Made by a program: the position numbers and the translations under genes. From Ustilaginoidea virens (Eukaryota; Ascomycota; Sordariomycetes; Hypocreales; Clavicipitaceae): a stretch of 64,000 nucleotides of DNA. The stretch lies in NCBI RefSeq assembly GCF_000687475.1, contig NC_057319.1, positions 1,798,001 through 1,862,000 on the forward strand, given 5' to 3'. The notes under the pieces are model-generated. The model was given only the letters and a program-made list of their open reading frames with translations. It searched no databases and had not been told where the DNA came from. Of the stretch, positions 1 through 64,000 are shown piece after piece; position 1 is the stretch's first letter; each line of letters starts with the position of its first letter.

Positions 1-319
1 AGGCATATAGGATAGCTATCCTGACTTTAGTTTTAGCTCGAGTAAGGATTTTATTAAATTTCTTCTATTAGTATATCGATAGTAGTTTGCGAAACTTATT
101 TAGTCCTATTTCTACCTAGATTACCTAAGGGATATAGTCGGATCTAGTAATATCTGCTGCCCCTATAAACTCTATATTAAGGTCTTTTATACTCTATATA
201 TAGTCGATAGTGCTATTACGTTTACCTAAGGCTTATCTAGTTATCTCTCCCTATAATATTATAAAGGTTAGCTTCTATTTTAATATAAGTTTAAGGAGGG
301 TATTATAGCCTAAGGAGGT

Positions 320-770
320 TCTATAAGAGTAGTCCTATATAAGGTAGTAGATATTGAAGTTACTAGTAAAGATATTGCGGGGGCGAGGGGTAGTTTAGGC
401 GAATTCCTAGAGGGGGATAGATTAATTTAGGGAAGGGATTAAAGAGTAAATAGAGTAGATATCGGTATTTTAGAGTATAATGCGGTATTAGTTTAGACCT
501 AAGTCTATTGCCTAAGAGCCGGGAATATATATTTTATAGATATAGATCGCTATATATCTACTATAGGCGGCTATTTAGTATTTACTGAGGCTGGAGTATA
601 GGGGGAGTCTATCTAGGGCTATAAATTCCTAAAGGGCGATAATATCCGGTTTGGATTTATAGTTAAAGGCGAGGTGTACTAATAGTAATTTCTTTTATAT
701 ATTCCAGTATAATACCTCTATTATTAGTATTAAGGCTAAAGGGTCGGGGCTCTTAATGTATTAGTAGCGG
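320..770 (-). pseudogene. LINE ORF2: APE-type endonuclease remnant
   Basis: The minus-strand translation around 655-612 reads KPDIIAL*EFIALD, which matches the DIxALQEP signature of apurinic-like LINE endonucleases once the TAG is read as the lost Gln. Further on (about 395-350) TSNFNIYYLI*D corresponds to the GDFNxHHPxW motif, with Gly to Ser, Asp to Asn and His to Tyr, all RIP-type transitions. In the family this enzyme nicks target DNA to prime reverse transcription. The metal-binding Asp and His are lost and stops are frequent, so the copy is dead. The order ORF1 then endonuclease agrees with a minus-strand LINE. Outer limits are approximate. Confidence 0.65.
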
Positions 771-999
771 TAGGCTTAGATAAGTTAGGTTAGAAGAATA
801 TAGCGATATTACTACTATTATTAGTCCTTTTAGGGGCGATAGAGCTTTCTTTATATAGTCTGCCGATTTGTTTTCTTAGGGAGTCCTCCCTTAGGGAGTT
901 ATTAGCGAGGTATCTATAGCCCCTATCCTCTGGGATAAAGGGGGGAGGCATTAATAAGGTGCTAATAGTTGCGAATTATATTAGTCTGGTATTATAAGC

Positions 1000-2235
1000 C
1001 TATCTTGCGATATCTTATTGCCTGTTCGCTATAGGGTAGAGTTAAAACTAGGCCGGATAGGGTCCCTAATAGTTAAAGTAGTACTCTCTTTTATTGCTAA
1101 TAATACTAAGGTAGTCTTTATCTCTATTGGGGTGTCTCTCTATACTATACTATCCGTATTAAGGGGTCTCTATATAATAATTCATAATATATCCGAATTT
1201 AAAGTATTAGTAGTATTATCTTAGGTGGATAGTTTCGTCGTATAGTTTAGCCTTAAAGATTTCTATTTAGTAGATAACTCTAGTCTTATAAAGTCGGTTT
1301 GCTACTTCTATATTAATTATTTTAATAATTAGGGGGGCTCTTGTTACTTTTTTGCAGGGTTTCCTTATAGCGATTCTACTAATGCCAGGGCCGTTAGCTT
1401 AGGCTAGGTTTAGTTTAAGATCTTTAATAGGGATATTCTTAGAGAATTAGGTAGGGAATCCTTTAATAATAATACTAAAGGTGTGGATATTTAGTATAGC
1501 TTCTATACCGAATATAAGGGGGATTTAAATAGTTTCTATAGTAAAACGGGATACGGCTTCTATAAAGGTGATGATTATATTTCCGCTATAGAGTCGGCGA
1601 GCGGCAATAGTATTAATACCTCTAGTAGTAGTATTTACCGCTTTTATAATCTTAATAGGGGTTCTCTATCGTAGGTTCTTAGTAATACTATCTCCTTTAA
1701 TTATTATTTTATGGTAGATTCTCGGCGGTATAGGTAAGGTGGTCGGTCTAGGTAGTATAGTCGTTAGTATACCTTTAGTAGTAATATTAGCCTAGGTCGT
1801 TCCAGAAGGGGTTTTTAAGGCAAAAGCTTTATTTATAGCGCTCTCTACTACTTTTTCTAGATTATTAGTCGTGATAAGGTTCGAGTTTAGGTTTAGGGCG
1901 GGATTAGTTTGGTTGATATATTTAATACTATCGACTAGGCTAGTAATAGCATTCTACATATTTCCTAGCGTGGCTGCTGAGATATAGTCTGCGATCTTTT
2001 AGTAATACTATTTAAATAATTCGGTTTTTTCTCGGGTTCTTATATTAGTTTATGCGATATTACCGCTAATTCGTCTGTGATTATTATTAGCGATGGTGAT
2101 ACGGTGGTTATGGTGGCTCGACTCGAGTCTACCCCTATTTCCTCCGTCTAAGTCTATAATTTCTGCCGCCTCAACCGCGCCTTCCTCCTAGTGCCGATAC
2201 GCTATTAGCAGATGGGGTAAGACGAGGTAAGGGAT
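1000..2235 (-). pseudogene. LINE ORF1: gag-like protein remnant with zinc knuckles
   Basis: The minus strand at about 1260-1150 reads IFKAKLYDETIHLR followed by a ruined CCHC knuckle, YY*YFKFGYIMNYY. Restoring the usual RIP changes (Tyr from Cys, Tyr from His) gives the C-x2-C-x3-GH-x4-C pattern, and a second knuckle-like YG*Y follows. Fungal Tad1 ORF1 proteins have the same arrangement, with a KAxLYD-type segment just before the zinc knuckles. The role in the family is nucleic-acid binding in the LINE particle. The N-terminal two thirds (to about 2235) is low-complexity and repeatedly stopped. I see no start codon I can defend. Confidence 0.58.
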
Positions 2236-2580
2236 TGATTTAGCAACTTTTTGACTGTTTTAAGGGTGTATTTGCGCCGGTACCGAGGTGCGGGCGAAAT
2301 CGCGAAAAGTTTTTTTTTTGCTAGAGTCGGTATACTTTAGGCAGATATAATAGAATTTTATTGAAGCCGGTCGTAGTACTATTAGCTAAAAGGAACTATA
2401 TCGCAGCTATCGCAAAGTAGAAAAATTTTATTGCTAGCCGTCGGTCGGAAATCTATCTATACTAAGGCTTTTTCCTTTATCTACTTCTCTTTTATATTTC
2501 TTTCTCCTTCTCTCTATCCCTATACCTATTATCACTAAAGCTATTATTCCTAATAGTAAGTCTATAGTATTACTACTATC

Positions 2581-4190
2581 GTGAGAATCGTCCCTACTAA
2601 CGGAATTATACTATCGAAAGTTCCTAAATCGTTCGTATTAGGTCTATATAATAAATCGTCCGGTACTAATAGGTATTTAGGTCCCCCCCCTATTTACTAT
2701 TATATTAGATTTATCGCTATATCGTCTAAAGGACTAATAGATAGGAATACGCTTATTACTTAAAACCCTCTTATAACCCTATTAGGTCTATCCTAAGTAT
2801 CTACTAGAGGCTCTAAAAGTGCTAGGTATAGAGAAGGTTCCTAGCTAGAAACGCTATTACGGCCGCTATAGTCTATACCTTCCTTAGGATAATTATATAT
2901 TTCCCCCCCTAGCTTTAAGCTTATTATTATTTCTAATAATAATAAGAGTCTAATAGAGCCCTTATCGCCTAATGCAAAAGCCCTATTATCGCCCTTTCGT
3001 TCTCCCGCCCCTTTTTATATAAAAGCCCTATTATTAATAGAGGTAATACTAATAAAAGCTTCTTCTTTAATAGCTATTACCCTTAAGACCCTATCTAAAG
3101 TAATATTAGCTCCCTCTTTATCTGCTATTACGCCTTAGACCCCTTTATATATTAGGAAAATGCCGCCCTTGCCTACTATTAGATCGTTATATTAGCAGTT
3201 ATAGAAAAAGCACGCTATAAGAGAGTTCTTTATCTAAAGGGATTCTAAAGGATTAAATACTAATAATATTAAGAAGGTAGAGTATACCTATATTGCCTAT
3301 ATATAGTATACTATAGATACTAGAGAATATATCGTCTATATATAGTCCGGTCGCTCTTAAGCTTATATTTAATACTATTAGAAATATAAGATATATATCT
3401 AGTGCGAGCATATAATATCAATAAATCCCTAACTATAGTAGGTAACGAAGCGTATTATCTATATAGCATAAAAGAAATAAAGCATTAAGGAGGCTGCCTA
3501 TCTAAAGGTAGGAGATATCTTAGGCTAAAAGGCCTATCTTCGCCTTAAGTTTAATACGCTATATTATTAATAGGATAAACTATAGGCTATAGCGTAAGAG
3601 CATACTATAATAGCCCTTTCTATATATACCCCGGCTGCTAATATAGGCAGGTCGATTCCCGCTACGCCTATAATAACTATTATTCCCTCTACTTTAATTA
3701 TTAAGTCCTAATAGGCTAGTAGTAACTCTATAGCGCCTATTATATAACTACTCGCAAAGTAATAATAAGATATATAGATTATAGCAGAAGTAATAACTAG
3801 CTTTACGCATTAAGTCACCCCCGCTATACCTACGCCCTATACTCCGCCTACTTCCCCTTAGTTAGCATCCTCCCTATATACTAGTATAGCCTTGCCTTAG
3901 GCTTTTATACCGATAACTATGCCGCTAGCTAAAGCCGGTTCTATTACTACTAGCCTAATATTATAAGTATATCCCTCCAGACCTATTATACCCTATTATA
4001 GGTATATAAGCTATACTATTCCTAGTTGGTATCTGCCTACTATACCGCTAATACCGCTGCTGCCTTTTCTGCCCTATTATATAATAGTCCCCTCCCTTCC
4101 CCTATATACCTCCCGGCTGAATCCTATAGGAGGGTAAAGGAATGCCGATAAGGGTAAGGGTAATAAAAGGAGTAAGAATTAATAAATATA
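2581..4190 (+). pseudogene. Antisense Cys-motif ORF of gypsy C1
   Basis: Runs opposite to gag-pol, in the stretch between the chromodomain and the 3' LTR. The same frame opens at 2581 and carries the motif at 3289-3396: positions of the six-Cys pattern C-x2-C-x12-C-x8-C-x2-C-x6-C are all Tyr here (TAT/TAC), as expected after RIP of TGY. The homologous frame in C2 keeps one Cys, and C3 keeps three with the same spacing. A pyrimidine-rich run (2480-2525) precedes it, like a fungal 5' leader. Product unknown; the motif resembles a Zn2Cys6-type cluster with an enlarged first loop. Stops are mostly TAG/TAA. The 3' limit is approximate. Confidence 0.5.
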
Positions 4191-4396
4191 AGAATAGGGC
4201 TAAAATTGCTAAAAACGAAAAATAAATACTAAAACTTACTAGATTACTTTACTAAAAAAGAAAAGGATTAATTTTTTTTTTTTTATATTATTAGACGATA
4301 TTAAAGTTATAAATCTAAAATCTAATCTTAAGGCTATATAGGTCTATTATATATCTAAATATCCCCTTATTTAGCCTTAAATGCCTCTTATACTAT

Positions 4397-5124
4397 TGTT
4401 GAAATCAGCGCCTTTTTAGCTGTATTTTGGTACTGGTCTCGCTACCGTACGACGTCTCTATGTTGAGATATCGCGGTGGCTATACCAGGCGCTATGGTGG
4501 GGCACAGCGCCCCACAACGCCGATTACAGTGGGCCACAGCGCCGGTCACGGCACCGGTACAGCGACCCACAATCCGGCCACAGCGGCCGGTCACAGTGGG
4601 CCATAGGGCCCATAACAGGCGGCGCATTTCTACGGGATTACCAAATGGGCAAACCTTGCTAATACCAGCACTTTCGGCCTTCTACATATAGTCACCCGCT
4701 ACACCGGTTATTTACGGCAGACCGATATAGGGCTTCCGGCCCGTACGGCAGGCTGTTATAGGGCATCCGGCACACCGCTATAAGCCACTAGGCTTGGTTG
4801 GGTATGCACTGGGTAGGATATTAGGCACAGACTGGGCACGGTTGGGCAGACCGACTTTTCGTCGGGTTTTTCGCTATTTTTACGGTTTTTCATTATTTTC
4901 AACTACTTTTTCAAGATGGTAGAAATATGCCCAAAATTCCCTCTTTCTAGCTAGAATAATCACTAATAATTAGAATTAGATTTCCCTGATATCTTTACTC
5001 TAGTCAACCTCTTGTGCGCTTTAAATCTTTAACCAGCTCTTTGTTTTATTCTGCAACGCCTTGTACGCCACTGTCGGTACTTAGTATACTTTCTAATAGT
5101 GTTCTGAGTCACCATTTTGCAATA
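4397..5124 (+). repeat. Copia-A1 5' LTR
   Basis: 728 bp, from TGTTGAAATC to GCAATA (ancestral end GCAACA). It contains a GC-rich cluster of short palindromes at about 4495-4615. Open frames on both strands inside this block are by-products of the palindromes, not genes. Confidence 0.95.
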
Positions 5125-5138
5125 GGTTATGAGCCCGG
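5125..5138 (+). promoter_or_regulatory. Primer-binding site, half-tRNA (initiator Met) type
   Basis: GGTTATGAGCCCGG directly abuts the 5' LTR. It is complementary to the anticodon stem-loop of eukaryotic initiator tRNA-Met (CCGGGCTCATAACC), not to a tRNA 3' end. Drosophila copia is known to prime from such a cleaved initiator tRNA. The same site follows the LTRs of A2, B1 and B2. Confidence 0.8.
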
Positions 5139-5435
5139 TGTCTCAAGGCTTCTAGCTTAAGACCTTTTTACGCTAACTTAAGATTTTAACGCATTTGGCA
5201 GCTAACCTCCTAGAAATTTAACTAACGATATTACTAATCTACAGTAAGGGACTGATCATCCCAGATTTAGGAACCTAGCTACTATACCAAGCTGCAATAT
5301 ATCCTTTTCAATAGGATTTTCTAAGGATTTTCTAAGGTTATTCCTTAATGCAGCTTTCTTCTAGTTTTATTTAGATTTTTAGTCTTGATTTTCTTCGCAT
5401 TTTTAAGACTTTCTAGCACCTTTTCTCTTCCTATA

Positions 5436-6640
5436 ATAGCCAGTCAGAACGTTCCTACCGCTAATAACCTAAGCTATACGGCAGAGGTAGAAGAATCTAA
5501 TAATAACTAGGAAATTGCCTAGCTCAGGGAAGACCAACAGGAAATAAGAAAAGAATTTAACTATAAATTTAATCGAATTAATTCTAAAATCGATTTTTTG
5601 GCTAATAAAGTGGGCACCTTAGTAGATAGACTAATCAAGCCTGCTACTAGCCTACCATCCTAGGATATAATAGATATAGATACCTTCTAAACCCCTATGG
5701 GTAAAGGAAATAACCCACCATTACTACCTAAAGCCTAGCAACCCCTGCCGGTTCCATCTAGCATTAGCAGCTAAGTTAGCGCTATAGCTATTAAGGAACT
5801 AGCTAAAATAGCTAATAGATTCTAGGAATCCTAAAAGCTAAGGGGGGCATCTAACTTCGACTAATAGAAACAGGCCCTTATAATTTAATTTAGGGCACTT
5901 AATATTGCTAAATTCATTGAAAATCCTTCTATTGCTAGCAGTTTTAACGATTTAAAGCAAGCACTTTTACTATTACTTATTAAGAATAGTTGTATAAAAA
6001 GACCAGCTGCCGCTATTAACTGGTGTATTAACCTAGAGTCAGCCTTTACGTTACTCACCAAATAGTATTCTCACTTATTAAATATATAGCAGACCTACCT
6101 ATACCCTGCCTTCCATTAACTAAATTTTATAGGCTATAAGGGTACCTTAGAATCTTTTAACGCCTCCTTTAATAGCTACCTATCCAGGCTGTAAATTTTA
6201 GGCTCCTATATATAACCTTTCGACCAAATCAGCTAGTATTTATATACTATAGAAGGGGTCTTCTTTTAGTGGGCAGAACGGTACTGCATAATAATGAGAA
6301 TCGCCTATACTCAGGGAAATATATTAAATATTAACCTGCAATTTTATATAGTTGATTTACTGGAAGAATAACGCATTAAAGGGTTATTAGTAGTAAGGGC
6401 TACTACCTACCTCGCAAAGGTTAAGGGTGCCGCTACTAACAATAGTAGCAAGCCAGCTAGTAATAATACTAGCAAAGGTGGTAAAAACACTACCACCAAT
6501 GCCAATAAAAAGAAATAGGGGTCTTCTACCCAATAAGGGTCTTCTTTAGCTATATAGGGTAAGCTAGAAAATAAGAAGAAGAATAAAGAAAAGAAAGATT
6601 TAGCTAATAAAGTAGATACCCTATAAAAGACCGACGAAAA
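5436..6640 (+). pseudogene. Copia-A1 gag remnant
   Basis: Capsid precursor of the element. One frame, broken by TAG/TAA, gives a Gln/Asn-rich coiled N-terminus (QLREDQQEIRKEFNYKFN), a LVDRLIKP segment, then a Copia-type gag domain (LRGASNFD..., INWCINLESAFTLL, FNSYLSRL) and a Lys/Asn/Ser-rich tail near 6430-6620. No classical zinc knuckle is visible. The expected start is ATA at 5436-5438 where ATG is likely ancestral; A2 has the same ATA, so the change may predate both insertions. It is followed in the same direction by the protease. Confidence 0.7.
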
Positions 6641-8480
6641 GGAAAAGACTATTGATTCTTTTGTATTAGGGAATTATAATACTCTAAGTCTTATACTTAG
6701 TGAGATAGCCTATTCTTCCTTCTAGGACCGCAAATGTATGCAATTTCTAGCTACTAGCTATAGTGTATAATCCGGTGGGAAAACGCTAATAGATTCTTTG
6801 CTCTACGATACTGGTTCTACGGTGTATATTATTAACGATAAAAAGTACTTTACCTACTTCCAATACTATACCGGAAATAGACCAGTTATTAGTATAGGTA
6901 GTGGCCCAATTAAGCCCAGTAGGTGGGGCATAGCGCGTTTTATCGTACTACAGGCCACTAACCTACCTTAGTGGGGCACCTTAGAGCTGACCAACGCCTT
7001 TTTTATACTAGCTTTTAATATTAATATCTTTAGCGGTATTAAATACTATCTGAATCGTGGCAGTATTTAGGGCTAAAGCCTAATTAATAGCAATAATAAG
7101 TGCATTAGGCTTTTTAATTTTAAGAAGTATAGCTTCTTTTTATAATAAAAAGGGGTAGATTCGCCGTTTTTATATTATACTAGCTAAAATCACCTGGCTT
7201 TATATAGTATCTCGGTCGAATTACCTGCCCTAGCTAACCTAGAAGAATATGAGGAATATCCCCTGCTAGAGGATTTACCTACCCTATTAGCTGATTCGGA
7301 CTATCTACTAGCTAATTCTTAAGCTAATCTACTAGCTAATTCGCAAGCTACCCTACTAGCTAGTCTTGGTTTTTCGGTGGTACTAAAAGAGGCTACTATT
7401 CCCAATACAGCCTAACCACTATAGAGGGCCCCGGTCGCCCTCAACCTAGCCTTAGTATCAGCAGCTGATATTAAGTATTAAAAGCTGCTATTACTAGCCG
7501 GACTTTAGTATATCCGGCTTAGGCATATCGGAATCTAACTTTTAAAGAAAACCTATATATCAACTATAGGGTTACCTAATCTTAGTAAGGTAAAGGATTC
7601 TGATTTTAACTGTATTGCCTATAAAAGGGCAAAGTCAGTTCGGCGTTTTACATTAGGGGCTATACTAGACCCTATATATTGTTTGGATATTATAAAGGGC
7701 GATATCTTCTAAATTAACCCTCTACTATATAATAAACGCCCCATTTGCCTTATCTTAATAGACTGGAAATCACGCTTCCGTTAGGTGCACTTACTACCCA
7801 ATAAGGAAGGACCTATAGTATTCCTAGTATTATAGGGGTTCTTCTAAGGTTTTAGGAATCGCTATGGCAAATCAGCTATTAAATTCCACTATAATGGTGG
7901 TAAGGAAATCAATAATGTTATTATAGCCTAGCTAGCTTTTAAGGGCATAGATTTTTTAACCTCTTCCCCTTATATTTATAAGCAAAATGGGTTAGTAGAA
8001 TACTCTATATGGGTTATTATTAACCGACTTAGAGCTACTATACTTTGGTCTTAGTTACCTTCTTACCTTTAGTCTACAGTAATTCTTAGTATTACTACCT
8101 TGGTAAATCTAATAGCAGTTATAAACCATTCTTTATTACCTTTTGAGGAATTAAAGAAAGACTTTCCGGAAATTATGTACTACTACCTACCCGACCTTAC
8201 TAGCTTTAAGGCTATTAGTGCGGCTATAGAGGTGCTAATCCCTTTAGAAAAACGGGTTATTAGCCATAAGCTGGCCCCCCAGACCGAGTTAGGTAGGTTA
8301 CTAGCTATGCTAGGTAACGGCACCTACCTTATCTATATCCCATATTGCCGGGTCGTTACTAAGACCTTTTTTATTACTTTTACCTACTAAAATGAAGGTA
8401 TAGGCCCTATTTTAAGTAGCCTAGAGGGTACTTTTGATTTCCAACCGCCTTCTAATTTAGAGGGGGTAAATAACGACTAA
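6640..8480 (+). pseudogene. Copia-A1 protease and integrase remnant
   Basis: The aspartic protease region at about 6780-6860 keeps LLYDTGSTVYIIND with an intact DTG. A GAG-pre-integrase/zinc segment (about 7480-7640, YIRLRHIG...) and the integrase core follow, then a C-terminal stretch that stays open from 8100 to 8390 (FEELKKDFPEI, LGRLLAMLGNGTYLIY). Integrase inserts the cDNA; here it is interrupted by many TAG/TAA. The Pro-rich linker toward the reverse transcriptase (8500-8700) is made of short repeated units. The order protease-integrase-RT is what separates Copia from Gypsy. Confidence 0.75.
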
Positions 8481-9399
8481 ATTGCTTTGGAAGAGCCTAT
8501 TTGAAAGTCACCTTGCCTAAATATACTTATTTTAGGCGTAGCCGAGGGCATAGGCCTACCATAGGCCTTGGATCCTATACAGCCTATAGGCCCACCATAA
8601 CCAATAGACCTAATATAGCATACGGATCCACTACAACCAGTGGGCCTACTACCAATTGGCCCGCCATAGCACTCTACAATATTTCTTAGCAATTTGCCGT
8701 CTTTCGATTCTAAATTGCTTTAGCCTAACTTAGCTTTTTAGCTTAGGTAAGACGGTCCTTTTTCACCGGCTAAGGAAAATACAGCCTTTTCCTATATAAA
8801 AAGGCTGCAAATACTAGGAAATGCAGAAAGCTCTTATTACTAAGAATCTCAACCACCGAGATTTTCCGAATCCGTTATAAAAGTAAGTATATCCCGCATA
8901 TATGAAAATTCTGACTCGCCCTATATAGCAAATTTTTAATAGTCCGAACCTTAAAGCCCTATATATACTGATTTTCTGCGATTTTCTAATACAATAGATT
9001 CTGCCTTTTCGCCCGGCTTCCTAGTAAATACAGCATTTCGCTATAGTAAAATGCTGCCTATACTAGAATATCTGAAATTCGAGAGTCTAGATATTGCCTT
9101 AAATGAGAGACCGTAGGAGAAAATATTTCGAGTATTAGAAAAGGTGCCTATTTAGCTATACCAGGTTAGGGCTACTAGGGGTAGAATTCGAGGAAGAATG
9201 CAGCCATAGATACGAGACGTATAAGGTATCCTAAATTACGGATACTATAGGTTACTTTCTAGCCCATAAGCGGACTAATAGGGTTTTTTCCTACCTATAC
9301 AACCGGAAAACAATAGCATTTTCGGATTCCTACCTATCCAGCCGAAAAACAATAGAATTTTCGGATACCTAGGCAGCCCCCTAGAGGCTCCCACATAAG

Positions 9400-11138
9400 A
9401 TTTCCCCCCTTTCTATGCTTTCTACCAGCAAATATACGATATATACTATACAGCTAAGATTAAGGCTGCAAAACGGGCCCCAGAAGGTATGCCTAATAGC
9501 TGGAAGGAAGTCTTATATAACCCACATAAGGATAGCTAGGTTAAGGCCTTATTTTCGGAATTCGAGTAATTAATCGACTTAAATATCTTCCAATTTATAC
9601 TAAAGGCTAGTATTCCTACTAGTAGAAAGATATTGCGCAACCGGCCTATTTTTCGTATAAAGAAAGATATAAATAATAACCCGGTTAAATATAAGGTACG
9701 ACTAGTTATTAAAGGCTTTATATAGGTATCTGGGCAAGACTTTACGGAGACCTATACCTCTACTTCGATCCCACTAATATAGAGGATTATCCTTGCTCTT
9801 ACTACTGCAAATAACTAGGAAATAGAGTAAATCGACTTTATTAGTGCCTTTCTAAATAGTAAACTGCTAGAGACGATTTATATGGAGATTCCAGCTGGTT
9901 TTTTAGAATTTGCAGAAAGCCTATTCTTACCTAATCTAGCCTTATGGTCTGACCTGTAGCGTTAACGACTTTTAGCCTTACTTACTAAGGTTGGATATAA
10001 CCCCTCTATATTATAGGTTATACTATTGAAGAAAGCCTTATATAGGCTAAAATAAGGCCCTCGCGAGTGGCAGTTACGGTTAAAAGATCTTTTAGTATAA
10101 GAGGGTTTTATGCCGCTACTTTCTGATACTGCCGTCTTCTATAATAAAAGAACGCATACCTTTATTGTGACTTATATAGATGACTGCTTGATAATCGGTC
10201 CGGACCTTAGCTATATTGACCAGCTTAAGGCTAAGTTCTATAAGGTATATGCTATAGAAGACCGAGGACCTGCCTCCTTCTTTCTAGGAGTGCAGATTAT
10301 TAGGGATAGAGAAAAGGGCCTATTATAGCTATATTAATCGCAATTTATTGCGGAAGTCCTTAAGAAGTTTAACCTTAAGGACATACGACTGCATCTAATC
10401 CTACTATAGCCTGGTATACTCGCTGAGTCTAAGGCTGATAATACGCCGCTAGATGCTAATAATCAATACTTATTCTAGCAGCTAATAGGGACATCAATAT
10501 AGTTGATAATGATATTAAGACCTAACCTTGCCTTTCTAACGCAATACCTATCACGATATATGCAATAGGCTTCTACTATACAGCTTAATGCTGCTAAGGG
10601 CGCTTTTCGCTACTTAGCTGGTACGGCAAATACAGCCATTTATTACCGAGCCGCTAAAGCTACCGTAGTATTAGCTGCATTTTCTAATAGCGATTTTGCT
10701 AGGTGCCGGCTGACTTCGAAGTCTACTAGTAGTTATCTTACTACCTTAAATAGTGGGCCTATTAGCTAGAGGTCAAAACGATCTTCAACTATAGTTTTAT
10801 TAATGCTTAAAGCCGAGTCTAATGCAATGCTTAAGGCGATTCGCGAAGTAGAGTGGATATCTAATTTATTTAAAGAAATCTAGGTCGATATTCAATGCCC
10901 GATACCACTATACTGCGATAATTAAAGGTCTATTTCTAATGCAAATAACCTAAATCAGTATGCCTGCACTAAGTATACCTTGCTTAAATTCCGGTATATA
11001 CGTGAGAAGGCCTGCAGTAGCCTAGTAAAAATATCTTATTTACCTACGATAGATATACCTGCGGATGGACTTACTAAACCACTCCCAAGCCCGAAATTCC
11101 CCATATTTCGGCAATTATTAGGGCTGCAATCCCTATAA
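9400..11138 (+). pseudogene. Copia-A1 reverse transcriptase and RNase H remnant
   Basis: RT begins with KRAPEGMPNSWKEVL-like codons (about 9470), then FIGAFLNSE-like sequence near 9840. The catalytic box TYIDDCLIIG at about 10173-10200 still has both Asp, and ASFFLGVQI follows. RNase H follows (10450-10900) with SDFAR...STSSYLTTLNSGP and the ...ESNAMLKAIREV segment, ending LLGLQSL and TAA at 11136-11138. The body is heavily stopped, so no protein is made, but the core catalytic residues escaped RIP, unlike the gypsy and Copia-E copies nearby. Confidence 0.8.
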
Positions 11139-11200
11139 TTTTTTCTTCTTTTTTACGGGACTTCTTTCTTTTATTCTAACGCTAGGATTAGCTATATTGC

Positions 11201-11213
11201 TAATCAGAGGGGG
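11201..11213 (+). promoter_or_regulatory. Polypurine tract of Copia-A1
   Basis: TAATCAGAGGGGG immediately before the 3' LTR; it primes plus-strand DNA in LTR elements. The identical string precedes the B1 3' LTR, and its complement is found in A2 and B2. Confidence 0.85.
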
Positions 11214-11941
11214 TGTTGAAATCAGCGCCTTTTTAGCTGTATTTTGGTACTGGTCTCGCTACCGTACGACGTCTCTATGTTGAGATATCGCGGTGGCTAT
11301 ACTAGGCGCTATGGTGGGGCATAGCGCCCCACAACGCCGATTACAGTGGGCCACAGCGCCGGTCACGGCACCGGTATAGCGACCTACAATCCGGCCATAG
11401 CGGCCGGTCACAGTGGGCCATAGGGCCTACAACAGGCGGCGCATTTCTACGGGATTACCAAATGGGCAAACCTTGCTAATACCAGCACTTTCGGCCTTCT
11501 ATATACAGTCACCCGCTATACCGGTCATTTACGGCAGACCGATATAGGGCTTCCGGCCCGTACGGCAGGCTGTTATAGGGCATCCGGCATACCGCTATAA
11601 GCCACTGGGCTTGGTTGGGTATGCACTAGGTAGGATATTAGGCATAGACTGGGCACGGTTGGGCAGACCGACTTTTCGTCGGGTTTTTCGCTATTTTTAC
11701 AGTTTTTCATTATTTTCAACTACTTTTTCAAGATGGTAGAAATATGCCCAAAATTCCCTCTTTCTAGCTAGAATAGTCACCAACAATCAGAATCAGATTT
11801 CCCTAACATCTTTGCTCTGGTCAACCTCTTGTGCGCTTTAAATCTTTAACCAGCTCTTTATTTTATTCTGCAACGCCTTATACGCCACTATCGGTACTTG
11901 GTATACTTTCTAACAGTGTTCTGAGTCACCATTTTGCAACA
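11214..11941 (+). repeat. Copia-A1 3' LTR
   Basis: 728 bp, the same length as its partner, ending GCAACA. Compared with the 5' LTR, differences in the palindrome block are CpA/TpA changes (for example CACAG against CATAG), and near the end TpG/TpA changes. Confidence 0.95.
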
Positions 11942-12510
11942 ACTATTATCTCTAAAAAGTTCTCTAGGAGTTCCTATATAGGTAAATCGTATCTTTTCTA
12001 TTTTATAAGTATATTGCGGTTCTACCCCTGACTTTAAGTATTCTTTATAGCTAAAATCTCTTCTACTTTATATTCCTTATATAGCTAATTAGAGTCTTAG
12101 GGTAGTATAAATAGGGGACTAAATTATATATTAATTATCTCTTAGTTTAATAGTAGGTTAGAAGCCGCTTATTCGACTAAATTAATATAGAAAATTAAGT
12201 AAATACCCTATAGGATATCGAGTTAGATATTAAGTAGAAACGGTATAGCTATAACCGTATATTTTATTAAAACCTAGTCAAGCTTCTTATAAGGCTAGTT
12301 TATCTTAATATTATATAAGGTAAGCTATACCTAATCCCTAACTTAAAAATATTCCGCCGGATAGCATAAACGGTTAATTATATCTTACTACCGCTATTAT
12401 ATAAAGGCAATAGCGGCTTAGGCTACTTCCTATCCCTTATAGAAAATAGCTAAAAATAGAGCGGCCTACCCTTTTAGGGTCGTTAAACTTAATATTATAT
12501 CTAAAGGCGA

Positions 12511-12619
12511 TGTGATGGACTGGCCCTAAGGCGACTGCGAATAAGCGTTAATGATATATATTAAATAGACTAAAGAGGAAGGGAAAGGATCCAAATAGGA
12601 ACCTTCTATCTAGTCTATT
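12511..12619 (-). repeat. Gypsy C2 3' LTR, distal half
   Basis: Begins TGTGATGGACTGGCC (reverse complement of the LTR 3' end). It stops at the Copia-B1 target CTATT and continues at 18007. The two parts together make 244 bp, equal to the LTR at 25266-25509. Confidence 0.9.
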
Positions 12620-13359
12620 TGTTAAAATCCTATAGTAGCCTACTAGGCTGCTGGCCTAATGCCCTACTGGCTTACTGACCTTCTAGTCCTTATACCGCCT
12701 CTTGGACTTACGGTAGTCTTACCAACCTTAGGCCTTTGCCTTTTACCTTAGGATTTTCAGTGGATTATTTACTGTATATCAAGTAAGGTAGGCCTTATTA
12801 AAAAAGGTGTGGCATTGCTAAATTAGCGTGGTGGGCCTACTAGTGTGGTGGCGGCCTACTAGTGTGGTGGCTAGTCCACTAGTGTGGTGGGTAGTCACTA
12901 GCGTGGTGGTTAGTCACTAGCGTGGTGGCTAATTACTAGTGCGGTGGTTAGGGTGGTTGGAAAGGCTGGATATAGTAGGGCTGCTGACGTATTATATACG
13001 TGGCATAGCGAGCATTACGGGGAGCTTTCTTACTGGCTACCTTGGATGCCTGGGCCCACCCCTCCTTCGTGTATATATAGGATAGCTTTTCCCTTTCTTT
13101 CTAGATAGTAGAAGGGCAGCACAATCGAGTTTGTTAATGCACTATATGCCTCTTAACTTCTTACCTTCCCTGCGTTTTCTGGTTATCTTATATTTGCCTT
13201 GCCTTTACACTTGCCTTGCTTTATAGCACTTGTATAGTCTTAGGACTTGGTGAAAAATCTAGTATTTATACTAAGATTAGTTCACAGGTCGCAGACAGTC
13301 TTGTGCCATCTAGCTAGCTAGTAAGGCTTTGCTTTATAGTAACCTTAAGAATTGCAATA
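12620..13359 (+). repeat. Copia-B1 5' LTR with an internal 17-20 bp minisatellite
   Basis: 740 bp, TGTTAAAATCC to GCAATA. At about 12825-12955 it holds seven units close to TAGTGTGGTGGCTAGTCAC. Copy number of this array explains the different lengths of the B LTRs in the window. Confidence 0.95.
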
Positions 13360-13374
13360 GGTTATGAGCCCGGG
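13360..13374 (+). promoter_or_regulatory. Primer-binding site of Copia-B1
   Basis: GGTTATGAGCCCGGG directly after the LTR, complementary to the initiator tRNA-Met anticodon arm (15 bases with the extra G). This is the best match to the tRNA among the four copies. Confidence 0.8.
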
Positions 13375-13519
13375 TTTTACTTCTTTATTTTTACCCTACC
13401 TCTTTTGTGTTCACCCCTTGGTCTCTCTTGCTTATTAGTACTACTAATATAGCTATCCTTTGGTATCCTTGGCTTACCCTTATCACCTTTGGCTTACCCT
13501 TTGTTACCTACGGCATTAC

Positions 13520-13920
13520 CCTGCGGCAATCAACGGCGTACCCCTACGGCAACTTACGGCGTAACCTCACGGCATTTTTAGCGTAACCTTACGTTATTTT
13601 CGGAGTAACCTACGGCACCTACGGATTTTATAGTGTGATATCTATCACACTATACCACTGTATAATATCTTTACACCTAGTGCACGACACCTACTGCACT
13701 ATACGGCACCTGTTATACTCTTCCACTTATAGCACTTTTGGTACGGCACTTACGGCACCTTTTATATTACGGCACCTATAGCACCTACGGCACCTACGGC
13801 ACCTACGGCACCTACGGCACCTACGGCACCTATAGCACCTACGGCACCTACGGCACCTACGGCACCTACGGCACCTACGGCACCTACGGCACTTACGGCA
13901 CCTTTATATTACGGCACCAC
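13520..13920 (+). repeat. 9-bp tandem array (ACGGCACCT) in the Copia-B1 leader
   Basis: About sixteen near-perfect units between 13769 and 13911, preceded by looser ACGGC-spaced sequence from about 13520. The unit is a multiple of three, so it also reads as a Gly-Thr-Tyr repeat, but it lies between the PBS and the gag ATG and is probably untranslated. B2 has a much shorter and more degenerate version. Confidence 0.85.
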
Positions 13921-14155
13921 ATAAGCACCTTATATACTAACGCTATATTCTGGACTTGCACAACGCCTACGGCATCTGTGCTTTTATACTGAGACCTACC
14001 GCTATATTCTGCGGTTACCTTTTATAGTAGGCTACTAGCCACTATATTTACTAGCTGTCCAGCTAGTTACTCGACTATTTTGCCAGCTATTTAGCTGGTT
14101 ATTCATCTGTTCCTACAGCTATTGGCACCATTTTTAACGACTTTTAACCACTATA

Positions 14156-17140
14156 ATGGCACAGTCTAGGCCTTCCACTTATAAGGCCACTTTGGATTCC
14201 AACTCTAAAGCTGATCTTACTGCACGACTACAGCTAGATATGGACTATATAAAGTCCCAGATGAATACCCTAACTACCCTTATACAAGGCTTAGTTAGTA
14301 GGCAAAATAGTAACGTTCCTACTATTACAATTAGCAAGGAACTAGTAGAGGCTACTAGCCCTACTATCTCCGGTCCTACTAATATGAACAGTAAGGACCC
14401 TGTAGAGGCTACTAGCCCTACTATCCAACCTTCTGCTATTACGACTAGCAAGGACCCTGTAGAGGCTACTAGCCCTACTATCCAACCTTCTGCTATTACG
14501 ACTAGCAAGGACCCTATAGAGGCTACTAGCCCTACTATCCAACCTTCTGCTATTGCAACTGGTAAGGAACCTGTAGAGGCTACTAGCCCTACTACCAACT
14601 CTCCCGCTATTACGACTAGCGAAGAGCCCGCTATTACGACTAGCGAAAATCCCGTAGTGGCTACTAGCCCTACTCCTGCCCCTATAGCTGCTGATACAGA
14701 ATATCAGAAGCTATTACAGTTAGCCGGCATTTGGCATGTACGGCTAGGGCATATAGGTATTTAGCTACTTAAAAAGACCTGTGCTAATACCCCTGGTCTT
14801 CTTAACCTTAATAAGGTTAAAGATGCTGATTTTCGCTGCCTAGCTTGTATTCAAGCTAAGAAGGTTAGAAAACCTTCTAAAGATACGATACCTAATCCAG
14901 CTAAATGCCTGGATATTATAGAAGGTGATACTTTTGCTATATCACCTATGCCATACAACAAACGACCTATTGCCCTTATATTAGTGGATAGAAAATCCCG
15001 ATTCCGTTGGCTTTACTTACTGCCTAATAGGGAAGGCACTGTTGTTTTTAAAGCATTATAGAGCTTTATATAGAGCCTACAGGTCAGATATGGTAAAACG
15101 CCTGTTGAATTCCACTATGATGGTAGAAATAAAATCAATAAAATGCTTAGTGATTGGCTTATCGAACAGGGTATAACTTTTAATATATCTTGCCCCTATA
15201 TTTACGAACAAAACGGCCTAGCTAAGCGGTCTATTAGGGTTATAGCTGATAGGCTACGTGCTACTATGGCCTGTTCAAGGCTACTATCTAACCTTTGGTC
15301 TGCTGTAATTACTGGCGTTATTATGCTAGTAAATATAACAGCTGTTACTAACAGACCTTCTAGCCCCTATTAGGAGCTACTAAAGGATTACGACCAGATA
15401 ACACCGGAGTACTACCCTGACCTTATTAACCTTAGGGCTATTGGAGCAGCTATTGAAGTGCTTATACTATACGAAAAGCGTGTAAAAAGCCGCAAATTAG
15501 CGCCCTATACTAAGCCTGGTAGGCTCTTTGCCACTCTAGGTAATAATACTTACCTAGTCTACCTTCTAAATAAGAAGGTTGTTACTAAAATAACCTTTAT
15601 TACCTTTATCCATCAAAATGAAGGTATAGGCCCTATTTCTAGTGGCCTAGAAGGAGACTTTCACAAAGGGCAAAATACAGGTTCAGAGGGGGTATTTAGC
15701 AGTAAAGAACCTGCTATTTTACTAGATGACCTAGAAAGCATTCCTGACCCTACTAACTCTGTTAACCTTACTAGCATTACTAGCACTAATGCTATACCGG
15801 ATGACCTAGAAAGCATGCCGGACCCTACTAATTTTACTAGCATTACTAATGCTACCCCGGATGATATTACTAATACTAATGCCACCGTGGATTACCTTCC
15901 TAAGTCAGAAGACTTTATAGGCGCCTTTCTAAATAGCGAACTTTCTGAGACTATTTATATGGATATTCCTAATGGATTCCTTGAATTTACGGAAAGTTTA
16001 CTAACTGATAGTAAGCTTTGGTCTAATATACAGCGCTAACGGCTACTAACTTTGCTTAAAGAAGCTGTATTTAACCCTTCTATTAAGCAAGCTATCTTGC
16101 TAAAGAAGGCCCTATACGGGCTAAAATAAGCACCCTGTAAATGGCAATACCGGCTAAAAGACCTGATTTCTAGTGAAGGTTTTTTACTTTTAGCTTCTGA
16201 TGCTGCCGTCTTTTATAATAAGCAAACCAGCACCTTTATCGTCACCTATGTTGACGATTGCCTATTAGTTGGTCCAAATATAACTTATATTAACCAGCTA
16301 AAAAGGAAATTCCATAAGGTCTATGCTATAGAAGACCGCGGTCCGGCTTCCTTCTTCCTAGGCGTACAGATTATACGAAATAGGAAGGAAGGTCTATTGT
16401 GGCTACACCAAGCCCAATTTATAGCAGAGGTCTTAGCTAAATTCGGCTTACAGGATACTAAACCTCAGCTAATTCTACTTTAACTAGGGATTCTAAATGA
16501 ATCTAGTGGAAAAGACCTTAGCCCTACTGATCAGAGCCTTTATCAGAGCCTTACTGGCACTATAATGTGGCTTATGATGATGACTAGGCCCGACCTAGCA
16601 TTTCCTACCTAATACCTCTCTCGGTTTATGTCTAAGGCAACTAATGTGCATTTAAATGCTGCGAAAGGCAGCTTTAGCTACCTTAAAGGCACTGAGAACC
16701 TAGCTATTTGCTTTACTAAAAGCAATCAATAGCCTATTATAACCGCTTATTCTAATAGCGATTTTGCTGGCTGTAAAGAAACCTCTAAATCTACTAGAGG
16801 CTTCCTTACTACTATTAATAGTGGTCCTATTAGCTGGCGTTCTAAGCGAGCCTCTTTAGTAGTACTATCTACTTTAGAAGCTGAATCCGATGCATTACTT
16901 GAGACTATCCGTGAAGTACAGTGGCTTTTTAACCTTTGTAAGGAGCTGGAAATTGATATTCATGCTCGCACTAAGCATACGCTATTAAAATTCCGGTATA
17001 TTAGGGAGCAAGCCTAGCTAGGCTTGGTTAAAATTACCTACTTACCTACTAATAGTATGCCTGCTGACGGCCTTACTAAGCCACTGCCGGGCCCTAAATT
17101 TACTAGGTTCCGCGAGTTACTAGGTCTTAGGGCCTGCTAA
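14156..17140 (+). pseudogene. Copia-B1 deleted gag-pol polyprotein, one frame with RIP stops
   Basis: 995 codons (stop included) in one frame from ATG 14156 to TAA 17138-17140, broken only by about ten TAG/TAA. Segments: gag N-terminus (MAQSRPSTYKATLD, coiled); repeats of KDPVEATSPTIQPSAITTS; the integrase zinc part (WHVRLGHIGI) and core (DRKSRFRWLYLLP); integrase C-terminus; RT from FIGAFLNSE through the intact TYVDDCLLVG (YVDD at 16247-16258); RNase H ending FRELLGLRAC. The gag domain, protease and first part of RT are absent. Five stops can be checked against B2, where the same positions are Gln: HIGIQ, LQPGI, FPTQ, NQQ, EQAQ. All are CAR to TAR. No frameshift was found. Confidence 0.9.
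14337..14690 (+). repeat. 57-bp coding repeat in Copia-B1 gag/linker
   Basis: Unit KDPVEATSPTIQPSAITTS (19 residues, 57 nt), three close copies and about three variant or partial ones. B2 has about two upstream of its protease segment and further partial ones downstream, so the array flanks the place where B1 lost the gag domain and protease. Deletion by slippage or template switching between repeats is the simple explanation. Confidence 0.85.
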
Positions 17141-17248
17141 CTTATACTAACATACTTTTACTAAGGTTTTTCTTATGTTTTTCCTTAGCACTTTTTACTG
17201 CATTTTCTTTCCCTATCCTTTACACGATTAGCTTGCTACTACAGTAGC

Positions 17249-17261
17249 TAATCAGAGGGGG
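17249..17261 (+). promoter_or_regulatory. Polypurine tract of Copia-B1
   Basis: TAATCAGAGGGGG next to the 3' LTR, the same string as in Copia-A1. Confidence 0.85.
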
Positions 17262-18001
17262 TGTTAAAATCCTATAGTAGCCTACTAGGCTGCTGGCCTA
17301 ATGCCCTACTGGCTTACTGACCTTCTAGTCCTTATACCGCCTCTTGGACTTACGGTAGTCTTACCAACCTTAGGCCTTTGCCTTTTACCTTAGGATTTTC
17401 AGTGGATTATTTACTGTATATCAAGTAAGGTAGGCCTTATTAAAAAAGGTGTGGCATTGCTAAATTAGCGTGGTGGGCCTACTAGTGTGGTGGCGGCCTA
17501 CTAGTGTGGTGGCTAGTCCACTAGTGTGGTGGGTAGTCACTAGCGTGGTGGTTAGTCACTAGCGTGGTGGCTAATTACTAGTGCGGTGGTTAGGGTGGTT
17601 GGAAAGGCTGGATATAGTAGGGCTGCTGACGTATTATATACGTGGCATAGCGAGCATTACGGGGAGCTTTCTTACTGGCTACCTTGGATGCCTGGGCCCA
17701 CCCCTCCTTCGTGTATATATAGGATAGCTTTTCCCTTTCTTTCTAGATAGTAGAAGGGCAGCACAATCGAGTTTGTTAATGCACTATATGCCTCTTAACT
17801 TCTTACCTTCCCTGCGTTTTCTGGTTATCTTATATTTGCCTTGCCTTTACACTTGCCTTGCTTTATAGCACTTGTATAGTCTTAGGACTTGGTGAAAAAT
17901 CTAGTATTTATACTAAGATTAGTTCACAGGTCGCAGACAGTCTTGTGCCATCTAGCTAGCTAGTAAGGCTTTGCTTTATAGTAACCTTAAGAATTGCAAT
18001 A
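17262..18001 (+). repeat. Copia-B1 3' LTR
   Basis: 740 bp. Reading it against 12620-13359 I found no difference, including all seven minisatellite units and both homopolymer runs. Confidence 0.95.
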
Positions 18002-18006
18002 CTATT

Positions 18007-18141
18007 TATATCCCGATCATAATACGTATCAGAATCCTAATATAGTCCCGTAACCCCGTCTATTGCCCTTCTTAGGCTAGACGCAGGCGCAGCCCGAGTC
18101 CTAGCCATATTATAGCGCGGGCGTAGCCCGAGCCCGTAATA
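18007..18141 (-). repeat. Gypsy C2 3' LTR, proximal half
   Basis: Continuation of 12511-12619 after the B1 insertion. It contains two CGGGC-N3-GCCCG hairpins and ends GTAATA (reverse of the LTR start TGTCAC after RIP). It is followed by TA and the polypurine tract complement CCCCCCTCCTCCTCC. Confidence 0.88.
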
Positions 18142-18579
18142 TACCCCCCTCCTCCTCCTTAGAGTCGGAAGAATAAACCATCTAAAGTTATCTCCTTTAT
18201 ATATCGCCCCCCAATTAAAACCTCTTATAGCCCTCAAAAATAACCTCAATTAGATATATAGGATATCAATCGGGCGTATAGATATACTAATATATAACCG
18301 ATATAAATATAGTAGGGGCTAAAGTCGGTATACTTTAGGCAGACGTAATAGAATCCTATCGAAGCCGGTCGTAATACTATCAGCTAGAAGGAATAGTATT
18401 GCAGCTATCGCAGAGCAGAAAAAATTTTATCGCTAGCCGTTAATTAGGAATCTATCTACACTAAGGCTTCTTCCTTTATCTACTTCTCTTTTATATTTCT
18501 TTCTCCCTCTCTCTATCCCTATGCCTACTATTACTAAGGCTATTACTCCTAGTAGTAAGTCTACAGTATTACTACCATC

Positions 18580-20100
18580 GTAAGAATCGTCCCTACTAAT
18601 AGAGTAGCACTATCGAAAGTTCCTAGATCGTTTATATCGGGTCTACATAATAAATCGTCCGGTACTAATAGGTATTTAGGTCCCCCCCCTGTTTGCTATT
18701 ACATCGGATTTGTCGCTATATTATTTAGAGGACTAATAGATAGGAATATACCTATCGCCTAGGACTCTCCTATAACCCTATTAGGTCTATCCTAAGCATC
18801 TACTAAAGGCTCTAGAGGTGCTAGGCGCAGAGGAGGTTCCTAGCTAGAAATGCCATCGCAGCCGCTATAATTTATACCCTCCTCGGGATAATCGTATAGT
18901 TCCCCCCCTAGCTTTAAGCTTATTATTATTTCTAATAATAATAAGAGTTTAGTAGAGCCTTAATTGCCTAATGTAGGGGCTTTATCGTCCCCTTTATATC
19001 TTCCCACCCCTTCTTATAAAGGAGTCCTATTATTAATAGGGGTGATACTAATAAAAACTTCTTCTTTAATGGCTATTACCCCTAAAACCCTATTAAGAGT
19101 AGCATTAGCTCCCTCCTTATTTATAATTATACTCCGAATACCTTTACATATTAAGAAAATACTGCTTTTGCCTACTACTAGATCGTTATATTAGCGGTTA
19201 CGAAAGAAGCATACTATAGGAGAGTTCTTCATCTAAAGGGATTCTAAAGGATTAAGTACTAATAATATTAAGGAGGTAGAGTATGCTTATATCGCCTGCA
19301 TATAGTATACTATAGATACCGGAGAATATATCGTCTATATACAGTCTAGTCGCTCCTAGGCTTATATTCAATACCATCAGAAATATAAAATATACATTTA
19401 GTGCAAGCATATAATATCGATAAATCCTTAATTGCGGTAGGTAATAAAATATATCGTCCGTATAGTATAAAAGGAATAAAGCATTAAGGAGGCCGCCCAT
19501 CTAAAGATAGGAGATTCCTAGGCCGGAAGGCCCGTCTTCGCCTTAAGTTTAATATACTATATCGTTAATAGGATAAACTATAGGCTATAGCGCAAGAGTA
19601 TATTATAACGGCTTTTTCCGTATATACCCTAGCTGCTAATATCGGCGGGTCGACTCCTGCTATACCTATAATAATTATTATTCCTTTTGCTTCGACTATT
19701 AGGTCCCGATAGGCTAGCGGCAACTCTATAGCACTTATTATATAACTGCTTATAAAGCAACGATAAGATATATAAATTATTGCAGAGGCAATAACCAGCT
19801 TTATATATTAAGTCACCCCTGCTATGCCTACGCTTTATACTCTGCCTACTTCCCCTTAGTTAGTATCCTCCCTATATGCCGGTATAGCCTTACCTTAGGC
19901 CCCTATACCGCCTATTGCGCCGCAAGCTAAGGCTAGTTCTATTACTATTAGCCTAGTATTATAAGTATATTCCCCTGGACCTATTACGCCCTATTATAGG
20001 TACCCGAGCTATACTATACCTAATTAGTATCTGCCGATTATGCCGCTAATACAGCCGCTACCTTTCCTGCCTTACTATCCTATAGTCCCCCCCCTGCCCC
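18580..20100 (+). pseudogene. Antisense Cys-motif ORF of gypsy C2
   Basis: Located between the chromodomain and the 3' LTR, opposite to gag-pol. Frame 1 carries NKSSGTNRYLGPPP near 18650, an open stretch at 18964-19194, and at 19288-19395 the motif Y-x2-C-x12-Y-x8-Y-x2-Y-x6-Y, which is C-x2-C-x12-C-x8-C-x2-C-x6-C if each Tyr was Cys. About ten residues later come a NPQLRQVI-type segment and IKEAAHLKIGD (TAG read as Gln). An upstream ATG at 18521 after a pyrimidine-rich run is in another frame, so a small indel or an intron would be needed to use it. Likely a zinc-binding protein of unknown role; similar Cys clusters occur in fungal regulators. Confidence 0.55.
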
Positions 20101-20369
20101 TATATGCCCCCCTACTAAATCCTATAGGTAGGCAGGGGAATACTAATAAGGGTGAGGGTAATAGGGGCAGTAGGAATTAAAAAATATAGGAATAGGGCTA
20201 GAGTTACTAAAAAATAAAAAATAAATACCGAAATTTACTAGATTACTTTACTAGAAAGGAAAAGGATTAGTATTTTTTTTTTTTATATCATTAGACGATA
20301 TTAAGGTTATAGGTCTAAAATCCGATCCTAAGGCCGTATAGGTCTATTATATATCTAAATATCCCCCTA

Positions 20370-23300
20370 TTTAGCTTTAAATGCCTCTTATATTGCTATC
20401 TCTAAAAAGTTCTCTAGGGGTTCCTATATAGGTAAATTATATCTTTTCTATTTAATAAGTATATCGCGGTTCTATCCCCAACCTTAAGTATTTTTCGCAG
20501 CTAAAATCTTTTCTACTTTATATTCCTTATATAGTCAATTAGAATCTTAGGGTAGTATAAGTAGGGGACCAGGTTATATATTAGTTACCTCCTAACTTAG
20601 TAGTAGGTTAGAAGCCGCTTATTCGACTAAATTAATATAGAAAATTAGGTAAATACCTTATAGGATATTAAGTCGAATATTAAGCGGGGATAGTATAGCT
20701 ATAACTATATACTTTGCTAAGACCTAGTCGAGCTTCTTATAAGGCCAATTTATCTTAATATTGCGTAAGGTAAGCTATACCTAATCCCCGACTTAAAAAT
20801 ATTCTGCTAGATAGTACGAACGGTTAATTATATTTTACTGCCTCTACTATACAAAGGCGATAGCGGCTTAAGCTACCTTTTATCCCTTATAGAGGGTGGC
20901 TAAAAATAAGGCTGCTTACCCCTTTAAGGTCGTTAAATTTAGTATTATATCTAAAGGCGATATAACTATTAGAATATTAAATCCATTAAAGAGCCGGTTA
21001 GGACTAAAACTAGTTACTAATAATATCCGGTTATTTAACGCTAGTTAGTATGCTATAAGGTATTTTGGCTAGTTATATTGGTTAAAGGAGACTATAATAC
21101 GTAAGATAGCCTAGACCTTTTAGTTTATCCATTCTATACTGCTATTAGTCTAGGGGTAATATATAGTCGAAAGGAGTTATTCGGTCCCAACTAAATTATA
21201 AAATATAGTCTAAAATTATCTTATCTAGTTAGATCCTCAGTCGCTAATAATTTCTTTAGGGAACCTATAGAAATACTACTAGTACTATTAGAACTATTCT
21301 ATATAGTCTTTTGCTTTTATAGAGTATATTGCCTTAAGCTAAATATACTTCGATAGGCGATTAGTAATAACTATAAGGAATCGCGGGTTAGATATATTGC
21401 ATATAAGAAGATCTATTATAAAGTCGATGGAAATCTATAATTAAAATCGGTCTAGGATAGGTAATAGCTACAATAGGCCCTAGCGCAATTATCGGCTTTT
21501 ATATGCCCTACGGCATTAGCAATTCCGGATATATCTTACTACTACTAAAGATATATTATTAAAGTAGTAGTCTCGATATAATAATTAGAATATAGTATTC
21601 TTCCTTAGATAGCCTATAATAGGTAATTTATAGTATCGCTATATAACCGTAGTAGTTAGGGGTTTAAAAGAAGGGAGCTATATCTGCCCCCAATAGAGAA
21701 GCGTACTATAGGCATTTAGGGTATAATTTATAATTTATTCCCTTATCGAAGCCTCGGTTAGAAAGCGTCTCTTACCTTTTACTACTATTACTTAGTATAC
21801 CCTATACGTTTTATCCTCGGCTATAGCCTAATCCTAAAGTGCCTAGAGGTAGGAGTTAGCGAAAATACGCAAGCTATTAGGTAAGCTAAATCCTAAAGGT
21901 ATAGTTATAGGAATCGGTTCGGTAGTTAAGTCTAAGTAGAGTATTAAAATTAATAGTAGTTTTAAAATCTAGCTAATCTTTAGTGTTATACTACTAGCTT
22001 CTTATTCCTATTGAGATAGCGCATTAGGGCATTAAGCCTGCGACTTTAGCTTATACTAGAGATAGAAATTAAAGAGTACTAATATTTCGGCCTATTTGGC
22101 CTACTATTTTAATATCTTACGGGGTCAAGCAAAGTACTTTAGATTCTTATAGTCTATAAGAATAGTAAATAGGGAGGCTACTAATCGGAGTTTAGTTAAC
22201 TATACCTTAAAATAAGAAATAATAATAAGAAGCTCTTTATTATAAATTATATAATTCTATTTAGTATTTATTAGGCGTGCGGAATAGTATATAATAGGGT
22301 GGAGGACTCTATCCTCCCTAATTTAAGAGAGGTAGCTACTAAAAATAGTACTAAAGCTATCTACTTTAAGAATCGTCTTTTTATTAGGGTCCTATTAAGC
22401 GAGAACCAGGTATAAGATAAAGTAATACTTAAGTGCTTAGAATGCTTTTTCTTCTTTATCTAACTATTAGAAAGGAATCCCTTTTTTTATTAATTTAACT
22501 AGGGGTTCGGCAAATTAAGAGAAGTTAAGGATAAATTTACAGTAAAAATTTATAAAGCTAAGGAAGCTTTAGACCCCTTTTAGTTTTATAAAGGCTTTTT
22601 AGTTCTAAATAGCCTTAATCTTTTTAGGGTTTAGGCAGATCTCTTTTCCTACTATTATAATATAACCTAGATAATAGACCTCTATTATAGCAAAATCACA
22701 CTTCTTTAAGTCTAGGTTAAGACTAGCATCCTAAAGTTATCGAAGTATATCTTTAACGCATCTTATATAGTCCTTTTGCAATCCTAAGGTATAAATAAGA
22801 ACGTTATTAAGGTATATAGTCGCAAAATCCCTAAGTATATTTCCTAAGGCCCTATTAATATATCGTTAGAATATTACAGGAGCTTTAATAAGGCTAAAAG
22901 GTATAATAAGCTACTTAAAGAGGCCGAATCATATGCGAAATACAATAAGGTATTTATCGCCTTCTATAATATAGATTTTATAGAATACTATACGTATATC
23001 GACTTTAGTAAACTACTTTGCCTAAGATAAAGATTATAGGGTCTCTTTAATTAGCAAAAGGGGGTATTAGTCTTAAGCTATAACCTTATTTAGGGCTCGG
23101 TAATTTATATAAAAATACCACCCTCTATTCCCTTTTTTAGCTAGGAGGACTAAAGCTACCGCTAATAAGGAGCTTATTTAAATCTATCCCTTATCTATAA
23201 GGTCGGTTACCTATCTTTAAACCTTAAGAAGCTAGTCCTATAGCATATTATATAATAGGCCCTAAGGTAGGTCTAATATGCTTCTATTTAGGGCCTTCTT

Positions 23301-23990
23301 AAGCTGAATATAATAGTCTAATATACCCCGGTATAGAGGAAGGCTAAAGGCCTTTTCCTTATTAAATAGGTCGCTAAATTGCTATAACTCTAGAGGTAGT
23401 CCCTACGGCTTTTATAGAGATAGTATAGGGTCCTAATATAGCGGAAGCATAATACGGAGAATATATATTATCTCTTATAGGCTTATAGTAATAAAAGAGG
23501 TCGATTGGTCTTTAGAACGCTTCGCCTATTAGAATATACTATAGAAGACTGAACTAAGAATATTAACTATAGTGGGGCTAGACTATTATACTACTAATTC
23601 CTAGATAATAAGATTGCCTATCGCTTCGATTTATATCCAATATTATTTCGCTTATAATATAATATTATGGTATTTTATTTAAGGGAGACCTAAGATAATA
23701 TTATAGGTAAAGCCTAGGATCATATAAAGTATAACTATAGAAGGCCAGCTATCAATATTAATATCTATACGAACGATATATATAATAGAGGAAGTCGCTT
23801 TCTTATATTCCCCTAAATGGCTCTAAATCTCTACTGCTGTTCCGATTTTCCTGCATTATAGTAGGCAGATAGGTTAGAGACCTAACTATTACACCGTTTT
23901 TTCGCTTATAGCGCTATAGTAATTATAACCCGAGTCGATTAAGGTATTAATAAAAGTATAAGATTTATATAATATCGGTATTAAAAAGGG
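20370..23990 (-). pseudogene. Gypsy C2 pol: protease, RT, RNase H, integrase, chromodomain
   Basis: Reading leftward: protease near 23900; RT with DLKKCDFAIIEVYYLGYII (about 22730-22660) and the catalytic box YLNNVLIYT at 22803-22814, where Asp-Asp has become Asn-Asn; RNase H; an integrase C-terminus with NILIVISPLDIIL near 20960; and a terminal chromodomain at about 20510-20385 (ILIK*KRYNLPI*EPLENFLE). The chromodomain is the known targeting module of chromoviruses that bind modified histones. Stops are TAG/TAA throughout and the RT is catalytically dead. The domain order RT-RNase H-integrase identifies Ty3/Gypsy. Confidence 0.85.
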
Positions 23991-23999
23991 GTGCCTATC

Positions 24000-25010
24000 T
24001 ATACGTTTTATAATCTCTTTTATCTTTTTTATATAGGGTCCTTTTCGTAATCGATTAGGGTTCTAAGCGTATACTTTAAGCCCTTTTGCGAGATTAAGCT
24101 TAAAGGCTAGTCTTTTCCCTAAGAATTATCGCTACTATTATCCTTAGTGGCCTAGGAGTCTACTATAGCTATTTTAACTATTCCCAATCTGCAGGCCCTT
24201 TGCAAATAGCATTTCTATATATAGTAGGTAGAAGTATTATAATAAAGATAAAGGTCTTTCTCCTATCGCTCGTTAAAGACCTTTTATAAGACCTATTTAG
24301 CTATATATTGCTTACTCTTTAAAGTAAGTTGGTTAATACCTATTATCTATATATTACCTTCTGCGTCAATTATTATTTTATCGATTATAAGGAAGATTAA
24401 AGTAGCGCCTAATAGTTAGGCTAGTCTTAAGGTTAATAGCAATTTAATAATAGCAGTCGACTACTATATAGTAGTTATTACGGGAGATCCTAAGTCCGAT
24501 AATCTTATCGGCTATCCTAGTATTTAATATAGAATAAAGGTATTTAAGTTTTACTTCCTTAGGCCAGCTAATTCCTCCTATAAGCACTAGTTTTTCTTTA
24601 AATTAGATAAAGAAAGCAGCAAAAAGTTCTTTAGGGCTTTAGCATAAAGAGTGCTTAAATTTAGTAATCGCGTGGTCTTATTAATGCAGATCCTTAAAGA
24701 GATATTAGAGGTATTTAAAGAACTTCGCTATATTATAATTATAGGCCTCGCTATTCTTAAAAAAGGCTGCGATTTATAATTAGACCGTAGAAGATAGGTT
24801 TTAGAAGATAAATATCTACTATATCTTTTCGTCCCTAATAAAGTCCTTATCGACTTCAAGCTTATATTACATAAAGGTTCGCTAGGCAGTAAATATTATC
24901 TTTTTACCATTAAAGGGGTCCCCTATTAGGATCGGCTTACGCTTAGGTTGGGTATAAGCCATATCGAGAATAGTAGGGGGGATAGGTCTGCTCTATTGTA
25001 TTATTGGGAC
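24000..25010 (-). pseudogene. Gypsy C2 gag remnant
   Basis: Capsid-type frame on the minus strand, starting near the PRSDP.GDPFNGKK-like stretch (about 24930) and running through KVDKDFIRDEK, FFKNSEAYNYNI, LQYLFKDL and similar segments to a zinc knuckle near 24250-24190 (GLYLYYNTSTYYIQKC, that is C-x2-C-x4-H-x4-C after undoing RIP). It precedes the protease, as expected. C3 has the same layout at 37542-38620. Broken by TAG/TAA; the start codon is uncertain. Confidence 0.75.
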
Positions 25011-25265
25011 CGGTTGGTATTCCGGTTAGGGTTTACTCGCCTGCTCTATAAAATAAGCCTATAAAGAGTTTATCTACAATTGAATTTATTGTATACCTTC
25101 GGAAAGTTGCTGCATTTAGGTGTATATATTATATCGGGGGCGCTACTGCCCTGTGCCGTCTGCCCCCATCTTATTAGGCGCGCTTATTTTAATATTGTAT
25201 AATACTTGCATCATTAGTTCTATAATATAGAGTTATAATAGTAAGGCTAAGAGAGTCTATTTAAA

Positions 25266-25509
25266 TATAATAGACTGGCCCTAGGGCGACTGCGAATAGG
25301 TATTAATAATATATATTAAATAGACTAAAGAGGAAGGGAAAGGATCTAAATAGGAACCTTCTATCTAGTCTATTTATATCCCGATTATAATACGTATTGA
25401 AGTCCTAATATAGTCCCGTGACCCCGTCTATTGCCCTTCTTAGGCTAGACGCGGGCGCAGCCCGAGTCCTAGCCATATTGTGGCGCGGGCGTAGCCCGAG
25501 CCCGTGATA
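25266..25509 (-). repeat. Gypsy C2 5' LTR
   Basis: 244 bp on the minus strand, from TATCACGGGCTCGGGC (ancestral TGTCAC) to the end next to 25266. Adjacent internal sequence TTTAAATAGACTCTC matches that of C3. No primer-binding site to a known tRNA 3' end was recognised there. Confidence 0.92.
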
Positions 25510-25514
25510 GGCGA

Positions 25515-28500
25515 TATAACTATTAGAATATTAAATCTATTAAAAAGCCGATTAAGACTAAAACCAATTACTAATAATATCCGGTTATTTAACGCTAGTT
25601 AATATGCCGCAAGGTATTTTAGCTAATTATATTAGTTAAAGGAGACTATAATATATAAAATAACTTAGACCTCTTAGTTTATCTATTCTATACTGCTATC
25701 GGTCTAAAGGTAATATATAGTTAAAAGGAGTTATTTAATCCTAACTAAATTATAAAATATAGTCTAAAATTATCCTACCTAATTAGACCCTTAATTACTA
25801 ATAATTTCTTTAAAGAACCTATAAAAACGCCACTAGCACTATTAGAACTATTCTATATAATCTTCCGCTTTTATAGAATATATTACTTTAAGCTAAATAT
25901 ACTTTAATAGGCGATTAGTAATAACTATAAGAAATCGTAGGTTAGATATATTATATATAGGAAGATCTATTATAAAGTCGATGGAAATCTATAATCAAAA
26001 TCGGTCTAAAATAGGTAATAACTATAATAGGCCCTAGTATAATTATCGGCTCTTATATACCCTATAGTATTAGCAATTCTAGATATATTTTGCTACTGCT
26101 AAAGATATATTATCGAAGTAGTAGTCTTAATATAACAACTAGAATATAGTATTCTTCCCTAGATAGCCCGCAGTAGGTAATTTATAGTATCGCTATATAA
26201 CTATAGTAGTTAGGGGTTTAAAAGATAGAAGCTATATCTGCCCCCAATAGAGAAGCATACTATAGGTATTTAGGGTGTAATCTATAATCTATTCCTTTAT
26301 TAAAGCCTCGGTTGGAAAGTATCTCTCGCCTTTTACTACTACTTCCTAGCATACCCTATATATTTCATCCTCAGCTATAGCCTAATCCTAAAGTGCCTAA
26401 AGGTAAGAATCGGCGAAAATGCATAAGCTATTAAGTAAGCTAAATCCTAAAGGTATAGCTATAGGAACTAATTCGGTAGTTAAATCTAGGTAGAATATTA
26501 AGATCGATAGCAGTTTTAAGATCTAGCTAATCTTTAGTATTATACCGCTAGCTTCCTATTCCTATTGAGATACAGCATTTAGGCATTAAGCCTATAACCC
26601 CGGCCTATACTAAAGATAGAAATTAAAGAGTGTTAGTATTTCGGCCTATCTAGCCTACTATTCTAATATCTTATAGGGTTAAATAAAATATTCTAGATTC
26701 TTATAATCTATAAAGATAATAAATAGGGAGGCTACTAATTAGAGTTTAGCTAATTACGCTTTAAGATAAAAGATAATAGTAAGGAGCTCCTTATCGTAAA
26801 TTATATAATTCTATTCGGCATCTATTAGGCATATAGAATAGTATATAATAGGGTAGAGGACTTTATCCCCCCTAATTTAAGAGAGGTAGCTATTAAAAGC
26901 GGTACTAAAGCTATCCGCTTTAAGAATCGTCTTTTTATTAGGGTCCTATTAAGCGAAAACTAGGTATAAAATAAAGTAATTCTTAAACGTTTAGAATACT
27001 TCCTCTTTTTTATCTAACTATTAAAAGGGAACCCCTTTCTTTATTAATTTAATTAAAGGTTTAGCGAGTTGGAAGAAATTAAAAATAAAATCGCGGTAAA
27101 AATTTATAAAGCTAAGGAAGCTTTAGACCCCCTTTAGTTTCGTAAAGGCTTCTTAGTTCTAAATAGCCCTAATCTTTTCGGGGTCTAGGCAGATCTCTTT
27201 TCCTATTATTATAATATAATCTAGATACTAGACCTCTATTATAGTAAAATTATACTTTTCTAAGTCCAGATTAAGACTAGCATCTTAAAGTCATTAAAGT
27301 ATATTTTTAATGCATCCCATATAGTCCTCCCTCAATCCTAAAGTATAAATAAAAATATTTTTAAAGTATATAATCGCAAAATCGCTAAGTATATTCCCTA
27401 AAGCCCTATTAATATATTATTAGAATATTATAGGGGCTTTAGTAAGGCTAAAAAGTATTATAAGCCACTTAAAGAGGCCAAATCGCATGCAGAATATAGT
27501 AAAGTATTTATCGCCTTCTATAATATAGATTTTATTGAATGCTATATATATATCGACCTTAGTAAACTACTTCGCCTAGGATAAAGATTATAGGGTCTCT
27601 TTAATTAATAAGAGGGGGTATTAGTCTTAAGCTATAACTTTATTTAGGGCTTAATAATCTATATAAAAATACTACCTTTTATTCCCTTTTCTAGCTAAGA
27701 GGACTAAAGCTACTACTAATAAAAAGCTTACCTAAATCTATCCTTTATCTATAAGGTCGGTTACCTATCTCTAAACCTTAAGTAGTTAGTCCTATGGTAT
27801 ATTATATAATAGGCCCTAAGGTAGGTCTAATACGCTCCTATCTAAGGCCTTCTTAAGCTAAATATAATAGTCTAATATACCCCGGTATAAAAAAAGGCTA
27901 GAAGCCTTTTCCTTATTAAATAGGTTATTAAATTCTTATAACTCTAAAGGTAGTACCTATAGCTTCTACGGAGATAATATAGAGTCTTAATATAGTAGAA
28001 GTATAATATAGAGGATATACATTATCTCTTATAGGCTTATAGCAATAAAAAAGGTCGATTGGTCTTTAGAATGCCTTACCCGCTAAAGTATACTATAGAA
28101 GACTAAACTAAGAATATTAACTATAGTAAGGCCAGACTACTATACTACTAATTCCTAAATAATAAGATTGCCTACTGCTTTAATCTATATCTAACGTCGT
28201 TTCGCTTATAATATCACATTATAGTATTCCATCTAATGGAGACCTAAGATAATATTATAGGTAAGGCCTAGGATTATATAAAGTATAACTATAGAAGGCT
28301 AGCTATTAATATCAATATCTATATAAATAATATATATAATAAAGGAAGTCGCTTTTTTATATTCCCTTAAACGGCTTCGAATCTCTATTATTATTCTAAT
28401 TTCCCTATATTATAATAGGCAAATAGGTTAGAGGCCTAACTATTATACCGTTTTTTCGCTTATAGCGCTATAGTAATTATAACCCGAGTCGATTAAAGTA

Positions 28501-28560
28501 TTAATAAAAGTATAAAATTTATATAATATTGGTACTAAAAAAGGGTGCCTATCTATACGT
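25515..28560 (-). pseudogene. Gypsy C1 pol, main block
   Basis: Collinear with C2 pol, shifted by about 4560 bases. The block runs from protease (about 28450) through RT, RNase H and integrase up to the C2 insertion point; the integrase tail and chromodomain continue at 12510-11947 and 4391-4300. The RT box is YFKNIFIYT near 27360-27340, where C2 has YLNNVLIYT, so it has lost even more of the site. More TAG/TAA codons and more TA dinucleotides than C2 indicate an older copy or more RIP cycles. Confidence 0.8.
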
Positions 28561-28569
28561 TTTATAATC

Positions 28570-29620
28570 TCTTTTATCTCCCTCGTATAAGGTCCTTTTC
28601 GTAATTAATTAGGGTTTTTAGTATATACTTTAAGCCCTCTCGCGAGACTAGACTTAAAGGCTATTCTTTTCTTTAAGTATTATCGCTACTATTATCCTTA
28701 GCGGCCTAAGAGTCTACTATAGCTATTTTAACTATTCTTAATCTATAGGCCTTTTATAAATAGCATTTCTATATATAATAGGTAAAAGCATTATAATAAA
28801 GGTATAGATCCTTCTCCTATTACTTATTAAAGACCTCTTATAAGACCTATTCAGCTATATATTACTTACTCTTTAAAGTAAGTTAGTTAATACCTATTAT
28901 CTATATATCACCTTTTATATTTTAGTTGTTATTTTATCGGTCGCAAAGAGGACTAAGGTAGCGCTTAATTATTATACTAATCTTAAGGTTAATAGCGATC
29001 TAACAATAGCGGTCAACTACTAGATAGTAGTTATTATAGGAGACCTTAAGTCTAATAATCTTATCGGCTATCCTAGTATTTAATGCGGAATAAAGGTATT
29101 CGAGTTTCACTTCTTTAGGCTAGCTAATTCCTCTTATAAGCACTAGCTTTTCCTTAAACTAGATAAAGAAGGCGGCGAAAGGTTCTTTAGGGCCTTAGCG
29201 TAAAAAGTGCTTAAGTTTAGTAATTATATAATCCTATTAATATAAATCCTTAAAGAGATATTAAAGGTATTTAAAGAACTTTATTATATTATAATCGCAG
29301 GCCTCGCCATTCTCGAAAAAGGCTGCGACTTATAATTAGACTATAGAAAATAGGTTTTAGAAGATAAATATCTACTATATCTTTTCGTCCCTAATAAAGT
29401 CCTTATCGACCTCAAGTTTATATTACATAAAGGTTCGCTAGGCTATAAATATTATTTTTTTGCCGTTAAAAGGGTCCCCTATCGGGATCGGCTTATGCTT
29501 AGGTTAAGTATAAGCCGTATCGAAAGTAATAGGGGGGATAGGTTTACCTTATTATATTACCGGGACCGGTTAGTATTCTAGTTAGGGTTTGCTCGCCTGC
29601 TCTACGAGATAGGCCTATAA
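28570..29620 (-). pseudogene. Gypsy C1 gag remnant, 5' truncated
   Basis: Collinear with the C2 gag. The N-terminal codons stop at 29642 where the Copia-B2 LTR begins. No start codon, leader or 5' LTR remains on either side of B2. Confidence 0.7.
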
Positions 29621-29642
29621 AGAGTTCATCTGCGATTAAATC

Positions 29643-30343
29643 TATTGCAATTCTCAAGGTCACTATATAAAAGCAGAGCCTTACTAGCTAGCTAGATGGC
29701 ACAAGACTGTCTGCGACCTGTGAACTAATCTTAGTATAAATACTAGATTTTTCACCAAGTCCTAAGACTATACAAGTGCTATAAAACAGGGCAAGTATAA
29801 AGGCAAGGCAAATATAAGATAACTAGAAACGCAGGGAAGGTGGAAGTTAAGAGGCATGTAGTGCATTAACAGGTTCGATTGTGCTGCCCTTCTACTATCT
29901 AGAAAGAAGGGGGAAAGCTATCCTATATATACACAAAGGAGGGGTGGGCCCAGGCATCCAGGGTAGCCAGTAAGATAGCTCCCCGTAATGCTCACTATGC
30001 CACGTATATGATACGTCAGCAGCCCCACTATATCCGGCCTTTCCAACCACCCTAACCACCGCACTAGTAATTAGCCACCACGCTAGTGACTAACCACTAC
30101 GCTAGTAGGCCGCCACCACACTAGTAGGCCCACCACGCTAATTTAGCAATGCCACACCTTTTTAACAAGGCCTACCTTACTTGATATACAGTAAATAATC
30201 CACTGAAAATCCTAAGGTAAAAGGCAAAGGCCTAAGGTTGGTAAGACTACCGTAAGTCTAAGAGGCGGTATAAGGGCCAGAAGGTCAGTAAGCCAGTAGG
30301 GTATTAGGCCAGCAGCCTAGTAGGCTACTATAGGATTTTAACA
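29643..30343 (-). repeat. Copia-B2 3' LTR
   Basis: 701 bp, the shortest B LTR here, with five minisatellite units at about 30040-30143. Starts TATTGC (reverse of GCAATA) and ends GATTTTAACA. Confidence 0.92.
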
Positions 30344-30356
30344 CCCCCTCTGATTA
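30344..30356 (-). promoter_or_regulatory. Polypurine tract of Copia-B2
   Basis: Plus-strand CCCCCTCTGATTA, the complement of TAATCAGAGGGGG, directly inside the 3' LTR. Confidence 0.85.
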
Positions 30357-30467
30357 GCTACTGTAGTATCAAGCTAATTGTCGTATAAAGGATAGGAAAA
30401 GAAAATGCAATAAAAGTGCTAAGGAAAAAACATAAGAAAAACCTTAGTAAAAGTAAGTTAGTATAAG

Positions 30468-33152
30468 TTAACAGGCCCTAAGACCTAGTAACTCGCGGAA
30501 CCTAGTAAATTTAGGACCCGGTAGTGGCTTGGTAAGACTATCAGCAGACATACTATTAGTAGGTAAGTAGGTAATTTTAACCAAGCCCAGCTGGGCTTGC
30601 TCCCTAATATACCGGAATTTTAATAGCGTATGCTTAGTGCGAGCGTGCTGATTAGGGTCATTAGAATTCGAAATGGAGCCCTGATTATCGCAGTATAATG
30701 GTATAGGGCGTAGAATATCGATTTCTAGCTCCTTACAAAGGTTAGAAAGCCACTATACCTCACGGATAGTCTCAAGTAATGCATTAGATTCAGCTTCTAA
30801 AGTAGAAAGTACTACTAAAGAGGCTCGCTTAGAACGCCAGCTAATAGGACCACTATTAATAGTAGTAAGGAAGCCTCCAGTTGATTTAGAAGTTTCTTTA
30901 TAGCCAGCAAAGTCGCTATCAGAATAAGCGGTAATAATAGGCTGTTGATTGCTTTTAGTAATACTAAAGCAAATAGCTAGGTTCTCAGTGCCTTTAAAGT
31001 AGCTAAAGCTGCCCTTTGCAGTATTTAGATGCATATTAGTTGCTTTCGACATAAACCGAGATAGGTATTGAGTAGGAAATGCTAGGTCGGGCCTAGTCAT
31101 CATCATAAGCCACATTATAGTGCCAGTAAGGCTCTGATAAAGGCTCTGATCAGTAGGGCTAAGGTCTTTTCCACTAGATTTATTTAGAATCCCTGGTTGA
31201 AGTGGAATTAGCTGAGGTTTAGTATCCTGTATAATCCGAAAAACAGGCCTATTGCGTATAATTTTCCTATTAATAGGAACGCTAGACTTAGGAATAAATT
31301 GGAAGACTTTAGTATCCAATAATTGCTTAAATTCCTTAAATAAGGCCTTTATCCAGAGGTCTTTTTCAGGGCTTTGTAGCATATCCTTCCAGCTATTTAG
31401 CGTGCCGTGAGCATTTTTAGCTAGCTTACGCTTCGCTTTATAGCAGGAATCCCATATCAGGTGGTATAAATCATAATTAGGGAATAAGTCGGTAGGATTA
31501 AGGCTAGTAAGGATATCTATAAGGTCATCTTTTGCAGTAGCCGGGAACTGTAGTATAATACCTTCTGACTTAAGAAGGTAATCCACGGTGGCATTAGTGT
31601 TAGTAATATCATCCGGGGTAGCATTAGTATTAGTAACGCTGGTAAAATTAGTAGGGTCCGGCATGCTTTTCAGGTCATCCGGTATAACATTAGTATTGGT
31701 AATGTTAGTAAGGTTAGTAGGGTCCGGCATGCTTTCAAGGTCATCCAGTAAAATAGCAGGTTCTTTACTGCTAGATACCCCCTCTGAACCTGTATTTTGC
31801 CCTCTGTGAAAGTCTCCTTCTAGGCTATTAGAAATAGGGCCTATACCTTTATTTTAGTGGATAAAGGTAATAAAGGTTGATTTAGTAATATCCTTCTTCT
31901 TTAAAGAATAAACCAGGTAGGTATTAGTACAGCTCTTTTTAAGTAGCTGAATACCTATATGCCCTAGCCGTATATGCCAAATGCTGGCTAATTGTAATAG
32001 CTTCTGATATTCTGTATCAGCTGCTATAAGGGCAGGAGTAGGGCTAGTAGCCACTACAAGGTTTTCGCTAATCGTAATAGCGGGCTCTTTACTAGTCGTA
32101 ATAGCAGGAGAGTTAGTAGTAGGGCTAGTAGCCTCTACAGGTTCCTTACTAGTCGCAGTAGTAGGAACGGGGGTAATACTAGTATCCTCAGGATCACTAT
32201 AATCAGCAGGGTTAGTAGGGCTGGGGACCTCTACTACTATACTATTAGTATAGTGGCTGCAAGGTTGATGCAGTAATGGTGTGTCTATTCCTTTCTGTGG
32301 AAGGAAAAAGCCGTATTTTTCAAAGTTAAAAATGCCAATGCATTTACGGCTTGCTGACCAAAGCTGATTTTTAATTAATACCCCTTTAGCGGCATAGTGC
32401 TTTACACCGCTAATAATATTAATATCCAAGGTAGGAATATATAGGGCATTCTTAAGCTCTATAATACCCCATTTGGTAGGATTAACGCCCTGTAGCATAG
32501 TAAATCGTGCTGTGCCCCAACCAGTAGGGGAAATAGGGCCACCACCAGTAGTAATAACAGGCTTATTATCCTTCTCAAAATGGTGAAAAGTGGTGAAATG
32601 CTTCTTATCATTAACATTATAATAAGTGGAGCCTATATTATAAAGGAGGGCATCCTTAGGGGTCCTACCGCCTGATTTAGCACTATAGCTTATATCAGTG
32701 GATATAGTGGTAGAAGAAGTGGAATAGGATATATTAGTATCCTGGGTATTATAATTGCCTATAATAAAGGACTCGATATTTTGCTGTTTGCTGCTAGAGT
32801 CCTGTTTCTTCTTCTGTTGCTGCTTCTTTTTCCTATTATTAGTAGAATTATTCTTGCTATTATTAGTAGAAGCGGCGTTAGTATTAGTAGGGCTAGTAGC
32901 CTCTATAGGGTCCTTGCTGTTTATATTAGTAGGACTGGAGATAGTAGGGCTAGTAGCCTCTACTAGTTCCTTGCTAATTATAATAGTAGGAACGTTACTA
33001 TTTCGCCTACTAACTAAGCCTTATATAAGGATAGTTAGGGTGTTCATCTGGGACTTTATATAGTCCATATCTAGCTATAGTTGTACAGTAAGATCAGCTT
33101 TAGAGTCGGAATCCAAAGTGGCCTTATAAGTGGAAGGCCTAAACTGTGCCAT
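30468..33152 (-). pseudogene. Copia-B2 deleted gag-pol polyprotein, nearly open
   Basis: 895 codons in one frame from ATG (33150-33152) to TAA (30468-30470), with only three internal stops (about 33028, 31855 and 30750), each explained by Gln codon to TAR. Segments: gag N-terminus MAQFRPSTYKATLD; a Lys/Gln-rich NNRKKKQQQKKKQDSSS stretch; a protease with LLYNIGST where A2 has LLYDTGST, so the catalytic Asp is Asn; GAG-pre-integrase (WHIRLGHIGIQLLKK); then a jump straight to the integrase C-terminus (TYLVYSLKKKDITKSTF). RT starts (SWKDMLQSPEKDLWIKAL) but jumps from NRPVFRI to IQDTKPQLIPL, losing the YVDD core. RNase H is complete (SDSDFAGYKETSKSTGG). No gag domain or integrase core remains, so it could only move with help. 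Confidence 0.9.
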
Positions 33153-33319
33153 TATAGTGGTTAAAAGTCGTTAAAAATGGTGCCAATAGCTGTAAGAATA
33201 GATGAATAACCAGCTAAATAGCTGGCAAAATAGTCGAGTAACTAGCTGGACAGCTAGTAAATATAGTGGCTAGTAGCCTATTATAAAAAGATAACCGCAG
33301 AGTATAGCGACAGGTCTCA

Positions 33320-33740
33320 ATATAAAAGCACAAATGCCGTAGGCGTTATGCAAGTCCGTATTATAGCGTTGGTGTTCAAGGTGCTTATATAGTGCCGTAA
33401 TATAAAGGTACCGTAAGTACCGTAGGTGCCGTAAATGCCGTAGAAGCTAGGTACCGTAGGTGCCGTAGGTGCCGTAATATAAAAAAGGTGCCGTAAGTGC
33501 CGTACCAAAAGTGCTATAAATGGGAGAGTATAATAGGTGCCGTATAGTGCAGTAAGAGTCGTGCACTAGGGGAAAAGATGTTATACAGTGGTATAATGTA
33601 AAGAATATTACACTATAAAATCCGTAGGTGCCGTAGGTTACGCCGAAAATAACGTAAGGTTACGCTAAAAGTGCCGTGAGGTTATGCCGTAAGTTACCGT
33701 AGGGGTAAGCCGTTGATTGCCGCAGGGTAATACCGTAAGT
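33320..33740 (-). repeat. Copia-B2 leader with a degenerate 9-bp array
   Basis: Counterpart of the B1 leader. TGCCGTAGG-type units are few and scattered (clusters at 33400-33510), against about sixteen in B1. Spacer motifs GTAAGCCGAAG repeat at 33750-33800. No gene seen. Confidence 0.7.
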
Positions 33741-33893
33741 AACAAAGGGTAAGCCAAAGGTAATAATAGGTAAGCCGAAGTTAATAAGGGTAAGCCGAAG
33801 ATACCAAAGGATAGCTATATTAGTAGTACTAATAAGCAAGAGAGACCAAGGGGTGAACACAAAAGAGGTAGGGTAAAAACAAAGAAGTATAAA

Positions 33894-33908
33894 CCCAGGC
33901 TCATAACC
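33894..33908 (-). promoter_or_regulatory. Primer-binding site of Copia-B2
   Basis: Minus strand GGTTATGAGCCTGGG adjacent to the 5' LTR; initiator-Met anticodon-arm type, one base different from B1. Confidence 0.78.
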
Positions 33909-34684
33909 TGTTGCAATTCTCAAGGTCACTATAAAAGCAGAGCCTTACTAGCTAGCTAGATAGCACGAGACTGTCTGCGACCTGTGAACTAATCTTAGTA
34001 TAATACTAGATTTTTCACTAAGTCCTAAGACTATACAAGTGCTATAAAGCAGAGCAAGTATAAAGGCAAGGCAAATATAAGATAACCAGAAAACGTAGGG
34101 AAGGTAAGAAGTTAAGAGACAAATAGTGCATTAATAGACTCGATTGTGCTGCCCTTCTACTATCTAGAAAGAAGGGGGAAAGCTATCCTATATATACACG
34201 AAGGAGGGGTGGGCCCAGGCATCCAAGGTAGCCAGTAAGAAAGCTCCCCGTAATGCTCGCTATGCCACGTATATGATACGTCAGCAAAACCACTATATCC
34301 GGCCTTTCCAACCACCCTAACCACCGCACTAGTAACTAGCCATTACGCTAGTAGACTAACCACCACGCTAGTATACTAGCCACCACACTAGTGGACTAGC
34401 CACCACGCTAGTAACTAACCACCACACTAGTGGACTAGCCACCACACTAGTAGGCCGCCACCACGCTAATGGGCTACCACGCTAATTTAGCAATGCCACA
34501 CCTTTTTAACAAGGCCTACCTTACTTGATATACAGTAAATAATCCACTGAAAATCCTTAAGGTAAAAGGCAAAGGCCTAAGGTAAGACTACCATAAGTCC
34601 AAGAGGCGGTATAAAGGCCAGAAGGTTAGTAGACCAGTAGGGCATTAGGCCAGCAGCCTAGTAGGCTACTATAGGATTTTAACA
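33909..34684 (-). repeat. Copia-B2 5' LTR
   Basis: 776 bp with nine minisatellite units at about 34316-34490, starting TGTTGC (unmutated end) and ending GATTTTAACA. Differs from its partner LTR in array length and several bases. Confidence 0.92.
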
Positions 34685-34870
34685 GCTATATAGGGACTTA
34701 CTCTACTAGCTCCTGCCCTTAGAGCTGATTATAAAGACGTTTAAGATCTAACTAAGCTGTAATAAATATTAGAATAGCTGCCTAATTATATATATATATA
34801 TTATCTTCAGTTATGTAAGCCTCTTCCTTATCTATAGGCTGCTTAAAGTTAATATTTTTGATATCCTAAA
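34685..34870. other. Unidentified sequence U, block 1
   Basis: AT-rich, RIP-like sequence between Copia-B2 and the solo LTR B3. It continues in blocks 35610-36119, 36889-37040, 45193-45714 and 60550-61620 once the insertions and one copy of each target duplication are removed. No protein family recognised in this block. Confidence 0.6.
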
Positions 34871-35604
34871 TGTTAAAATCCTATAGTAGCCTACTAGGCT
34901 GCTGGCCTAATGCCCTACTGGCCTACTAACCTCCTGGCCCTTATACCGCCTCTTAAACTTGTGGTGGTCTTACCTTAGGCCTTTGCCTTTTACCTTAGGA
35001 TTTTCAGTGGATTATTTACTGTATATCAAGTAAGGTAGGCCTTGCTAAAAAGGTGTGGCATTGCTAAATTAGCGTAGTGAGCCTACTAGTGTGGTGGCGG
35101 CCTACTAGTGTGGTGGCTAGTCCACTAGTGTGGTGGGTAGTCACTAGCGTGGTGGCTAGTTACTAGTGTGGTGACTAGTTACTAGTGCGGTAGTTAGAGT
35201 GGTTGGACAGGCTGGATATAGTGGGGCTGCTGACGTATTATATACGTGGCATAGCGAGCATTACGGGGAGCTTTCTTACTGGCTACCTTGGATGCCTTGG
35301 CCCACCCCTCCTTCGTGTATATATAGGATAGTTTTTCCCCTTCTTTCTAGATAGCAGAAGGGCAGCACAATCGAGTCTGTTAATGCACTACATGCCTCTT
35401 AACTCCCACCTTCCCTGCGTTTCTGGTTATCTTATATTTGCCTTGCCTTTACACTTGCCCTGCTTTATAGCACTTGTATAGTCTTAGGACTTGGTGAAAA
35501 ATCTAGTATTTATACTAAGATTAGTTCACAGGTCGCAGACAGTCTTGTGCCATTTAGCTAGCTAGTAAGGCTCTGCTTTTATAGTGACCTTGAGAATTGC
35601 AATA
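34871..35604 (+). repeat. Solo LTR B3 of Copia-B
   Basis: 734 bp, TGTTAAAATCC to GCAATA, with target duplication CTAAA at 34866-34870 and 35605-35609. No internal region, so it arose by LTR-LTR recombination. Seven minisatellite units at about 35070-35205. Confidence 0.95.
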
Positions 35605-35609
35605 CTAAA

Positions 35610-36119
35610 TAGCTAATTGCGCTATAATATCGCTATCCTTAGGAAGTTCATCAATATAAGTATAGTTGATTATAATATTACGATATCTAGGATGGTAGCG
35701 CTATAGAAACTCCAACTAAATCTTAATATACTGCTTTTATATATAAAACTGGTTTTTAAACTGATGAATCATATAAGATTGATTATTAGTATTCTAAGGT
35801 CGAAGAATAATTATATCTAGGTCCTTTAAAAGCAGAAGGAGTTATAAATAAACTATCCTAATATCCTAAAGGAAGTTAATAATATAACCGCGATACTAAT
35901 ATTGCTAGTTACGATATTAGAATACCTAGATATATATATAAACTTATGCAATTAGTATTTCTTCGACTTATGATAAAGGTAGAAGAAAGTCTAGAATAGT
36001 ACTAAAGTTAAGGTTGTTTTCTTATAAAAAGAAAGGGGGTTTATCTAGGCCTTTATTTATATTATATTAGCGGCATCTGCAGCAAATATAATTACATAGG
36101 TCGAGACCGAACTACTTTA
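35610..36119. other. Unidentified sequence U, block 2
   Basis: Frame-like stretches exist on the plus strand once TAG is read through (for example WQRYRNSNQILIYCFY near 35690-35740), but I cannot tie them to a family. It could be a decayed DNA transposon or an old host gene. Confidence 0.5.
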
Positions 36120-36883
36120 TATTGCAATTCTAAAGGTCACTTAAAGCAAAGCCTTACTAGCTAGCTAGATTGCATAAGACTGTCTGCGACCTGTGACTTA
36201 ATCTTAGTATAAATACTAGATTCGTCACTAAGTCCTAAGACTATACAAGTGCTATAAAGCGAGGCAAGTGTAAAGGCAAGGCAAATATAAGATAACCAGA
36301 ATAACGCAGGAAAGGTGGGAGTTAAGAGGCATGTAGTGCATTAACAGGTTCGATTGTGCTGCCCTTCTTCAATCTAGAAAGAAGGGGGAAAGCTATCCTA
36401 TATATATACGAAGGAGGGGTGGGCCCAGGTATCCAGGGTAGCTAGTAAGAGAGCTCCCTGTAATGCTCGTCACTAATTCCGCTATATCCGACTAACCCCG
36501 CTATATCCGGCCTTTCCAACCACCCTAGCCACCGCACTAGTAATTAGTCACCGTACTAGTAACTAGCCACTACGCTAGTGACTAACCACCACACTAGTAG
36601 ACTAGCCACCACGCTAGTACGCCGCCACCACGGTAGTAGGCCACCACGGTAGTAGGCCGCCACCACGCTAGTAGGCCACCACGCTAATTTAGCAATGCCA
36701 CACCTTTTTAACAAGCCCTACCTTACTTGATATACAGTAAATAATCCACTGAAAATCCTTAAGGTAAAAGGCAAAGGCCTAAGGTAAGACTATAAGTCTA
36801 AGAGGCGGTATAATGGTCAGAAGGTTAGTAGGCCAGTAGGGCATTAGGCCAGCAGCCTAGTAGGCTACCATAGGATTTTAACA
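36120..36883 (-). repeat. Solo LTR B4 of Copia-B
   Basis: 764 bp on the minus strand, TATTGC to GATTTTAACA, with target duplication CTTTA at 36115-36119 and 36884-36888. Nine minisatellite units at about 36528-36690, two of which carry the variant TACCGTGG. Confidence 0.95.
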
Positions 36884-36888
36884 CTTTA

Positions 36889-37040
36889 TTTTGCATTAAA
36901 TATAATACTCTATCTCGTAGTTATTAATCTTTATATTCTAATTGGTAAGGAGAAGAATATTAGATTTATTAATTGCTACTAAAGATAGATTACCTATAAA
37001 TATATTGTTTCCAATAAACTCCCTAGGTTATACTACTAAG
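36889..37040. other. Unidentified sequence U, block 3
   Basis: 150 bp between solo LTR B4 and element D, ending with the D target CTAAG (37036-37040). Joined to 45193 onward it reads on without any obvious break. Confidence 0.55.
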
Positions 37041-37107
37041 TGTAACGAAGTGGCCTAAAGGGCCCTAAGCGGGTGTCTGCGCACATCGTCTGGGTTTTAG
37101 CCTACCC
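37041..37107 (-). repeat. Element D left LTR, distal part
   Basis: TGTAACGAAGTGGCC to CCTACCC. Interrupted by gypsy C3, whose target TACCC is 37103-37107. Continues at 44440-44588, ending CCTTAATA (reverse of the LTR start TGTCAAGG after RIP). Confidence 0.8.
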
Positions 37108-37349
37108 TATCACGGGCTCGGGCTACGCCCGCGCCACAATATGGCTAGGACTCGGGCTGCGCCCGCGACTAGCTTAAGGAGTATCGGCACGGGGTCACAA
37201 GGGCTCGCTAAGGACTCAGCCCGTACTACGTACAGGCATAAATAGACTACTTAGAGGCCCCTATTCGGGTCCTCTTCCTTTCCTCCTTAGTCTATTTAAT
37301 ATATTCATTCGACGCCTATTCGCAATAGCCCTAGGGCCAGTCCTTTATA
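37108..37349 (+). repeat. Gypsy C3 5' LTR
   Basis: 242 bp, TATCACGGGCTCGGGC to CTTTATA (ancestral TGTCAC...TTTACA). It carries two hairpins of the form CGGGC-N3-GCCCG (the first at 37119-37131). Sequence TTTAAATAGACTCTC follows; no tRNA match was recognised, so the priming mode is open. Confidence 0.93.
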
Positions 37350-37541
37350 TTTAAATAGACTCTCTTAGCCTTGCTGTTATAACCTTATATTATAGAGCCG
37401 ATAATGCAGGCTATATAAGATATCGAGATAAGTACACCTAGAGAAACGGGTACAAATAACCCGAGACTATAATACTCCCGATGTAATATATATACCCGAG
37501 TGGAGTAACTCGCATTGGGGTTACAATAGATAGAGGCGTAG

Positions 37542-38620
37542 ATGCAGACTAATATGCAATACCTCGCTGCTATTACCGCCTCGCTATAGACCCTCCTTGC
37601 GAACTAGTTAAATAGCTCTTAAAACGCCACCTAACCGGCCCCGGTCGTACAATAGAACGCCCCCCTCCCTATAGCTTAAGATACCTAGCTAAAACGTAAG
37701 CCGATCCCGATAGGGGACCCTTTTAATAGCAAAAAGGCTATATTTATAGCCTGGCGGACCTTTATGCAATATAAGCTTAAGGTCGATAAAGAATTTATTA
37801 GGGACGAGAAGAACTAATAGATATTTATCTTCTAGAACCTTTTATCTATAGTCTAATTATAGGTCGCAGCCTTTTTCGAGAATAGTGCAGCTTACGATTA
37901 TAATATAATAAAGTTCTTTGAATACCTCTAATATCTCTTTAAGGACCTATACTAATAGGATCGCGCTATTACTAAACTTAAATACTCCTTATACTAAGGC
38001 CCTAAAGAACCTTTTGCTGCCTTTTTTATGCGATTCGAGGAAAAACTTATACTTACTAGCGGTCTTAGTTAGCCTAAAGAAATTAAGCTTAAATACCTCC
38101 GATCGATGCTTAACGCTCATATAGCTAATAAGATTATTAGCCTTAGGGTCTCCTATTACGACTATTATTCAGCGGTAGACTATTACCGATAAATTGCTAT
38201 CGATATTAAGATTAGCTTAACTATTAATCACTATATAGGTTCGACCCATTCCTAACTGATATATACCTGGGATTCCGAGGGCGATATATAAATATCGGGT
38301 GTTAATAAGCTAGACTTAAAGGGTAATTAGTGTATATTTAGGGCAATATAGGTCTCTAAAGAACAGTATAAAAATTATAGGAAGAAAGGTCTTTATCTTT
38401 AGTATAGCTCTCCTAATCATTAGACGTTTATATGCCACCTATTGCTGGTAATCCGACTTAATATAGCTAAGGTGGCCTTGCTTGATTTATAAATTATAGA
38501 GGTCGAAAGTAGTAATAAAGATTAGGAAAAAGAATAGCCTTTAAATCTAATCTCATTAGAGGGCTTAAGATGCGTATATAAACCCTAGCCCGATTATAGA
38601 AAGAATTAAAAGAGATCGCA
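37542..38620 (+). pseudogene. Gypsy C3 gag remnant
   Basis: Possible start ATG at 37542 (MQTNMQYLAAITASL). The frame continues past TAG codons and frame changes through GDPFNSKKA, KVDKEFIRDEKN, FFEYLQYLFKDL and MLNAHIANKIISLR. The end has a zinc knuckle at about 38390-38440 (GLYLQYSSPNHQTFIC, matching C-x2-C-x4-H-x4-C with Tyr for the first two Cys). Capsid and nucleocapsid of the element. The zinc knuckle spacing is the same in C2. Non-functional. Confidence 0.75.
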
Positions 38621-38639
38621 AAATAAATAGATAGATACC

Positions 38640-41600
38640 CCTTTTTAGTACTAATTTTATATAAATCTTATACTTTTATTAATACCTTAATCGACTTAAG
38701 ATATAACTACTATAGCGCTATAAGCGAAAGGATAGTATAACGGTTAGGCCTCTAACCTATCCGCCTACTATAACGCAGGGAAATCAGAATAATAGTAGAT
38801 ATTTAAAGCTATTTAAGAGAACGTAAGGTAATATATTCCTCTATTACCTATATCGTCTGTATAGCGATCGATATCGATAGATAGCTATCTACGGTTATAC
38901 TTTACGTTATCCTAGGCTTTACCCGCGATATTATCCTTAGGATGCCTTAGATAGAGCACTATAATATTATACTATAGGCGAAGCGATATTAATTAAAGAT
39001 CGGATCGGTAGGTAGCCTTATCGTTAAGGAATTAACGAGAAGGCAATAGGGTCTAACTATAGTAAATATCTTTAGCTTAGTCTTCTATAGTATACTAAAG
39101 CGGGCGAAATACTCTAGGGATTAATCGACTTCCTTTATTATAATAAGCTTATAAGAGATAATATGCATCTTTTGCGTTATACTACTATTTTATTAAGACT
39201 CCGCCTTACGATCGTAAGAGCTATAGGTGCTCCTAATAGAATTATAGGAATTCGCCGACCTTTTTAATAAGGAGAAGGCTTCTAATCTCCCTCTATACTA
39301 AGGTATATTAGACTACTATATCCAGCTCAAAAAGACTATAGATAAAAGCCAGCTAGACTTACTTTAGGGCCTATTATATAATATACTATAAGACTAATTA
39401 CTTAAGGTTTAAAGATAAGTAATTGACCTAATAGATAAAAGATAGATCTATATGAACTCCTTATTAGTAGTAGTACTAGTCCTACTAGTTAGAAAAAGGA
39501 ATAGTAGGTAGCATTTTTACATCGACTACTAGGCCTTTAATAAGGTTATAATTTAAAATTAATATCCCTTCCTTTTAATTAAAGAGACCTTGCGATCCTT
39601 ATCCTAAGCGAAATAGTTTACTAAGGTTAATATATATGCAGCGTTCTATAAGATATATATTGCAGAGGGCGATAAATACTTAACCGCATTTTGCATACAA
39701 TTCGGACTATTTAAATAGCTTATTATGCTATTTAGCCTAATTGGGGCCCCTACGACTTTCTAAAGATATATTAACGGGGCCTTAAGGAATACGCTAGGAG
39801 ACTTTATAACTGCCTACCTTAACGATATTTTAATTTATACTAGGGGAATAAAGGCGGACTATATAGGGCGCATTAAGGAAGTCCTTTAACGACTGCAAAA
39901 GGCCGGCTTAAATTTAGATCTTAATAAGTGCGACTTTGCAGTAAAGGAGGTCTAGTACTTAGGATATATTATAACGGCCGGAAAGGAAATCTATTTAGAC
40001 CCTAAAAAGATTAAAGCTATCTAAAACTAGGAAGCACCTACGAAATTAAAAGGCATTTATAGTTTCCTTAGTTTTACTAATTTCTATCGCGACTTTATCC
40101 CAGACTTCTTTTGCCTTATTAACCCTCTAATTAGGTTAATAAAGAAAGGGATTTTATTCTAATAGCTAAACGAAGAAAAGGCAGTATTTTAAGCGCTTAA
40201 GTAGTATTTTATATTATTTTCGGTTCTTACCTAATAGGACCTTAATAAAGAGATAGTCCTTAAGGTAGATAGTTCTAATACAGCCCTCGGCAGCTATCTA
40301 TCGCAAATTAAAGAGGATAGTATACTCCACCCTATTATATACTATTCCGCTCGCTTATTAGATATAGAATAGAACTATACTATATACGATAAGGAACTTT
40401 TTACTATTATCTCTTGCCTTAAGGTATAATTAGTAGAACTCTATTTAGTAGCCTCCCCCTTTATTATCCTTACTAACTATAAGAACCTAAAGTACTTCGC
40501 CCGATTATAAAAAATATCTAAATAATAAGCCCGATAGGCTAAAACTCTAGTGCTCTTTAACTTCTATCTTTAATATAGACTAAGGTTATAAGCCTAATAT
40601 CCTAATATGCTTTCTCAATAGGAATAAAAGGCAGATAAAGTAGAGCCACAAATCGGCTAGATCTTAAAACCGCTATCTATTTTAGCACTCGATATAAATA
40701 AAATAAAAGGCAAGATAATACCAACCTCGGCCCTATAGACTACCCTACCTTACGGCCTATATATCTTCGCCAACTCCTACCTTTAAGCTATTTAAGATTA
40801 AGCGATATCTAAAAATAGTATATATTAGGCCTAATAGATAGTAATTGCAAATAGGGAATAACGATTTCTAATAGAGGCGGCGATATAAAAATAAATTGCC
40901 GACTATACCCTAAATGTATATAGCATACTCTTTTACCGGATATAGGTATAGCTTCTATCGTTTAAGCCCTTAACCACTATAGTAATCTAACGCTACTATA
41001 ACTCGCCTATTGTGGGCCACCTAGGAAAAAACACTACCTTCTAACTATTACGACAGGATTATCACTTTAATAATATATCGTCTAAGGTAGTAAGATATAT
41101 TCGGAATTGCCAATACTGTAAGGTATATAAAAGCCGCTAATTGCGCCAGGGGTTATTATAACTGCTACTAATCGCGGACCGCTTTTAGTTATAAATATCG
41201 ATCAACTTTATAACCGACCTTCCTGCCTATAATACCTCTAACCCGCGATTCCTTATAGTTATTATAGATCGCTTATCGAAGTATATCTAGCTTAAGGCTA
41301 TATACTTAATAAAAGCAAAAGACTACGCAAAATGCTTCTAATAGTGCTAGTGGCGCTTTTATAGCTTCTCTAAGGAGATTATTAGCGATTAAGGTTTAGA
41401 TTAAATAGGCTAATTTTAGTCTATACTATGCAAATTAGTTAGGACCGAATAACTTTTATTAATAGCATACTACCCCTAAACTAATAGCGGTATAGAGCGA
41501 ATAAACTAAGAGGTATAGGCAATCCTCTATATTATAGTTTCCTTTAATTAGTACGATTAGCCACACTATCTTACAGTATATTAACTCGCATTAAATAACT

Positions 41601-42330
41601 AGATATTATCTATTACCGGATTTAGCCTAAACCAGCTGCTTAATAGGTTTAATATTCTGATTATCGCTTTACCTCTAGAGGTAACCCTAAGCTTAACTAC
41701 CCTAAAAAGGCATATAGCCCTTTTTTTTAGTAACCTTAAAGAGGGATAGGAATTAGCCTAAGCCGCTATCGCCTTTATATAATAACGATAGTAAGATACT
41801 ACTAATCGTTTATAATGCCTAGCTAAACGCTTCTAGGTTAGTAATTAGGTATAGTTAAACCTTTAGAATATTAAAACGAACTGCCTATATAAAAAGCTCG
41901 ATTAAGTCTTTATTAAATATACTATTATTACCGTCCTATTACTACTTAATATCTAACTTAATATCCTATTAGGCATTTATCCGGTTTTCTATATTAACCT
42001 AATCGAATAAGCTACTTCCGATTTATTATCTAATTAGGTAATAACCGATATATAACTTAGGCCCCTATTTATCCTCCCTTAAGACTCTATAAACCTATAT
42101 AAAGAGTATAAAATTAAGGAGATACTTATAGCAAAGAACATATAAGGCTAGAGATAGAAATATAATATACTTATAAAGTGGAAAAAGTACGACTTACTAA
42201 TATAAAAACCCCTAGAAAACTTTAAAGATACTACCGTATAAGAAATATTTAAGGGCAAATAGGGGGATATTAAGACTTATAATAGGCCTAGCTAGGTCCC
42301 GAAATAGGGTCTATTAGACTAATAAACAAC
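38640..42330 (+). pseudogene. Gypsy C3 pol with C-terminal chromodomain
   Basis: Protease at about 38672-38780 (TLIDLRYNYYSAISERIV, where DTG/DSG is expected and DLR is seen). RT at about 39540-39900 with GAPTTF*RYINGAL and the box AYLNDILIYT (YLND at 39815-39826: one catalytic Asp changed to Asn). RNase H follows at about 40230-40520. Integrase zinc segment (40990-41130, LLRQDYHFNN...NCQYCK), core, and the C-terminal LNILIIALPLEVTLSLTTLKRH (41640-41720). Chromodomain at 42128-42255 (ILIKWKKYDLLI*KPLENFKDTTV). The domain order and chromodomain define a chromovirus. Dead by stops and the RT change. Confidence 0.87.
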
Positions 42331-42449
42331 GCCGAACGCCTACTACTATAAGCAAAATATAAAACAATAAAAATACTTTAAAAAAAAAAATATAATAAAT
42401 TAAACTAGGGCCGATATAGGCTTACCCCTAATATGCCCCCTCCTAGGGC

Positions 42450-43800
42450 TACTCTCTATCTCCCTAAGCCTCCTCCTATCCCTATGATAGCGCATAAGCT
42501 AATAACAGTAAAGGTCCTCGCGGGGTAAAGCGCATATATAGACTATACATTAGATGGGGATAGTTCCTTATACATCTACGATATAATAGAGTCTATAGGC
42601 TACCGTAAGGCAAATATAGTAAGGGTGCACTAAGAGACAATAAGACCCCTTAATAAAATAGGGCCGGGCAATACGGCATCTATAGCGGTAGCTATAATAA
42701 AGATAGCGAGGGCATAGGGGGCTATAGAGCGGGTTCTGCCTACTATTATAGGGGTTGCAATAGATAACCTTACGCTAATAGTAGTAGAGCCTCTATATAG
42801 TATTAGCCGCCCTAATCGTATAATAGTTCCCCCTCTATATAATATATAGGGAGGGCGGGATAAAATAAGGGCAGAGGTAGCTAGAGACGTTAAGCTCTAA
42901 CCTAATATTGCTCTATCTTAGCATAATATTCCCAGGCTTTTATTTGCATTTCCCTTATAATATTTAGTATAGGGGCGAGATCTATAACAGACCCAGCCTA
43001 GCACTAGGAGGGCATTAATACCGCAGATATAGTAGAAACTATACCAGAGGTATTTTATAGCCTAAATACCAAACGTAGGGCACAGGGGGCCACCTACTTA
43101 GCAGCGAAAGTATAATACTATTAATTATTTAAAGCCTAAAACTCGGGGGTTAAGATAGCGGTATATACTTTCTGCGTATCTATCTTTAGATAGGCGGGCT
43201 CTATAACGGCCCTCCCCTCCTTTACTGCCTTAATCTAATTGTATAGGATGCATTATAATATAGGGTTCCCCGCGAGATATTGATTAAGCTATACGCAAGA
43301 TACGTGGGAATTAGCGCAGCTTTTATACCCTTTTGCTTTTCTATAATGCTTATAAATAGATAACTCTCCGGTCGCTTATATACGTTTAGTGCATCTATTA
43401 TATAGGAACTTTTCATCTTTTATATATTAATACTCTTTATCTGAGGAGTCCCCCTCTAGAAGATAGTCATTAGTAGTACGGTATAGCTTCTAAAGATAGG
43501 TAGGATCTAATTCCCTCCTAATAGGGGCATTATTAGTAGTAGATAAAGATATATTTAGGTTCTATATAGGGTTAGCATAAAACGCTCGCGATATAAATAG
43601 GGACTTAAGACTTACTAATAGGCTTTATATATAGATTAGATCGGGTCTTACTACAAAAAGAGTTAGCAGCCGATTGCAAAAAAGATAGAATTCGGTAAGG
43701 AATACTAACGCAAAAGGGGCGGAAATAATATTTTAACCGATTAGTATATAATACGGGCTTAATGCGGGATAAAAACTTATAATAATAAAGACCTTCGATA
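42450..43800 (-). pseudogene. Antisense Cys-motif ORF of gypsy C3
   Basis: Opposite to gag-pol, in the same place as in C1 and C2. At 43402-43295 the minus strand reads Y-NR-C-x12-Y-x8-Y-KS-C-x6-C; with Tyr as mutated Cys the spacing C-x2-C-x12-C-x8-C-x2-C-x6-C is identical to C2 over 108 nt, although the residues between differ almost everywhere. Downstream IKAVKEGRAV...AYLKID parallels IKEAAHLKIGD of C2. A frame of 64 codons from 43416 is open in another phase. Conservation of spacing across diverged subfamilies argues for a former real protein. Ends are approximate. Confidence 0.5.
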
Positions 43801-44180
43801 CTTAGTAATAGCCTTAATAGGAAGAAGGGAAGAAAGAAAAGAGCCCCTAGCGAAAAATAATAAAAATTATAAGGAGATTTCTAGCCAGTAGCTAGCGAAA
43901 ATTTTTTTATAATATTCCTAGCTGTACCGGTTAACCTCTAGCTAGCAGCACGACGACAAATTTCCACGCGCTTCCACTATACTATTCCTAATTAACGATT
44001 ATATAACTCCTATTAATTATATAGCTATATCCACTACGCTCACAGACGAATCCTTCCTATACCCGGCAATTGGCCTATATATAGATTTGAGGATATCGCG
44101 GCGTAGTAATTAGCGATATGATTAGTCCCTAGTAGAGTACTAATTGACGATGGAAGGCGATTTTTCCAACTCCGAGGCGG

Positions 44181-44192
44181 AGGAGGGGGGTA
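44181..44192 (+). promoter_or_regulatory. Polypurine tract of gypsy C3
   Basis: AGGAGGGGGG followed by TA, then the 3' LTR at 44193. C2 has the same arrangement in reverse (TA then CCCCCCTCCTCCTCC). Confidence 0.85.
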
Positions 44193-44434
44193 TATCATAG
44201 GCTTAAGCTATACCCGCGCTATAATATGGCTAGGACTCAGGCTACGCCCGCGACTAGCTTAAGGAGTATCGGCACAGGATTACAAGGGCTCGCTAAGGAC
44301 TCGGCCCATGCTATATATAGGCATAAATAGACTACTCAGAGGCCCCTATTCGGGTCCTCTTCCTTTCCTCCTTAGTCTATTTAATATATTCATTCGACGC
44401 CTATTCGCAATAGCCCTAGGGCCAGTCCTTTACA
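44193..44434 (+). repeat. Gypsy C3 3' LTR
   Basis: 242 bp, TATCATAGGCTTAAGC to CTTTACA, the same length as the 5' LTR. It carries more RIP-type changes at its start; the end TTTACA is unmutated. Confidence 0.93.
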
Positions 44435-44439
44435 TACCC

Positions 44440-44588
44440 TTCTGTCTGACCGTTAGGCCAGATAAAAGAGTACATATTGTACCAAGTTACTATAACTTAG
44501 TATAATTGACACCTATATCATACTAGCCGTGCGCACTTACTGTAAGCTTGTCCTTAGTATGAGACGGGTATAGCCCGAATCCTTAATA
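44440..44588 (-). repeat. Element D left LTR, proximal part
   Basis: Completes 37041-37107. Sequence TCTGTCTGACCG... to GAATCCTTAATA matches the middle LTR (44762-44978) along its length. Confidence 0.8.
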
Positions 44589-44761
44589 TAGCTTCCCTCT
44601 CTGCAGGCCCTTTAAGCTTATGCAGCTGGCGCCGACTACATAATACCATACACCCCCTAGAGGCTAGTAGCACGTCCTCTATAACCCCAGATGAAGAGCC
44701 CGCTATACGCACATACCGCATACGGGATTCAAACCTGTGACCTTGGGTAACTTAGTATAAA
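44589..44761 (-). other. Element D internal region (173 bp)
   Basis: On the minus strand it runs from TTTATACTAAGTTACCC next to the middle LTR to GAGAGGGAAGCTA next to the left LTR. The minus strand also has CAGGTTTGAATCCCG (44738-44724), which looks like a tRNA T-arm or Pol III B box. No ORF. A PBS would be expected at 44761-44745, but I cannot match it to a tRNA 3' end. Confidence 0.65.
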
Positions 44762-44978
44762 TGTAACGAATAGGGCCTAAAGGGCCCTAAGCGGGTGTCT
44801 GCGCATATCATCTGGGTTTTAGCCTAACCTTCTATCTGACCGTTAGGCCAGATAAAAGAGTACGTATTATACCAAGTTACTATGACTTGGTATAATTGAT
44901 ACCTATATCATACTAGCCGCGCGCACTTACTGTAAGCTTGTTCTTAGTATGAGACGGGCATAGCCCGAATCCTTGACA
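44762..44978 (-). repeat. Element D middle LTR
   Basis: 217 bp, minus strand TGTCAAGGATTCGGGC to TTCGTTACA. It contains TGGCCTAACGG (44850-44840), A-box-like. Confidence 0.8.
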
Positions 44979-44980
44979 TA

Positions 44981-45187
44981 TGTAACGAAGTGGCCCAAAA
45001 GGGCCCTAAGCGAGTGCCGCGCACATCGCCAGGTAAAAACCTACTCTCTTAACCATACGACCAAAAGAGTACGTATTGTACCAAGTTACTATGACTTGGT
45101 ACAATTGACACCTATATCACACTAGTCGCGCGCACTTACTGGAAGCTTGTCCTTAGTATGAGACGGGCGTAGCCCGAATCCTTGACA
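44981..45187 (-). repeat. Element D right (third) LTR
   Basis: 207 bp, separated from the middle LTR by the dinucleotide TA only. Its outer end abuts the target duplication CTAAG. It differs from the middle LTR by substitutions and a short deletion near 45005-45050. Confidence 0.8.
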
Positions 45188-45192
45188 CTAAG

Positions 45193-45714
45193 GTAGCTAC
45201 TTACTGTGAATTTTAACCTTATTAAGACGAGAATATAAGTAAATTATTAGTACTACTGCTAAAGAATAATAATCTTAGCGTAGAACTAATAGCAGAATGC
45301 TTATACCTGCAGTTATAGCAATAAGGAATCTTATTACTATTTGCTATAAAATATTGAGACTTAGGTCAAATATTATAATAATTTAAGCAGACTTATTGTT
45401 TATCTTGATTATTTGTACTATTAATAGTGCTCGCATACTAAATATATAGGCTATCGGGATATTGATGCGCAGTAGCATAAGTAATTCTATATATACTGCA
45501 AATAAAGAAACTAATATTATTATTATTATTATTACTATCTCGAGATAGAGGCTGAGATAAAGGCTAAGATAGAGGCTAATTATATTAATTTAGTTGCAAA
45601 AGGGCTAATAATAGAGGAGTAGCTAAGGGCTGCTTGCCGGCTTAGTATTAAACCTAATATTCACGCCGAATAATATCCTATATATATATATATTAGAGTT
45701 TATATAATATATCT
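45193..45714. other. Unidentified sequence U, block 4, with an ATT microsatellite
   Basis: Between element D and Copia-E; ends with the Copia-E target TATCT (45710-45714). Contains (ATT)n at 45515-45534 and a Glu/Lys-rich frame EIEAEIKAKIEANYIN (about 45545-45600). No family recognised. Confidence 0.5.
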
Positions 45715-46045
45715 TATCGGAATCGCTGTTGTAAGGTGCCCAATTGGGCACATTGCGACGGATGTGCCGCGCACACTGCCGCACACACAATATAGCCACT
45801 TTTGCCCCTTTACCCCTAAGCCCGGTAGGGCACGCGGGCAGCCCGGCCCGACTGCGCCGATGCACGTGACCACAGCATACACAAAAAGGCCACATCGTAT
45901 AATTACCCTCTTTTGCTTCCTTTCTTTCCATTTAGATAGTCAGTCATTAGTAAAGTTAATAAATCCTTTACTTAGTGACCTTACGGTATACGATACCACG
46001 CGCGCGACCCTACGTACAATTGGGTACCCCGAGTATATATTAACA
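45715..46045 (+). repeat. Copia-E 5' LTR
   Basis: 331 bp, TATCGGAATCGC to TTAACA. Its GC-rich middle (45735-45860) gives chance open frames on both strands. Immediately inside is GTAGTG-ATAAC-CACTAC (46053-46069), a perfect 6-bp stem where the primer-binding site would be. Confidence 0.93.
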
Positions 46046-47535
46046 CTAATTAGTAGTGATAACCACTACTTACAGGATAATTATATCCCGCAAAGAACGG
46101 TATATTATAGATTAGTAAGATATTGATTTCGAAGAGGCAGTTAAGCTTTCTCGGCTATACTAACTAAAGGGAGAACGATTTATAACCTCTCCTTCCCCTT
46201 ATCTATCACGAGGAAGAATAAGATACGCTAAATATCATAATATTTAAAGATACCCTTAGCATCTAAGAAGAACGATTTATAACCTCTTCCTATTCTTTCT
46301 TTCTTTTACTACTATAGTAAAAGCCCTCTCAAATCTTATACTCTTTATAATACATCCCCCCCCTTTAAACCCTCATCTTAATACTATAGCCTCATCATTA
46401 TCATTATTATAATAACCACGAGAGCTACCTAAGAGGATATAACGGTTCGCCTTACTTTTTAACGATAATTAGCCTAACGCGATAGAGCCTATCGACCCTA
46501 ATAATGCCACGAATATACAGCTATATAGCTGTATCGCCTTCCTTATAGATACATATAAGGAAAATACCTACCTAAATGATAATCTCTAGGAATAATTCTG
46601 CGAGGATTATAGCGAGTAGAATAAAGCCCTATTACGCCATATTAACGTTTAGGTTTTACGGTAGTTCCGTTCAACATTACGGGAACACGGCGTATACATC
46701 AGAGCATTGGGTTTACTAATAATACTAACCCTCCTTAAATGCCTTTAATAACAACAGAATCCATAATAGCTTCAAAAGGAAGTAACCTAGCAACTTGCTC
46801 GTAATATATTCCTATCCCGGCTTAACCCTATTAGGGAAGCCTTACTACCTATCGGTAATACCAAGTAAGAAATATAAAGGCTTCAAAATACGCCCTCACA
46901 TATATATATAAGGCCCTTATCATCATTATTATTACGAGCCCCTATAATAGTTATACGAATACCCTTACTAAGGCTCTCGCTACGGCACTTGTAAGCCCTA
47001 TTAACGCCAAAAGACTTCGCAATACTAATAGCATAATCACATTCATAATAACCTATTATCCCCCCCTCTATATCGAAAAAGCCCCTTGCCCCTACTCCTA
47101 CCGAAAAAAAAAGGGGCTAATCCCTATAACCAAAAGGGAAAACGCCTATTTATAATAGGCCGCTATTCGAAACAAAGAAAAGCTCCCATTATCAATAATA
47201 ATATATAACGGCCGATAATTACAGCCTATAAGACCGACCCAATCAGATATATCAACCTAGGGATTATACCCCTAGCTAAGGCGGCTATCTCAATACCCCT
47301 TAAGGCTAAAGCAGGCCTAATAGAGGTCGGGTTATAGACCCCGATAATATGCTTCCTTCAATAGAGGACCCTAACGATAATACCCTCCAAGCTAATACCG
47401 CCCCTAATACTAAATATCACAAATCATAGTATCGCAGCCTATAGGCTTAAATGCCTTAACTACTAGCCTAAACACCTCATCTAATAATACTAAAAATAGG
47501 CACGGCACCTAGCCCTTCCTATTAATATCGGCCTA
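46046..47535 (+). other. Copia-E leader, no gene recognised
   Basis: About 1.5 kb between the 5' LTR and gag. It contains a short direct repeat GAACGATTTATAACCTCT (46171 and 46269 area) and CAT/ATT-rich runs near 46390 and 46920. No protein family seen. Long leaders occur in other LTR elements; a lost host insert is also possible. Confidence 0.5.
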
Positions 47536-47539
47536 CTTA

Positions 47540-48900
47540 GGCCGATAAACGGACCGTCTTAATGGGAGGACTAGTAAACCCAGACCGACCTAGGTTATAG
47601 GATAGCTAGAGCTCCCGCTAGCCTACCGTAAGGCTATCGATAAGCTATTCTAGAATACCCTCTAGAATACCCCTAAGGTTATACCCGAAAAGCCTATATA
47701 AAAGCCGGGTTTAACTAAAAAGATTATTCCTAAACTAGGTTTAATAATATATTAAAGAAGATATCTAACCTCTTATGCAGCTATTATATAGAGGATAGAT
47801 ATAGCAGTAAAATAGATAATTTCCTTATACTAAAGGTTATATCTTTTAAGAGTAAGTACTGCCTACTAAAATTACCCGATAATATATTCGCCAGAGCCTT
47901 CTAAATTATACTTATTAGCGATACTAAGACCTATTACTTTAATAATATTAAATGTATTCGCAATACCCTTACTTTCGACGATATAGTATATAAAGTTAAA
48001 AGCTATTTCGAAAATAAGAGCATAAAGTAATTCTATTTGCACCATTAGAATAGAATAACGCTCTAATCAATTATTGCGAAATATCCTAATAAGTTAAAGC
48101 TAAAATGCCTTAATATCCTACTAGAAGAACTTTAATGCCTATATTATAGTCTTTTTCCCCCCTTTATAGCTAATATAGAGCTTCATCGGCAAATGCTTAA
48201 CGCTATAAGGGATACCCCTAAGTATAGCTAGGCCCTATATCGTTATACCCCTATATTCGAAGGCCTCGCCGCTAACCTATAGCAATCCCTTTCTATCTAT
48301 GAGACTACCTATATAACTCAATAGTATCAATTCCTTTAATAACAATAAGCTTAATAATATCAGGATATTAAAGATATTAATAATAATATAGTATTATTCA
48401 CTAACTGTAAATATAGTCAATCCCACCCTTAATACCGATTCGGCCTATAGCAGCAGTATCAATAGCAATAATAGAATCACGCCTTTCCATCTAGGCCTTA
48501 TTAAAAAAAATGCTTTACTTATAATAAATCAGGATATTAGTTATCTAACTATACTAATAAAGAGTAATAAGAATTAAAGGCATAATAGCTAAAAAACCGC
48601 TCTAACCGGACCGCCCCTAATAATAAGAAATTCCATATTTTCCTATAGGAATATAAAGGGACTACCGACCGAGACCTTAAAGATACCGATTTTAATAATA
48701 TCGTTAAAGATATTAAAGCTATAATAGTAGGGGTTATACATTAGGATATAGAGGATGCTATCGCACTATAAATTACAGCCACTTAGTATTTCTTAGCCCC
48801 TATACAAATAGAACCATTACCTTTTTTATCTATCGCAATATTGTAAGCCCTATAGGATGAATTATACCGATACGCCTTCCTGCAAATTGACCCCTTTTAA
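47540..48900 (+). pseudogene. Copia-E gag remnant
   Basis: Frame with segments KIDNFLILKVISFKSKYCLLKLPDN (first part near 47820), FDDIVYKVKSYFE, LELHRQMLNAIRDTPKY-like sequence, then a Gln-rich region and the knuckle CFTYNKSGYQLSNYTNKE (about 48510-48560). This corresponds to the fungal Copia form C-x2-C-x3-GCW-x4-HT, with Tyr for the second Cys, Tyr for the third Cys and Tyr for His. Capsid precursor. Stops are TAG/TAA and no start codon can be defended. It runs on into the protease. Confidence 0.72.
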
Positions 48901-49170
48901 ATGCCCTTACTAAGTTCTGCCTTTCTAGAAGAAGAACATTATAGTAATTATACCTTCCGCGGAATCCTACTGGATATTAGCGCCTCCGGCCTATTAATAG
49001 CAGGCCTAGGTCAAGCAAAGGCCCTAATGAGATTGATAAAGACCCTAACTATCGAGGCGACTAATAAAAAGCATATAGTGAACTTTGGCGCTAGCTCTGC
49101 TATATCTTCCGGTATACTAAATATCCTAATAATATTTAGTAATATCCCCTTCTATATCCTTAATAGTAGC
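48901..49170 (+). pseudogene. Copia-E protease, N-terminal part, cut by Copia-A2
   Basis: Open from ATG 48901. FRGILLDISASGLLIAGLGQAKAL corresponds to the fungal Copia protease motif GIMIDTGAS...AGYGQ; the catalytic triad DTG is now DIS. The domain continues to FSNIPFYILNS, where Copia-A2 begins (TSD GTAGC at 49166-49170). Translation past 49170 is A2 LTR sequence, not protease. The rest lies at 56824-56950. Confidence 0.78.
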
Positions 49171-49906
49171 TGTTGCAAAATGGTGACTCAGAACACTGTT
49201 GGAAAGTATACTAAGTACCGACAGTGGCGTACAAGGCGTTGCAGAATAAAACAAGCTGGTTAAAGATTAAAAACGCACACACGGGGTTGACCAGAGCAAA
49301 GATGTCAGGGAAATCTGATTCTAATTGTTGGTGACTATTCTAGCTAGAAAGAGGGAATTTTGGGCATATTTCTACCATCTTGAAGAAGTGGTTGAAAATA
49401 ATGAAAAACTGCAAAAATAGCGAAAAACCCGACGAAAAGTCGGTCTGCCCAACCGTGCCCAGTCTGTGCCCAATATCCTACCCAGTGCCTACCTAATGCC
49501 TACCCAACCAAGCCAATGGCTTGTAGCGGTGTGCCGGATGCCCTATAACAGCCTGCCGTACGGGCCGGAAGCCCTATATCGGTCTGCCGTAAATGACCGG
49601 TGTAGCGGGTGACTGTATGTAGAAGGCCGAAAGTGCTGGTATTAGCAAGGTTTGCCCATTTGGTAATCCCGTAGAAATGCGCCGCCTGTTGTGGGCCCTG
49701 TGGCCCACTGTGACCGGCCGCTGTGGCCGGATGTGGGTCGCTGTACCGGTGCCGTGACCGGCGCTATGGCCCACTGTAATCGGCGTTGTGGGGCGCTGTG
49801 CCCCACCATAGCGCCTGGTATAGCCACCGCGATATCTCAATATAGAGACGTCGTACGGTAGCGAGACCAGTACCAAAATACAGCTAAAAAGGCGCTGATT
49901 TCAACA
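49171..49906 (-). repeat. Copia-A2 3' LTR
   Basis: 736 bp, TGTTGC to GATTTCAACA. The palindrome cluster is at 49680-49805. Followed by the polypurine tract complement CCCCCTCTGATTA (49907-49919). Confidence 0.94.
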
Positions 49907-49998
49907 CCCCCTCTGATTAGCAATATGGCTAATCCTAGCGTTAAAATAAAAGAAAGAAACCCTATAAAAAATCAGAAAAAAAAAAAAAGATAATGATG

Positions 49999-51900
49999 CT
50001 ATAAAGATTGCAGCCCTAATAGCTGCCGAAATATGGGGAATTTCGGGCTTAGAAGTGGTTTGGTGAGTCTATCCGCAGGCATATCTGTCGTGGGTAAATA
50101 AGATATTTTTACTAGGCCGGCTTGGGCCTTCTCACGTATATACCGGAATTTAAGCAAGGTATGCTTAGTGCGGGCATACTGATTTAGGTCATTTGCGTTA
50201 GAAATAGACCCTTAGTTATCGCAGTATAGTGGTATCGGGCGTTGAATATCGACCTGGATTTCTTTAAATAAATTAGATATCCACTCCACTTCGCGAATCG
50301 CTTCAAGCATTACATCAGATTCGGCTTTAAGCGTTGATAAAACCACAGTCGAAAACCGTTTTGACTTCTAGCTAATAGGCCCACTATTCAAGGTAGTAAG
50401 ATAACCACCAGTAGACTTAGAAGTAAGGCGATAACCAGCAAAATCGCTGTTAGAAAATGCAGCTAATACTACGGTAGCTTTAGCGGCTCGGTAACAAATG
50501 GCTGTATTTGCCGTACTAGCTAAGTAGCGAAAAGCGCCCTTAGCAGCATTAAGCTGTGTAGTGGAAGCCTATTGCATATATCGTGATAGGTATTGCGTTA
50601 GAAAGGCAAGGTCAGGTCTTGATATCATTATCAACTATATCGATGTCCCTACTAGCTGCTAGAATAAGTATTGATTATTAGCATCCAGCGGCGTATCGTC
50701 AGCCTCAGTAAGTATACCGGGCTGTAGCGGGATTAGATACGGTTGTGCGTCCTTAAGGTTGAATTTCTTAAGGACTTCCGCAATAAATTGCGATTGGTGC
50801 AGCTATAACAGGCCCTTTTCTCTATCCCTAATAATCTGCACTCCTAGAAAGAAGGAGGCAGGTCCTCGGTCTTCTATAGTATAAACCTTATGGAATTTGG
50901 CCTTAAGCTGGTCAATATAGCTAAGGTCCGGACCGATAATTAAGCAGTCATCCATATAGGTCACAATAAAGGTATGCATTCCTTTATTATAGAAGACGGC
51001 AGTATTAGAAAGTAATGGCTTAAAACCCTCTTGCACTAAAAGGTCTTTTAACCGTAACTGCCACTCGCGAGGGCCTTATTTTAGCCCATATAAGGCTTTC
51101 TTTAATAGTATGACCTATAATGCAGAGGGGTTATATCTAACCTTAGTAAGCAAGGCTAAAAGTCGATGATGCTGTTGGTCAGACCATAAGGCTGGGTTAG
51201 GTAAGAGTAGGCTTTCTGCAAATTCTAGAAAACCAGCTGGAATCTCTATATAAATCGTCTCCAGTAGTTCACTATTTAGAAAGGCACTAATAAAGTCGAT
51301 CTGCTCTATTTCCTAGTTATTTGCAGCAGTAAGAGCAAGGATAATCCTCTATATTAGTGGGATCGAAGTTGAGGCATAGGTCTCCGTAAAGTCTTGCCTA
51401 GATACCTGCATAAAGCCTTTAATAATTAATCGTGCCTTATATTTAACCGGGTTATTATTCGCATCTTTCTTAACGCGAAAAACAGGCCGGTTATATAATA
51501 TTTTCCTACTAGCAGGAACACTAGTCTTAGGAATAAATTAGAAGATATTTAAATCGATTAATTGCTCGAATTCCGAAAATAAGGCTTTAACCCAGCTATC
51601 CTTATATGGGTTATATAAGACTTCCTTCCAGCTATTAGGCACACCTTTTGGGGCCCGTTTTGCAGCCTTAATCTTAGCTGTATAGTATATATCGTATATT
51701 TGCTGGTAAAAAGCATAGGAAGGGGGGAAATCCTGTATAGGAGCCTCTGGGGGGCTGCCTGGGTATCTGAAAATTCTATTATTTTTCGGCTGGGTGGGTG
51801 AGAACCCGAAAATGCCGTTGTTTTCCGGCTGGGTGGGTGGAAAAATGCTATTGTTTTCCGGTTGTATAGGTGGGAAAAAACCCTATTGGTCAGTCTGTAG
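49999..51900 (-). pseudogene. Copia-A2 reverse transcriptase and RNase H remnant
   Basis: Reading leftward: RT from the SWKEVLYNPYKDSWVKAL-like codons (about 51640), then the intact box TYMDDCLIIG (YMDD at 50958-50947) and ASFFLGVQIIRD. RNase H follows at about 50640-50250 with SDFAGYRLTSKSTGG and AESDVMLEAIREV. It ends LLGLQSL with TAG at 49999-50001. Stops are TAG/TAA. The active-site Asp pair is preserved, as in A1 and B1. Confidence 0.8.
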
Positions 51901-52359
51901 GTCAGACTGTTAGTCAGACTATTGGTCGTTAGTCTGTAGGTCTAAAAGTGACCTATAGTATCCATAACCTAGGATACCTTGCACGTCTTATATCTGTGGC
52001 TGCATTCTTCCTCGAATTCTACCCCTAGTAGCCCTAACCTGGTATGGCTGAATAGGCACCTTTTCTAATACTCGAAATATTTTCTCCTATAGTTTCTTAT
52101 TTGAGGCGATATCTGGACTCTCGAATTTTAGATATTCTAGTATAGGCAGCGTTTTACTATGGCGAAATACTGTATTTACTAGGAAGCCGGGCGAAAAGGC
52201 AGAATCTATTGTATTGGAAAGTCGCAGAAAATCAGTATATGTGGGGCTTTGAGATTCGGACCATTGAAAATTTTCTATATAGGGCGAGTCAGAATTTTCA
52301 TATATGCGGGGTATGCCTACTTTTGTGATGGATTCGGAAAATCTCGGTGGTTAAGATTC

Positions 52360-54560
52360 CTAGTGATGAGAGCTTTCTGCATTTCCTAGTATTTGTAGCC
52401 TTTTTATATGGGAAAAAGGCGTAAATTCCTTAGCCGGTAAAAAAGGACCGTCTTGCCTAAGCTGAAAAGCTGAGTTAGGCTGAAGCGATTTAGAATCGAA
52501 AGACGGCGAATTACTAGGAAATGTTGTAGAATGCTGTGGCGGGCTAATTAGTGGTAGGCCTACTGGTTGTGGTAGGCCTATTAGTTGTGGTAGGCCCGCT
52601 GATTGTGGTGGATCTGTATGCTGTATTAGGCCTATTGGTTGTGGTGGGCCTGTGGGCTGTGTTGGATCCGTGGCCTGTGGTAGGCCTGTGCCCTCGGCTA
52701 AGCCTGAAATAGGCATATCTAGGCGAGGCGACTTCCAGATAGGCTCTTTTAGAGCAATTTGGTCGATATTTACCCCCTCTAAATTAGAAGGCGGTTGGAA
52801 ATCAAAAGTGCCCTCTAGGCCATTTGAAATAGGGCTTATACCTTTATTTTGGTAGGTAAAGGTAATAAAAGAGGTTTTAGTGACGACCCGGCGATATGAC
52901 ATATAGATAAGGTAGGTGCCGTTACCTAGCATAGCTAGTAACCTACCTAACTCGGTCTGGGGGGCCAGCTTATAGCTAATGACCCGTTTTTCTGGAGGGA
53001 TTAGTACCTCTATAGCCGCACTAATAGCCCTGAAGCTAGTAAGGTCGGGTAGGTGGTAGTGCGTAATTTCCGGAAAATCCTTCTTTAATTCCTTAAAAGG
53101 TAACGAAGAACAGTTTGTGACTGCTATTAGATTTACTAAGGTAGTAATACTAAGAATCACTGCAGACTAAAGGTAAGAAGGTAACCGAGACTAAAGTATA
53201 GTAGCTCTAAGTCGGTTAACGATGACCCGTATAGAGCGTTCTGCTAACCTATTTTACTTATGAATATAAGGGGAAGAGGTTAAAAAATCTATGCCCTTGA
53301 GAGCTAGCTAGGCTGTAATAACATTATTGATTTCCTTGCCACCATTATAGTGGAATTCAATAGTTGATTTGCCGTAGCGATTCTTAAGACCTTAGAAGAA
53401 CCCCTGTAATACTGGGAATACTGTGGGTCCTTCCTTATTAGGTAGTAGGTGCACCTAATGGAAGCGTGATTTCCGGTCTACTAAGATAAGGCAAATAGGG
53501 CGTTTGTTGTATGGTAGAGGGTTGATTTAGAAGATATCGCCCTCTATAATATCCAAATAATGCATAGGGTCTGGTATAGCCCTTAATGTAAAACGCCGAA
53601 CTGACTTTGCCCTTTTATAGGCGATGCAATTGAAATTAGAATCCTTTACCTTACTGAGATTAGGTAACCCTATAGTTGATGCATAGGTTTTCTTTAAAAG
53701 TTAGATTCCGATATGCCTAAGCCGGATATGCTAAAGTCCGGCTAATAATAGCAGCTTTTGATATTCTGTATTAGCAGCTGGTATTGTGACTGGGGCTGGG
53801 TTGAGGGTGACCGGGGCCCTCTATAGTGGTTAGGCTATATTGGGAATAGCAGCCTCTATTGGTACCACCGAAAAACTAGGACTAACTAGTGGGTTAGCTA
53901 GTAAGATTTCTTGCGAATTAGCTGGTGGAAGTGGAAGGTCCGAGTTAGCTAGTAGGGTAGGTAAATCCTCTAATAGGGGATATTCCTCGTATTCTTCTAG
54001 GTTAGCTAGGGCAGGTATTTCGACCGAGATATTATATGTAGCTAAGTGATTTTGGCTGGTATGGTATAAAAACGGCGAATCTACTCCTTTTTATTGTAAA
54101 AAGAAGCCATACTTCTTAAAATTAAGAAGCCTAATGCACTTATTATTGCTATTAACTAGGCTTTAGCCCTAAATACTGCTACGATTTAGATAGTGTTTAA
54201 CGCCGCTAAAAATATTAATATTAAAAGCTAGTATAAAGAGGGCGTTAGTAAGCTCTAAGGTGCCCCACTGAGGTGGGTTGGTGCCCTATAGCACGGTAAA
54301 ACGCGCTATGCCCTACCTACTAGGCTTAATTAGGCCACTACCTATACTGATGACTGGTCTGTTTCCGGTATAGTGTTGGAAGTAGGTGAAATGCTTTTTA
54401 TCGTTGATAATATATACCGTAGAACCAGTATCGTAGAGTAAAGAATCTATTAGCGTTTTCCCACCGGATTGTGCACTATAGCTAGTAGCTAGAAATTGCA
54501 TACATTTGCGGTCCTGGAAGGAAGAATAGGCTGTCTCACTAGGTATAAGACTTAGAGTAT
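52360..54560 (-). pseudogene. Copia-A2 protease and integrase remnant
   Basis: The protease keeps LLYDTGSTVYIINDKKHF with intact DTG (54432-54424). The GAG-pre-integrase segment near 53740 and the integrase core are interrupted. The integrase C-terminus and linker are open for 266 codons (53160-52360): FKELKKDFPEITHYHLPDL, LGRLLAMLGNGTYLIY, then a Pro/Gln-rich tail of repeated GLPQPxGLPQP-type units (about 52710-52550). The linker is the likely flexible joint between integrase and RT. It is more complete here than in A1. Confidence 0.78.
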
Positions 54561-54599
54561 TATAATTCCCTAGTACGAAGGAATCAATAGTCTTTTCCT

Positions 54600-55815
54600 T
54601 TTCGTCGGTCTTTTATAGGGTATCTGCTTTATTAGCTAAATCTTTCTTTTCTTTCTTTTTCTTATTTTCCGGCTTGCCTTATATAGCTAAAGAAGACCCT
54701 TATTGGGTAGAAGAAGACCCCTGTTTCTTTTTATTGGCGTTAGTGGTAGTATTTTTACCACCCTTACTAGTATTATTACTAGCTGGCTTGCTACTATTGC
54801 TGTTAGTAGCGGCACCTTTGACCTTTACGAGGTAGGTGGTAGCCCTTGCTACTAATGACCCTTTAATGTATTATTCTTCTAGTAAATCAACTATATAAAA
54901 TTGCAGGTTAATATTTGATGTATTTCCCTGAGTATAGGCGATTCTTATTATTATATAGTGCTATTCTGCCCACTAAAAAAAGACCCCTTCTACAGTATGT
55001 AAATACTAGCTGATTTGGTCGAAAGGTTATATATGGGAGCCTAAAATTTGCAGCCTAGATAGATAGCTATTAAAGGAGGCATTAAAAGATTCCAAGGTAC
55101 CCTTATAGCCTGTAAAATTAAGTTGATAGAAGGCAGGATATAGGTGGGTCCGCTATACGTCTGATGAATAAGAATACTATTTGGTGAGTAACGTAAAGGC
55201 TGACTCTAGGTTAGTGCACCAGTTGATAGCGGCAGCTGGTCCTTCTGTGCAACTATTCTTAATAAGTAATAGTAAAAGTGCTTGCTCTGAGTCGTTAAAT
55301 TTATTAGCAATAGAAGGATCTTCGATAAATTTAGCGATATTAAGTGCCCTAAGTTGAATTATAAGGGCCTATTTCTATTAGTCGAAGTTAGATGCCCCCT
55401 TTAGCTTTTAGGATTCCTAGAATCTATTGGCTGTTTTAGCTAGTTCTTTGATAGCTATAGTGCTGATTTGGCTGTTAATGCTGGATGGAACCGGTAGGGG
55501 TTATTGCTAGGCTTTAGGTAGAGAGGTATTTCCCTTACCTATAGGAGTTTAGAAGGTATCCACATCCATCATATCCTGTGATGGTAGGCTAGCAGCAGGC
55601 TTGATTAGTCTGTCTACTAAGGTGCCTACCTTATTAGCTAAAAAATCGATTTTAGAGTTTATTCGATTAAATTTATAACTGAATTCTTTTCTTATTTCCT
55701 ATTGGTCTTCCTTAAGCTAGGCAATTTCCTAGTCATTATTAGATTCTTCTACCTCTGCCGTATAGCTTAGATTATTAGCGGTAGGAACGTTCTGACTGGC
55801 TATTATAGGAAGAGA
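54600..55815 (-). pseudogene. Copia-A2 gag remnant
   Basis: Counterpart of A1 gag: coiled N-terminus, KVGTLVDRLIKPAASLPSQD (about 55640-55585), the gag domain, and a Lys/Asn/Ser-rich C-terminus (54830-54620). The expected initiator reads ATA (about 55813), as in A1. Broken by TAG/TAA. Confidence 0.7.
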
Positions 55816-56068
55816 AAAGGTGCTAGAAAGTCTTAAAAATGCGAAGAAAATTAAGACTGAAAATCTAGATAAAACTAGAAGAAAGCTGCATTAAGGAATA
55901 ACCTTAGAAAATCCTATTGTAAGGATATATTGCAGCTTAGTGTGGTAGCTGGGTTCCTAAATCTAGGATGATCAGTCCCTTATTAGTAGATTTCTGGAAG
56001 GTTAGCTACTAAATGCGTTAAAATCCTAAGTTAGCGTAAAAAAGTCTTAAGCTAGAAGCCTTGAGACA

Positions 56069-56082
56069 CCGGGCTTATAACC
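56069..56082 (-). promoter_or_regulatory. Primer-binding site of Copia-A2
   Basis: Minus strand GGTTATAAGCCCGG adjacent to the 5' LTR; the initiator-Met anticodon-arm type with one G to A change relative to A1. Confidence 0.78.
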
Positions 56083-56818
56083 TATTGCAAAATGGTGACT
56101 CAGAACACTGTTGGAAAGTATACTAAGTACCGATAGTGGCGTATAAGGCGTTGCAGAATAAAACAAGCTGGTTAAAGATTAAAAACGCATATACGGGGTT
56201 GACCAGAGCAAAGATATCAGGGAAATCTGATTCTAATTATTAGTGATTATTCTAGCTAGAAAGAGGGAATTTTAGGCATATTTCTACTATCTTGAAGAAG
56301 TGGTTGAAAATAATGAAAAACCGTAAAAATAGTGAAAAACCCGACGAAAAGTCGGTCTGCCCAACCGTGCCCAGTCTATGCCCAATATCCTACCCAGTGC
56401 CTACCCAATGCCTACCCAACCAAGCCAATGGCTTATAGCGGTGTGCCGGATGCCCTATAACAGCCTGCCGTACGGGCCGGAAGCCCTATATCGGTCTGCC
56501 GTAAATGACCGGTATAGCAGGTAACTGTATGTAGAAGGCCGAAAGTGCTGGTATTAGCAAGGTTTGCCCATTTGGTAATCCCGTAGAAATGCGCCGCCTG
56601 TTGTGGGCCCTGTGGCCCACTGTGACCGGCCGCTGTGGCCGGATGTGGGTCGCTGTACCGGTGCCGTGACCGGCGCTGTGGCCCACTGTAATCGGCGTTG
56701 TGGGGCGCTGTGCCCCACCATAGCGCCTGGTATAGCCACCGCGATATCTCAACGTAGAGACGTCGTACGGTAGCGAGACCAGTACCAAAATACAGCTAAA
56801 AAGGCGCTGATTTCAACA
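56083..56818 (-). repeat. Copia-A2 5' LTR
   Basis: 736 bp, TATTGC to GATTTCAACA, the same length as its partner; palindrome cluster at 56590-56715. Confidence 0.94.
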
Positions 56819-56823
56819 GTAGC

Positions 56824-58135
56824 ACCCCCTTCCTATATTCTATTACGGATATAGATAGGATAGGCATAAAGCTTAATAATATTAATAACCTATTAATCCA
56901 AAGGGATACTAAGGTTCCAATTATCAGGAAATAGGGACATCTATAGTAGACTCTTAATGCTATAGATACTACTACCTTCTACCTCTTACTATAAAAAATC
57001 CATTAGCTTTATTATCGATTTAGGCACCCCTCTATTAATAGGCTTACCAAATTGCTCTAACGCGCCGGATATAATAATAATATTAACCGCAATATCATTA
57101 AGAGGATTACCTATATATACCATTAATACCAAATAAACGCAAAGGCACCTAGCCGATTTAAATTCATACTCTAGGATAATAATACTAGCTTATTTAACTA
57201 TAAGATTATCGTTAATATCCTTTATATTAAAAATCGGCCGGTATTATACATTATAGATGCCGCTATAAGCTTCTAGGCAGTTAGATTTCTTAATCTATAA
57301 AGTCAAAAGGCCTACAATATATAGAATGCCCTTAAGGAATACTAGATCGATATATACCTTGGCCTACTAGATTAGATTATTTATAATACTAGCCTAAATT
57401 TCGCCTCCGCTAAATTCTATTATAATGCCCGGCTTCTATCTATTAATATAGATAAAATTCCTATAGAAGCCTATAATAGCATTAGCAAAGTCGAGAGATA
57501 TTACGCCTTATTATGCCGAGCCTATACTATTATTGATAACGAAGTAGGCGACCTAATAATAAAGGAATAAAAATTACAGCTTACTATAAAGGCTATCAAC
57601 GATTCCACTAGACCTAACGGTCTAATGCCTACGTTATTAGTCTTTAGAGTATATCCTCGACTCACAGATAATTCACCCCCTAGCTTATTAGTATCATAAT
57701 ATGCCTTAACATTACGAAAGGCCACTAATAAAGCTAGGAAATGCCTCGCTAAGCGACAAATTCGTAATGCCTTCGCCTAATAGAATGGCCTAGATACGTA
57801 GCCTATCTACCGACTACCCCTATAGTTAGATATACAGGTATAGAGAGAAAAAGGTAGATAGTATAAGCTATACCGGCTAATCAGCCTCGATAGTAAAACC
57901 TATATTGTAAAGATGCCATATAGCCCGGTTAAATTCCAATTAACGGTCGTTAAGCTATATAACTATAACCCCGATGATACTAAAGATATCGTCTATACTA
58001 AAGGCCCGGCCTGCCCCGGCCGGATAGAAGTTAGGATACCGGCTATAGCCGCACCTCTAGCCGCGATAATACCTATAGCCGCGATATATCCATCGCCAGC
58101 TACTAGCCCTAATTAAGTCAGGCTAGTATTACTAT
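56824..58135 (+). pseudogene. Copia-E protease C-terminus and integrase remnant
   Basis: Resumes after A2 with TPFLYSITDIDRIGIKLNN, the protease end (fungal form TPFLLCLxDMDxLGV). GAG-pre-integrase follows: RFRHPSINRLTKLL*RAGY near 57017. Integrase core: IYLGLLDQIIYNTSLNFASAKF (start near 57350; second catalytic Asp replaced by Asn in IIYN) and AYNSISKVERYYALL (about 57460-57500), where the third acidic residue, Glu, is kept in VERY. Then SRPNGLMPTLLVFRVYPR-like sequence and a Pro/Ala-rich tail ending near 58115. Integrates cDNA in the living family; dead here. Confidence 0.85.
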
Positions 58136-58179
58136 TACTACCGCTAACATATATAATATCTAATATTATAATTAATAAA

Positions 58180-59350
58180 GACCAAAAAGAGGCTTTTGTT
58201 AATACTATTGCTTCTAATACCATTATCGATACCTCTTTCCTAACCGTAAAAGAGTAAGCCGACCTATAGCTTATTAGTTAATTACACCGGGAAGGGAAGA
58301 TAATAACCCTAAGAGCCCCCTTCGAATAGTCTAACCGTATAGAGGTAGAAGCGTTATAAGCCCGCGATATATTCCGATTTATTACCTTTAATATCGGTAA
58401 ATATAAAGCCTAACGTCTATTTAACTTACATATAGTACGAGAGATTAAGGGTAAAGGCATAGATACACTGTATAAGAAATTATAACTCATCATATAAGGC
58501 TATAGTAATAATAAAAAGCAATTAATATTAACTTAGTCCCCTATAATCTAACGGGCTAATCAACGGCTACTTATATTATTAGCCTTATCACTATAACGCT
58601 CTCACGGCTTATTCCTTTAGATACGTAATATCATATAGGCTTACGTATAGTCATTAACTACCCTTAATCGGTCAATTATCGCTAAGTTACCTAAGCAAAT
58701 AGCCCACTAATACCCTAATAACACTATTATAGAAGTAGTAAAGCTACTATACGGAATAGCTGAGGCAAGTACCTACTAGTAGGCGATATACTTCCGGCAC
58801 TACTGCGAGAAATTGGGTATAACTATATCGACCTATAACCCCTATTTGCTGATATCTACTAGCGATACTAACCGTGCTAACGTTCTTAACCATACTAGTG
58901 ATACTAGCAATACCGTATACTTCGGTATCGTAGGTATATAGACTAATAATACCCTCGGCTTTAGTGACAATGCCTTCTTCTAATGGGAAGAATTAGAGCT
59001 TACTAAAGCAGGCTTTAACGCTAAGCCTAAGACGAAGCTATTATTAACCGCGCCCCTAATATTCAATAGATGCATATTAACGGCCAATAGTAACGGTATA
59101 ACCTTATGCCAGAAAGGTTAAAGCAAGAAGATCGCAACTATCAATAAGAATACGCCTATAGCCCAGCATAACTATATCGAGTAATATGCTCGCGGTGCTT
59201 ATATAGCTATAGTCTGCTAGCCTAAGGCCTCCTTTAACCTATCTATCGCAGCACAACACCAGCAACTTAACCCTAAGGATATCGCGAAATTAAATAAGCG
59301 TTTTTAATAGCAGCGCAATAACTAGGATTATGGCTTACGGTATATCAATC
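58180..59350 (+). pseudogene. Copia-E reverse transcriptase remnant
   Basis: Frame read through TAG/TAA: LFNLHIVREIKGKGIDTLYKK, LTQSPIIQRANQRL, RNIIQAYVQSLTTLNRSI, VVKLLYGIAEASTYQQA, then GIQTNNTLGFSDNAFF at about 58933-58980. Fungal Copia elements of this type have QTDDTL, so both catalytic Asp have become Asn by G to A. RGAYIAIVCQPKASFNLSIAAQ and LNKRFQQQ lead into RNase H. The Gln-to-stop positions are exactly where relatives have Gln. Confidence 0.85.
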
Positions 59351-59359
59351 TAGCCCTTA

Positions 59360-59919
59360 CTACAGCCAAACTCTTTATATTTATTGACGGATCCTTTGTT
59401 AATAATAAAGATTTAAGCTCCCAGATTGGCTATATCATTATGCTAGGGAATAAAGAGGATAACCCTATAGATAACGCCTTCCTACTAACTAGTAATATTA
59501 TCACTTATAGCTCTATAAAGAGTAAGCGTATAACGTATAGCGCACTCGCTTCGGAGCTATATAGTATAGTATAAGGGGTCGATATCGCATATATGATAGG
59601 CACGACCCTCAATATAATTACTAGCAGGCTAGGACTACTAAAGATTCCTATAGTAGTATATATAGATTCTTTTTCGTTATACGAATGCCTTATTAAGCTA
59701 GGCACTACGAAAGAGAAGAGGCTTATAATAGATATTATAGCCTTGCAATAGTTATATAAGCGCCGGAAAATCTATAAGATTCGCTGGATTAACGGAAATA
59801 ATAACCTCGCCGATGCAATAACTAAAGGAACGCCTAATAAAGCCCTTAAGACCTTCGTTGACCAAAATAGGGCTGTTATACGTATAGAAGGGTAGGTAAA
59901 GAGGCTGGTTAATATCTAA
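59360..59919 (+). pseudogene. Copia-E RNase H remnant
   Basis: LFIFIDGSFVNNKDLSSQIGY keeps the first acidic residue of RNase H (FxDGSF). SSIKSKRITYSALASELYSIV, then VVYIDSFSLYECLIKLGTT and WINGNNNLADAITKGTP follow, all in register with fungal Copia RNase H. Only a few stops; it ends KRLVNI and TAA at 59917-59919. The later WIDGxxNPADAMTK motif has Asp to Asn. This is the clearest Copia-E domain. Confidence 0.88.
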
Positions 59920-60213
59920 CTGCGTTTGGAAGGTATTAGTGATATTATAGGTGGCAAGTGTGTGGATTTTCCTATATTCAATATTGTGTGCAATACTGCC
60001 TGTTTTTCTTATGTTTACTGCCGCCCCTTTTTGCCCCTTTGTTTTGGCTGCGATATTCAATATACCGGCTGTACGGTATAATGCCGGCCGCACGGCGCGA
60101 TAACGTTATTGCCGGCACAACCTGCCGAGACCGCGCCGTACTTTCTTTTCTATATATGCGCCTTACATCCTAGCGATTCCAATGTTTGCTTCTATAAAAA
60201 GAGAAGCTGCTAG

Positions 60214-60544
60214 TATCGGAATCGCTATCGCAAGGTGCCCAATTAGGCACATTACGACGGATATGCCGCGCACACTGCCGCATACATGATGTGGCTACTT
60301 TTGCCCCTTTACCCCTGAGCCCGGTAGGGCACGCGGGTAGCCCGGCCCGACTGCGCCGATGCACGTGACCACGGCACGCACAAAAAGGCCATATCGTGTA
60401 ATTACCCTCTTTTGCTTCCTTTCTTTCCTTTTAGATAGTCAGTCATTAGTAAAGTCAATAAATCCTTTACTTAGTGACCTCACGGTACACGATACCACGC
60501 GTGCGACCCTACGTACAACTAGGTACCCCGAGTTTATATCAACA
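60214..60544 (+). repeat. Copia-E 3' LTR
   Basis: 331 bp, TATCGGAATCGC to TCAACA. Differs from the 5' LTR by transitions (for example GGGCAC against AGGCAC) and a few others. The purine run AAAAAGAGAAG ends about 12 bp upstream and may be the polypurine tract. Confidence 0.92.
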
Positions 60545-60549
60545 TATCT

Positions 60550-61620
60550 ACTAATAGTAAAAGTAATAAATACCTACTGCCGATATGCCTATACCTAAGT
60601 ATGAGTATCGTTAGGGCGAATGCCTTTATAGAAGAATTATAATATTAATTATCTAGCTCTATTAACGAATTGACCAATACATATAAAGGATATACCTAGA
60701 GCTTATAATAGAAGAATTAGTCGAAATAGCAATATAGGATTTTATAGTATATCTGGCCGAGGTATAATAGGAATACCGCGTATAACTTCTTAATGCTCTA
60801 GAGATGCTAGCTTAATAATATTATACTTCTGCCCGTATAATATACTCTTAATTCGCTTTATAATATTCGATAACCGGCTTATCTATAAAAAGAAGAGAAG
60901 TATTAGAATTATTCTCTAAAAAGTAGTAAAAAAAATATACTAAAGAGATTTACTGCCGGTAGTCTAGATAATTTTAAATAAGCTTATTTAGATTTCTTGC
61001 CCCTTTAAACTTAGATAAGGGCTTATCTCTTTTACAACAGCTATATTGCTTATGAGGCTTAGAAAGATTAGGAATATTAGGCTATACTGATAGTAGTGAG
61101 GGGGGGAGTAGAGGCGGTTCTAGATTTGCTGCTAATACAGCCATTATACGACGAAAATACTGATAATTACTTAATAATAAGGCTGTTTGTATTGACGAGG
61201 CTGCTTATATTAATAAGGCTGCTTATATTGATGAGGCTGTTTATATTAATAAGGTTGTAGCGATAGCTAGGCTAGGATTACGCATAAGGGAATTAGAGGC
61301 GGGTATTATTGCACTATAAATTAAAGTAATTCCTCGTTATTTTACACTAATAGGATAAGATAGGCTCTGTGAGGATTCGTCTATATATCTTTCTATTGGA
61401 CCTAGCTTTCTGCGTCTCTTTTCCGCTACTTCGTTATAATTAAGTATAAACCCGACCTCTTGCAATACTAAATGCTATAGCAATAGCCTTATTTACGCCT
61501 CTTCAGAGTATATACCGGATCCATAAAGATATATACTAGCTCTGTTTTTTCAGCCAATAAGGGCGTTTTAGTGCCCTCTAGACTAATCAGATGGCTGGCT
61601 TGAATGATATATAGCTAGTG
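60550..61620. other. Unidentified sequence U, block 5
   Basis: Continuation of U after Copia-E. AT-rich and RIP-like up to about 61,600. A plus-strand stretch reads NKAVCIDEAAYINKAAYIDEA... and then RLGLRIRELEAGIIAL, suggesting a coiled-coil remnant. The minus strand near 61050-60990 reads CCKRDKPLSKFKG, reminiscent of Cys-type zinc fragments, but nothing firm. No family assigned. Confidence 0.45.
61184..61255 (+). repeat. 18-bp tandem repeat, four units
   Basis: Units of GGCTGYTTRTATTRAYRA (GGCTGTTTGTATTGACGA, GGCTGCTTATATTAATAA and so on), followed by a partial GGTTG. 18 bp is six codons, giving alternating Ala-Tyr-Ile-Asn/Asp motifs on the plus strand, so it was probably coding. Confidence 0.8.
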
Positions 61621-64000
61621 ATTGTGGTGGCTTAGCACCCCTGGCCTCTTATTAAAGAAGCAAAACTGGAAGGCACGCTTTACGCACTTACGTAACGCAC
61701 GCTGCACCTTCGGCACAGCTTTGCTTAACAAAGGACTTATAAAGTAAGTGGGGATAAGAACTTTACTCGAGTCTAAACGCCAGTTTATACGCCAGTACGC
61801 CAAAAAATTTAGCCCACTTGACTTACTGCCGTTGTGCGCTAAATTGCTTGGCGACTATTCCTTTTATAGGGCATATAAGCGGCCCCTGCTAGCGCGATAT
61901 ATCGTGAATAAGGGTTGTGGTGTTACGGGATGCTTCTATAAAATTGTGTTGCAGATCCTTACTAATTCTGGTAAGGCGCCATGATTTATGTCGTTGAGTG
62001 CGCCAGGCGCACTTACTTGGATCTGGGCCCTAGAGTCTGGATGCACCAGCTGCAGCAGACGATGCGTCGGCCAGCCATGTGAACCATGTGAGCCATGTGC
62101 GCCATGTTGTGTGCATGGCTGGATAACCTGGATAACGAAGGCAAGATATCGTCTCCAGCATTCACCAGTCGGGACGCAGGGAACATTCTCGACTCTCTGC
62201 TTGCCAGGCCAAGCACTGCATACTGTTGACCAAGTCAAAACAGTGCATGTCACAGTATTTACTCCTACGCACACCTCTTATGATATTGGAAAGAGCTCCC
62301 CCAAAAGGCACCATACGCCCAAAGGCCGTCTTCGACACGCAACCCCCGAGCTCAAGCATGCCATGCCGATAAGGATTTTATTGCATTGCGTCTTGTTAGA
62401 AAATTCCACCAAGACTACCATCCGCATCTTGGGCCGCTTCAGCCGTGGCTTTGCTTCTATCCTTCCTCAGCTTGACCAAGCTTGCATCTTGTCAGGCCTT
62501 GGCCTCTCACGCACCTGCAGCTTGTTCAGACTCTGTGTGCAGCTCGACGACAGCTCGACGACAGCTTGGCTAGCGGGACCGGCAACGACAATGCAGGGTC
62601 GTTTGCGTCCCCAGGTCGGCCTTGGGGCAAGTCAGAGACGAGCATCACATCACCGGCCCTGTTCCGACCATACTCTGCTCCCTGGCGGTCATGCCGCCGT
62701 TGCTGCAGCGGGTCCGGAAGAATACAAAGATGAAGCAAAGTGCCTCTTGGCTCACGACTCGTTAATGTGCCAGTCACTGAGGACAGCAACTGGCGACTTG
62801 GTTGGCATAGCGTCTGGACTTGGCGGACGGAAATGGATATGCCCATTTCGAACCTTGGATGTCTGAAGAGCTCGAGAACAGCCACGGGAGTTCGCTGGTG
62901 GGCAGTGGAAATAGGCGCCAAGCACGACTTTGGCCCGTGGCTCATATGTAAGACGCAATGGAGTCGACATGACGTCCGCGTAGCCCCTAGTTGCTTCCCC
63001 GAGGGCACAAGCCGTTGAAATCAGCAAGCCGCAAGTTGGCATGGACAGTCCATGTCAAGTCAAGGGGCAATCCTAGAACGGGTCACATGTGTGCAATTCA
63101 GTCGCGTATCCCATCGCCATCCCCCGGTAATCTCATCTAACCAGACTCTGGCCGGAAAATCAAGGGCCTTTGCAGCCCCGCCTATTTTCCCTTTGAGAAA
63201 CGACGAGGCCTCAGTTCCGCATCTCTGGCCAACAGCATCTGCATAGACTGGCCTTGCATGGGTCAAAAATGCGGTCTGGGCAGGCTTTACCGGGACGAGC
63301 TCCCCGAGACATCTCGCTTGTGTCATTGAGCGGGGGGATGAGGCAGATTAGGTTGCAACCCTGCCCACGACAAGATATGGAACGTGCGCCGATTCGCTAC
63401 CGGTGTGTTCTCTGCATCGATGCGACAACAAGATAGCAGCCAAGGCAGGAATCTGCTTGTCCAGATGCACTAGCTATACTTTTGCAATATCGCAATGACA
63501 GCCTTGGGTGAGATTAAGGAACACGGCAGTTGCGATAACTTTCCCTCTACAATCTAACCCATGGGTCGTTCTGTGGGAATGGTTTTCGGGGAGGCTGCAG
63601 TTGCGGCATTATAAAATGTTACTACTTGCTTGCATGGCAGCACCGATGCAACCAAAGCCACTTGCCCTCGTCATTGAATGGGTACGATACGGGATTTTAA
63701 TATAAGGAGGGATCAAGGGCGAGACCAAGTTTACCTATTTTACCCAAACCGTCTAGATTAAGCAAGCGCTGCGGAGATTCGGGGCCGTGAATTAATGTAA
63801 AACATGATTCAATGCGAACGTCCCAGACCAACGACTCTTCGCAAAGCAGCATGGTTGGAGAAGGAATGTTAGCGCGCCTGGTGCCTGGATACGCGTCTGC
63901 GAAGAGCAATTTAAGGGCCAATAACTTGTTCTAGCTTGTTCTAGCATTGCGGACTTGGCCCTTTTGCAGGTGGGATTCGCCTACCTACCTATCTAAGCGC
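61621..64000. other. Balanced-composition DNA beyond the RIP block; no gene recognised
   Basis: From about 61.6 kb, and clearly from 62.0 kb, CpA/TpG and CpG are common and TA-rich motifs vanish. Overlapping open frames exist on both strands (for example 61988-62866 plus, 292 codons, and 63008-62526 minus, 160 codons). None shows a recognisable domain, codon bias or start context that lets me choose one. A short imperfect 9-bp repeat GTGARCCAT lies at 62078-62106. It may be intergenic DNA, a gene flank, or a lineage-specific gene with introns. Confidence 0.5.

What the first reader, a model, noticed from the sequence alone, without database searches (positions are those of the whole stretch)
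18580..20100. Antisense six-cysteine ORF carried by all three chromovirus copies
Opposite to gag-pol, between the chromodomain and the 3' LTR, C1 (3289-3396 +), C2 (19288-19395 +) and C3 (43402-43295 -) each encode a 108-nt segment that fits C-x2-C-x12-C-x8-C-x2-C-x6-C, with Tyr in place of Cys wherever RIP hit. C2 keeps Cys at the second position. C3 keeps it at the second, fifth and sixth. The intervening residues in C2 and C3 are almost all different, so conservation of spacing is unlikely to be neutral. The pattern is close to the Zn2Cys6 cluster but with a long first loop. An accessory antisense gene with a possible DNA-binding protein is not a standard part of a chromovirus.
Basis: partly seen in the sequence, partly recalled or inferred. 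Interest (0 to 1): 0.8.

Follow-up and report, generated by a model that had tools for sequence, protein, structure and literature searches.

The report
Antisense six-cysteine gene in fungal retrotransposons
Several old, mutation-ridden families of jumping genes in a fungus carry, on the strand opposite to their main genes, the remains of one more protein gene with six precisely spaced cysteines, and mutation patterns show that this protein was kept by selection while the elements were alive.

Summary
In 39 aligned C1/C2-family copies and 30 C3-family copies, six Cys/Tyr columns with spacing 2-12-8-2-6 occur once per family over six frames each, at the stated sites. Two further families carry the same antisense frame; one raw copy, L071, has all six cysteines at this spacing with no stop in the motif. 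Transversions, which RIP cannot cause, pile up at third codon positions of the antisense frame: 27/26/82 between C3 and L071, 8/6/28 between L071 and L079. The sense frame sharing that wobble position has six certain TGA stops in the conserved part; the antisense frame has none. So this was a protein gene under purifying selection, convergent with pol. A sister family lacks it in all 40 scored matches, so it looks accessory. It is not Zn2Cys6 by spacing or Pfam; zinc binding and a nuclear role are inferred. Antisense genes here are known in plants and in Boty (brtn), so this is a variant of a known kind. Start codon, two invariant in-frame stops, expression, chromodomain and kinship with BRTN are unresolved.

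The parts
18318..18560 (.). 3' LTR of element C2 (gag-pol on the - strand)
   Evidence: Start of homology of most C1/C2-family copies; the inner edge near 18560 is estimated from the LTR length at 25265-25509
25265..25509 (.). 5' LTR of C2
   Evidence: Matches the C3 LTR 44193-44435 at 73%
19201..19760 (+). Part of the C2 antisense gene that aligns with the C3 family; both ends of the gene are undetermined here, and C2 has a one-base frameshift near 19516
   Evidence: hhalign columns 214-400; no certain TGA in this frame; frameshift relative to 38 of 39 rows
19288..19395 (+). Six Cys/Tyr motif, C2
3289..3396 (+). Six Cys/Tyr motif, C1 (all six Tyr)
   Evidence: row C1
42466..43624 (-). Antisense stretch of C3 between the certain TGA at 43627 and the fixed stop at 42466, open apart from TAA/TAG stops; third-position transversion excess runs about 43472-42513, weak in 42872-42633
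43295..43402 (-). Six Cys/Tyr motif, C3
44193..44435 (.). 3' LTR of C3
   Evidence: Direct repeat with 37108-37350
37108..37350 (.). 5' LTR of C3
39524..39973 (+). Reverse transcriptase remnant of C3 (RVT_1)
   Evidence: G000:C4:1837524-1837973:+
40970..41137 (+). Integrase H2C2 remnant of C3; RT before IN is the Ty3/gypsy order
   Evidence: G000:C4:1838970-1839137:+

Best explanation
The stretch between pol and the 3' LTR holds the RIP-ruined remains of an accessory protein gene on the antisense strand, convergent with pol. Shown: the antisense frame was translated and under purifying selection, and its product had six cysteines at spacing C-x2-C-x12-C-x8-C-x2-C-x6-C, followed by a conserved region of about 200 residues and a Pro/Gln/Tyr-rich tail. 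Shown: four related element families carry it, and a many-copy sister family does not, so it is probably dispensable (help in trans from other families is not excluded). Inferred: it was transcribed from the 3' LTR side, the six cysteines hold zinc in a cluster-like fold, and the protein worked in the nucleus as a nucleic-acid-binding regulator of the element's own transcription or integration, as proposed for antisense genes of plant retrotransposons.
For: Of 36 frame pairs between the two families only the two motif frames match well (hhalign score 67.1, E 6.7e-8, 180 columns); the next is 40.7 (E 2.8e-4) for an opposite-strand pair and the other 34 score under 28. Transversions by antisense codon position: 27/26/82 (C3-L071), 27/22/78 (C3-L079), 8/6/28 (L071-L079), chi-square p 1e-10, 1e-10 and 3e-5; the same with DNA-only alignments in 5 of 5 pairs among families B, C and D. 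Certain TGA stops in 43472-42513: 0 in the motif frame, 3, 4, 6, 1 and 0 in the other five, the 6 being in the sense frame that shares the wobble; stops fixed in the family there: 2 in the motif frame, 8, 7, 13, 6 and 4 in the others. C1/C2 family: 0 certain TGA in 691 codons of the motif frame, 8, 4, 5, 7 and 6 in the others. L071 keeps all six cysteines. The C3 antisense profile hits 5 of 5 fetched C and D copies in the antisense frame at 202-250 bits. Family E has the pol-side block followed by the LTR within about 50-65 nt in L069, L072 and L074, and all 40 scored matches of 662 first-look candidates cover block and LTR.
Against: Two in-frame stops are invariant: one two codons after the sixth Cys (39/39 and 30/30; 5/5 C and D copies) and one at 43120 (30/30 and 5/5). 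RIP saturation of Gln or Trp codons is likely, because codon-level conservation goes on beyond both, but it is not proven. In the C1/C2 family fixed stops do not single out the motif frame (23 against 24, 28, 51, 31 and 21). No in-frame start codon was found in the C3 family after the TGA at 43627. No homologue in the protein search, Pfam (39, 40, 50, 68) or PDB sequences (best E 0.6), and no control shows that the protein set holds fungi. AlphaFold2 of the 63-residue stop-free piece is poor (pLDDT 53.7). With the C1/C2 family against the others, position counts are near saturation (83-85/65-72/87-97; no signal with DNA-only alignment in 2 of 2 pairs). No RNA data.
Confidence: 0.8

Rival explanations
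1. The pattern is an artefact: RIP makes Tyr and stop codons everywhere, and six Tyr columns at one spacing arose by chance in non-coding DNA.
For: RIP is near saturation at C before an invariant A (42 of 79 such columns over 90% T), and three of the twelve family columns show no Cys at all.
Against: 0 of 2000 shuffles per family; L071 has all six Cys; third-position transversion excess, which RIP cannot produce.
Confidence: 0.02
2. The sense strand codes here (a pol tail or env-like ORF) and the antisense signal is its shadow.
For: One sense frame has its wobble base at the same position (my derivation), and two of three sense-frame profiles also match C and D copies at 104-171 bits.
Against: That sense frame has 6 certain TGA stops and 13 fixed stops within 43472-42513 against 0 and 2 in the antisense frame; the antisense profile scores higher in 5 of 5 copies. 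Another sense frame has no certain TGA there, but its wobble base does not fit the transversions.
Confidence: 0.02
3. The gene is a passenger: a host gene captured once by an ancestor of these families and kept without use to the element.
For: Family E does without it; gene capture is an origin discussed for plant antisense ORFs (PMC7264820, passages).
Against: Selection persisted through the split of three families with 55-71% DNA identity, which an unused passenger would not show. A host copy was not sought.
Confidence: 0.08
4. The antisense gene chiefly restrains the element, through antisense RNA, dsRNA or a repressor protein, in the manner of a copy-number control.
For: Convergent with pol; such a role is discussed for plant antisense transcripts (PMC7264820, passages); the sister family without the gene has many copies (662 first-look candidates, LTR matches of other kinds perhaps among them; 40 scored).
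Against: Codon-level selection shows that the protein matters, not only the RNA. Copy numbers here are lower bounds and not a fair comparison.
Confidence: 0.15

Closest known systems
brtn, antisense gene of Boty retrotransposons (Botrytis cinerea, Sclerotinia; Zhao et al. 2011, not held, known only from citing papers)
   Same: Additional antisense gene in a fungal LTR retrotransposon (PMC7264820 and PMC8365987, passages); a Boty-like gag-pol has a CHROMO domain (PMC4227169, passage)
   Different: The BRTN sequence could not be compared; whether it has six cysteines is unknown to me
Antisense aORF-3R genes of plant LTR retrotransposons (Grande gene23, RIRE2, Retand, PvRetro13)
   Same: Between pol and 3' LTR, antisense, in most copies of a family, some products nuclear (PMC7264820, passages and section 7)
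   Different: No cysteine motif is mentioned in the parts of that review that I read; domains named there are SMC-like and transposase 28
Fungal Zn2Cys6 cluster (PF00172)
   Same: Six cysteines in two triads; the second triad C-x2-C-x6-C matches (Zn2Cys6 spacing recalled)
   Different: First loop 12 instead of 6 residues; no Pfam match in 15 rows
Retroviral and retrotransposon gag zinc knuckle (CCHC)
   Same: Short Cys-rich, presumed zinc-binding segment in a retroelement
   Different: Spacing and strand differ (CCHC spacing recalled)

Membership tests
Antisense additional ORF between pol and 3' LTR (aORF-3R) | Location between pol and the 3' LTR | tested here: met
   (RT and integrase lie on the far side of the stretch; the exact pol end was not determined)
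Antisense additional ORF between pol and 3' LTR (aORF-3R) | Coding on the strand opposite to gag-pol | tested here: met
Antisense additional ORF between pol and 3' LTR (aORF-3R) | Kept in many copies of a family with protein-level conservation | tested here: met
   39 and 30 aligned copies, chosen by this stretch, so copies without it were not counted
Antisense additional ORF between pol and 3' LTR (aORF-3R) | Antisense transcript | not testable with these tools
   No RNA data
BRTN of Boty | Sequence homology | not tested
   Paper and sequence not held
Zn2Cys6 binuclear cluster (PF00172) | C-x2-C-x6-C-x5-12-C-x2-C-x6-8-C (recalled) | tested here: not met
   First loop is x12 in all four families
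Zn2Cys6 binuclear cluster (PF00172) | Pfam profile match | tested here: not met
   No PF00172 hit for any of 15 rows scanned; most rows are RIP-damaged
Zn2Cys6 binuclear cluster (PF00172) | Binds zinc and DNA | not testable with these tools
   -
Ty3/gypsy LTR retrotransposon | RVT_1 followed by H2C2 integrase between LTRs | tested here: met
   C3:
Chromovirus | Chromodomain at the end of integrase | tested here: inconclusive
   PF00385: 7 hits in the genome, none near these copies; RIP may have erased it

The most novel reading that the evidence does not exclude
A retrotransposon-borne zinc-cluster protein, a long-loop cousin or forerunner of the fungal Zn2Cys6 domain, encoded antisense and acting on the element's own LTR as a nuclear regulator, in the way that antisense and accessory proteins serve some retroviruses.
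Probability: 0.2. Interest if true: 0.8.

Novelty: new variant of a known kind. Interest (0 to 1): 0.55.

Why it matters
Antisense genes of LTR retrotransposons are known, but the review seen here says that their roles are not yet determined (PMC7264820, abstract passage). This case gives one with a clear cysteine signature, a RIP-proof demonstration of protein-level selection, and natural element families with and without the gene in one genome, so its effect on the element becomes a testable question. It also shows a way to recover selection from RIP-ruined DNA: count only transversions, by codon position, between families.

Tried and rejected
Stop-codon maps over the whole stretch were not informative: C before A is RIP-saturated and every frame is full of stops. 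I counted instead TGA codons for which no copy shows a sense alternative, made stricter (at least 90% of copies must have a stop); the stricter rule dropped one site each from two other frames, none from the motif frame.

Within-family substitution tests were dropped: nearly all variation inside a family is C/T or A/G.

Motif scans for RT and integrase in the raw C2 and C3 frames were uninformative; family profiles settled the strand.

Homologue searches found nothing (in one search, 63 pattern matches, none confirmed). I spent no search on a control for fungal content, so this negative is weak. From memory, without a call, I recall fungal 'hypothetical proteins' with C-x2-C-x11/12-C-x8-C-x2-C-x6-C segments; a lead only.

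AlphaFold2 of the stop-free 63-residue piece of L071 with three other raw rows was poor and was not used. SH3_Tf2-1 gave 11 hits that I did not match to these copies.

An upstream exon in another antisense frame of C3 (44081-43817) has a weak signal: 10/9/23 and 10/8/23 transversions against two C copies (p 0.013 and 0.008), nothing against two D copies. Not claimed.

Rows dropped: the codon test kept gapless rows only (4 of 10 B rows and 5 of 7 A rows named in the script; all 5 C and D copies).

Full report
WHAT IS THERE. The window lies in a 37-Mb genome of 8 contigs. Its repeats bear the marks of repeat-induced point mutation (RIP): within each family almost all variation is C/T or A/G, and C before an invariant A is mutated in most copies. 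Self-comparison gives element C3 at 37108-44435 with 243-nt LTRs, element C2 at 18318-25509, and C1 at 2320-4392 plus 11944-12516, split by another LTR element (4397-11939). In C3, RVT_1 (39524-39973, +) precedes integrase H2C2 (40970-41137, +), so C3 is a Ty3/gypsy element on the + strand; C2 runs the other way. A chromodomain was not found in the damaged copies, so 'chromovirus' is plausible but not shown.

THE MOTIF. I aligned 39 copies of the C1/C2 family (family A: C1, C2 and 37 of the 39 other places listed; two partial places were not fetched) and 30 of the C3 family (family B: C3 and 29 loci, of 42 rows listed). Columns that are Cys or Tyr in at least 90% of copies show the full six-column spacing once in the six frames of each family, at 19288 and at 43402, and in 0 of 2000 shuffles in either family. 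Within columns Cys survives in 5, 8, 10 and 5 of 39 copies (A: positions 2, 3, 5, 6) and in 6, 10, 14, 15 and 11 of 30 (B: positions 1, 2, 4, 5, 6); A positions 1 and 4 and B position 3 are Tyr in all copies. RIP turns TGY into TAY and not back.

TWO MORE FAMILIES. I took the stretch downstream of 8 of the first 12 RVT_1 hits. Two are family A (L070, L075), one (L071) is a new family C, three (L069, L072, L074) are a family E, and two (L073, L076) could not be placed. The antisense profile of B finds L071 at 250 bits in the antisense frame. L071 reads C-x2-C-x12-C-x8-C-x2-C-x6-C with all six cysteines and no stop codon within the motif. A genome search with L071 shows 18 pieces at 76% identity or more, 23 longer matches at 66-70% and 12 short pieces (lower bounds). 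Two more of the first kind (L077, L078) and two of the second (L079, L080: family D) were fetched; all four match in the same antisense frame at 202-241 bits. With these, each of the six positions has Cys in at least two families.

WAS IT A PROTEIN GENE? Three tests say yes. First, of 36 frame pairs between A and B only the two motif frames match well (score 67.1, E 6.7e-8, 180 columns). One opposite-strand pair scores 40.7 and the other 34 score under 28. The stretch itself is not aligned as DNA between C2 and C3; BLAST homology starts at 20232 and 42401. Second, RIP makes only transitions, so transversions between families are free of it. By codon position 1/2/3 of the antisense frame they number 27/26/82 (C3-L071), 27/22/78 (C3-L079) and 8/6/28 (L071-L079) over about 220 codons. 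Alignments made on DNA alone give the same in 5 of 5 pairs among B, C and D, and no signal in 2 of 2 pairs with A, which is too far. In C3 the excess runs from about 43472 to 42513, weakly in 42872-42633. Third, TGA codons for which no copy shows a sense alternative mark stops that RIP did not make from Arg or Trp codons. In 43472-42513 there are 0 in the antisense motif frame, 3 and 4 in the other antisense frames, and 6, 1 and 0 in the sense frames; the 6 are in the only sense frame whose wobble base would explain the transversions (my derivation). Stops fixed in the family there number 2 in the motif frame and 8, 7, 13, 6 and 4 in the others. In family A the motif frame has 0 certain TGA in 691 codons and the other five have 8, 4, 5, 7 and 6, although fixed stops do not set the motif frame apart in A (23 against 24, 28, 51, 31 and 21).

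PROBABLY ACCESSORY. In family E the block at the pol-side edge (20341-20388 in C2) is followed by the LTR after about 50-65 nt (L069, L072, L074). All 40 scored genome matches, of 662 first-look candidates, cover block and LTR (at least positions 11-361 of 369). E therefore multiplied without the antisense gene, unless helped in trans. One hit needs telling: an A profile matches one frame of L072 at 47 bits. A DNA match to the A stretch starts at L072 367, where the E LTR ends (369), so I read it as a fragment of a neighbouring element.

LIKELY FUNCTION. Two Cys triads with constant spacing through four families suggest a zinc-binding fold. The rest, about 200 conserved residues and a tail rich in Pro, Gln and Tyr, has no Pfam match and no PDB sequence match better than E 0.6. 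AlphaFold2 on the stop-free 63-residue piece was not usable (pLDDT 53.7). By analogy with plant antisense ORFs, some of whose products are nuclear (PMC7264820, section 7), I think a nuclear nucleic-acid-binding regulator of the element most likely. This step is inference.

POINTS AGAINST AND OPEN. Two in-frame stops are invariant: one two codons after the sixth Cys (39/39 A and 30/30 B rows; 5/5 C and D copies) and one at 43120 (30/30 B, 5/5 C and D). I read them as saturated Gln or Trp codons because conservation continues beyond both, but true stops or some recoding are not excluded. No start codon is visible in the B motif frame after the TGA at 43627. A weak second signal in another antisense frame near the LTR may be an upstream exon. 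Protein searches found nothing, without a control for fungal content.

WHAT IS KNOWN. Antisense genes between pol and the 3' LTR are described for maize Grande, rice RIRE2, Silene Retand and bean PvRetro13, and for Boty of Botrytis cinerea and Sclerotinia sclerotiorum (PMC7264820, passages); brtn is also named for BcGypsy1 (PMC8365987, passages). A Boty-like gag-pol with a CHROMO domain is described (PMC4227169, passage). The Boty paper itself (Zhao et al. 2011) is not held. In the search listings (two empty; titles and abstract starts seen in the others) I saw no report of a six-cysteine antisense protein; this covers open-licence papers only. I therefore call it a new variant of a known kind.

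Noticed in passing
window 20955-25509 and 25509-29647: The C2 body is followed at once by a second, 86% identical body in the same orientation, next to the LTR at 25265-25509: a tandem internal-LTR-internal arrangement.
   Followed up: no
window 4397-11939 and 12620-18001: Other LTR elements (LTRs about 726-740 nt) sit inside C1 and next to C2; the LTR pair 12620-13359 and 17262-18001 is 100% identical in an otherwise heavily mutated region.
   Followed up: no
window 14262-14628: A tandem repeat with a 57-nt period (five registers, 63-100% to the reference) inside the element at 12620-18001; an inverted 96% match of 14020-14423 lies at 32885-33288.
   Followed up: no
window 43291, 43120 and 19399; L071, L077-L080: In-frame stop codons that are invariant in every row seen: one two codons after the sixth cysteine in all four families, one more (43120) in families B, C and D.
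   Followed up: partly
window 44081-43817 (-): A second antisense frame near the C3 LTR has a weak third-position transversion excess against family C (10/9/23) and a stretch of about 400 nt without fixed stops (44015-43607): a possible upstream exon.
   Followed up: partly
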